In this document: positions 1-41,529 of the stretch, piece after piece | Layout: the number at the start of each line of letters is the position of its first letter | Numbering within the stretch: position 1 is the stretch's first letter | Assembly: GCA_024638265.1 (NCBI GenBank) | Contig: JAHEKQ010000023.1 | Span: forward strand, 1 to 41,529 | DNA length: 41,529 nt | DNA from: Flammeovirgaceae bacterium | Lineage (GTDB): Bacteria; Bacteroidota; Bacteroidia; Cytophagales; Cyclobacteriaceae | Reading direction: 5' to 3' | Program-made: the position numbers and the translations under genes | Notes under the pieces: generated by a model | Database searches by the model: none | Seen by the model: only the letters and a program-made list of their open reading frames with translations | What the model was told of the DNA's origin: nothing

Positions 1-2192
1 CTGCCGGGGTCAGTGATCCCGATGATGCCAACAATGGTACCGATCTCCTATGGACTCTTTCCGGGGAACCTGCCGGCATGACAGTCAGTACGACCGGTGT
101 GGTCAGTTGGACACCCGGTGAAGGGGTACTGAGCTCGGGAAGTGTGACTCTTACTGTTGCCGATGGTGGAGAAGATGGAGCCACTCCTGACTCGGAAGTA
201 TTTACGATTACCGTAACTCCGGTCAATGATCCGCCGGTGATAACAACAACAGCGCCCACTACGGCCACGGAAGACGTACTCTATACTTATACCGCTGGGG
301 TCAGCGATCCCGATGATGCCAATAACGGAACTGATCTGATTTGGACACTTTCAGGGGAACCCGCCGGTATGGTGGTGAGTTCCACAGGAGAAGTCACATG
401 GACACCCGGAGAAGGGGTCACCACATCCGGTTCGGTCACAATAACTATTGCAGACGGTGGAGAAGACGGAGCATCCCCCGATTCAGAAGTATTCACGATT
501 ACCGTCACCCCGGTTAATGATCCCCCAGAAATCCTGATTGGGGGTGTACCCAAAGATTCCCTCGATATATTCACCGACGAGGACACTCCCTTATTAATTA
601 CACTCACGGTTTCAGATCCCGAGGGAAATAATATCATGGTGGACAGCGGTGAGTCTGTTAATGGCAACGGCACCATCATCCCTGATGCCAATCCCCTGGC
701 GTTCACCTACCTGCCCGAGCTGGATTTCTTTGGTATGGAAACCCTGAAAGTTTACGTCTGTGATGATGGCAGTCCGGTAGAATGTGATACCCTTACACTA
801 ATTGCCACAGTCAATCCTATCAATGATCCACCGGTACTCAACAGTTCCAAGAATACCTTAAGCTATATGGAAAGTGATGGCCCATTAGCCATAAATGATC
901 AAATGACCATCCAGGATGTGGATAATACGGATCTCAACGGGGCCGTGATTACTATTAGTAGTGGTTACCAGGCTGCGGAGGATGTACTTGGGTTTACGGA
1001 TCAGAATGGTATAACAGGCGTGATCTCGGGCAATACGCTCACACTGTCCGGAACGGCCACCCTGGCAAATTATGAAACCGCCCTGAGGAGTATCACGTAC
1101 GAAAATACCAGCGGCGCCCCAGATACAAATCCGAGGAATGTAGACTTTACAGTAAATGACGGGACCGACGACAGTAATACCTTCACCACTGTGATCGATA
1201 TTACTTCAGTGATAGAAGCACCTGTTTTGACTGGTACAGGCGGTGTCCTGGATTATACAGAAGGCGATGGTGTGGTTGTAATTGACAATGGCATTGGGGT
1301 CTCCGACCTCGATGACACCAACCTTGATCTTGCGGAGATTTCCATATCGGCTAACTACGCTAGCGGTGAGGACTTTTTAATATTCGCTGATCAGAACGGG
1401 ATTACCGGATCGTATGATTCAGGAACAGGTGTACTGACACTTACCGGCTCATCCTCTATTGCCAATTACCAGGACGCCCTAAGGTCTGTTTCTTACGAGA
1501 ATACCAGTTCTAATCCATCGACCTTGCTGAGGACTGTTTCCTATTTGGTCAATGACGGGGATGCCAACAGCAATGTGATCACCAGGGACATCAACGTGAT
1601 CCCGGTTAACAGTGCTCCTATTGCGGTCGATGATTCGTTTACCGGGGATGAAGACCCCGATATACCAATCACGGGGAATATCCTGACAAACGATTCCGAT
1701 CCTGAAGGTGATAACCTAGTACTCAACACGAGTCCGATTACTTCTCCTCAAAACGGGATCGTAACTATCAATCCGGACGGTAGTATTTCATATACCCCTG
1801 ATGCTGATTACTTTGGTACAGATACCTTTACCTACGAGGTATGTGACGATGGCAATCCCGTATTGTGTTCCCAGGCGGATGTAACGATTACTATCAATGA
1901 AGTGGTTGATGTCATTGTATTCCAGGCCGTTTCTCCCAACAACGATGGATTCAATGACACATGGAAGATCCAGGACATACAGAAATTCCCAAATAACCAG
2001 GTACGTCTTTTTGACCGTTGGAACGTTCTCGTTTTTGAAACGGAAGGGTATGAAAATGACACCAATGCATGGAGCGGGCAATCCAACAACGGGGTTGGTG
2101 GAGACCAGCTACCCGATGGAACCTATTTTTACACCATTGACCTCGGGGACGGCAGTTCCCTGTTAAAGGGCTATATCGTATTGAGAAGATGA
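1..2192 (+). CDS. T9SS type B (CHU_C) repeat-rich surface protein, 3' part
   Basis: The reading frame is open from base 3 and runs off the left edge, so the start is missing; 729 residues are visible. Seen: two near-identical cadherin-like repeats of 97 residues (each with AGVSDPDD and a VTPVNDPP junction), another cadherin-like segment, two copies of a longer repeat sharing DQNGITG and ALRS(I/V)(T/S)YENTS, a cadherin-like module around APIAVDDSF, and a last ~90 residues that match the gliding-motility-associated C-terminal domain (SPNNDGFND, LFDRWN, LPDGTYFY, GYIVLRR). Known: this domain directs export through the type IX system and attachment to the cell surface, and such repeats are common in adhesins. 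Inferred: a surface adhesin or gliding-related filament. It overlaps the PorP/SprF-like gene by 4 bp (ATGA), which points to a dedicated export or anchor partner. The ligand is unknown. Confidence 0.9.
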   Translation, partial: AGVSDPDDANNGTDLLWTLSGEPAGMTVSTTGVVSWTPGEGVLSSGSVTLTVADGGEDGATPDSEVFTITVTPVNDPPVITTTAPTTATEDVLYTYTAGVSDPDDANNGTDLIWTLSGEPAGMVVSSTGEVTWTPGEGVTTSGSVTITIADGGEDGASPDSEVFTITVTPVNDPPEILIGGVPKDSLDIFTDEDTPLLITLTVSDPEGNNIMVDSGESVNGNGTIIPDANPLAFTYLPELDFFGMETLKVYVCDDGSPVECDTLTLIATVNPINDPPVLNSSKNTLSYMESDGPLAINDQMTIQDVDNTDLNGAVITISSGYQAAEDVLGFTDQNGITGVISGNTLTLSGTATLANYETALRSITYENTSGAPDTNPRNVDFTVNDGTDDSNTFTTVIDITSVIEAPVLTGTGGVLDYTEGDGVVVIDNGIGVSDLDDTNLDLAEISISANYASGEDFLIFADQNGITGSYDSGTGVLTLTGSSSIANYQDALRSVSYENTSSNPSTLLRTVSYLVNDGDANSNVITRDINVIPVNSAPIAVDDSFTGDEDPDIPITGNILTNDSDPEGDNLVLNTSPITSPQNGIVTINPDGSISYTPDADYFGTDTFTYEVCDDGNPVLCSQADVTITINEVVDVIVFQAVSPNNDGFNDTWKIQDIQKFPNNQVRLFDRWNVLVFETEGYENDTNAWSGQSNNGVGGDQLPDGTYFYTIDLGDGSSLLKGYIVLRR
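3..535 (+). repeat. Tandem 291-bp repeat encoding cadherin-like modules
   Basis: Two head-to-tail copies with a 97-codon period start at base 3 and base 294. The second lacks the last ~15 codons of the unit. The encoded modules are nearly identical from AGVSDPDD to VNDPP, and much of the nucleotide sequence is also conserved, which suggests recent expansion or homogenisation. More copies may lie beyond the left edge. Confidence 0.85.
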
Positions 2193-3085
2193 GAAATATA
2201 GGGCTGTCCATATTGTTCATAGTGTCAATGCTAGGCTCAGCGCTAGCCCAGACGGAGTCCACCTATTCTCAATATATGTTCAATGGCCTTGTGATTAACC
2301 CGGCTTATGCCGGAACCCATCAATCCATGAGCCTGACGGCACTTTCCAGGATGCAGTCCATCGGTCTAGACGGAGCCCCGCGAACCCAGACATTTTCGGC
2401 ACATAACGCCCTGAAAGACCGCAAAATCGGTCTTGGATTGGTGGTAATGAACGATGCGATCGGGGTGACTAACCAGACCGGAGCCTACTTCTCATACGCC
2501 TATAAAATCAAATTTGACAATAATTCCACCCTTAGCCTTGGCTTACAAGGAGGGGGTACCGTAGTCGATGCAAACTTCAGCGAGCTTACCATAGATCAGC
2601 CCGGGGATCCGAATTTCAGTGAGGACCTCAGGGAATTTAAACCCAATTTCGGAGCCGGTGCATATTACCACACTCCGAAATTCTATGCTGGAATCAGTAT
2701 GCCCCAGATGCTCGACCTGGGAGACAAGAGAATATCACAGCTGAAACCATTTATTATTACCAGCGGTTTGATCTTCCGTCTGAGCCCGGTTCTTATGCTC
2801 AAACCCAATTTTCTTTTCAGGATGGTTAAAGACCGTGTGGTCGAATTCAATTATAATACGAATCTCCTTATTCATGACGTATTGTGGATTGGATTTTCCT
2901 ATCGTCCCAATAATTCCTTCAATTCACTCCTGGAGATCCAGGTGACGAATCAATTCAGAATTGGTTATGCCTATGAAGCGGGAATAAATGATTTCAGGCG
3001 GGCGAACTCCGGATCCCACGAGTTCATGTTAAATTACAGGTTGATATTCAGTAAAAAAGGTGTCGTTAATCCCCGTTATTTCTGA
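2189..3085 (+). CDS. PorP/SprF family T9SS outer-membrane protein
   Basis: 298 residues with an N-terminal signal peptide (cleavage likely after ALA before QTEST). The mature protein opens with the family hallmark SQYMFNGLVINPAYAG, followed by alternating beta strands of a small outer-membrane barrel. Known: PorP/SprF proteins work with type IX secretion; SprF is needed for SprB adhesin export in Flavobacterium, and PorP binds PorE in Porphyromonas. The ATG lies inside the stop of the upstream type B adhesin (ATGA, 4 bp) and the stop overlaps the next start by 1 bp (TGATG), so the three genes are translationally coupled. Inferred: it anchors or helps secrete this particular adhesin. Genomes of this group carry many paralogues, so it need not be the core PorP. 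Confidence 0.93.
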   Translation: MRNIGLSILFIVSMLGSALAQTESTYSQYMFNGLVINPAYAGTHQSMSLTALSRMQSIGLDGAPRTQTFSAHNALKDRKIGLGLVVMNDAIGVTNQTGAYFSYAYKIKFDNNSTLSLGLQGGGTVVDANFSELTIDQPGDPNFSEDLREFKPNFGAGAYYHTPKFYAGISMPQMLDLGDKRISQLKPFIITSGLIFRLSPVLMLKPNFLFRMVKDRVVEFNYNTNLLIHDVLWIGFSYRPNNSFNSLLEIQVTNQFRIGYAYEAGINDFRRANSGSHEFMLNYRLIFSKKGVVNPRYF

Positions 3086-5274
3086 TGAAGATCTGTCGAT
3101 CATATGGCACTATTCTAATTATCTGTCTTCTCTCCGGCACGGTACACGGCCAGGGCAATATTAGCAGTTTGTTCAAAAACAACGTGGAGCGAGGGGACCA
3201 GATGTTCAATGATCTCTACTATGAAAAGGCAATAGTCTATTACGAACTGGCTGCCAGGAAATCCGGCGACGAGGAGACCCGGCTAAAACTGGCAAATACC
3301 TACAGGCTGATAAGAGATCATGAAAGCGCGGTAAAAACATATTCAGCCGTATTCGAATCTAATCCGGAAGCCGGTGACCCCATTCATAAATTCAATTATG
3401 CGGAATCGCTCCTGAGTGAAGGGCAAACGGAAGAAGCATTAAACTGGTATGAAAAGTACCGGGAGCTCAATCCGGAGGACTCACGCACAAGCGCTAAGAT
3501 TCATACCATAGCCAACCTCGACCGCCTGAAAAGAGACTCCCTGATAATGCATACGGAAAACCTGCCTTTTAATTCCCCGTTTTCGGATTTTGCTGCAGTT
3601 CCATATGAGAGCGGACTGGTATATACCAGCGCCCGCGGGACCAATACCTTCATTGATCCGGACTACCTGCGTGAAGAAGACTTGCTTGATCTTTATTTTG
3701 TTAAAATGGATAGCTCTGGATTTGGAGCTCCAGTATTCTTCTCGAAAGAATTGAACACCCATTATCATGAAGGGCCGGTCTTTTTCTACCCCAATGAGGA
3801 TAAACTGATATTAACCCGGAGCAATGTTATTGGCAATAAGGGAGTCGAATCCACCGATGGCAAGACCAGGCCTCAATTATACGAGGTCTCAAAATTGGGA
3901 AATGCCTGGAGCCAGGTTAAGCGATTATCTATAAATAACCAGGGGTATACCTTTGGACAAGGTTCCGTAAATGCGACCGGTGACACCCTATATTTCTCTT
4001 CAGATTTGCAGGGGGGATATGGGGGTAATGACCTGTATATGGCCACCCTGGTTGATGGGGAATGGACTGATTTCATCAACCTAGGACCTAAAATCAATAC
4101 TCCAGGAGATGAAATGTATCCACTCCGAATTCAAAACCGGCTCTTCTTTGCCTCGACAGGTCATGGTGGCTTTGGAGGCCTTGATAATTTCAAAGCCTAT
4201 ATAAAAGTTGGGGAGATCACCGGCGTCGCCAACATGGGCTATCCTGTCAATTCACCACAGGATGACTTCGCCTTTTATTTATCTCCGGAAACCATGAATG
4301 GTAATTTTTCCTCGAACCGGAGCGGGGGGAAAGGTTCTGATGATATTTATGAAATCAGCATTTTTGAGCACGTAATGCAAGGGGTGGCTTTGCAAACCCA
4401 GGATAATTCTCCTATTGAAAATGCAACGATCAGTATCTTTGAAGGAGATGAATTGATGGAGGAGACGGTGACCGATGATGAGGGTAATTTTCATTTCTAT
4501 CTTCCCTTTTCCTCCGACTTCAGAATCGAAGCATCGCGGGAGGGTTACACCTTTGAAACTGAAGTCCGCTTGAGTACCCGGAACAATCCCGTTGACCTGG
4601 ATACGGTACTTGTTCACCTCAGGCTCCAGGATTTGTTTGTCAGGGGTATTGTATACGACAACCAAACCCAGGCCGGTATAAAAGATGCGACCGTGGTTCT
4701 TGAAAATCTTACAGATAATAAACTTGATTCTATGTTAACCGGGCCTGGCGGGACCTATTTCTTTCCCCTGTCCCCAGACAAGAAATTTAGAATTACTGCC
4801 AAAAAATTACAGTTTGTTCCGGAGACGCTTGAGTTTTCCAGTACCGGTATCGTGAAAGGGGATATTCTTAATGATTTTATCCTGGATGAAGAATTCGTTG
4901 ATAAGGAAGTTATATACTTTGACTACAACGTTTCGACATTGAGAAGAGACAGTCGGCCTATCCTCAATAAGGTGCTTCGAATCATGCGTCAATTCCCGGA
5001 TGATTATCTCATCATCGGGGCACATGCTGATGCGAGGGGAACACAGGAATACAACAAGGAACTCTCTGAAGAGCGCGCCAATAGTACCCTGAAATATTTT
5101 ACGGATCGCGGTATCGATCCATCCAGAATTATCGCTCGCGGATTTGGCGAAGCTTTTATCATCAACCGTTGTACTGACGGGGCCAACTGCCAGGAGGAGG
5201 ACCATTCTAAAAACCGTAGAACCGAATTAACGGTAGAAAAAGAATTGCCTGCAGAGGAATTGGAGAAACGCTAA
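3085..5274 (+). CDS. PorE-like OmpA family protein (TPR, PD40 propeller, regulatory-like, OmpA_C)
   Basis: 729 residues. In order: signal peptide (cleavage near VHG before QGN, no obvious lipobox cysteine); TPR-type helices at ~25-150; PD40/WD40-like propeller blades at ~160-430 (repeated LYFSSD, GGNDLY, GGFGGLDNF patterns); two carboxypeptidase-regulatory-like modules at ~440-605; and a C-terminal OmpA peptidoglycan-binding domain at ~620-725 with HADARGTQEYN, LSEERAN and the NRRTE end motif. Known: this order is that of PorE, which links the type IX machinery and PorP to peptidoglycan. Porphyromonas PorE is a lipoprotein, whereas this one appears to use an ordinary signal peptide. Last gene of the coupled adhesin / PorP / PorE-like unit. 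Probably a cassette-specific paralogue; core PorE cannot be excluded. Confidence 0.88.
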   Translation: MKICRSYGTILIICLLSGTVHGQGNISSLFKNNVERGDQMFNDLYYEKAIVYYELAARKSGDEETRLKLANTYRLIRDHESAVKTYSAVFESNPEAGDPIHKFNYAESLLSEGQTEEALNWYEKYRELNPEDSRTSAKIHTIANLDRLKRDSLIMHTENLPFNSPFSDFAAVPYESGLVYTSARGTNTFIDPDYLREEDLLDLYFVKMDSSGFGAPVFFSKELNTHYHEGPVFFYPNEDKLILTRSNVIGNKGVESTDGKTRPQLYEVSKLGNAWSQVKRLSINNQGYTFGQGSVNATGDTLYFSSDLQGGYGGNDLYMATLVDGEWTDFINLGPKINTPGDEMYPLRIQNRLFFASTGHGGFGGLDNFKAYIKVGEITGVANMGYPVNSPQDDFAFYLSPETMNGNFSSNRSGGKGSDDIYEISIFEHVMQGVALQTQDNSPIENATISIFEGDELMEETVTDDEGNFHFYLPFSSDFRIEASREGYTFETEVRLSTRNNPVDLDTVLVHLRLQDLFVRGIVYDNQTQAGIKDATVVLENLTDNKLDSMLTGPGGTYFFPLSPDKKFRITAKKLQFVPETLEFSSTGIVKGDILNDFILDEEFVDKEVIYFDYNVSTLRRDSRPILNKVLRIMRQFPDDYLIIGAHADARGTQEYNKELSEERANSTLKYFTDRGIDPSRIIARGFGEAFIINRCTDGANCQEEDHSKNRRTELTVEKELPAEELEKR

Positions 5275-5563
5275 ACGAAAGATTAAAGGAACATCTTTTG
5301 GCTAATTCACCTCCTTTGTTGAATATACTCGCAAACAATACATGAAGATATTTTTGTTTTTATCAGGGAATCGGTCTTGAATAGCCCTTAAAAAAGACGT
5401 TATAACCCATATATAAGTCACTTTCTGCTTTTTATTTTTCAACCTTACATAGATGCCGTTCTTACATTCTGGGACAGGTATAGCCAATTGACACCATGTA
5501 CTTTTGATTGAGGGATTCAGTATTATCCTACGGTAATGTTTGTTCACAGTTGTTGGTTACTCA
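5275..5563. other. Non-coding gap between two + strand transcription units
   Basis: 289 bases, AT-rich. The only open frame, 81 codons on the - strand with a GTG start, has no recognisable features and I do not call it. The gap holds a candidate promoter box for the downstream secreted protein. I found no strong terminator hairpin after the stop at 5274. Confidence 0.6.
5499..5506 (+). promoter_or_regulatory. Candidate Bacteroidota -7 promoter box
   Basis: TACTTTTG matches the Bacteroidota -7 consensus TAnnTTTG exactly, 57 bases before the ATG at 5564. No TTG -33 element is seen at the usual spacing, so the call is weak. Confidence 0.3.
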
Positions 5564-6757
5564 ATGTCGGTCAGGGTTGGATATTTAAGTATTCTTTTTT
5601 TAGTCATTTACAATAATCCTGCGCCCGCTCAATCCTCCCCTCCCCGAGCTATTGAACTGGCAGTCAGCTCTGACAACCGCACTGACTACACCTATCTCCA
5701 TTTCGTAGATACCGCTTCTTTTGACTTTGATATTTCAGACGCCACCAAGAGGTTCAATGAGATATTCAATTTGTATTCGCTCTCTGCAGACGGTCATCAA
5801 CTAGCCATCAACGGGATCAGCGGTTTTGCCTGCGAATTTGAAATCCCACTCCGGCTTTCAGATACATGGATGGGGGAGTATGAATTCAATTGGAATGTAA
5901 TGAACAGTAGCATTACGGAAATCTACGATATCTACCTGGGTGATAATTACACGGGTGAAGAATACACAGTATCCGAAACCGGGGGTTTTGCTTTCTCGAT
6001 CTTTGATGACCCTGAAAGTGCATTGACCGATCGATTCAGCTTCTATTTTGAAACGAAAACAATCGAAGTCGGTATCGAAACGGAAGTATCGCAGGATTGT
6101 GGGAACCTACTAGGGAGTGTAACCATAAAAGATAGTCGCGAGAATATTCTCTATTCATTATTTTCAGGAGATAATCTAATAAGTTCGATGGAGGGAAATG
6201 GTTCCGATATAGTTATCAATGAACTCGTACCCGCCCTTATGGATTTCCGACTCGAAACATCGAGGCACTGGTGCCAGGAATATTCCTCAAGTCAGGGAGT
6301 GGACACTGATTTTGTAATCACTCCCCAAATCGTTTTTGATAACATGAAAGACGAGTTACGTAATGCAACTGGGCAGAAAGGATGGTGGTACGCAGAGGAT
6401 ATCCTGTTAAACCCCGATCCAGTGGACAGGATAATGGTCAATATGAGCGCTACACACACCCTGAAAGTATCCAACGATCATTGTGAGGTTTTCTCAGAAC
6501 CATTCGTTGTCACAGCTCTTGAGAATAGCAGCATAGACCTGGAAATCAGACCAAATCCAACGACCGATTTTGTTCAGATTAATTCAACCCTGGATTTATC
6601 CCGCGCTGACATCAGGGTTGTTGACCTCAAGGGTAACATTACACGCACTCGTAGTGTGAACTCTTCCATAGATCTACGGTCCCTGAGTCCTGGTATCTAT
6701 TTCCTCACGATCTCACAAGACAGTAAACAAGTCAGCACCCGTATCGTCAAAAATTGA
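5564..6757 (+). CDS. Secreted protein with T9SS type A C-terminal sorting domain
   Basis: 397 residues from the ATG at 5564. An in-frame TTG 24 bases upstream would add eight residues, but the ATG gives a compact signal peptide (MSVRVGYLSILFLVIYN, cleavage after APAQ) and is preferred. The middle ~300 residues contain beta-rich segments and a few cysteines but no domain I recognise. The C-terminal ~75 residues match the type A sorting domain: IRPNPTTDFVQI, VVDLKGN, LSPGIYFLTI, and final basic RIVKN. Known: this tail is cut off during type IX export and the protein is released or attached to surface lipopolysaccharide. Function of the mature part is unknown. It converges with the catalase-like gene across a heptamer repeat. 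Confidence 0.87.
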   Translation: MSVRVGYLSILFLVIYNNPAPAQSSPPRAIELAVSSDNRTDYTYLHFVDTASFDFDISDATKRFNEIFNLYSLSADGHQLAINGISGFACEFEIPLRLSDTWMGEYEFNWNVMNSSITEIYDIYLGDNYTGEEYTVSETGGFAFSIFDDPESALTDRFSFYFETKTIEVGIETEVSQDCGNLLGSVTIKDSRENILYSLFSGDNLISSMEGNGSDIVINELVPALMDFRLETSRHWCQEYSSSQGVDTDFVITPQIVFDNMKDELRNATGQKGWWYAEDILLNPDPVDRIMVNMSATHTLKVSNDHCEVFSEPFVVTALENSSIDLEIRPNPTTDFVQINSTLDLSRADIRVVDLKGNITRTRSVNSSIDLRSLSPGIYFLTISQDSKQVSTRIVKN

Positions 6758-6762
6758 TACAC

Positions 6763-6804
6763 CTTTAACTTTTTACTTCTGCCTTCTGCCTTTTTACTTT
6801 TTAC
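6763..6804. repeat. Heptanucleotide tandem repeat between convergent genes
   Basis: Six successive 7-base units: CTTTAAC, TTTTTAC, TTCTGCC, TTCTGCC, TTTTTAC, TTTTTAC. It fills the 51-base gap between the stops of two convergent genes and has no hairpin typical of a terminator. Confidence 0.75.
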
Positions 6805-6808
6805 TTTC

Positions 6809-8323
6809 CTACTCTCCAAACCCACTCACATTCCTATTGTCATTATCGGGTATTGGAGGCACCATTCCGAAGACCTTATAGCTGAAATTCCTGGCCTTCC
6901 TGGCGATTTCGGACTTACTCCGCATGTAGTTCAATGAATTGTAATCGAAGATATTCTTTGCGGGTAGGATACCCAGGGATTTTGGCATGTGGCTAACTGA
7001 AAAAGCGGTAAGTGTGCTCTCTTCCCAATCCAACATTTCATTCACTTCAAAAAATGCGAGGTCCATCCACGGATATTGCAATTCACTCCATAAAAGCATG
7101 TTGTTGAAGATTTCCGGGCCATCATTCTCAGAAGCTTCCCTGAGCTGAATCTGCAGGCGGTACCTCGCTCCTTCCCGTTTTATACGGTCTTCATATTCGT
7201 ATTTCAAAAAATTTCTTCCGCGGGTCTCATGAGGCAGTACGCGCTGATTACTCATATCCCAGTCGCTGGGATTATCCCAAATCCCGGTTTCAGGTTCGTC
7301 TTCCATGGGGATCACCCTGTATTTGGCGTATCGTTTAACACCGTCTTTACCAATAAAGAGAAATGGGGTTTTTGCATAGTAATGAAGATTAGCAAATGAA
7401 CTCGCATGTCTTCTGACAGCCTTCTGTCCACCTTCCAGCCCTTCCGGGTACAATCTGTTATATTCCACATATTCCACCCCCCATGCTTCCCGCCTTAACC
7501 ATGCAAATTGAATGAAACTGGCCGCTGACCAGAACAAACTCCAAGCACCTGTATTCATCTGAAGATCAAAAGGACTTTCAAATCTCGTATCGGCAAATTT
7601 AATAGCTATACTCCTGATACAATTCATAGCATCATCCAGGAAAGTGGCAGATGCATGTCTGACCCGGATAGGAAACTCCCTCCCCGGTTGGAAGAATTCA
7701 TGTTCAGGGAACTCGGGATTATCAACAATTCTCAATCTTCCCCTCCCTGCGATCCCGTTATTATGACTCATTCTCTCCTGTTTGGGGAAACTGAGCCCAA
7801 GCGCTATGACCCAGGCGAAAAGTTTGGAATAGAACCAGAGAAGAAACTTTTCAACCCTTCTTCTCCAAACGCTATCACCAGCATCCGTGACTTTTTTTAC
7901 GATAAGATTATGATCTAGATGAAATTTTGCTTCTGTCGTGCTTCCATTGAGGTGTATATCGCGCAGGTTGTAGGACATTCCGATCAAATATCCTTTTGGA
8001 ATCCGGAATTTCATGATTGACCGGAAGCCTGTAAATTGACCATTCTCAAGTTGCCTTTCGGCTTCAAAAAGATATAGGTTCAGTCGTTTATTTGACCACC
8101 TCCTCGCATTTCTCAATTTAAAGGGCAGGCTGAACCTCCCGTCCCTGAGAGTTTCGGCAGCCCCAAGCTTTCTTGTGGAAAAGCCGAGCCGGGTCTTAGC
8201 AATAAACAGAAGTTTAATCCCTTCAACAGGCTCCTCTCCATTTATCCTGTCATACTTGATTACCCTGCCAACCAGGAAGGAATCATTGCCCTTGCGTTTT
8301 TTTACGCTTTTAACTTCGTTCAT
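6809..8323 (-). CDS. Catalase-like haem-fold protein with N-terminal beta domain
   Basis: 504 residues, no signal peptide. Residues ~15-145 look like an Ig/transthyretin-type beta domain. A hydrophobic or amphipathic segment lies at ~158-180. From ~183 the order of motifs resembles catalase and allene-oxide-synthase-like haem enzymes: ERMSHNNG (H187 in the distal histidine position), PEHEFFQPG, IRVRHAS, DD..NCIRSIAIKF, then DLQMNTG (N257 in the distal asparagine position). The proximal haem tyrosine cannot be assigned with confidence; the region around NSLNYMR (462-468) and FSYKVF is the candidate. Inferred: a peroxide- or lipid-hydroperoxide-handling haem protein. The start overlaps the end of the kinase/cyclase gene by 4 bp (ATGA), so the two are almost certainly co-translated. 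The family call rests on motif memory and could be wrong; the gene itself is sure. Confidence 0.6.
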   Translation of the reverse strand: MNEVKSVKKRKGNDSFLVGRVIKYDRINGEEPVEGIKLLFIAKTRLGFSTRKLGAAETLRDGRFSLPFKLRNARRWSNKRLNLYLFEAERQLENGQFTGFRSIMKFRIPKGYLIGMSYNLRDIHLNGSTTEAKFHLDHNLIVKKVTDAGDSVWRRRVEKFLLWFYSKLFAWVIALGLSFPKQERMSHNNGIAGRGRLRIVDNPEFPEHEFFQPGREFPIRVRHASATFLDDAMNCIRSIAIKFADTRFESPFDLQMNTGAWSLFWSAASFIQFAWLRREAWGVEYVEYNRLYPEGLEGGQKAVRRHASSFANLHYYAKTPFLFIGKDGVKRYAKYRVIPMEDEPETGIWDNPSDWDMSNQRVLPHETRGRNFLKYEYEDRIKREGARYRLQIQLREASENDGPEIFNNMLLWSELQYPWMDLAFFEVNEMLDWEESTLTAFSVSHMPKSLGILPAKNIFDYNSLNYMRSKSEIARKARNFSYKVFGMVPPIPDNDNRNVSGFGE

Positions 8324-11300
8324 TGATTTCTGCTTTTATCCAGGGCAAAATACATTTGAATATTTCCCTTACCCTTCGCACTGATCTTACCCCTGCTCTC
8401 AAACTTAAATTCGTCTTTGAGAAGTTGATAAGTTGCTGATGAAACATTGACCCTGCCGGGTTCACCGGCTGATTCCATTCGGGAGGCTGTATTTACCGTA
8501 TCTCCCCAAATATCGTAGGCAAATTTTCTTGTACCCACCACTCCTGCTACCACTGGACCTGAATGCAATCCAATCCTGATCCTTAGCTCCGGCAGTCCCT
8601 CCCGCTTTCTCCCCTTATTAAACTTGTCCATGTATTCTTTCATTGCCAGCGCCATCTGAAATGCACTCTTAGCATGATCAGAAGACAATACGGGCAAGCC
8701 CGCCGCACACATATAGCTGTCGCCGATGGTTTTTATTTTTTCAACACCGAACTGGCTGGTCAATTGGTCAAATGCACTGAAGCAGGTATCAATTGCCGTT
8801 ACGATTTCTTCGGCTGTCAGGCTTTCTGAAGTTTTTGTGAAATCCACAAAGTCAGAAAATAGTACCGTTACGTTATCAAATTTTCTCGGGCGGGTCTTGC
8901 CCATCACTTTCAATTCCTCAGCGGTTTCCTCCGGAAGGATATTATGAAGCAGGTCATCCGATTTTTTCTTTTCCTCAGCGAGTTCCGCAGTCCTTTCCTC
9001 AACTTTCTGTTCCAGCTGCCGGTACAAGATCGCATTGTCAAGGGAAATCGCTATCTGGCCGCTCAAGAGGCGTAAGAGTTCGATCCTGCTTCGGTTGAAA
9101 ATTCCCGGCATATCCCGGTGTTCGAGGTATATTAACCCTATTACCCTCCCTTGTTTTACGATGGGAAGGCAAAGCAAGGCCTTTGGCTCGATGGACTGGA
9201 TATAATTATCCCCGCTAAACTTCTTTTCTTCCTCAGGGGTATTGATCACCACCATCTCCCCCGTTCGGATCAAGTATGTGATTACGCTTTCAGGGTAATC
9301 ATCGGGATTCACAGGTATATTTTGAAGCACCTTGGTTTCACCGTGTTTGCCCTCATACCGGCCCTGCACAAACCATTGCCCGTTGGCCTCAAGAATCAGG
9401 GCTCCCCTCTGAGCACCGGCATTTTCCACTAAAATCTCAATCAGCCTTGAAATTAGCTTTGATAATACCACCTCACCCGAAATTGAGGTGGAGGCTTTCA
9501 ACACCGTAGCAATATCAAGACTACTATCCCTTTGATAGGTTTTAGTGAGAGTAGTAGTAGTGGAAAATTCTGATTCAGCCCTTGAAACCGTTGTAATGAA
9601 TGAGGGATATTTCTTCTCCAACTCCCTCATCTTGGCTTCTGCGCCCCACTCCAGATAGCGATTGTGGGAAGCTCTCAAGTAATATTCTGCCAGGTCCTGG
9701 CTCTCCTCACCTACGTAAAACAATCCAGCCAATTCAAGTGCAAGCGCCTCATCATTCAGGTACTCGGTCTTTGTTGCTCCGGCAATTGCACGGTCATAGA
9801 CTAGCCTTGCCTCGCCTTTTCTTCCCTTAATTCTCATTAATTCCGCATTGATCAGGAGGTAGCGGTGCTCAAAATTTTCCGGAGCCGACTTGGCCCATTT
9901 CTTCAGCTTATTCCTGTTCTTCCTGGCCCTCGACAGGCTGCCTTTCGTTCCTCCACTATCCTCCCATAGTCTGATATGATTCAGTGCCTCGTAAAACAGA
10001 AGATTGGGGATCTCAAATTTAGCAAGGACGGCCTCCAATAGCTTCCTTGCTTTCACCCCATGCTCGTAGGCCATTTCATGATCCCCAAAGTGATAACCCA
10101 GTATAACCTTGTTAAAATGTATGAAGAATGTACCTGTCTGATCATTGTTTTCGAGGTTCACCTTCATCCTTTCCTCTTCATTATAGGCTTCCCCCGTCAA
10201 TGTCAGCGGATTTTCGGACCTCCCCATAAAATTCAACATCGCCTGGCGATATACTTCATTGTAGTAGAAGTTCGTCATCTGTTTGAACTGGCGATAACTC
10301 TGTGAGTAATTGCGGGTTTCCTCTTCGAGTTTCACCAGGGGTTTGCCGCATAAATACGAGTGAATGCAATAGATGTTGGTATTTACACAAGCAAATTCGA
10401 TCGCACCAGTCTCCAGGCCAATATGATATGAATCCTTCAATGGAGGAAGGGTATTTTTAATATGCTCCTTCCAAAACAGGATAAGGGCATATGTGGTAAC
10501 GTAAATCTGTGCCTTCCATTCCTTGGCATCCAGTTTGTTGAGGAGGTCTATGGCCAGGCGGCCGAATTTATTGCCGGTTTTCATGAATTCGAGTACTCCA
10601 CACATCAAGACACCATAAGAGCCATAAGCAAATGCACTTACCGGGGAATTTCCATACTTGAGTGACAGTTGGACCATTCGAAAAGCCAGTACAGGCACCA
10701 GGGTTGGTGTGGCCCAATAAACAGAAGGCATGATATCCGCTCCTATACGCAGGGCTGCTTTTTTCTTTTCATCCAACATTTCCGGACGGTTAAGAAGATC
10801 CTCTTCCGACTTTCCACGAAGCATGAATGCAGTAATGGAGAGGTCCTTGAAAACGTGTAACATATTTGGCTTTTTCGGGAATCGCTCCCCTAGTTCCGCG
10901 AGTATTTCGAGCCCGGTTTCAATTGCTTCGAGCAGTCGATTTTGGGCCTTATAGGCATGTATCCTTGTCTCAAAGGGTTTTACGCGTTCCAATACATCGG
11001 AAGTTTTAGACACGGTTATTTCAAACAGCCTATCCACTTCATCAAATAAACTGCACAGGTATGCCGCCTCCAATGCTTCAGTGTGAAGGGACAGGGAAAG
11101 GTCATAATACTGATCCCAGCAATCATCCCCGAGAAGAGAGATGCCCGTACCCAGGTATTCAAAAGCATTTTCAAATGCCGAATTCTCCTTTGCCTTGATA
11201 CCCGCTCCAAGGTTTAAGTTTGATAGGAGGTCAAGTTCATCCTTCGTTAAGAGAGATATGGCCTGATTCCATTGGTTGACCAGGTCGAACAGTTTTTCAT

Positions 11301-13389
11301 TCCTGGTATCCTTGTCGAAATGATCTATCCAATGCTTGCCTATCTTATAATGTATTTCCTGCCTCGATTCGTCCGGGATCAGCGAGTAGACTGCTTGTTG
11401 TATCCTGTCATGACTGAACTTATATTTCTTTCCCGTATAGGGAATAACAAAGTTTTCCTTAATTCCATCACTGAGGCTCTTTTCAGCTTTTACCGGGTCA
11501 AGTTCCAATACAACCGCTAAGGTATCGAGTTTGAAGACGGATCCGATACAAGCTGCAATTGTCAAAGTTTCCTGGGTCTCCGGATCCAATTTTCGGATCT
11601 TTGAGGCTACGAGATCCACCACATTGTCAGCTATGCTTGTCGACCGAAGCTCTTTTTCGTCCCAGGTCCATTGATTCTTCCCGGTGTCAAATAAAAGGAT
11701 CTGGTCATCGTGCAGCGATTTTAGAAATTGTGCGACAAAAAAAGCGTTTCCCCCGGTTTTATTATAAACTACCTCTGCGAGGTCACTACAAGAGGAATCG
11801 TCTCTGCCAAGGGCGTCCTTGACCAGTTCAGATACGTCCTTTTCATCCAGGTTACCTATTTGTATAGTGTTGATGTTAGACCCTAGTTCAAGCATCTCGT
11901 TTACCATCATCATGAACGGGTGTCCCTCACCTACTTCGTTATCGCGGTACGCTCCTATCGCCAGGAAGTATTTATTCTCAAAATCCGTCATCAAAAGTTT
12001 GAAAATGCCAAGTGAGGCTGAGTCTGCCCATTGCATGTCATCTATAAAAAGTACGATTGGATGCTCTTTGGTAGATATAGCCTTTACAAACTTCCGAATG
12101 ATATAATTAAAGCGGTTTTGTGATTCGGTCCCCCGCAATTCGGGAATTTCCGGTTGTTCCCCGATAATATGCTCAAGATTGGGAATCACATTAGTCAGTA
12201 CGAGGCCTTCCTCACCCAGGGCCTCCTGGATTTCATCCCGAATATGGGACAACCTCGACTCATTCTCCGTGAGCAGAATATCTACTAACTCCTTAAATGC
12301 TTCAATAATGGCATAATAGGGAACTGACCGTTGGAACTGATCAAACTTGCCCTCGATAAAATACCCTTTTCGTGCGGTGATAGGCTTATGAACCTCATGA
12401 ACCAGTACAGATTTACCGGTTCCTGAATAACCGGCAATGAAAACCGTAGCGAGATCACCCATCGCACAATGATCAAATGCATTAATGATCGCATCAATCT
12501 CACGCTCGCGGCCATAAAGTTTTTGGGGTAAAGTGAATTTTGGGGAAAAATCTTCCTGGGCGAGAATAAACTCACCTATATCCGTATAATCAAGTAGGTC
12601 GTTCAGACATCTTTGAAGGTCACTCTTCAATCCGGAGGCACTCTGGTATCGATCCTCGGCTTTCTTGGCCATCAGCTTTTCGATAATAGCAGATACTTGA
12701 AGGGGAACCCCCGAATTTGCGTCAATGGGTGATTCCGGGATCACGGCGATATGGCTATGAACCATTTCAAGTGCATCGGTGGTGTCAAATGGAAGGCGGC
12801 CACAGAATAACTCGTAAAGAACCACCCCCAGAGAGTATAGGTCCGACCGGTAATCTACCTTTCGATTCATCCTTCCTGTTTCCTCCGGACTGTTGTAAGC
12901 GAGTGTTCCTTCCAGTCTTTCGGGATTCTCCGAATGGTATTGCTTCAAATCATAATTGGAGGCAATACCGAAATCGATAAGGCGAACATCTCCGGATTTG
13001 GGGTTGAAAAGGATATTTGCCGGGTTGATATCCTTATGGATTATGTTGTGCTTATGAATTTCATCGAGGGCTTCAGCAATCGCGATAGCCAGCTTGAGTT
13101 TTTCACTCAAGTCTCCCGGAAAATCGGGAAGCTTTTCTCCCAGCGTCTCACCTTCAAACCACTCCAGGAACATGGCATGGCGATGATTCTTCTTCGTTTT
13201 ACCCAGGACATTTCTCGACCGTTTGAGATTGAGTGAATTAATAATCTCATATTCATTGTAAAACTGGTCAATCTCAAATGGAGTCGGGTACTCCAGGTTC
13301 AACACCTTGAGGATCACGGGTTTATTTTCGGAATCCTCTTGAAGGTAAATCCTTGATTTACTGCTCTCATATATCAGAGAATCAGGCAT
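8320..13389 (-). CDS. Ser/Thr kinase / AAA ATPase / GAF / class III adenylate cyclase fusion
   Basis: 1689 residues, cytosolic. Residues ~1-265: protein kinase with VILKVL (K28), catalytic HKD (118-120), DFG (139-141) and SPEE. Residues ~290-600: AAA/STAND-type ATPase with Walker A GYSGTGKS (320-327) and Walker B VLFIDD (D450, D451). Residues ~620-1270: helical TPR-like region. Residues ~1295-1450: GAF domain, then a short coiled coil (EQKVEERTAELAEEKKK). Residues ~1490-1685: class III cyclase with both metal aspartates (FSDF D1513, IGD D1557), the adenine-selecting pair K1553 and D1626, and transition-state N1633 and R1637. Known: the Lys/Asp pair specifies ATP over GTP, so cAMP is the predicted product. 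Kinase-ATPase-GAF sensor fusions usually end in a histidine kinase; here a cyclase replaces it. The gene is followed with a 4-bp overlap by the catalase-like protein. The sensed signal is unknown. Confidence 0.93.
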   Translation of the reverse strand: MPDSLIYESSKSRIYLQEDSENKPVILKVLNLEYPTPFEIDQFYNEYEIINSLNLKRSRNVLGKTKKNHRHAMFLEWFEGETLGEKLPDFPGDLSEKLKLAIAIAEALDEIHKHNIIHKDINPANILFNPKSGDVRLIDFGIASNYDLKQYHSENPERLEGTLAYNSPEETGRMNRKVDYRSDLYSLGVVLYELFCGRLPFDTTDALEMVHSHIAVIPESPIDANSGVPLQVSAIIEKLMAKKAEDRYQSASGLKSDLQRCLNDLLDYTDIGEFILAQEDFSPKFTLPQKLYGREREIDAIINAFDHCAMGDLATVFIAGYSGTGKSVLVHEVHKPITARKGYFIEGKFDQFQRSVPYYAIIEAFKELVDILLTENESRLSHIRDEIQEALGEEGLVLTNVIPNLEHIIGEQPEIPELRGTESQNRFNYIIRKFVKAISTKEHPIVLFIDDMQWADSASLGIFKLLMTDFENKYFLAIGAYRDNEVGEGHPFMMMVNEMLELGSNINTIQIGNLDEKDVSELVKDALGRDDSSCSDLAEVVYNKTGGNAFFVAQFLKSLHDDQILLFDTGKNQWTWDEKELRSTSIADNVVDLVASKIRKLDPETQETLTIAACIGSVFKLDTLAVVLELDPVKAEKSLSDGIKENFVIPYTGKKYKFSHDRIQQAVYSLIPDESRQEIHYKIGKHWIDHFDKDTRNEKLFDLVNQWNQAISLLTKDELDLLSNLNLGAGIKAKENSAFENAFEYLGTGISLLGDDCWDQYYDLSLSLHTEALEAAYLCSLFDEVDRLFEITVSKTSDVLERVKPFETRIHAYKAQNRLLEAIETGLEILAELGERFPKKPNMLHVFKDLSITAFMLRGKSEEDLLNRPEMLDEKKKAALRIGADIMPSVYWATPTLVPVLAFRMVQLSLKYGNSPVSAFAYGSYGVLMCGVLEFMKTGNKFGRLAIDLLNKLDAKEWKAQIYVTTYALILFWKEHIKNTLPPLKDSYHIGLETGAIEFACVNTNIYCIHSYLCGKPLVKLEEETRNYSQSYRQFKQMTNFYYNEVYRQAMLNFMGRSENPLTLTGEAYNEEERMKVNLENNDQTGTFFIHFNKVILGYHFGDHEMAYEHGVKARKLLEAVLAKFEIPNLLFYEALNHIRLWEDSGGTKGSLSRARKNRNKLKKWAKSAPENFEHRYLLINAELMRIKGRKGEARLVYDRAIAGATKTEYLNDEALALELAGLFYVGEESQDLAEYYLRASHNRYLEWGAEAKMRELEKKYPSFITTVSRAESEFSTTTTLTKTYQRDSSLDIATVLKASTSISGEVVLSKLISRLIEILVENAGAQRGALILEANGQWFVQGRYEGKHGETKVLQNIPVNPDDYPESVITYLIRTGEMVVINTPEEEKKFSGDNYIQSIEPKALLCLPIVKQGRVIGLIYLEHRDMPGIFNRSRIELLRLLSGQIAISLDNAILYRQLEQKVEERTAELAEEKKKSDDLLHNILPEETAEELKVMGKTRPRKFDNVTVLFSDFVDFTKTSESLTAEEIVTAIDTCFSAFDQLTSQFGVEKIKTIGDSYMCAAGLPVLSSDHAKSAFQMALAMKEYMDKFNKGRKREGLPELRIRIGLHSGPVVAGVVGTRKFAYDIWGDTVNTASRMESAGEPGRVNVSSATYQLLKDEFKFESRGKISAKGKGNIQMYFALDKSRNQ

Positions 13390-13460
13390 GGGAATCCGGA
13401 GGACAGGTAAATTGTCGTATTACAGTTTGTTTACCCCAGTAATTTATAAAAAACGGGGCA

Positions 13461-15956
13461 TTATTCCTCTTTGCCTACAGTGATTGATTTTACGGACAGA
13501 AGAGGTTTCCCACTATAGCTGATTCCCTGGGTAATCAATAAATAATTGGCTGATTCGTCGGAAGTATAGAAGTTAAATTCTGTGGGATTCCCATTTCGTA
13601 CCATAATGGTGGGCTCCCAATGAAGAACACTCCGGAAATCGGGCTTATTGTGTTCTTCCAAACGCTCATCATACCTGGGAGCATAAAAAGCATCCGGTAT
13701 TTGATAACCTATAAGCTCAAACGTGCTGATCCCCCAATCCAATCGCTCTTGTTGGGCATTAGACCCACCTCGACCTCCTGAACTGGTCACGTTGGTGTAA
13801 ATTGCAATGACACCGCCATAGGCAAGGGCTCCATACATGGAAGCTTGCGAGGTTGAAAGAATGTCGATAAACTCTACAGTAGTTCCATCCATTGTAGCGA
13901 GATATGGGATATCCACCTGTACGTTGTCCACCAGGATCAGCGGACTGGCATCTACCTGGAAAGATGCCGCACTGCGAATCACAATCTGGTAATCCGGGAA
14001 AGTTCCGAATATTTGAATTCCAGGGAGTCTTCTTAACATATCAACCACCCGGAACTGGTTGCCTATGTTTAGGGAATCCATTACAAGTCGCCTGGTCGGA
14101 GTTCGGTACATCTGGCCCCGGTTGAATGGACTATCCTTCCAGGTATCCCTGTACCCCTGGATGGCAACCTCATCAAGAACAATCGTCTCATCATCGAAAT
14201 TATAGGCGTCGTAAATCTGGTTTATGATCTTGGTGGATTGCTGGTAGTCCTTAAATCCAACCGTGGAAGGATTTGTTTTATACAAACTATCCAACCGCGA
14301 TACAGAGAGCCATTGCTTTTCTGAAAGCAGGATCTTTACAGGGTCGTCCTTATCTTTCTCCCGGTTCTTTTTCTTATTTCCGGTTGATTTACTTCCCTGA
14401 ATAATCGCGGTAACAGAATCAGCAAACTGCAGGTCGCGGAAAATGAAATTTCCTGCCGGATCCGTTTCGACGGCTCGGTCTGACATTAAGTCCTCGAGAA
14501 AAGACAATTGAACAACCCCCTCCACAGATTTCTCTTCCTTGTAAAAATCAACCATTCGTCCTGAGATGCTCAATCCAAATTCAGGTTTATATTCGATTTC
14601 CTGTTTCTCTTTCATTACCTCATCCCAGTCAAACCTTCTCCAGCCCTGTGTCAGCATTAGTGCATCCAGCTCTTCTTCCCTTTGCAGGTTTTTCTCGTCA
14701 AAGTATCTCCCGATATCCTCGATATATCCCCTGATATCAGACTCGAGCATGAGGTAATACTCAATAGAGGCTACTTCTCCCATGTTGGACAAGTACTCCG
14801 GTCGAACGATTGACATTGAGAGTTGTGCCGAATCCGTTCCACTTAAATCCACTTTAAGATTGACTTTTTCTCTTATGCCATATTCCGATTTTGCGGTTGT
14901 AACATCAATCGCAGCCTTATTCCCACTGTCTATAAAAACTAACCTTTCACAAAGAGCTTGTCCTTGCTTATTGAACAATGTAATGGTCAGGATGCCCTTT
15001 TCAAGATCCTGGGTTGAAAGTCGGGTAGTGAGGCTCTTCATTCCCGCCTTACCGGAGAAAAAAGCTACGGGAATCCCGGAAGTATGCAGAAGCAAAGAAT
15101 ATCCTTCCATTGAAACACCCCGGTTATGCGCTGCCTGGATGGTCAGTGAGCCGTTCCAAATCCGGGCCGTTAAAAAATAGCCTGACTCTTCTGTAGTGGG
15201 TAGTTCATATCGAAAACCATCACCATCTATTTGTGCAAAATAATTTATGCCGGGCAAAGCTGCCACGGCCACTTTGCCAATTCCCACCTCATTGGTCTCA
15301 AAATTTGAAACCCCCACGCCGTTTTCGTCAAAGATCTTCCCGGAAATCTTCCTTCCGAAACCGTCTGGTGCTACGGCCTTTACTCCCAGTACCGTAAGCG
15401 GTCCTGATACCAGGTGTCCTCCTTCCGGAAAAAACCTTAAGTCAATTCGATTGTTGGAACCCGTCTCACTGGTCTGAGCACTGGTAACTATTTCTTCCAC
15501 CAACACAGATTCCGGTGTTTCCAGGTCAATTACGGTGATCTCTTTTCGGAATATAAACTCAGAACCCCGGTTGAGCATATACTTTGTATAAGCGCGAAGT
15601 ATATAATTCCCTCCTTCAGCACCTGCCGGAAGGAGAATATTTCCGCGCGCGAAACCCTGGTCAATATAAAGCTTGCGAACAGCAATAGGCTTTAGTCTCT
15701 CATTCAGGATCTCGACATACAATACTTTTGACAAGTCCATAGGGACATGAGTTGCCGCATTTAAGACATAGGCCTTGAACCATATCATTTGATTGGAACT
15801 GTAAATGTCCCGGTCGGTGTGGACAAATACCTTTTCCTGGGGGTAGGATTTAATATAATTATCCAGTCGATTGGAAATCTCCTCAACCACCCCCTGGGAA
15901 TTTCCACTTACCAGGCAGGATGCAGACAGTGCTATTATCAATATGATCTTTCGCAT
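13461..15956 (-). CDS. MG2-domain protein with TonB-receptor plug, no barrel
   Basis: 831 residues with an N-terminal signal peptide (MRKIILIIALSASCLVSG). The N-terminal part (KVFVHTDRDIYSSNQMIWFKAYV) is an alpha-2-macroglobulin-type MG2 domain, followed by several beta modules including a regulatory-like segment at ~470-530. Residues ~630-740 form a TonB-dependent-receptor plug (VVDMLRRLPGIQI, LILVDNVQVD, VEFIDILSTSQASMYGALAYGGVIAIYT). Only ~90 residues follow the plug, so the usual 22-strand barrel is missing. Known: such MG2-plug proteins are frequent in Bacteroidota and are thought to be periplasmic or outer-membrane associated; their role is not settled. It lies 71 bp upstream of the kinase/cyclase gene on the same strand. 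A weak -7-like box (TATATTTA on the - strand, 15973-15980) precedes the start. Confidence 0.85.
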   Translation of the reverse strand: MRKIILIIALSASCLVSGNSQGVVEEISNRLDNYIKSYPQEKVFVHTDRDIYSSNQMIWFKAYVLNAATHVPMDLSKVLYVEILNERLKPIAVRKLYIDQGFARGNILLPAGAEGGNYILRAYTKYMLNRGSEFIFRKEITVIDLETPESVLVEEIVTSAQTSETGSNNRIDLRFFPEGGHLVSGPLTVLGVKAVAPDGFGRKISGKIFDENGVGVSNFETNEVGIGKVAVAALPGINYFAQIDGDGFRYELPTTEESGYFLTARIWNGSLTIQAAHNRGVSMEGYSLLLHTSGIPVAFFSGKAGMKSLTTRLSTQDLEKGILTITLFNKQGQALCERLVFIDSGNKAAIDVTTAKSEYGIREKVNLKVDLSGTDSAQLSMSIVRPEYLSNMGEVASIEYYLMLESDIRGYIEDIGRYFDEKNLQREEELDALMLTQGWRRFDWDEVMKEKQEIEYKPEFGLSISGRMVDFYKEEKSVEGVVQLSFLEDLMSDRAVETDPAGNFIFRDLQFADSVTAIIQGSKSTGNKKKNREKDKDDPVKILLSEKQWLSVSRLDSLYKTNPSTVGFKDYQQSTKIINQIYDAYNFDDETIVLDEVAIQGYRDTWKDSPFNRGQMYRTPTRRLVMDSLNIGNQFRVVDMLRRLPGIQIFGTFPDYQIVIRSAASFQVDASPLILVDNVQVDIPYLATMDGTTVEFIDILSTSQASMYGALAYGGVIAIYTNVTSSGGRGGSNAQQERLDWGISTFELIGYQIPDAFYAPRYDERLEEHNKPDFRSVLHWEPTIMVRNGNPTEFNFYTSDESANYLLITQGISYSGKPLLSVKSITVGKEE

Positions 15957-16058
15957 AATGTTGAGATGTCCTTAAATATAATTACTGAAATCTATAAATA
16001 TTGGTGTGTTTTAGTCAAGAGGATCAAAAGCGGGTACAGAAGGGGGAATTCAGTCTCC

Positions 16059-16078
16059 AAAATAGGTAAAAACACCTA
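16059..16078 (-). terminator. Short terminator-like hairpin at the DinB-family stop codon
   Basis: On the - strand TAGGT, a six-base loop GTTTTT, ACCTA and then TTTT. The stem starts with the stop codon of the DinB-family gene. It is only 5 bp long with four T residues, so it is a weak intrinsic terminator. Confidence 0.35.
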
Positions 16079-16588
16079 CTTCCAGTTTCCAGCATAATCC
16101 AGCGATAAACCTCCCTCCTGTCCCAGGTAATCGTAGCGAACCTTGACAATCTGCCTCATGTGCAAATAATCATGGGCCAGCCAATTGTGCAGGTAGTGCC
16201 GGGCGGATTGAGGGCCCTTTTCCGGGTGTTCCCAATAGGCATCCCAGTCCGCGTCATCCAGGGAGTGTAACCATAATACGGAACCTTCCCTTTCCCGGAG
16301 GAAGGAAGCCAATTTCTCTTCAAATATTTGTTCGGAATATTTTCTCTCCGTTACCCAGGAAGTCGGGTTAATAGATCTGGGTGTTTTACCAGGATCCGTT
16401 AAAATTACTTTTATGCGGCTCCTGAAATCCTCTACCTCCTCATCCCTTAAATGACATATAATCTCCAGGATGCTCCAGGAATCTTCATCGGCTTTCCAGC
16501 GAAATTCTTCATCACTTACATTGGATAGCAGGGTTTCAAATACGGTAGCATTCTCCGATAGTTTATCAATTATCTCCTGAGGTTCCAT
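16076..16588 (-). CDS. DinB-family (YfiT-like fold) protein
   Basis: 170 residues, cytosolic four-helix-bundle protein. The DinB-superfamily metal-ligand pattern is present: H46 in ICHLRDEE on helix 2, and H139 and H143 in HNWLAHDYLHMRQ on helix 4. N-terminal ATVFETLLSNVSDEEF and WSILEIICHL are also typical. Known: members bind a divalent metal and include thiol-dependent transferases and many uncharacterised proteins; the name reflects Bacillus damage-inducible DinB and not DNA polymerase IV. It follows the permease gene by 34 bp on the same strand. Substrate unknown. Confidence 0.85.
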   Translation of the reverse strand: MEPQEIIDKLSENATVFETLLSNVSDEEFRWKADEDSWSILEIICHLRDEEVEDFRSRIKVILTDPGKTPRSINPTSWVTERKYSEQIFEEKLASFLREREGSVLWLHSLDDADWDAYWEHPEKGPQSARHYLHNWLAHDYLHMRQIVKVRYDYLGQEGGLSLDYAGNWK

Positions 16589-16622
16589 AACATATAAAGG
16601 GTAAATAGTAGAATATAATTCC

Positions 16623-19070
16623 CTAATCGCTTCTCAGGTTATCGATTGGTTTTGAAAAGGCGATTTTAACGGATTGGTAGGTCAAAGTAAGAGCACTGAC
16701 ACCAAATATAATCAGGAAACCAAGTATAAAAGGTGTCACACCAATGTCGATTTTGAAGGTAAATTCTTTGAGCCAGTCACTTATAAATAGGTATGTGATT
16801 GGAAGTGAAATAACTGTTGCTAACAGAACAAGTAATAGATATGATCTGCTGAGAGTAATAATCAAGTTACCCTGATCTGCCCCAAAAATTTTGCGTATAC
16901 TCATCTCCCTGATCCTTGCCGACATTGTCAGTGTTGCCAGGCCAAACAACCCCAGGGAGCCTATTAGAATCGAAAGCACGGTTGCAAAAGTGATGATCTG
17001 ATCGAGGTTTGCTTCCCTCTCATACTGCGCCTGGATTGCATCATCCATAAATTCGTAATTAAATGCATCTCCCGGATAAATATCTCCCCACTTTTCACGG
17101 ATTTGATCCAAACCCTCCCCTACCATACCTGCCTTTAGCTTAATAAAGAGTTTAGGTACGAAGGAAGAATTCACATTTACATCGTTGGCACCACTGAATA
17201 CAATCATGGGGTTGATGGTAAGGACAAGTGGCTCTACCGCATTGTGCAACGAAGAAAAATGAAAGTCCTTGACTACGCCGATAATTTCATGATCCATAAA
17301 TTCATCGTGGGGAATTCTGTCACCAATGGGACTTTCAAGGCCAAATTGCTTTACAAATGCTTCATTTACTACAATTGAACGTTTATTATCCGACTCATTA
17401 TCGACCTGGAACCCCCTGCCTTCTACAATTTCCATATCCAGCACATCGATAAAGTGAGCATCGACCGTGTTGGTAAAGAAACGGCTGATATTCTGATTTT
17501 CATCCATAAAGCCTATCCTGATCCAGCCTCCCCGTCCAAATGTATGGCTGCTGATTGCTACATCTTCTACTGCTGGCAAGGACCTTACTTCAGGTTGACC
17601 CAGATTAGCGCGATCCAGGCCTATTTGGAGGGCATCCATGAGCCCCCTCGATCCGGGTGTAGTCATTGGGGCTACCAGTACTTGTTCTTTGTTGAATCCC
17701 AGGTTTTTGTTCTGGATATATCCCAATTGATTTTTCATGAAAATTGCAGAAGTAATCAGGAATATGGACAGGACCAATTGAAATGTGATCATGATCATCC
17801 GAAGGGTTTGCTTACCCCCTCCAATTACCTGGCTCCCCTTGAGAATACTCACCGGTCTGAATCCTGACATGACCACCGCAGGATAGAATCCAGCCAGGAG
17901 CCCTACCAGGAAACTCAAACCCAAAAAGAGTAAGGTGTTTTCCCAACCGAAATCAAAGCTCAATTCCTTACCTGCCAACTCATTAAAAGTAGGCAGTACC
18001 AGGTATGCCAAGGTTGCACCTACAAATAGAGATATTATTGACAGGATTACAGATTCGGCCAGAAACTGGGTAACAAGCTGCATCTTTATGGCTCCCACCA
18101 CCTTCTTAATACCTATTTCGCGGGCACGGTTTAATGACCTCCCCAATGAAAGGTTCATGAAGTTGATACAGGCCATTGATAGGATCAGGAGGGATATACC
18201 TGAAAGAAACAAGGTATACTTAACATCACTGACTGGGGCAATTCCCTGTGCCAGTTCCCTGTTCAGATGGATATCGGTCAAAGGTTGGAGCATAACCTCA
18301 TACTTCCTGCCTCCCCTGTCTTCTTTTAATAGTGGATCAATCAGGTCCGGAAATCTTGATTCGAGTCCTTTTGAATCGGTTCCCGGCTCGAGCATTACAT
18401 AACCCTCTGCGAAAACAAAATTCCACGAATTCAGCATCTCTTCCTGCATCATGTCCTTGCCGAGCAGGTTGCTGATTATTATATCAAATCTCAATGATGA
18501 ATTGGAGGGAACATTTTCAACTACAGCCTTAATTTCAAGATCCCGTTCCCCATCCCCAACAGGAATCCGGAGTAATTGACCCACGGGATCCTGATCAGCA
18601 AAGAATTTCTGAGCGATTTCCCTTGTAATCACAACATCGGTTGGAGCTTCCAGTGTCCCATCAAGTTGTCCCGTAACTAATTCAAAATCGAACATATTGA
18701 AAAAGTCTGGCGACGCCATGTTAATCTGTTCTTCGAAAGCATCCTCACCGATCTTTACCTGTTCCCTGAATTGATGCCAGACAGAATAATATTTAATCTC
18801 GGAGTAGTTCTCTATTAAAGTGGGACCCATGATCATGGGAACGACCGTATTGTTTCCCATCGTACCATCCATCCGCTCGGAATTGTAATAGAGACGGTAA
18901 AGGTCTTCCTTATTGGAATGAAAATTGTCGAAAGTGAGTTCATCCTTGACAAAGAGGATGATCAGCACTGTACAGGCAATCCCCAGGGAAAGACCCAGAA
19001 TATTGATAAAGGAATGCAGTTTGGTTTTGAAAAGGTTGCGAAGGGTAATCTTAAAGAGATGACGAAACAT
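16623..19070 (-). CDS. MacB/FtsX-type ABC transporter permease
   Basis: 815 residues. First transmembrane helix at ~20-42 (SFINILGLSLGIACTVLIILF), then a MacB periplasmic core domain at ~43-275, a three-helix FtsX block at ~280-400 (FMNLSLGRSLNRAREIGIKK), another hydrophobic segment and a second periplasmic domain at ~425-680, and a final FtsX block at ~685-800 (MSARIREMSIRKIFGAD). This double-FtsX form is the usual Bacteroidota permease of about 800 residues. Known: MacB-like pumps act as mechanotransmitters moving lipoproteins, peptides or drugs. No ATP-binding subunit is encoded in this window, so it must use one made elsewhere. It lies 61 bp after the CHAT protease gene on the same strand. 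Confidence 0.9.
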   Translation of the reverse strand: MFRHLFKITLRNLFKTKLHSFINILGLSLGIACTVLIILFVKDELTFDNFHSNKEDLYRLYYNSERMDGTMGNNTVVPMIMGPTLIENYSEIKYYSVWHQFREQVKIGEDAFEEQINMASPDFFNMFDFELVTGQLDGTLEAPTDVVITREIAQKFFADQDPVGQLLRIPVGDGERDLEIKAVVENVPSNSSLRFDIIISNLLGKDMMQEEMLNSWNFVFAEGYVMLEPGTDSKGLESRFPDLIDPLLKEDRGGRKYEVMLQPLTDIHLNRELAQGIAPVSDVKYTLFLSGISLLILSMACINFMNLSLGRSLNRAREIGIKKVVGAIKMQLVTQFLAESVILSIISLFVGATLAYLVLPTFNELAGKELSFDFGWENTLLFLGLSFLVGLLAGFYPAVVMSGFRPVSILKGSQVIGGGKQTLRMIMITFQLVLSIFLITSAIFMKNQLGYIQNKNLGFNKEQVLVAPMTTPGSRGLMDALQIGLDRANLGQPEVRSLPAVEDVAISSHTFGRGGWIRIGFMDENQNISRFFTNTVDAHFIDVLDMEIVEGRGFQVDNESDNKRSIVVNEAFVKQFGLESPIGDRIPHDEFMDHEIIGVVKDFHFSSLHNAVEPLVLTINPMIVFSGANDVNVNSSFVPKLFIKLKAGMVGEGLDQIREKWGDIYPGDAFNYEFMDDAIQAQYEREANLDQIITFATVLSILIGSLGLFGLATLTMSARIREMSIRKIFGADQGNLIITLSRSYLLLVLLATVISLPITYLFISDWLKEFTFKIDIGVTPFILGFLIIFGVSALTLTYQSVKIAFSKPIDNLRSD

Positions 19071-19131
19071 AGTTTGCTCAGGTTACTCTTTTTTTACGGG
19101 AATTAAGGGATTACCGTTACAGGAAATGACC

Positions 19132-21993
19132 TTAGAACGACCCGATCAGAACGAAAGGCGCCCAGAAATAGGGGTGGCTTTTCGGTTCATCGAATGCATT
19201 AGACAGTTCGGAGGACCATTTTACAGATGTAAGGGACCGGTCCGGCATAATGCTGAATTTTCGATCCATCAAGTCTCTTTGGGCCAGAGAGAGTGCGGTT
19301 GCCGTCGGATAGCCTGCCTTTATATATTGATGAAGCCGGGTCATCAGTAGGCTGGTCGAAGCATCATCCACCTTCCAAAGACTTACAATAATAGCAGGGC
19401 TACCTGCATAGAGAAAGGCACGGCTCAGACCTGTTAGCTCATCCCCTTCGGAAAGATCGCCTAAGCCAGTTTCGCAAGCACTTAGAATTACTAATTCTGA
19501 ACTCAGATCCAGGTCAAAGATTTCGTTTACAGTCAACAGGCCATCATTCTCATCGTCCGGGGACATTAATAGATATGAATACAGAGGTTGGAAACGATTG
19601 AAAGTACCATGTGTAGCAATGTGGATCATATCGGAATCTCCGCTTTCCGTTTTAAATCGTCCCTCAGAAGATTCACTTTCCAACAGAGACACATGGTCAT
19701 CGTATATCTGACCGATATGTTCAATTTCAGATTTTGTCCCGGGAAGGGCTGTAAAGCCTCCCAGTTGCAGATCTCCCAGCGCCATACTCAACAATTTACT
19801 TTTTCCCGCGTTGAGTTCAGCTTCCTTCTGGGTGGCAAAAACAGACGCCGATGGCACATAAAACATATCGAATTCAGTGACCAGATACTCTCCCGTGGGT
19901 TTTCGAAGTGCCTGGAATGGCATGAAATGCAAGCTTGAGTGTGGCACAATTCCTACAGTCTTTATTCCTTCCAATTCAGCCTCAATGGGTTCAATAAGCG
20001 CTACGTAGAGCTTAGTAAGCACATCATCAAGGACATCGTCTGTCCTGAACTTGATCATATTGCGGGCACCTGTGACATTTCTGAGAATCTCGTTACGACT
20101 CAAACCAGTAGGATGGACCGATAGCTTATCGTGAGTCAGAATGAAGACATAAGAACCCAAATCGCTCAACCAGAATTCAATCAGTGCAGCATCTGCCGGT
20201 AGTTTTTCTCGAATTTCTGCCAGGGAGGACGGTTCAATAGAAACTATTGAACTGTAGGATGCATTTTGGAGTTTTATCTGATCCAGCAAGTCGAGGTATT
20301 CATCGGTGATATCATTCAGCTGCAACCGCATCATTCGATTATTGGAACGCTGCAATTCCTTGTTCAGCTTTTCAATCTTTTTTCTGAGTTCAAGCTCTTT
20401 GTTAAGCAATGCCTCGTCCCCTGAGCTTTTTGCATCAATTTTCTTATTTGAGACCATATCAAGAAAAGTTCGCGCACGCGCCTTTTCACTTATGGTAAAA
20501 GCCATTTCCCTGGGATTGTATCCCTCTGCTTCGAAAAGATCCTCCTGTTTTATAAGAAGATTCAATTGATGATCGAATACGGCTGCTTTGTCGTTAAGGA
20601 AACTCGTTTTAAATTCCTCAAGGGTCAGGTTTCCCCGAATACCCTCAACAATGCTTGCCGATGACTCATAATATTTCAGGGCTTGCAGGTAGTTTTGCTT
20701 TTTTTCTTCCAGCCGGCCCCTGACCAGTAGTGCCTGCCAGTTGGTCTCCTGCTTTACGCTGAATTCAATGCTCCTTTCTACATACTCCTCTGATTTATCA
20801 AGCTCATCCGTCTCCAGGTATAGTGAAGCTAATTTCAAAGCTGCCTGGGCCTGCCCTTCCCGGCTACTGGTACTACCAAGAAGTTCTGCTGCCTGAAGAT
20901 AAAACTTGAGTGCTTCATCCCTGTTGCCCTCTGCAAGTTCACCATCACCCAGTCTCAGGCAGGCAGTGCCGGCCCCAATATTCGAATTACTTTGTGCGAG
21001 GTAATCTTTGGCAGCATCCATATCGCCCATTCGCATTTTAATGGAAGGCACTTGTGCTGATGAGCCAATTGAATTCTGTTGAATATCCAAGGCTTTCCTG
21101 TAATATTCATTGGCTTTTTCCTTATCGCCGATACTTTGATAGGTATCCCCAATTTTAATGTTGGCCATGATAATCTGCGGCAATATTGAGGACTTTTCCG
21201 CTTCTTTGAGTGCATCGAGTCTCACCTTGAGCTCATCTTCCAGGAGTCCCTTTAGTGAATAGGCATTTGCCAATGCGTTTAATTGTCGGGCAGTTGTGAA
21301 CCCTTGAGCAGTAGCTAAATCCCTACTATTATTAATCCTTATTATTCCATCATCTATTTCACCAAACTCCAGGTGAACCAATCCCCTTAACAGGTCCGTT
21401 TCAATAATTCCCCTTACTTCCCCACGAATAGTTTCATAGATCTGCTTCGCTATTTCAATATTTTCACGCGTCTCTGTATAATTACCTAGGGTGAGATTTA
21501 CCTGAGCAAGAGAAAGCCAAGTATCCGCGACCAGGAGTTTGCGGTCATCCTTCAAGCTCGATTCCAGGCCTTTTGAAGAACTTATTGACGATTGTAGATA
21601 CGATAATGCGTTGTCGTATTCTCCGAGGTAGGAATATACGATGCCCAATTGCCTTTCATCCTCGATAACATTGAGCTTATTGTTTGGAAGATCATTATCT
21701 ATTGCGAGTGCCTGGACTAGTTTATCCTTTGAAATCTCGTATTTCCCCTGTGTTGAATAAGCATGGGCCAGTCGCCTGAGGATATTGGCTTCCATGGCCG
21801 GGTTCCTGTATACGCCAAGGGTTGGCGCCAGTCGCAAATATTCTTCGTATTGAAGTATGGCGTTATTATAATCATTTAAATTATTGTATTGATCGCCCAT
21901 CGTTATAGCACGGGTGGCCATGATGGATGGGGTGGTGCAAGATGAAATGAACAGGGACGAGATTAAAACAGCTCCTAAAATTATTCTCCTCAT
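19132..21993 (-). CDS. TPR-CHAT protease lipoprotein
   Basis: 953 residues. Lipoprotein signal with lipobox LFISSC (C19); the residues after it (TTPSIM) are not acidic, so a periplasm-facing position is likely. Residues ~30-470 hold about ten TPR units (NNAILQYEEYLRLAP, RRLAHAYSTQGKYEIS). A charged helical linker spans ~500-580 (LELRKKIEKLNKELQ). Residues ~600-953 form a CHAT domain with the caspase-type dyad: H795 in HIATHG and C840 in LSACETG, then SRAFLYAG, SLWKVDD and the closing FWAPFVLIGSF. Known: CHAT proteases are caspase-related cysteine peptidases, and TPR-CHAT proteins occur in several prokaryotic defence and signalling systems. The ATG overlaps the stop of the last barrel gene (ATGA), so it belongs to the propeller/barrel block. 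Inferred: a protease regulating or processing envelope proteins of that block. Confidence 0.93.
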   Translation of the reverse strand: MRRIILGAVLISSLFISSCTTPSIMATRAITMGDQYNNLNDYNNAILQYEEYLRLAPTLGVYRNPAMEANILRRLAHAYSTQGKYEISKDKLVQALAIDNDLPNNKLNVIEDERQLGIVYSYLGEYDNALSYLQSSISSSKGLESSLKDDRKLLVADTWLSLAQVNLTLGNYTETRENIEIAKQIYETIRGEVRGIIETDLLRGLVHLEFGEIDDGIIRINNSRDLATAQGFTTARQLNALANAYSLKGLLEDELKVRLDALKEAEKSSILPQIIMANIKIGDTYQSIGDKEKANEYYRKALDIQQNSIGSSAQVPSIKMRMGDMDAAKDYLAQSNSNIGAGTACLRLGDGELAEGNRDEALKFYLQAAELLGSTSSREGQAQAALKLASLYLETDELDKSEEYVERSIEFSVKQETNWQALLVRGRLEEKKQNYLQALKYYESSASIVEGIRGNLTLEEFKTSFLNDKAAVFDHQLNLLIKQEDLFEAEGYNPREMAFTISEKARARTFLDMVSNKKIDAKSSGDEALLNKELELRKKIEKLNKELQRSNNRMMRLQLNDITDEYLDLLDQIKLQNASYSSIVSIEPSSLAEIREKLPADAALIEFWLSDLGSYVFILTHDKLSVHPTGLSRNEILRNVTGARNMIKFRTDDVLDDVLTKLYVALIEPIEAELEGIKTVGIVPHSSLHFMPFQALRKPTGEYLVTEFDMFYVPSASVFATQKEAELNAGKSKLLSMALGDLQLGGFTALPGTKSEIEHIGQIYDDHVSLLESESSEGRFKTESGDSDMIHIATHGTFNRFQPLYSYLLMSPDDENDGLLTVNEIFDLDLSSELVILSACETGLGDLSEGDELTGLSRAFLYAGSPAIIVSLWKVDDASTSLLMTRLHQYIKAGYPTATALSLAQRDLMDRKFSIMPDRSLTSVKWSSELSNAFDEPKSHPYFWAPFVLIGSF

Positions 21994-22952
21994 AAAATGT
22001 ATCTCAGAATTACCGTAAAGTTTTTATCAGCACCGGTATTCTTACCTTTTAAGGGTAATCCAAATGCCTGAATCACACGGAAACTCTTGATCTGGAAGCT
22101 AACGAAGGGAGTATACTGAAGCAAATAGGTTGATTCAGCTTCTTCCGTCAACAAGCGTTCACGTTTATTCTGGCTGTAAAATAATTGCTGCCGCAATGCG
22201 ATCCAATCATTAAGCTGAATGTTAAAATTGGCAGTAAGAGAATAATAACTGGATCCCTGAAATTCTGAAGGCGAAACATCGCCGGCATAAAAAACTTTTT
22301 CTCCTCGGAAACCATACTTATAGTCAAAAAATAACTGAGTAGAAAAGGGGAAAAAGCTTTTTCGATATAATATTGTTCCCGATAACCCAAGGGCCCCTGT
22401 ACCAATACCTTCTTTCACTTCAAATAACCCTGCAGTATCTGTTTGTTCCTGAATTCCCGCCTTACCTGTGGGAAGAATAACTCTTAAGGTGGAAACCAGT
22501 CCAGAACCAGCAATATTTTCTGGAATCAGTTGATAATGTACTCCCAGGGAAATATCTCCGAGTCCTACTCTTTTTCCACGACTTTCCTGGATCACAGCAT
22601 AATAGCTGCTTGGGATGGTGAATTCTGAAGATGACCGGACAACCGTAGACTCGTAAGAAGTCGATAGTTCCAGCTCAATTTGATCTGACAAACCATAATT
22701 TATATTCGGAAAAATCAAAATTCCCGAAGCCCACAGATTATCAGTAAAATATTCTTTATCCCCTGAATCATTAAATAATTGATCAATAATGGTGGTACTA
22801 AATGCACTCTGAATAACAAAAAATCCCTTCTTAAGCGTTAAGGGTTCATTAACGAAAGTTCGGTACTTAATCTCACCGGGTATCACCTGGTTTTCCTGCC
22901 CGGTTAAAGTCCATGAGTATAAGAGTAGCGCTACGGTTATAATCCTCCTCAT
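21990..22952 (-). CDS. Outer-membrane beta-barrel protein, cassette 2 barrel B
   Basis: 320 residues with a signal peptide (MRRIITVALLLYSWTLTG). The mature N-terminus carries a motif shared with the cassette 1 copy: P(G/A)EIK(Y/R)RT(F/V)VNE(P/V)L(T/S)L. The rest is alternating amphipathic strands ending in NFTVILRYIL, as in a transporter-type outer-membrane barrel (a Phenol_MetA_deg-like fold is my best guess). It starts 1 bp after the stop of barrel A and its stop overlaps the CHAT protease start. Function unknown: pore, adhesin base or partner of the propeller lipoprotein. Confidence 0.8.
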   Translation of the reverse strand: MRRIITVALLLYSWTLTGQENQVIPGEIKYRTFVNEPLTLKKGFFVIQSAFSTTIIDQLFNDSGDKEYFTDNLWASGILIFPNINYGLSDQIELELSTSYESTVVRSSSEFTIPSSYYAVIQESRGKRVGLGDISLGVHYQLIPENIAGSGLVSTLRVILPTGKAGIQEQTDTAGLFEVKEGIGTGALGLSGTILYRKSFFPFSTQLFFDYKYGFRGEKVFYAGDVSPSEFQGSSYYSLTANFNIQLNDWIALRQQLFYSQNKRERLLTEEAESTYLLQYTPFVSFQIKSFRVIQAFGLPLKGKNTGADKNFTVILRYIL

Positions 22953-22953
22953 T

Positions 22954-23979
22954 TCAGAAAATGTTAAAAATCAATTTTGCCCTCAGTAGGATAGGTTGAT
23001 TGATATTTCTTCCCGATACCACATAGCCGAATTCCTGTTGATACCATATTCTGGTAGAGGCAATCAAGTTGCCACCGAATAGCAGACGATTAGATATTTC
23101 ATCTTTGGTAGCTACTTTTTTTGTTCCTATTTGCTTCCAACCTGCAAATCTTGCTTCATAGCTATAGCCAAGATATGTGGAGAAGAACTTGTTAACCTGT
23201 AACTCAATCTTAGCATATGATTGAATAAATGATGGAAAATGAGTCGGATATTTATTTTCCTCATATTCAAAACTATTGTTTTGATATTGATGTAACCATT
23301 GGCTTGTTGAACCATCTCCCACAGGCATACCTTGCGTATACATTATTTCAACAGCCATATCGGACCACCTGTATTTACCACCACCTGTAAAAAATACACC
23401 TGCAGTACCTGAGCCGGGGGCTGTTAGATAACTATATGTCACTTGCTCAAAATCTGTTTGCGCCTCTGTAGAATGCCGAGGTTCCTGTTCACCATAACCC
23501 ATTAAAGGCAACCAAATTCCAGCACCCACCACAATGTCATACTTTTCGAGTGTAAAAGGATATTTCAAGCGTGCGGAAATCTGAAGATCTTCAAGGCCCT
23601 GGGTTTCATATAAGTACGATACGTTCTGGACACCTAAAGCAGAAAATAATACCTGGGATTCTTTTCTTGAAGCTATGTTTTGGCCAAATATATTCATGCT
23701 AAACTCTAGGTAATCCGTAAAACCGTAACTCAGAGAAAATCCATAATCAAAACGGGTATAAGTCTCACCAAAATCATCCAAAGAATATTTCCTTCCCTCA
23801 TTGTCAAACGCTGTCAATCCTGCCCCGATGTTAAACAGGAGCTCTGCCTGCCACTGGTTCTTAAAATTCACCAGCGGCCAGTCCATATTTCTGAGGTTTA
23901 CCAGGAGAGAATCGGAGGCCTGTGAATATGTGACAAGACTCAGAAAGCAGAATACCCCTATGAAGCCAAACGCCTTCAT
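22954..23979 (-). CDS. Outer-membrane beta-barrel protein, cassette 2 barrel A
   Basis: 341 residues with a signal peptide (cleavage after TYSQA). Immediately after it comes a signature shared with the cassette 1 copy: DSLLVNLRNMDWPLV here, DSLVYNLRNIDWPLV there. A (D/E)(S/N)EG(R/N)K(Y/F) motif follows about 30 residues later. The body is alternating strands and it ends in LIFNIF, an aromatic C-terminus expected of a BAM-inserted barrel. The start overlaps the propeller lipoprotein stop by 4 bp. The role is unknown, but the tight coupling suggests a complex with that lipoprotein. Confidence 0.8.
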   Translation of the reverse strand: MKAFGFIGVFCFLSLVTYSQASDSLLVNLRNMDWPLVNFKNQWQAELLFNIGAGLTAFDNEGRKYSLDDFGETYTRFDYGFSLSYGFTDYLEFSMNIFGQNIASRKESQVLFSALGVQNVSYLYETQGLEDLQISARLKYPFTLEKYDIVVGAGIWLPLMGYGEQEPRHSTEAQTDFEQVTYSYLTAPGSGTAGVFFTGGGKYRWSDMAVEIMYTQGMPVGDGSTSQWLHQYQNNSFEYEENKYPTHFPSFIQSYAKIELQVNKFFSTYLGYSYEARFAGWKQIGTKKVATKDEISNRLLFGGNLIASTRIWYQQEFGYVVSGRNINQPILLRAKLIFNIF

Positions 23980-24968
23980 GGCGATATGTATTTAAATATT
24001 CCACTGAAAGTGGCAATCCACAAATCTCCCTTCGAGTCTACTATTACCTCCGTTGTAATATCGCTTGGTATTTCGCTATTATCCGTAAAGTAGGGCATGT
24101 ATGTGAGTCCATCAGTACTGATCGCCCCCAATCCAAGGGTGGTAAACCACATGTGCTTATTACGATCCTCAACAATTCCTGTAATCTCAATATTAAAATC
24201 AATGAAATTATCATTTCGAAGAAAGACCGGTTCGAAACTATTCCCATCATATTTAGTGACAAAAGGACTGTCCTTGTATCCTATCCATATATTTCCCCGG
24301 CTATCTTCATAAATATGAGTGGGGCGGTCTCCATGAATTCCATTGGCAGAAGTATAAAGAGTGTAGCTATTCGGACCCGTATGTTTCCGCAAGCCTCCAT
24401 CGGTAGCGCTCCAAATCACCCCATTGGAATCTTCGAAGAAATCATTCACCCAATTACAGTTTATACAGGAATTGTCCTGGTAAAAGGACCAGCCATTGTC
24501 AAAAACCCATAGGCCGTAGCCCGCATGACTCATCCACAACCTGCCTTGCGTGTCTGAAAGGAGTGCGTATACGACAAAGTCACCGGCCCCTACATCGGCA
24601 GCAGTGGTCGCATACCAGGAGTTTCCATCGAGATACGCCCAGCCATCGTAGGTGCCAACAATCATACTACCCTGGTATTCCGTGATAGACAGGATACTTA
24701 CATCTGCAAGTCCATCGGAAATATCGAAAGACTGGTAGCTACTACCGTCAAAGCGGGAGATCCCACTGTCAAAGGTCCCTATCCAGATATCATTGTTGCT
24801 GTCTTCGTAAATGGTCCATATGGTACTTGAGGGGAGGCCATCGGACTGGTCGATCTTTACCCATTGATCCACCTCTTCCGGTTGGATGAGATCTGAGGTA
24901 TCCTCACAACCTACAATTAAGAATATAAGAAGTGAGTATACCAAAATGGAAAATCGATATTTTCCCAT
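23976..24968 (-). CDS. Seven-bladed propeller lipoprotein, cassette 2
   Basis: 330 residues. Lipobox IVGC (C21) is followed by EDTSD; acid residues just after the lipid cysteine resemble Bacteroidota surface-export signals. The rest holds seven two-component-regulator-propeller repeats (EDSNNDIWIGT, DTQGRLWMS, EDSNGVIWSATDGGL, EDSRGNIWIG, DSKGDLWIAT), enough to close one seven-bladed propeller with no further domain. A CxxC pair (C168, C171 in CINCNWVN) lies at the blade 3/4 boundary and is conserved in the other copy. Known: such propellers usually form the sensor part of hybrid two-component systems; here it stands alone as a lipoprotein. Inferred: surface or periplasmic binding component partnered with the two barrels. 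Confidence 0.88.
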   Translation of the reverse strand: MGKYRFSILVYSLLIFLIVGCEDTSDLIQPEEVDQWVKIDQSDGLPSSTIWTIYEDSNNDIWIGTFDSGISRFDGSSYQSFDISDGLADVSILSITEYQGSMIVGTYDGWAYLDGNSWYATTAADVGAGDFVVYALLSDTQGRLWMSHAGYGLWVFDNGWSFYQDNSCINCNWVNDFFEDSNGVIWSATDGGLRKHTGPNSYTLYTSANGIHGDRPTHIYEDSRGNIWIGYKDSPFVTKYDGNSFEPVFLRNDNFIDFNIEITGIVEDRNKHMWFTTLGLGAISTDGLTYMPYFTDNSEIPSDITTEVIVDSKGDLWIATFSGIFKYISP

Positions 24969-25041
24969 GGCGACTCAATCTATGCGTAAGAAGTTACGAA
25001 ATAATTTTGGCTATCTAAGTAAATTGGGCTCTTAACGTGGC

Positions 25042-25072
25042 GAATAGTACTATTGAGGACATGAACAATAGT
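25042..25072. promoter_or_regulatory. Operator-like cluster of three AATAGT half-sites
   Basis: GAATAGT (25042-25048), ACTATTG (25049-25055) and CAATAGT (25066-25072). The first two form a perfect 12-bp palindrome, AATAGTACTATT; the last two form an inverted repeat with a 10-base spacer. The cluster lies 74-104 bases before the cassette 2 propeller start, in the only sizeable gap of the block. It could bind a dimeric regulator or mark an internal promoter; as a hairpin it lacks a T-run. Confidence 0.4.
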
Positions 25073-25118
25073 CCACAAAATCTATTGAATCCCCCGGTAG
25101 AATTATTATTCTGTTAAC

Positions 25119-26114
25119 CTAGAATATGTATTTAGTCAGGATCAAATAACCCAAATTAGCGGGGGCATTTTTTAAACCTAATGGAATGTTCATCCCTTGT
25201 TCTATTCGGAATTGACCCAATTGAAAACTGAGGTAAGGGAAATACTGTAGTAGCTGAGTGTCCCCGATCGGAGGATTGTAACCCTCAACCACTTCCTGCT
25301 TTTGATTCATATAAAGCAGGCCATGGCGAAAAGCCATCCAATCGTTCAGTTGGAAATTAAAAGAAGCTGTGGCAGAGAATATTTTTCGGCCTATAAAATC
25401 ATATTCCCTCAGGGTACTGGTTAAACCTTGCACGATGTACACTTTATTACCTCCAAAGGGTATCCTGTATTGCAGATAGATTTCGGCGGAAAAAGGAAAA
25501 AAGACTTTCCTGTACCTTAAAATAGGTGTGAGGGAGTATTCACCTAGACCCGTTGGAGCACTGAAATTAAATTTTGAAGAAGTATCTTCAAGTTCTGAAA
25601 AATCCCCCTTTCCGGTAGGTATACCTATTGCTGCTGATACTTTTAAACCAGACCCGAATGCATCTGCTGGAATTAACTGGTAGGCTAACCTAACTTCCAT
25701 GTCACCAATTCCTTTTAATGGCACCTCACTTACTACGCGTTGGCTATACACTCCCCCCGGGTATTCAACCAATAGAGTTCCTATTCGCCTTTGAGAGGAC
25801 AAATTTAGATAGACTTCTGTCTCAATCCGATCAGTAATCCCATAGGTAATGGCCGTTAGGCTGTAAAGTCCGTTTAAGGTCTGGTTGCTAGGATCTACAA
25901 TTTTATTCCCGTCTTCGTCAAAGGTTTTATTTAATGATAGAAGTACCAGGGATCCCCCTACTGCAAAATAGCCTTTGGGCAATGATAAAACTTCGTTAAC
26001 TACAGTCCTTCTCTTTATTTCGGCGGGCAGGATTGACTCTTCATCCTGGGCTAAAAGGTTAAGATGAACTGAACTAAAAAGAGTTACGATTAATAATACA
26101 ACTGCTCCTTTCAT
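25119..26114 (-). CDS. Outer-membrane beta-barrel protein, cassette 1 barrel B
   Basis: 331 residues with a signal peptide (cleavage after LLAQ). The motif LPAEIKRRTVVNEVLSLPKGYFAVG matches the other barrel B position by position (longest shared run is short, so the copies are old). Amphipathic strands follow, with GLGEYSLTPILRYRK near the middle, and the protein ends in LILTKYIF. Its ATG directly abuts the stop of barrel A with no gap. Probable outer-membrane protein of unknown function. Confidence 0.8.
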   Translation of the reverse strand: MKGAVVLLIVTLFSSVHLNLLAQDEESILPAEIKRRTVVNEVLSLPKGYFAVGGSLVLLSLNKTFDEDGNKIVDPSNQTLNGLYSLTAITYGITDRIETEVYLNLSSQRRIGTLLVEYPGGVYSQRVVSEVPLKGIGDMEVRLAYQLIPADAFGSGLKVSAAIGIPTGKGDFSELEDTSSKFNFSAPTGLGEYSLTPILRYRKVFFPFSAEIYLQYRIPFGGNKVYIVQGLTSTLREYDFIGRKIFSATASFNFQLNDWMAFRHGLLYMNQKQEVVEGYNPPIGDTQLLQYFPYLSFQLGQFRIEQGMNIPLGLKNAPANLGYLILTKYIF

Positions 26115-27152
26115 TTAAAATTTATTAAAAGTGATCAATGTGGAAAAAACGACCGGTGCAATTTCTGACTTTCCTCCTACCGGGATGGAAATCATCTGCC
26201 GGAGCCAGAAATTCGGAGATGAAATAAGGTCCAGTCCCAGGTTCAGGTTGGTCACACTGGTGTTGAGCAGGGCAATTTTATTATCGAAAGGTTGCTCCCA
26301 TCCGCCCCTGGAACTCAATTTTTGAAATCCTAAAAAAGCATTAAAAAAGGGGTTGACCTGGTATTCCACCAATCCCTGCAGATCGAGCCTTTCGGGCATC
26401 TGTACATCATATTCCCGGGATGTGTAATTGTAATCATTACCATCTAATGTGTAGGTCCAGTAGCTGTTTTTCGATTCTGATGAAGGAAGTATATAGTCTA
26501 CGAAAATACTGGCAGCGATATTTGCCCCCCGCACTTTCACTGCACCACCAAAATTATAGGAAAGGACTCCATTGCCCGGATTGGTAATATCGTGAAAAAC
26601 AATTTCCTCCGTACCCGCACTTTCACTTGAGTTTCTGTTTAAGGGTTGCTGAAAACCGGAGTTACCGGTGGGCAAAAGTACGCCTGCCGAAAGGATGATA
26701 TCATATTTTTTCAATGAGGGCGGAAACTTGAAGTCCAGGGAAAATCCCAGGTCATCAAATCCTTTCACTTCACTCATTGCAGAAATGCTCTGGACAAAAA
26801 GTTGACCATCGACCTCCTCAGATTGAATTGAAACTGTTTCGAATCTCCGTAATTCGTTTATATGCCTTATTGAGGACCTCAACGCAATAAAATCCGTGAT
26901 TCCATACTGAATATTTGCCGATACGGCTGTTGCGAAGTAAGCCTCCTGCCGATCTATCAGAACAAATTTATTCCCCTCAGAATCGTAACCCCGGCTACCA
27001 AGACTGTAGTCGGCTCCGAGTTGAGCTTTGACTTGACCTTTAAGCGGAACGAGTGGCCAGTCAATATTTCTCAGGTTATATACCAGGGAGTCCCTGGACT
27101 GTGAAAAAGCTGTAGTAGATAAGAATAAAAGGAAAATAACAAGAATTCTCAT
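26115..27152 (-). CDS. Outer-membrane beta-barrel protein, cassette 1 barrel A
   Basis: 345 residues; signal peptide MRILVIFLLFLSTTAFSQ, then the shared barrel A signature NLRNIDWPLV. The predicted strands continue to a C-terminal LITFNKF with a final aromatic residue. The start overlaps the cassette 1 propeller by 4 bp (ATGA) and the stop abuts barrel B. Orthologous in position to the gene at 22954-23979, with which it shares short motifs but modest overall identity. Confidence 0.8.
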   Translation of the reverse strand: MRILVIFLLFLSTTAFSQSRDSLVYNLRNIDWPLVPLKGQVKAQLGADYSLGSRGYDSEGNKFVLIDRQEAYFATAVSANIQYGITDFIALRSSIRHINELRRFETVSIQSEEVDGQLFVQSISAMSEVKGFDDLGFSLDFKFPPSLKKYDIILSAGVLLPTGNSGFQQPLNRNSSESAGTEEIVFHDITNPGNGVLSYNFGGAVKVRGANIAASIFVDYILPSSESKNSYWTYTLDGNDYNYTSREYDVQMPERLDLQGLVEYQVNPFFNAFLGFQKLSSRGGWEQPFDNKIALLNTSVTNLNLGLDLISSPNFWLRQMISIPVGGKSEIAPVVFSTLITFNKF

Positions 27153-28141
27153 TTCACGATGTATTTAGACACTCCATTAAAATAAGTTGAGACCCAAATA
27201 TTACCATCGCGGTCCCTAATGATATCCGTTATACTATTACCGGTCAAATCACTGTTCTCCGTGTTGAATGATCTGAAGAAATTTAGGTCAGACTGAACCA
27301 GTCCCCCGGTATCCTCAAGTCCAATCCAAAACAAACCATCCCGATCTTGTGTGATTTGAGAAATAGGAACAATGAATTCCTTGGCCAGGTCATTTGCCAA
27401 ATAATAGGATTCAAAATCAGACCCATCAAACTTTGTGATGTAAGGGGAGTCAAAGTATCCAATCCAGAGATTCCCTTCGAAGTCTTCGTAAACCGAATAC
27501 ACATAATTGGATTTCAAGCCATTACTGGTATCCCAAAGAGTGTAGTTATTGCCATTGAACTTCTTGAGTCCCCCATCGGTACCGGCCCATACCTCGCCCT
27601 TGGAATCTTCAAAAAGCACATTTACCCAATTACATTCCCAGCAATCGAAATCATAAAGGTCAGTAGTCGAAGTATCATCGGCACGCCAAAGTCCATCATC
27701 GGTTCCAAACCATAAATTTCCATTGCTATCTCCCAATACACTGTATACATAGAAATAGGAAAGCCCGAATTGCTGGGCGGTCAACTGGTACCAGTCGCTT
27801 CCGTCAAAGAAGCTCATCCCGTCGAATGTTCCCAGGACAGTGAATCCCTCCCATTCGGAAATGGCTAGAATGGTATTGTCGGTTAGCCCGTCAAAAATAT
27901 CATAACTGGTATAGCTATTCCCATTGTAGACAGTAACACCATCATATACCGTTCCCATCCAGATTTTGCCGTCACTGTCTTCGTATAGAGAAAATACTTC
28001 ATTACCTGCGAGTCCATTATTTGATTTGATGGTAACCCACTTCTCTACATCATCCGGTTGGATCAGATCACTGTTATCCAGGCAGGAAAGTTGTACTAGT
28101 AGTGTCGTCAGCCAAAAACCTGACCTAATAATATTCCTCAT
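27149..28141 (-). CDS. Seven-bladed propeller lipoprotein, cassette 1
   Basis: 330 residues, the same length as the cassette 2 copy. Lipobox VQLSC (C20) is followed by LDNSD, again acid-rich. The segment after it, DLIQPDDVEKWV, matches DLIQPEEVDQWV in the other copy. Seven propeller repeats follow (EDSDGKIWMGT, DSNGNLWFGTDDGLW, EDSKGEVWAGTDGGL, EDFEGNLWIG, DRDGNIWVST). The CxxC pair is kept with different middle residues: C167 and C170 in CWECNWVN. It starts 14 bp after the acyl carrier protein stop, so the two are likely co-transcribed. Probable surface or periplasmic sensor or binding protein of the cassette. Confidence 0.88.
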   Translation of the reverse strand: MRNIIRSGFWLTTLLVQLSCLDNSDLIQPDDVEKWVTIKSNNGLAGNEVFSLYEDSDGKIWMGTVYDGVTVYNGNSYTSYDIFDGLTDNTILAISEWEGFTVLGTFDGMSFFDGSDWYQLTAQQFGLSYFYVYSVLGDSNGNLWFGTDDGLWRADDTSTTDLYDFDCWECNWVNVLFEDSKGEVWAGTDGGLKKFNGNNYTLWDTSNGLKSNYVYSVYEDFEGNLWIGYFDSPYITKFDGSDFESYYLANDLAKEFIVPISQITQDRDGLFWIGLEDTGGLVQSDLNFFRSFNTENSDLTGNSITDIIRDRDGNIWVSTYFNGVSKYIVK

Positions 28142-28155
28142 ATGTTCAATAGATT

Positions 28156-28392
28156 TTATCCCAGTTTCGCCTCAATATATTTCACTGCATCAGAAATAGT
28201 CCCAAGCTGCTCCGCATCTTCATCGGGGATTTTAATATTAAATGTTTGCTCAAACTCCAGTACGAGTTCAGCGTAATCAAGGGAATCCACTCCAAGGTCC
28301 TTCACCAGGTTGGCATCATCGGTAATCTCGGAAGGAACGATTCCCAGTTTATCAATAAGTATTTGCTTAATTCTATTCTTAATATCGTCCAT
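28156..28392 (-). CDS. acpP: Acyl carrier protein
   Basis: 78 residues with all marks of a type II fatty-acid-synthase acyl carrier protein: acidic, helical, with the phosphopantetheine serine S37 in GVDSLDYAELV and the C-terminal ISDAVKYIE. Known: ACP carries growing acyl chains for fatty-acid, lipid A and lipoate synthesis. Housekeeping acpP usually lies beside fabF or rnc; here no fatty-acid gene is nearby and it leads the propeller/barrel block with a 14-bp gap. It may be the sole genomic ACP that happens to sit here, or a second, specialised ACP. The symbol therefore names the family and not a proven housekeeping role. Confidence 0.93.
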   Translation of the reverse strand: MDDIKNRIKQILIDKLGIVPSEITDDANLVKDLGVDSLDYAELVLEFEQTFNIKIPDEDAEQLGTISDAVKYIEAKLG

Positions 28393-28408
28393 GGAAATTA
28401 TGGTTGAC

Positions 28409-28416
28409 CAAAACTA
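28409..28416 (-). promoter_or_regulatory. Candidate -7 promoter box for the acyl carrier protein
   Basis: On the - strand TAGTTTTG fits the Bacteroidota TAnnTTTG consensus, 16 bases upstream of the acpP ATG. No TTG is seen at the usual -33 distance. If used, acpP and the cassettes could be transcribed separately from the kinase gene. Confidence 0.35.
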
Positions 28417-28445
28417 TAAAAAATTGAAAGTAATCCCAGCAGTAA

Positions 28446-29792
28446 TTAAAACTTGAGCAGGAACTCGGTGCCCTCTTCGAGCCGTGTCTTTACACCCAGT
28501 GTTCCCTGGTGCTTTCTCATGATCTGCCGGGACAGGCTGAGCCCGATGCCGGAACCTGATTTTTTGGTGGTGAAAAACGGGATGAAAATTTTCTCAAGGG
28601 CTTCCTCATCTATACCCGGGCCGTTATCCCTTACGCTGATGGTCGGCCTTGCCTTCTCACCAAAATAGGCGGTGATAGTAATGGATTTGTCACTATCTTC
28701 ATCAAATGCCTGCACGGCATTCTTCACCAAATTGATCATGACCTGTGAGATCATTCCTTTGTCTGCCTGTATTACCATATTGGCCGGCTGAATATCTATG
28801 GTGAGCTCTACTCCGGATTCATTAATTTCATTTCTCAGAAGCGTAGTGACTTCTTCGATCAGTTTGGTGACGCTGATCTCCTCGGTCTTGGGATTCGGTA
28901 TATGGGTCAGGTTGCGGAAGTCCTGTACGAAACGCATTAGACCTTCGCCCCTTCTTCTAATAGTTTGAATAGCCAACACAACATCTTCAAGATCTTCGGC
29001 AGGCATCTTCACTACTTCTTTTTCCTGCTCAGGAAGGCTTTCTTCCACGGTATTGGCCAGTGAAGTAATCGGAGTAATGGAATTCATTATTTCATGGGTG
29101 AGTACCCGGACGAGATTCTGCCAGGCTTCCATTTCCTTTTCTTCCAGTTCACTCTGAATGTTCTGTATGGAAACCAGCTTAAATTCTTCTCCCCTCAATG
29201 TGAGTTGGATTGCATAAATGGCCAATTGAATAATGTCTCCACCAATTTCCAGTCTTACAAGGTCCCGGCCACCCGTCCTCAACCGGTTGAAGCTGTCCAC
29301 GAGGTTCGGACTCAATGTCCCCAGTTCACTTATATTTTCCAGATTATTGATCTTGAGCAGCTTTTTCGCAGCTGTATTTATGATTTGTACATCTCCATTC
29401 CGGTCGAAAGTGATCAGCCCGATACCAACATGTGAGACAATGTTCTTCATGTACTGGAACTCGTCTTCTTTCTCCCTGGTCACCTTTCTCAGCTTTTCAA
29501 AGACCTTGTTGAATTCCCTGTTCAGCCTGCTGAGATTTTCATTCCCAGACCCGGTACTGTAATTAAAAGAGAAGTCATCAAATTCGATGGATTTCAGAAA
29601 ATCTGTCACATCATTTTCCTTTTCTTCGAGGTATTTAATGAGGTAAAAGACTTGTAGCGCAGCAGCAGCAAAGAAAAACAGGCCAATAATGGCTCCCCCC
29701 TCCTCAAGGATACTGGTAACCATTAAGAGAAGAGTAAGGGTTAAGAGTGCCACCCTGATTAATAAGTTGGTGCGTGGATTTCTAAAGTCCAT
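28446..29792 (-). CDS. NtrY-like PAS sensor histidine kinase
   Basis: 448 residues. Two transmembrane helices at ~10-28 and ~33-53 with almost no periplasmic loop, so the signal is probably membrane or cytosolic. Coiled linker at ~55-112; PAS domain at ~113-215; phosphoacceptor H233 in LTHEIMNSITPI; N box NLVKNAVQAF (353-363); G1 DNGPGID (389-395); F box FIPFFTTK; G2 GSGIGLSLSRQIM. Known: this type autophosphorylates and pairs with NtrC-family activators. It overlaps the regulator gene by 11 bp, so the two form a cognate pair. Its stop is 53 bp before the acyl carrier protein start on the same strand. Confidence 0.92.
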   Translation of the reverse strand: MDFRNPRTNLLIRVALLTLTLLLMVTSILEEGGAIIGLFFFAAAALQVFYLIKYLEEKENDVTDFLKSIEFDDFSFNYSTGSGNENLSRLNREFNKVFEKLRKVTREKEDEFQYMKNIVSHVGIGLITFDRNGDVQIINTAAKKLLKINNLENISELGTLSPNLVDSFNRLRTGGRDLVRLEIGGDIIQLAIYAIQLTLRGEEFKLVSIQNIQSELEEKEMEAWQNLVRVLTHEIMNSITPITSLANTVEESLPEQEKEVVKMPAEDLEDVVLAIQTIRRRGEGLMRFVQDFRNLTHIPNPKTEEISVTKLIEEVTTLLRNEINESGVELTIDIQPANMVIQADKGMISQVMINLVKNAVQAFDEDSDKSITITAYFGEKARPTISVRDNGPGIDEEALEKIFIPFFTTKKSGSGIGLSLSRQIMRKHQGTLGVKTRLEEGTEFLLKF

Positions 29793-31161
29793 GCTTTTCC
29801 AGTCGCCTGTAAAGGGAAGCCCTGGTCAGCCCCAACTCCCGGGCAGCCTTCGAAATATTACCGTCATACATGTTCAGGGCCTTCAGAATTGTATTCTTCT
29901 CCACTTCGTCAAGATTAAGGTTTGCCTGGTCTCCATTGGATCCGAACTCGACGGTCTGACTCAAGAAGAAGAAATCCTCAGCATTAATTTCATCCTTGTC
30001 GCTCATGATCACTGCGCGTTCTATGGCATGCTGTAATTCCCTGATATTTCCGGGCCATGTATAAAGTTGGAGCTTTTTCATTGCCGATTCCGATACCGAT
30101 TTTACCGGCTTTCGGTATTTTTTCCCATACTTCATCAGAAAATGATTGGTCAGTAAGGGAATGTCGTCGATCCTGTCCCGCAAGGGGGGAATTCGAATCT
30201 CTACAGTATTGATCCTGTACAGGAGGTCTTGCCGGAATGTACCCTCATTTACCATATCGTGAATGGGCATGTTGGTTGCGGAGACCAATCTTATATCAAT
30301 ATCGAGGCTTACATTACTCCCTATAGGTGTTACATGACGTTCCTGGAGAACGGTAAGCAACTTGGATTGAAGTGGGGTGCTCAGGTTTCCTATCTCGTCA
30401 AGGAAAATGGTCCCCTGGTTGGCGATCACAAATCGACCGGACCGGTCCTCATGCGCATCGGTGAATGATCCTTTTTTATGACCGAACAATTCACTCTCAA
30501 ACAGGGTTTCTGTTATGGCTCCCATGTCAACCGAAACAAAGACGTTCTGGCTTCGTTGTGATTTTAGGTGAATAGCACGGGCCACCAACTCTTTGCCTGT
30601 GCCGTTTTCTCCCAGTATAAGCACATTGGCATCGGTATCGGCCACTTTATCAATGAGATTGAACACCTTCATCATGGGTTTGCTGTTCCCAATGATGTCC
30701 CTGAATGGCTTGTTAAGGTCCGCTTCAAGTTGCTCTTTCGCTTTCTTTAGTTTATCTACCTCACGGTATGACTTTTTTAGCTTGATCGCCGTGTTGATGG
30801 TTGCCAGCAGCTTTTCGTTCTGCCAGGGTTTGAGTACAAAATCAGTAGCACCGGCTTTTAGAGCATTCACCGCCATTTCAACATCCCCAAAAGCAGTGAT
30901 TAGGATAACCACCGCGTCCCGATCCTTCTCCAGGATCTGCTCCAGCCAGTAGAATCCCTCCTTGCCCGAAGTGATATCCTTACTAAAATTCATATCCAGC
31001 AAAATGACATCATAAGTGTCATTATTAAGGAGAAAAGGAATCTTTTTCGGGTTTTTTTCTATGATTACCTGGTGCGCATGCTTCTTAAGCAGAAGTTTCG
31101 CTGCCAACAAGACATCCTCATCATCATCAATCATGAGGACTTTTCCTAAGCTATTTTCCAC
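29782..31161 (-). CDS. NtrC-family sigma-54-dependent response regulator
   Basis: 459 residues from a GTG start; no in-frame ATG lies between the upstream stop and residue 10, and the GTG gives a normal receiver N-terminus. Receiver at ~5-125 with phospho-acceptor D56 (VILLDMNF) and K111. AAA+ domain at ~153-390 with Walker A GENGTGKE (184-191), Walker B TIFLDE (251-256) and arginine-rich sensor region. The sigma-54 contact loop reads GSFTDA (231-236) in place of GAFTGA. C-terminal Fis-type helix-turn-helix (ISKAARELGLTRASLYRRLEK). Known: such proteins open sigma-54 promoters when phosphorylated. First gene of its unit; the partner kinase follows. I saw no clear -24/-12 promoter before the cassettes, so its targets are unknown. 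Confidence 0.93.
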   Translation of the reverse strand: MENSLGKVLMIDDDEDVLLAAKLLLKKHAHQVIIEKNPKKIPFLLNNDTYDVILLDMNFSKDITSGKEGFYWLEQILEKDRDAVVILITAFGDVEMAVNALKAGATDFVLKPWQNEKLLATINTAIKLKKSYREVDKLKKAKEQLEADLNKPFRDIIGNSKPMMKVFNLIDKVADTDANVLILGENGTGKELVARAIHLKSQRSQNVFVSVDMGAITETLFESELFGHKKGSFTDAHEDRSGRFVIANQGTIFLDEIGNLSTPLQSKLLTVLQERHVTPIGSNVSLDIDIRLVSATNMPIHDMVNEGTFRQDLLYRINTVEIRIPPLRDRIDDIPLLTNHFLMKYGKKYRKPVKSVSESAMKKLQLYTWPGNIRELQHAIERAVIMSDKDEINAEDFFFLSQTVEFGSNGDQANLNLDEVEKNTILKALNMYDGNISKAARELGLTRASLYRRLEKHGL

Positions 31162-31198
31162 GGTGGTATTGATAAGATTTCTTACACGACGTCTAAAA

Positions 31199-31213
31199 TG
31201 ATGCCATGCATCA
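31199..31213. promoter_or_regulatory. Inverted repeat upstream of the response regulator
   Basis: TGATGC, CAT, GCATCA: a perfect 6-bp dyad with a 3-base spacer, 37 bases before the GTG start. Possible autoregulatory operator. Confidence 0.35.
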
Positions 31214-31379
31214 ATGGGCTCAATTTAGGCACTTTTTACCAATTAACTGTACGGTTATAATACAATTTTGTTCAAAATCGGACAGGGATTTTGTAACCTG
31301 GGCAGTGGAAGATTACCTGTGGGCAAATCTTTAATTGAAAATTTTTTAACAGACTTTTATCGTCTTTTCGAAATTTTCC

Positions 31380-31387
31380 TATATTAG
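31380..31387 (+). promoter_or_regulatory. Candidate -7 box on the + strand
   Basis: TATATTAG differs at one position from TAnnTTTG. No + strand gene follows; it would drive only the short stretch ending at the hairpin at 31441-31469. Confidence 0.3.
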
Positions 31388-31394
31388 CACAACC

Positions 31395-31480
31395 GAAATT
31401 GGGTAAATTTTCAATCCTATTTATTTTGAGTTTTTGACCTTGGGGATGCTCTTGACCGGAGCATCCTTACTTTTTGCCCT
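31395..31480 (+). ncRNA. Possible small RNA ending in an intrinsic terminator
   Basis: Bounded by a promoter-like box and a strong terminator-like hairpin, ~85 bases long, non-coding, and oriented away from any + strand gene. The 5' end is a guess. No known RNA family recognised. Confidence 0.25.
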
Positions 31481-31490
31481 TTTCTTTTAA
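31441..31490 (+). terminator. Rho-independent terminator-like hairpin, + strand
   Basis: Perfect 8-bp stem GGATGCTC (31444-31451) and GAGCATCC (31459-31466) with a 7-base loop; U-A and G-U pairs extend it to 11 bp. A T-rich tail (TTACTTTTTGCCCTTTTCTTTT) follows on the + strand only. On the - strand, where it lies 32 bases after the stop of the 238-residue protein gene, no T-run follows, though it may still protect that transcript's 3' end. Confidence 0.55.
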
Positions 31491-31497
31491 ATTTCGA

Positions 31498-32214
31498 TTA
31501 CTTATCCTGGTTAGTCCAAACTTCGTAAATGGGTGATCCTTTGCTGCTCAATCCCGAGTGGTGCCATTCTTTCCCCTTCACTTCATAATCGAATTCCAGC
31601 GAAGCTCCTACCCTGCTATTATCCCGGGAGAATACTTCAATATTCTCGGTATATTTTCCGTCTTTCAGGGTATAAGTACCACCCCCGCTACCGGAGAATT
31701 GTTTAGTCTCCACATTGTATGCCGCCCATTGAAACCGGGTGCCCGATAATATTTTGAATGTCTTCCTTGGTCCCATCCTCATCTGGCTCATTTCGCCATT
31801 TCTCTGTCTACCTGTGATCCTCCACGCTCCAGCCAGGTCAGACTTTCCATCATCTATCCGTTTCCAGGTGAGTTTCTGTCCTTCATATTCCGTATGGATC
31901 ACATCTCCATTTTCCTCCATTTTCACCGTATTGGTCTTTCCGACCATATCTGAATTCTCCGTATGGAATTCAAAAGTTTCTTCCAGCACATTTGGTTTCA
32001 TTTCCCAGGTACCTCCTGATGCTGATATAAATTCAGAAGAAGTATATACCGAGGTAATGAAATAATTGGGGGTAAAGATCTTGACTACCCTGGCATTTTT
32101 ACCGTCAGCCTCGATTTCGGTTTCCCAGGCACCCCACAAATGTGATGGACCCAAATTGTCCATTTTGGGTAAGGTGATGAATATGGATGTTATAAGTAAG
32201 ATGAGAGTTTTCAT
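31498..32214 (-). CDS. Exported two-repeat lipocalin-like protein
   Basis: 238 residues; weak signal peptide (MKTLILLITSIFITLP). Two related halves: LWGAWETEIEADGK...SGGTWEM at ~27-80 and LAGAWRITGRQRNGE...GGGTYTLKDGKY at ~125-190, each ~100 residues of beta strands. This resembles lipocalin-like proteins with an internal duplication seen in Bacteroidota. Function unknown. It starts 37 bp after the dehydrogenase stop and may be the last gene of the metabolic unit. Confidence 0.7.
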   Translation of the reverse strand: MKTLILLITSIFITLPKMDNLGPSHLWGAWETEIEADGKNARVVKIFTPNYFITSVYTSSEFISASGGTWEMKPNVLEETFEFHTENSDMVGKTNTVKMEENGDVIHTEYEGQKLTWKRIDDGKSDLAGAWRITGRQRNGEMSQMRMGPRKTFKILSGTRFQWAAYNVETKQFSGSGGGTYTLKDGKYTENIEVFSRDNSRVGASLEFDYEVKGKEWHHSGLSSKGSPIYEVWTNQDK

Positions 32215-32251
32215 GGTTATTCTTTGTTTACGTAAAAGTCAGACAAACTGT

Positions 32252-33202
32252 TCAGGCTACCACGTTTTTAGGTGTTCCTGCTTTAAAATCTTTAATGTTT
32301 TCAGCCAGTCCTTCAATCAGCCTTTTTCTTGATTCCAGTGACGCCCAGGCCTGGTGTGGCGTTACAACGAGTTTGGGGTTATCGATCTTTATCGAAGCCT
32401 CTGGGGGCTCTCTTTCCAAGACATCCAAACCAGCCCCGGCTATTTTTTTTGCCTCTATCGCCTCCAAAAGGGCATCATGGTCTACCAATCCCCCTCTTGC
32501 CGTGTTGATCAATAGTGAGCTGTTTTTCATTTGAGCAAACTGGTCATTCCCCATCAAATGGTAATTTTCCTCCCGTAAAGGACAGTGAAGTGAGATGATA
32601 TCACTGTCTGATAAAAGCTGATCCATACTCACAAACTCAACCCCGGGAGTCCGGTCTCTTTCAGGATGCTTGTGGTAAGAAATCACTTTCATCCCGAATG
32701 CCTTTGCAACTTCGGCAACTGCTTTTCCAATATTGCCAAAGCCCACGATTCCCATTACCTTACCGCTGAGCTCAAGGATGGATTGATTCCAGTAAGAGAA
32801 ATCCTCACTATCGTGCCATTTACCCTTTCTCACCTCGGCTGAATGTTCCCCGGTACGGTTCAATAATTCAAGGATCAACCCAAAGGTATGCTGTACAACA
32901 GAGGGGGTGCTGTATCCAATGACATTGGTCACCGTAATCCCGAGTCGTTTGGCAGATTCTATATCAACAATATTGTAGCCGGTTGCCATCACTCCGATAT
33001 ACCTGAGACCCACAGCCGCCTCCATGGTATCGCCGGTGATTTGAGTCTTATTGGTCAGTATAACCTCGGCATCTTCAATCCTTTCAATGATTTGGTCCGG
33101 AGAAGTTCGGTCATATATCTTAAGCTGACCTAATTTCTCCAAGGGCCACCAGTCAAGGTCTCCCGGGTTAGTTGTATAGCCATCCAGTATAACAATGCTC
33201 AA
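32252..33202 (-). CDS. D-2-hydroxyacid dehydrogenase (glycerate dehydrogenase-like)
   Basis: 316 residues. NAD-binding Rossmann motif GFGNIG (154-159) and the catalytic triad of the family: R236 (INTARGG), E265 (EREPP) and H283 (TPHQAW); the spacing 29 and 18 equals that of hydroxypyruvate reductase/glycerate dehydrogenase. Known: reduces 2-keto acids such as hydroxypyruvate or glyoxylate with NAD(P)H. The start is a TTG that overlaps the aminopeptidase stop as TTGA; the resulting N-terminus (MSIVILDGYTTNPGDL) is normal for the family, so the TTG is credible. Co-transcribed with aminopeptidase P and pgk. Exact substrate cannot be fixed. Confidence 0.9.
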   Translation of the reverse strand: MSIVILDGYTTNPGDLDWWPLEKLGQLKIYDRTSPDQIIERIEDAEVILTNKTQITGDTMEAAVGLRYIGVMATGYNIVDIESAKRLGITVTNVIGYSTPSVVQHTFGLILELLNRTGEHSAEVRKGKWHDSEDFSYWNQSILELSGKVMGIVGFGNIGKAVAEVAKAFGMKVISYHKHPERDRTPGVEFVSMDQLLSDSDIISLHCPLREENYHLMGNDQFAQMKNSSLLINTARGGLVDHDALLEAIEAKKIAGAGLDVLEREPPEASIKIDNPKLVVTPHQAWASLESRKRLIEGLAENIKDFKAGTPKNVVA

Positions 33203-34593
33203 GCCAGGACCTCCTTCCGGATCTCCTCAACATCCTTCACGGACTTTGCAACAGGTTCCCCGAGTAGTTCAGCCCCGTTCGCCGTGATGAGGTAATCCTC
33301 TTCAATCCTGATCCCCCCGAAGTCGTACCACGATTCAAGGGCATCAAAATTAATCAGTTGGGTATGTTTATTATCAACCTTCCATTGCCTGATCAGTTCG
33401 GGGATAAAGTAAATACCGGGCTCAACGGTAAGGGCAAATCCCTCCTCCAGGGGCCTTCCGAGCCTGAGGGATTTAAGCCCAAATTGAGGGCTGCGCAGGA
33501 AGTCATTGGTATATCCTACCACATCTTCACCCAGGTTTTCCATATCGTGTACATCCAGGCCAATCATATGTCCCAGGCCGTGGGGCATGAACAAAGCATG
33601 GGCCCCTTCCTGGACGATATCGTCAGGATCGCCATTGAGAAGTCCGAGATTTTTTAATCCTTCTGCGATGATCCGCCCTGCGGTCAAGTGAACATCCCTG
33701 TAGGGCACCCCGGGTTTGAGCATATCGATGGAGTTATTTTCCGCTGCCAGTACGATTTCATAGATATCCTTTTGCCGGGAAGAAAATGAGCTGCTTACCG
33801 GAAAGGTGCGGGTCATATCTCCCGCATAACCCATATCAGTTTCAGCCCCACAGTCTACCAGTAATAAATCGCCCTCCGACAAGGTGTTGCCGTGGTAGTG
33901 ATTATGGAGAATCTGGCCATTCTTTGTGAGGATTATGGGAAATGATAAATCGCCCCCGCCGCTAACCGCTATGCCGTTAATAAATCCTGCCACTTCGGCT
34001 TCCTTCATCCCGGGTCTGGCATACTGCATAGCTGACAAATGCATCTGGCCGGTGATATTGGCCGCCCGATGCATTTCAGCAATTTCCTCCTCGCTCTTGT
34101 GGTTGCGCTGCTCTGCAACTGCACTGATCAGCTCGCTGGATACTTTGTTTTCCAGGTCTTCCCAACCCATTTGAAGGAGCTTTTTATACCTGTTCCTGTG
34201 CCCGCGCCTATAGGGAGGTAAAATATGAAGTTCCCTTGAATTGAGTCTTTTTTGAAGGAATTCACTGCATTCCGAAGGGGACATAACCCCATTGATGGAC
34301 GTGCTGTCCGCCATCTCCTTCATATTTGGCTGATTTCCCATCCAGATGATGGTATCTATATCGATATCATCGCCTACCAGCCATTCTTCCCCGGAATCCA
34401 CGTCAAAACAGGCCATCATTCCAGGTTTATTGATCCCTACATAATAAAGGAACGTGCTATCCTGCCTGAATCTATACCAGTTGTCAGGAAAGTTTATGCT
34501 TGATTCATCGTTGCCGATGAGCAGGATAATTCCCGATCCCATCCGGTTGAGCAACTCCTTACGTCTGGACTTGTAAATCTCTTTTTTGAACAT
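33199..34593 (-). CDS. pepP: Xaa-Pro aminopeptidase (aminopeptidase P, M24B)
   Basis: 464 residues from the ATG at 34593. The open frame extends 48 codons further into pgk, but that part is not family-like and the ATG sits 10 bp after the pgk stop, so the short form is chosen. N-terminal creatinase-type domain at ~1-160, then the pita-bread catalytic fold with all five metal ligands: D247, D259 (GYAGDMTRT), H342 (HGLGHMIGLDVHD), E391 (TVEPGIYF) and E431 (GGIRIEED). Known: a dimanganese peptidase removing residues N-terminal to proline. Cytosolic, no signal peptide. Confidence 0.93.
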   Translation of the reverse strand: MFKKEIYKSRRKELLNRMGSGIILLIGNDESSINFPDNWYRFRQDSTFLYYVGINKPGMMACFDVDSGEEWLVGDDIDIDTIIWMGNQPNMKEMADSTSINGVMSPSECSEFLQKRLNSRELHILPPYRRGHRNRYKKLLQMGWEDLENKVSSELISAVAEQRNHKSEEEIAEMHRAANITGQMHLSAMQYARPGMKEAEVAGFINGIAVSGGGDLSFPIILTKNGQILHNHYHGNTLSEGDLLLVDCGAETDMGYAGDMTRTFPVSSSFSSRQKDIYEIVLAAENNSIDMLKPGVPYRDVHLTAGRIIAEGLKNLGLLNGDPDDIVQEGAHALFMPHGLGHMIGLDVHDMENLGEDVVGYTNDFLRSPQFGLKSLRLGRPLEEGFALTVEPGIYFIPELIRQWKVDNKHTQLINFDALESWYDFGGIRIEEDYLITANGAELLGEPVAKSVKDVEEIRKEVLA

Positions 34594-34603
34594 AATTCCA
34601 ATT

Positions 34604-35791
34604 TTATTCTTCCAATGCTTTAACGCCGGGTAATTCCTTGCCCTCCATATACTCGAGTAATGCCCCGCCCCCGGTGGAGACATATGATACCTTGTCGCCA
34701 AAGCCCAGGTTGTTGATCGCCGAAGCTGAGTCCCCACCCCCGATCAGGGAGAATCCACCGGCTTGCGTGGCCTCCACAACAGCCTCAGCTATCGCTACGG
34801 TACCTTTCGCAAAGTTGGGGAATTCAAAAACCCCCATCGGGCCATTCCATAAAACTGTTTTTGATTCCCTCACCGCATTACCAAATATTTCACAGGTATC
34901 CGGCCCGATATCCAGTCCCTGCCATCCGGCGTGAATTTCACCGGTCTTAACCACCCGGGTAGATGCGTTATTATCGAATGAGTCAGCCTGGACAGTGTCC
35001 ACAGGGAGCAATAGGCGCACTCCTTTCTCTTTGGCATATTCCATTATATCGAGTGCCGTATCCAGTTTGTCGGCTTCCAGAAGGGAATTTCCAATCTCGC
35101 CTCCGCTTGCCTTGGAAAAGGTGTAGGACATCCCGCCACCGATGATGAGCGTATCCACCACATCCAGCAATCGTTTTACGATAAGTATCTTATCCCCAAT
35201 CTTAGCCCCACCCATGATGGCGGTAAATGGACGGTCGGCACTGCTGAGAATCTTTTCTGCATTTTCCAATTCGGCCTTCATCACATAGCCACAGACTTTT
35301 GTGTCGAAGAATTGCGCCACTATGGAAGTCGAAGCATGAGCTCGATGTGCCGTACCAAAGGCGTCATTGACATAAATATCTCCAAGGACAGAGAGTTTTC
35401 GAGCAAATTCCAGGTCTCCCTTGGTCTCTTCGGGATGAAATCTCAGATTTTCGAGCAAAAGTATTTCTCCCCCTCTTAATTCAGATGCCAGATTTTCCGG
35501 CTCCTCACCGATACAATCCCCTGCAAATTTTACCTCAACACCGAAACGGCTCGTCAATTCCGCTCGGAGGTGGCGAAGTGAAAATTTATCTTCAGGGCCG
35601 GTTTTAGGTCTTCCAAGATGTGACATCAGGATAGCTGACCCCCCATCATCGAGGATCTTCCTGATTGTGGGCTCTGCAGCCTTGATCCTGGTCAGGTCGG
35701 TGATTTTATGATTTTCGTCGAGTGGCACATTAAAATCCACCCGTATAAGGGCCTTTCTTCCTTGAAATGATATATCATCTACAGTTCTCAT
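34604..35791 (-). CDS. pgk: Phosphoglycerate kinase
   Basis: 395 residues, the normal bacterial length, starting at ATG (MRTVDDISFQGRKALIRVDFN). A TTG 12 bases upstream would overlap sua5 but is unnecessary. Visible motifs: RVDFNVPLD and SHLGRPK in the 3-phosphoglycerate domain, GGAKIGDK and the GGGDSASA nucleotide loop. Known: interconverts 1,3-bisphosphoglycerate and 3-phosphoglycerate with ADP/ATP in glycolysis. It begins 8 bp after the Sua5 stop and is followed after 10 bp by pepP. No gapdh is adjacent. Confidence 0.98.
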   Translation of the reverse strand: MRTVDDISFQGRKALIRVDFNVPLDENHKITDLTRIKAAEPTIRKILDDGGSAILMSHLGRPKTGPEDKFSLRHLRAELTSRFGVEVKFAGDCIGEEPENLASELRGGEILLLENLRFHPEETKGDLEFARKLSVLGDIYVNDAFGTAHRAHASTSIVAQFFDTKVCGYVMKAELENAEKILSSADRPFTAIMGGAKIGDKILIVKRLLDVVDTLIIGGGMSYTFSKASGGEIGNSLLEADKLDTALDIMEYAKEKGVRLLLPVDTVQADSFDNNASTRVVKTGEIHAGWQGLDIGPDTCEIFGNAVRESKTVLWNGPMGVFEFPNFAKGTVAIAEAVVEATQAGGFSLIGGGDSASAINNLGFGDKVSYVSTGGGALLEYMEGKELPGVKALEE

Positions 35792-35799
35792 AGTCTGAA

Positions 35800-36777
35800 T
35801 CAATTATTTTGTGTGTTTTCCGCTGAAGCACGCCGCAGACGGTCGTTAATGGCCATGCCCAGTCCCTCTTCCGGAACGAGCTCAATATATACCTCTTTTA
35901 GATTTAATTTGTCTAATTCGCGAAGCATGAAAAAGAGATTCTTAGCTGCTTCATTTATATCCCCCTCCCCGGACAGCAACCATTGGCGGTCTTCGGGAAA
36001 ATCAATCAATTTCTCACAAAAGCGAAGTACCCCTATGCCCGGTAATGGGTCGGGGGGATCACCAATGATTAATCTTACACCCGGTGCATAGTGGCTGGTA
36101 AGCATACCGGGAGCCACAGGATTGGAACTTGAATGGGTTTGTTTTTCAACCGGTCCAATCACTTCTTCGATTTGTTCTATCGTAATTCCGCCAAGGCGGT
36201 ATATTGTAGGTATTTCCTCTTTCCAACCTAGAATTGTAGACTCAAGCCCGACGCTGCTGTCACCACCGTCAAGGACATAATCTACTTTTCCTGACAGCTG
36301 TTCAATTACATGTTCAGGTCGTGTAGGACTCACTTTGCCAAAGAGGTTGGCGCTCGGTGCCGCGAGGGGAAAGTTTAATATCTTCAAAAGATCCTGTGTG
36401 ATCTTATGTGCGGGCATTCTAAGGGCCACCGTGCTTAAACCCGAGGTGACAATGTCAGGGACTTTTTCGGTCTTGGGTAGTACGAGTGTCAAGGGGCCCG
36501 GCCAGAATTCCTTCATGAGCAAGGGTGCTGTCAATGGGATATCCCTGGCATAATCAGTAATACTGAAGGTATCAGCAATATGGATAATCAGGGGATCGAA
36601 GGTAGGCCGTCTTTTGGCCTCAAAAATCCTGGCCACCGCCTCCGGATCTAATGCATTGGCGGCCAATCCGTATACCGTTTCCGTGGGAATTGAAACTAAT
36701 CCTCCATTCCGTAGGATTGCCGCTGCTTTCTCTATGTCCTTCCCAACAGTTGTCAACCGGGTCTCAGTCGATAACAA
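35800..36777 (-). CDS. sua5: Threonylcarbamoyl-AMP synthase (Sua5 type)
   Basis: 325 residues with a YrdC/TsaC domain at ~10-200 and a C-terminal Sua5 domain at ~215-325. Motifs: SIPTETVYGLAANA, FEAKRRPTFDPLIIH, APSANLFGKVSPT and LESTILGW. Known: makes threonylcarbamoyl-AMP from threonine, bicarbonate and ATP for the t6A37 modification of tRNAs that read ANN codons. There is no ATG; the TTG at 36777 overlaps the preceding gene by 14 bp, and a second TTG at 36756 would give a 318-residue protein starting close to the usual family position. Either start is possible. Confidence 0.95.
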   Translation of the reverse strand: MLSTETRLTTVGKDIEKAAAILRNGGLVSIPTETVYGLAANALDPEAVARIFEAKRRPTFDPLIIHIADTFSITDYARDIPLTAPLLMKEFWPGPLTLVLPKTEKVPDIVTSGLSTVALRMPAHKITQDLLKILNFPLAAPSANLFGKVSPTRPEHVIEQLSGKVDYVLDGGDSSVGLESTILGWKEEIPTIYRLGGITIEQIEEVIGPVEKQTHSSSNPVAPGMLTSHYAPGVRLIIGDPPDPLPGIGVLRFCEKLIDFPEDRQWLLSGEGDINEAAKNLFFMLRELDKLNLKEVYIELVPEEGLGMAINDRLRRASAENTQNN

Positions 36778-37126
36778 TATTGATTTTGTTGACTTTTTTC
36801 TCCATCAAGGGGTCGGTTTTAATTCCGCCACCCCAGTTATTTTTGTCTCCCTTCTCAGCGAGTACCCAATATTCCCTGGCTTCAATTTCCTTGAAAATTA
36901 TTATCCCTTTCTTGTTTGTGAGTTTGGTTTCTGGAAGGATAGGATTCTTCTCTGCCTTGAAATCTTTTTCACTGGTGAAGAGTTTTACCGTTGCTCCCTC
37001 CTGAATATTACCGAGGTCATCGATAACGGTGATTCTCAATTGGGTTTTGAATATCTGTGCCTGTGAGGTAATGTGTGCTGCCGCCACCATTACCAATATC
37101 AGCGTGGAAAATATTATTTTTTTCAT
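36764..37126 (-). CDS. Small exported protein with regulatory-like beta domain
   Basis: 120 residues from ATG at 37126 (a TTG two codons upstream is not needed). Signal peptide MKKIIFSTLILVMVAAAHITSQA, then a single beta-sandwich module of carboxypeptidase-regulatory or transthyretin type (LRITVIDDLGNIQEGATVKLF, TNKKGIIIFKEIEAREYWV). Such stand-alone modules are frequent Bacteroidota periplasmic proteins of unknown role. It starts 17 bp after the giant type B protein's stop, and its end overlaps the sua5 start region. Confidence 0.8.
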   Translation of the reverse strand: MKKIIFSTLILVMVAAAHITSQAQIFKTQLRITVIDDLGNIQEGATVKLFTSEKDFKAEKNPILPETKLTNKKGIIIFKEIEAREYWVLAEKGDKNNWGGGIKTDPLMEKKVNKINIVID

Positions 37127-37143
37127 ACCCAAATTTAAGGGTA

Positions 37144-40100
37144 TTATCTCAGCAATACCACTCCCCCTCTTTTTTCCTGAACCCCCCGTTCAGGCTGATA
37201 TATGCTCACAAATCTTATGATATATACATAGGTACCGCTTGGTAATGGCTCTGATGCATCGTTATTATAGCCACCATTCCATTTGAATTCCCTGTCGTTG
37301 GATTGGTATACTAATTCCCCCCAACGATTGTACAGCTTGATCTCAAAGTCATCAGATACAAAGGTGGAAAAGATGAAGAATTCTTCATTTTGACTATTAC
37401 CATTCGGGCTGAAGGCATTTGGGGCGTTTATAATCGGATCACATTCTGTAACCACTAAGGTAGTGTCGGAGGCCGGACAGCCAAACGGGTTAATAAGATC
37501 CACAGTGTATAACCCTGATTCTATAGCCGTGTAAATCGGATCCGTACTTATGTCCACACCATCCTTTTTCCAAATGAAGTCTACAAACAAATCTCCAACA
37601 TCAAGATCGACCTGGCGGGTATCGGGGTCGGGATTATCGGGATCATCACAAATTGCCAACCTGTTAGGCAGGAGTGGTTCGGTAAATGGCGCCAGGATGA
37701 TGCTGATCTGTTCAGTGTCCGTACATCCGTTGTTTTCTACTTCCACTTCAAACAAGCCGCCATCAATACTGCTGAATGTATTCGAGGTCGAATCTGTAAC
37801 AATTACTCCATCTTTACTCCATTGAAAATTCACTCCCGGAGATGCAGTAGCAGTAATCTGGAAGGGATTGCCGTCATCACAAGCGAGGGTGGATGAAAGG
37901 GTTACCGATACCGGGTCTGTTACGACCACATTTATTGGCGGACTTACCTTTTCACAACCGGTATTCTGATTTCTTACTCTCACAGAATAATTGCCCGATT
38001 CAGCCGGACCTATAACAAGGGATTGACCTCCTGAGGCAGGACCGGTCCACAGGTAGCTGTAATTTCCCGAAGATGGATCAACGCTTAGTGTAACGGAACC
38101 CGAACATGGATCCCCGATCACATTGATTACCGGATCAAAGGGTTCCACGATAACCGAAATTACTTCTGAAGTAGGACAAACGGCAGCCGCGAGATCAGTA
38201 ACTGTTACTGTATAATCACCGGTTTCCGGCGGATTGATTACGGCACCCGTATCAGTGAATCCATTGGGGCCGACCCAGTCATACTGGGGGGTAGTGGCAT
38301 TGGAGTTGGCGGTGATCGTTACAGGATCTGCACATTCATCAGACGTCACAGTAAGGGTGGCTACGGCAGATTCTGTTATTACAAACGGTCCCACCAATTC
38401 GGTACAGGTTGTGGCTATATCCTCAACCAGCAAGGTATAATTACCCGGGATTACCGCCACCGTGTTGAACGGTTCTACCGCAGCACTGCCATTGGTGATC
38501 GCTGTGTTATCCAGGTTAGTAAGGGTGTAATTAAATCCGAGAGTACCGTTATAGGTTCCATTGTTAATATCCACCGTCACTTCCACCAATCCACAACCCG
38601 GGTTGGATACGGGGTTGGGGATCACCATAGTAGATCCTACATCGTTAATGGTTACTGACTGGGTCACCTGGCAGCCACTCACTTCATCGAGCACCGTTAC
38701 AAAATAGGTCCCTATCGGTAAATTGATCTCATTAATTAGATTAGTAGGCCCCTGCTGGTTAATATCATTCCTGAAATCGGGTCCGTTAATAAAATAGCTG
38801 TAACTGCCGGTGGTGGTAATATCAATATTGATCGAGCCACTATTGGCGTTACATCCCGGTGAGTCAGTCACTGTAGCAGTAAAGACCGGAGATTCAATAA
38901 CAGTAAATATCTTATTCTCCACCAATGTACATCCGGTCAGCGGATCAATAACCGTCACCTCATAATCATAAACTCCGGGAACAGTCGTATTGACCGGCTG
39001 AAACTGTGAGTTCCCTGAGCCGGCACCATTTATCGTCCATGTATAATTTGCTCCTGGATTTGAGGCATCCAGCGGAAGAACGGTTTGATCCTGGCAGACG
39101 GTCAGGTCAGCGCCCAGGTCGAGTGTTGGTCGGTTATCCGCAACGAGTACTTGTGCTGTCGATGTACACCCGGCTGAATTTATAATGATCACATCAACGA
39201 TTGACTGCTGATTGACCTGTATCGTATTGGTGGTCTCCCCTGTAGACCATAAAAATGAATAGTCTGTAAACTGGGGATCGCCGGGATTCGCAGCGGTCAG
39301 GGTGACCGGTGCAGAACAAATATTGGCCGTCAGAGGAACCGTTGGTGGACTTGGTACATCTGATATGGTAATATCTTCAGTAAGAATGAGGTTCAGTCCA
39401 CAACGATTGGTTATCTGTACAGAAACAGTGTAATCACCCGGTGCGGCATAGGTATGCGAGGTGGAATCACCTGTTGCGCTTCCGCCATCACCGAAGAACC
39501 AGGTAAAATTGTCAATTATATCTGTTCCGGTTGCACGGAATTGGGTGGTTTCACCAAAGCATAATCCCACCACACTGAGCGAGGGGGTTTGCTGCGCTGT
39601 ACCTACATTTTGGACAAAACTCGGCAATCCAAGGGTACTTGAAGTTCCTCCTGCCAAAGCTTGTCCGTTAGCATTAAAGGTAGAATTTGCCGTAGTGTCT
39701 TCATTGACGAATACCGTTCCGAGGCTGTTCGCACCATCAACTGCTACATAGAGTTGACCATTAGGTCCCGCCTGTATCGCACCCAATTGCCCGGTCTCGC
39801 TGGTCTTTTGGCGGAGGTAGGGATTGCCAATGGAGTCGATAAAATATTCCACAAAATTATTTCCACCATTCAGGAGGGTGGCAAATAGCTTATTGCCGCC
39901 GGGTGAGAATTCAATCCCATATACCTGGCCATTGCTCTCCTGAAGGTCGATTTGTTTATAGTTTGTAACCGTTCCGGCAGAATCCACGAAATCAAACAGC
40001 TCGATAAAATTGGCCGTACCCGGATCAGACAAGGCAACGGCCAGTTTCCCGGTCTGGGAAAACTTCATATATCCCTGGCCGTTTTCCTCAACATTATAAG

Positions 40101-41529
40101 AGTGTACCGATCCGATATCCGATATCACCGCATTGCCAATTCCTGCCCCAGTTATGGGATAGGCCCTGAAGGTACTGTTCCCATACTCATGAGCTAAGAC
40201 CCAACTATTGCGGGAAGCAATTCTCTCCGTACTCCTGGTAAAGAGTAGATTGTCATTGGAGATGATGGCACCGTCTCCGGAATTCTGCTTCAGGTCAAAA
40301 ATCGCGTACTTCATGCGGTAGGTACCGCCTCCATAGACCTCTTCCGTAGTAAAAATGTAATAAAGTGTTTCATCACCGGGGAATGGTACAATCAAAGCAG
40401 ATTGGGTAGCACCCGGGTCCCCTCCAAGACCCGTGAATATCTGGTTGTGGTTCTTGTCATATACTGCATCACCATCGGTGTAGAAAATGATTTCACCATT
40501 CCGGTCTGATATTGCCGAGCAGCCCTCCGGGGCATTCATGGCACTATCATCGAGGGGAGTAGGAGGAGTATCATTAAAATCCAGTCCGGCATTTTGACCA
40601 AAATACCAGATGTTGGCTCGCTGATCCTGCTTATCATATTCCCTGACATTGACACCGGCGTAGGCGGAACAACCGGTAATGTCAGTTACCACCACATAGT
40701 AATACCCTGCCGAGTCAGGACTCAGTGTAGCCCCCGTTTGCCCGTTTGACCAGATCACAGAAGTAGGTGTACCCCCCTGTATATCGGCCGTTACTGAGAA
40801 AAAGGTACTCGCACCCGAACATTCGGGAAGGGCGCTATTTACAGGGAATTCACATTTACAGCCCACTGTATCCTGTACCAGGGTAACCTGCAGATCGAAT
40901 TGTGTAATTGTTACTGGTTTAGTAGTAGTGGTAGGTTTTCCGTCCAGGAAGGCCGTTAGGGACACATTGAATCCGGGTCCATTTTGGTAGGTGTGTACAG
41001 GTGAATACTGGTTTGAACCATTGCCATCTCCAAAATCCCAGAAAACACTATCGGCATCCGGCTCGATGGACGCAGCAAACAGGCTGGGAACATTTGAACA
41101 GTTTCCGGACACATCAAAATCGACTGAAAGTCCCGGGTCAAATGCCGGCAGGGTGGCCGGGAAATTCTTTGCATTATAGTCTGCTACTCCAAATACATTG
41201 GCATCATAGGTAGTCAATACTGCAGCCGAATCGGTATCGTTGATTCTCCCCATTAAATAGGGTCCCCCGCTACTTTGCTGGTAGAGGTGGTAGATACTGC
41301 TATCAGCACCCATCTTTAATCCGTAGCTCCTGAATGGGTTGGAAGGAAGTACACTGGTTAAGGTAGTAGATGCCGTATTCACATCATACTGGATAACATC
41401 GGCGGGTATACCTGCCTCCCCTATTACCGAATAATACAAATAGTCACCATTAAACGACCATTCCACATCGTAGATAGCCTCATTGGCTGTTACCATCAGC
41501 CCCGAATTGAGTACTGAAGCAAATAGACT
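37144..41529 (-). CDS. Giant T9SS type B protein with propeller and PKD modules, 3' part
   Basis: The frame is open to the right edge (codons continue upstream of the first ATG at 41496), so the start lies outside; 1461 residues are visible. In order, counted from that ATG: end of a first propeller (~1-120), PKD domain (~125-200, FWDFGDGNG), beta module (~205-290), a full second propeller (~295-635, starting NIWYFGQNAGLDFN), a second PKD domain (~640-710, WFFGDGGSA), about eight Ig/SprB-like modules (several with GCN/GCQ-type cysteines), and a CHU_C type B sorting domain in the last ~95 residues (APNAFSPNGNSQNEEF, KLYNRWGELVYQS, LPSGTYVYIIRF, GGVVLLR). Known: exported by the type IX system and surface anchored. 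Inferred: an adhesin or gliding-related filament. No PorP gene follows; the next gene is the small regulatory-like protein 17 bp downstream. Confidence 0.92.
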   Translation of the reverse strand, partial: SLFASVLNSGLMVTANEAIYDVEWSFNGDYLYYSVIGEAGIPADVIQYDVNTASTTLTSVLPSNPFRSYGLKMGADSSIYHLYQQSSGGPYLMGRINDTDSAAVLTTYDANVFGVADYNAKNFPATLPAFDPGLSVDFDVSGNCSNVPSLFAASIEPDADSVFWDFGDGNGSNQYSPVHTYQNGPGFNVSLTAFLDGKPTTTTKPVTITQFDLQVTLVQDTVGCKCEFPVNSALPECSGASTFFSVTADIQGGTPTSVIWSNGQTGATLSPDSAGYYYVVVTDITGCSAYAGVNVREYDKQDQRANIWYFGQNAGLDFNDTPPTPLDDSAMNAPEGCSAISDRNGEIIFYTDGDAVYDKNHNQIFTGLGGDPGATQSALIVPFPGDETLYYIFTTEEVYGGGTYRMKYAIFDLKQNSGDGAIISNDNLLFTRSTERIASRNSWVLAHEYGNSTFRAYPITGAGIGNAVISDIGSVHSYNVEENGQGYMKFSQTGKLAVALSDPGTANFIELFDFVDSAGTVTNYKQIDLQESNGQVYGIEFSPGGNKLFATLLNGGNNFVEYFIDSIGNPYLRQKTSETGQLGAIQAGPNGQLYVAVDGANSLGTVFVNEDTTANSTFNANGQALAGGTSSTLGLPSFVQNVGTAQQTPSLSVVGLCFGETTQFRATGTDIIDNFTWFFGDGGSATGDSTSHTYAAPGDYTVSVQITNRCGLNLILTEDITISDVPSPPTVPLTANICSAPVTLTAANPGDPQFTDYSFLWSTGETTNTIQVNQQSIVDVIIINSAGCTSTAQVLVADNRPTLDLGADLTVCQDQTVLPLDASNPGANYTWTINGAGSGNSQFQPVNTTVPGVYDYEVTVIDPLTGCTLVENKIFTVIESPVFTATVTDSPGCNANSGSINIDITTTGSYSYFINGPDFRNDINQQGPTNLINEINLPIGTYFVTVLDEVSGCQVTQSVTINDVGSTMVIPNPVSNPGCGLVEVTVDINNGTYNGTLGFNYTLTNLDNTAITNGSAAVEPFNTVAVIPGNYTLLVEDIATTCTELVGPFVITESAVATLTVTSDECADPVTITANSNATTPQYDWVGPNGFTDTGAVINPPETGDYTVTVTDLAAAVCPTSEVISVIVEPFDPVINVIGDPCSGSVTLSVDPSSGNYSYLWTGPASGGQSLVIGPAESGNYSVRVRNQNTGCEKVSPPINVVVTDPVSVTLSSTLACDDGNPFQITATASPGVNFQWSKDGVIVTDSTSNTFSSIDGGLFEVEVENNGCTDTEQISIILAPFTEPLLPNRLAICDDPDNPDPDTRQVDLDVGDLFVDFIWKKDGVDISTDPIYTAIESGLYTVDLINPFGCPASDTTLVVTECDPIINAPNAFSPNGNSQNEEFFIFSTFVSDDFEIKLYNRWGELVYQSNDREFKWNGGYNNDASEPLPSGTYVYIIRFVSIYQPERGVQEKRGGVVLLR

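Follow-up and report, generated by a model that had tools for sequence, protein, structure and literature searches.

Results

Gene content and organization of the locus

The window analysed here is a 41,529-nucleotide stretch (contig JAHEKQ010000023.1) from a Flammeovirgaceae bacterium, and at 19132-28392 it carries eight consecutive genes on the - strand, all of which were recovered as placed by the sequence-only reading. In transcriptional order, these genes encode an acyl carrier protein (ACP; 28156..28392, 78 aa; PF00550, 5.9e-17; NCBIfam acyl carrier protein), a propeller lipoprotein P1 (27149..28141, 330 aa), two putative outer-membrane barrels, A1 (26115..27152, 345 aa) and B1 (25119..26114, 331 aa), and, after a 150-bp gap (24969..25118), a second propeller lipoprotein P2 (23976..24968, 330 aa), a second barrel A, A2 (22954..23979, 341 aa), a second barrel B, B2 (21990..22952, 320 aa), and a TPR-CHAT lipoprotein (19132..21993, 953 aa). 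The junctions had been described as short or overlapping with one 150-bp gap, and the measured lengths agree with this: ACP-P1 is +14, P1-A1 -4, A1-B1 0, B1-P2 +150, P2-A2 -4, A2-B2 +1 and B2-CHAT -4. The gap lies between two cassettes; CHAT belongs to the second, and the first trio (P1-A1-B1) has no CHAT of its own. The doubled trio noted earlier is indeed present as a second P-A-B set, but the doubling was found in this window only.

The ACP had also been counted as a member of the unit, which was not borne out. No ACP lies beside the other cassettes read, and another ACP of the window's genome adjoins a fabF-like gene (G000:C143), ruling out the ACP as part of the cassette. It is a neighbour in this genome, outside the conserved cassette, and at a distance of 14 bases it is close enough to share the P1 transcript here. 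A TAnnTTTG match lies 24 bases ahead of the ACP start. Within 400 bases before P2, neither TAnnTTTG nor a convincing sigma-54 site was found, and the best sigma-54-like match ahead of any gene tested had 7 of the 11 fixed bases. NtrB/NtrC, candidates for a dedicated regulator, flank the cassette in the window and in two other genomes (G577 and G572), but at differing places.

The P-A-B-CHAT set recurs in the family

The sequence-only reading had suggested searching relatives for the ordered set of propeller, barrel A, barrel B and TPR-CHAT, and the set does recur. Seven genera of the window's family have P-A-B-CHAT, at four loci in full and at five truncated where the contig stops, with 20-67% identity. 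The order is maintained at nine loci, as far as the contigs reach, and the genes inside the P-A-B(-CHAT) units are spaced by -11 to +16 bases, with the start codons chosen there. This recurrence at other loci in other genera is beyond chance. The CHAT gene and the trio also proved to be linked, as anticipated, with no cassette CHAT lying apart from the trio in the genomes examined. In a tree of eight cassette CHATs and 26 other CHATs of the family, the cassette CHATs formed one clade (support 100/100), and P, A or B was found near none of the 26 other loci in flanks of nominally ±8 kb, several of which were shortened by contig ends. In G051, a trio without CHAT is possible, because the contig stops within B and the sole CHAT match in that genome (E up to 1e-20) is of background strength (3.9e-25). 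No conserved substrate gene adjoins the cassette in the flanks read. These data indicate that the multi-gene unit within the supposed undescribed envelope block is real and that it consists of P, A, B and CHAT, leaving the ACP outside.

Wider samples were also searched, with the order, class and phylum samples overlapping one another and the family. Besides the window, the barrel A profile gave partial weak matches only, in six other genomes of the class sample (345 genomes) and in three others of the phylum sample (296 genomes). The barrel B profile matched in 60 others of the 390 genomes of the order sample, partially and at no more than 52 bits, and a single-sequence search of the class sample with B1 gave one weak other match among 295. 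A scan of named genomes returned two loci, apparently those of G051 and G007 again. Four-profile reading of twenty weak-match regions revealed no P-A-B-CHAT set and no CHAT match. A propeller protein was present in three of these regions (L123, L129 and L131) without adjoining a barrel, and two to three B-like barrels lay adjoining or near each other in four (L113, L114, L115 and L128). Since COG4313-like barrels are also found, in some cases as tandem genes, where P and CHAT are absent, the barrel fold alone implies no protease partner.

Barrels A and B resemble FapF/COG4313 channels

A1 and A2 are 32% identical and B1 and B2 33% identical, and A and B are homologous, their profiles matching each other's rows. 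Pfam gave no match above a cut-off for any of the four window barrels. The AlphaFold2 model of A1 has a mean pLDDT of 75, with residues 1-27 under 50, leaving the putative plug segment at low confidence. FapF was the best PDB match of this model in Foldseek, and VIA-align gave Z 21.9 for COG4313 (4rl8) and Z 21.3 for FapF, with other 12-stranded barrels nearly as high (KdgM, Z 20.2; NalP, 19.6). The AlphaFold2 model of B1 (pLDDT 35) had no usable fold; the distant family of B emerged from a nine-row B profile, which matched FapF at E 6.1e-9, and B2 showed a weak NCBIfam FapF match (2.9e-4, far under the cut-off). PF13557 matched six of nine B members and one of nine A members (E up to 1). Neither B1 nor B2 alone had a Pfam match, PF13557 included (E up to 1), and PF13557 did not match A1 or A2 (E up to 0.1). 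Thus A, judged from its model, and B, judged from its profile, resemble FapF/COG4313 channels.

In both A and B, about 20-28 residues (judged by eye) separate the signal peptide from the barrel, and conservation along the alignment peaks in the pre-barrel segment (A, 0.52 vs 0.29, 0/279 windows as high; B, 0.545 vs 0.362, 0/245 windows as high), the limits of the stretch having been picked after the alignment was seen. In FapF, residues A89-G101 plug the barrel (PMC5557850), and in the COG4313 channel Pput2725, about 14 N-terminal residues do so (PMC4493636). A PTG motif is present in all eight B rows long enough to show it and in one of nine A rows.

Features of the propeller and TPR-CHAT lipoproteins

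The Reg_prop family PF07494 matched P1 with 108.7 bits (7.8e-33) and P2 with 90.4 bits (7.2e-27), against a cut-off of 20.4, and was found in 8/8 P members (E up to 0.001). P1 and P2 are 40% identical. P1 contains seven Reg_prop-like repeats (counted by eye), a CWECN motif and a lipobox with lipid Cys20 followed by LDNSD, and P2 contains lipid Cys21 and a CINCN motif. All eight P rows carry at least two acidic residues in the five positions after the lipid cysteine, resembling a surface signal. Acidic surface signals are described for Bacteroidetes lipoproteins (PMC5080379); the P stretch has no exact match to the published K-(D/E)2 and SDDFE forms. The CHAT protein has lipid Cys19 (CTTPSIMATRAI), and none of the eight CHAT rows has an acidic residue in the 11 positions after it. 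The residues after the lipid cysteines fit P lying outside and CHAT facing the periplasm.

The CHAT domain (PF12770, 7.6e-67) scored 226 bits against a cut-off of 24 and is accompanied by TPRs. The proposal of C840 as the catalytic residue agrees with the motifs, in that the expected pair reads H795/C840 (HIATHG starts at 791, SACE at 838), and the His/Cys motifs are kept in 6/6 cassette CHAT rows reaching the C-terminus. The CHAT profile matched Csx29 structures at about 1e-6. PADLOC matches to CHAT were weak (TPR, 6.6e-8; BovA, 2.7e-6), and none was obtained for ACP, P1, A1, B1, P2, A2 or B2. Pfam named no mobile-element, defence or CRISPR-associated family in the window proteins to which it was applied. 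The C-terminal sorting domains CHU_C and Por_Secre_tail were absent from the eight block proteins (E up to 0.1); neighbouring window proteins carry sorting domains of this type.

Discussion

A tentative model for P-A-B-CHAT

The gene order and the families of this locus are well supported, and the earlier interpretation of the block is partly supported. For the complex, localisation, mechanism, substrate and target of P-A-B-CHAT, we infer a tentative model. It is quite possible, if short of probable, that P-A-B-CHAT is a four-gene operon for one outer-membrane complex combining ligand-responsive plugged channels with a protease. In this model, P would be a ligand-binding lipoprotein propeller at the surface, placed as a lid on the barrels in the way that the seven-bladed propeller lipoprotein of BtuBG caps its barrel (PMC10404256). 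A and B would be paralogous 12-stranded channels of the FapF/COG4313 type, each shut by its own conserved N-terminal segment. CHAT would be tethered by its lipid to the outer membrane on the periplasmic side. Its TPR region would dock at the plug side of the barrels, where the caspase-like domain might cleave a client when the propeller reports the ligand; this client could be the plug segment itself or else a polypeptide using the channel.

The same barrels could instead belong to a Fap-like exporter. A and B would then secrete an unfolded polypeptide whose gene lies elsewhere, CHAT would process it to maturity in the periplasm, the role ascribed to FapD in Fap, and the propeller would serve to nucleate it or hold it on the outside. 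Both barrels are FapF-like and PTG is kept in B, FapF having two such motifs; furthermore, FapF-dependent secretion requires an active periplasmic cysteine protease (PMC5557850). We consider this export reading rather unlikely, however, as the loci read share no substrate-like gene beside the cassette, the pre-barrel part of 20-28 residues compares with 81 residues including a coiled coil between signal peptide and barrel in FapF, PTG is mostly lost in A, and COG4313 fits A equally well. That last fit would suit the uptake of a hydrophobic or other small molecule, bound by the propeller and admitted by COG4313-like barrels, with CHAT as mainly a TPR scaffold or an envelope-stress protease: in VIA-align, COG4313 scored highest for A, level with FapF, COG4313 channels are implicated in the uptake of hydrophobics (PMC4493636), and BtuG provides a propeller lid on an uptake barrel. 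Uptake nevertheless seems unlikely, given that the flanks read have no gene for catabolism or inner-membrane uptake in common (ORFs unlike the window's being judged by eye) and that a mere scaffold would not need the His/Cys pair.

CHAT proteases act in conflict systems, e.g. Csx29 (PMC10028731), and the patchy distribution of the cassette could likewise suggest an extracytoplasmic defence module whose propeller senses an attacker and whose CHAT domain executes the damage. This is highly improbable: the PADLOC matches are weak and limited to CHAT among the eight block proteins, the window proteins scanned contain no mobile-element or defence families, and the CHAT protein looks periplasmic.

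Comparison with known systems

No described system with this gene set was found in the literature searched. CHAT proteases are chiefly known as cytoplasmic regulators and effectors, and a conserved, lipid-anchored CHAT branch facing the periplasm at outer-membrane channels would, if true, point to a caspase-like role in envelope transport and make protease-controlled gating directly testable. That the cassette represents a new class of outer-membrane machine, in which a ligand-sensing propeller opens paired FapF-like plugged channels by CHAT proteolysis, is doubtful; were it so, caspase-type chemistry would take place beyond the cytoplasm and contribute to a transport gate.

The cassette protein shares a CHAT domain with a TPR part with Csx29-type proteases, but it is a lipoprotein, it groups in a clade apart from the 26 other CHATs of the family with which it was compared, and CRISPR-associated families are absent from the window proteins scanned. 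As in BtuB-BtuG of Bacteroides vitamin B12 uptake, a propeller lipoprotein is encoded beside an outer-membrane barrel. BtuB, however, is TonB-dependent, whereas the cassette barrels are small, the four window barrels show no Plug/TonB receptor match (E up to 0.1), and the cassette includes a protease. The COG4313/PF13557 channels (Pput2725, SphA and TcpY) share the fold of A and, apart from the window Bs, the PF13557 match of most B rows, but the cassette pairs A and B in fixed order with a propeller and a protease. Fap resembles the cassette in having a FapF-like barrel with an N-terminal segment ahead of it and a cysteine protease, expected in the periplasm, encoded in the same operon. The cassette differs from Fap in that its protease is a lipid-anchored, caspase-like CHAT rather than the C39 FapD, and in having two paralogous barrels with a short N-terminus together with a propeller lipoprotein; no C39 family and none of FapA/B/C/E was named by Pfam among the window proteins scanned. 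Fap is reported from Proteobacteria only (PMC3792158), and if the model is true, the Fap rule, in which a plugged barrel is paired with a cysteine protease in the periplasm, would extend to a second phylum and to another protease family.

Organization of the gene block

In the window (contig G000:C42, from an assembly of 3.63 Mb), the eight minus-strand genes that the sequence-only reading had described at 19132-28392 were recovered, encoding in order an ACP, a Reg_prop propeller lipoprotein (P1), two outer-membrane barrels (A1 and B1), a second such trio (P2, A2 and B2) and a TPR-CHAT lipoprotein (CHAT). Pfam recognized the ACP, Reg_prop in P1 and P2, and TPR and CHAT in the last protein, while none of the four barrels reached its cut-off. 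Junctions range from -4 to +14 bases, apart from the 150-bp gap that separates B1 from P2. In a tree the two trios pair as closest relatives (support 100/100), indicating that the doubling happened in this lineage, and their identity of 31-40% indicates that it is old. CHAT follows only the second trio, and the doubling was seen at no other locus read, five of which are cut by contig ends. The GC content of the cassette (42.5%, vs 44.8% for the window) gives no clear sign of recent transfer.

The ACP gene (28156-28392, minus strand), 14 bases before P1 and itself preceded at 24 bases by a TAnnTTTG match, encodes a second acyl carrier protein, 49% identical to the one encoded at G000:C143 beside a fabF-like gene. 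An NtrB/NtrC-like pair lies upstream of the window cassette (28446-31161, minus strand); in genomes G577 (L040 15035-17768) and G572 (L041 2654-5393) such a pair lies beyond CHAT, facing the cassette. Genes for a HlyD-type adaptor and an ABC ATPase come after the pair in G577, and a MacB/FtsX permease comes after CHAT in the window. In G577, the gene at L040 2286-6305, some 2.6 kb upstream of the cassette, encodes a hybrid two-component sensor that combines Reg_prop, histidine kinase, receiver and AraC-type domains. Elsewhere in the window are a type IX secretion gene set (CHU_C adhesin, PorP/SprF and OmpA-TPR protein in order; 78-5274, plus strand), a 1689-aa protein in which protein kinase, AAA_16 ATPase, GAF and adenylate/guanylate cyclase domains are fused (8320-13389, minus strand), an overlapping gene (6809-8323) for a 504-aa protein that Pfam does not match at E up to 0.001, and an 831-aa protein matching MG2 and the TonB-receptor Plug (13461-15956, minus strand).

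Distribution of the cassette and linkage of CHAT to the trio

Searching 390 genomes of the family with the barrel A profile gave matches in 23, eight of them strong (G000, G007, G051, G377, G562, G572, G577 and G585) and 15 partial, with E of 8e-7 or weaker. In the two partial-match genomes whose neighbourhoods were read (G442 and G625), no propeller, second barrel or cassette-type CHAT was found there. All four genes are complete as P-A-B-CHAT at four loci (the window, G577, G572 and G585). The others hold P-A-B and most of CHAT (G562), part of A followed by B-CHAT (G377), P-A and B-CHAT at two different contig ends (G007), the last part of B followed by CHAT (G050), and P-A with the start of B (G051). 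The gene order, though complete at only four, is contradicted at none of the nine loci, which come from seven tool-labelled genera (g1, g6, g8, g17, g36, g51 and g52). Within these units junctions are -11 to +16 bases, given the start codons chosen, and P, A and B share 20 to 67% identity between loci. The cassette is narrowly and patchily distributed (8/390 by barrel A, plus G050 by CHAT).

CHAT proteins matched at 1e-20 in 153 of 196 family genomes, with three that stood out: the window, G050 (447 bits) and G377 (415 bits); the next best scored 178 bits. In G007 a contig end truncates the CHAT gene, hence its score of 168 bits; G562, G572, G577 and G585 were absent from the listing of this smaller sample, and in G051 this search gave no CHAT as strong as those of the cassettes. 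In a tree built on the parts matched by a 484-residue C-terminal query, the eight cassette CHATs grouped in a single clade apart from 26 other CHATs of the family (support 100/100). Some rows of this tree are longer than the query, those of G007 and G562 are truncated at contig ends, and the program warns of the long-branched background row L070 where it meets the cassette group. Around the 26 other CHATs (nominally ±8 kb, some regions shortened by contig ends), searches with the P, A and B profiles found nothing at E 1e-3; the same search found six cassette loci as a positive control, loci that had helped build the profiles. These data support the proposed tie between CHAT and the trio in the genomes examined. 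A lipobox followed by C-x-[TS]-[PS] begins the cassette CHATs; a regular expression identified it in seven of eight rows, and visual inspection in the remaining one (G050). The same expression flagged 5/26 background CHATs, one (L077) at residue 16, a possible lipobox, and four at residues 57-74, the latter not taken for lipoboxes. All six cassette CHATs that extend far enough carry the His and Cys motifs, which by motif comparison correspond to the catalytic H615 and C658 reported for Csx29 (PMC10028731).

Features of the barrels and the propeller

Foldseek with a model of A1 (4 rows, pLDDT 75, pTM 0.71) ranked FapF, the barrel of the functional-amyloid secretion system (Fap), best, followed by COG4313 channels. 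VIA-align gave Z 21.9 over 252 residues for 4rl8 and 21.3 over 277 for FapF. Because other 12-stranded barrels come close behind (KdgM 20.2, NalP 19.6), the Foldseek ranking and the full coverage weigh as much as Z in assigning the fold. By sequence, the A profile found nothing relevant in the PDB. The nine-row B profile had FapF as its sole match there at E up to 1 (6e-9, positions 73-264 of 319), and PF13557 matched six of the nine B rows but neither of the two from the window. Each of the two barrel profiles, A and B, also picks up the rows of the other (2e-13 to 1e-6), and A1 aligns with B1 at 1e-7, indicating that A and B are paralogues. PTG, of which FapF has two, occurs in all eight B rows that cover its position, and one of nine A rows has it. 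Tandem or near-tandem B-profile barrels also occur in other genomes (L113 8154-10386, L114 8072-10340, L115 8810-12228 and L128 6593-8770), with no propeller or CHAT found near them.

FapF is reported to be closed by helix A89-G101 (PMC5557850) and the COG4313 channel Pput2725 by roughly the first 14 residues of its chain (PMC4493636). In both A and B the most conserved stretch lies between signal peptide and barrel (A 21-40, B 23-50); these limits were set with the alignment already in view, which makes the counts of comparably conserved stretches descriptive. The VIA-align superposition on FapF starts at A residue 25 and FapF residue 88, where the A model is not confident.

In Bacteroidetes, an acidic signal after the lipid Cys is reported to send lipoproteins to the surface (PMC5080379). 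Acidic residues follow this Cys in all eight P rows (LDNSD, EDTSD, TEVDE, TDIDE, TGVDE, SAQED, TNDVE and SNDGD), which do not match the published consensus exactly, and in none of the CHAT rows, suggesting that P is probably outside and CHAT inside. A C-x-x-C-N motif, kept in 7/8 cassette propellers (residues 167-171 of P1, 27149-28141; 168-172 of P2, 23976-24968), may be a disulphide or metal site.

Proposed function and comparison with known systems

Every part of the cassette belongs to a known superfamily. In a literature collection with only a minority of subscription journals, we found no paper on CHAT proteins or Bacteroidetes FapF that looks to describe the P-A-B-CHAT set; PMC10907252 concerns diversity-generating retroelements. 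The cassette may act in gating, export or uptake, readings among which sequence cannot decide. It is bracketed by two precedents, namely BtuG, a seven-bladed propeller that forms the lid of the B12-uptake barrel (PMC10404256), and Fap, whose plugged barrel is reported to depend for secretion on an active FapD, a cysteine protease of the periplasm (PMC5557850). Combining the two, we favour a twin channel that would be capped by the propeller, as in BtuG, and whose plug or client would be cut by CHAT, akin to the plugged barrel and protease of Fap.
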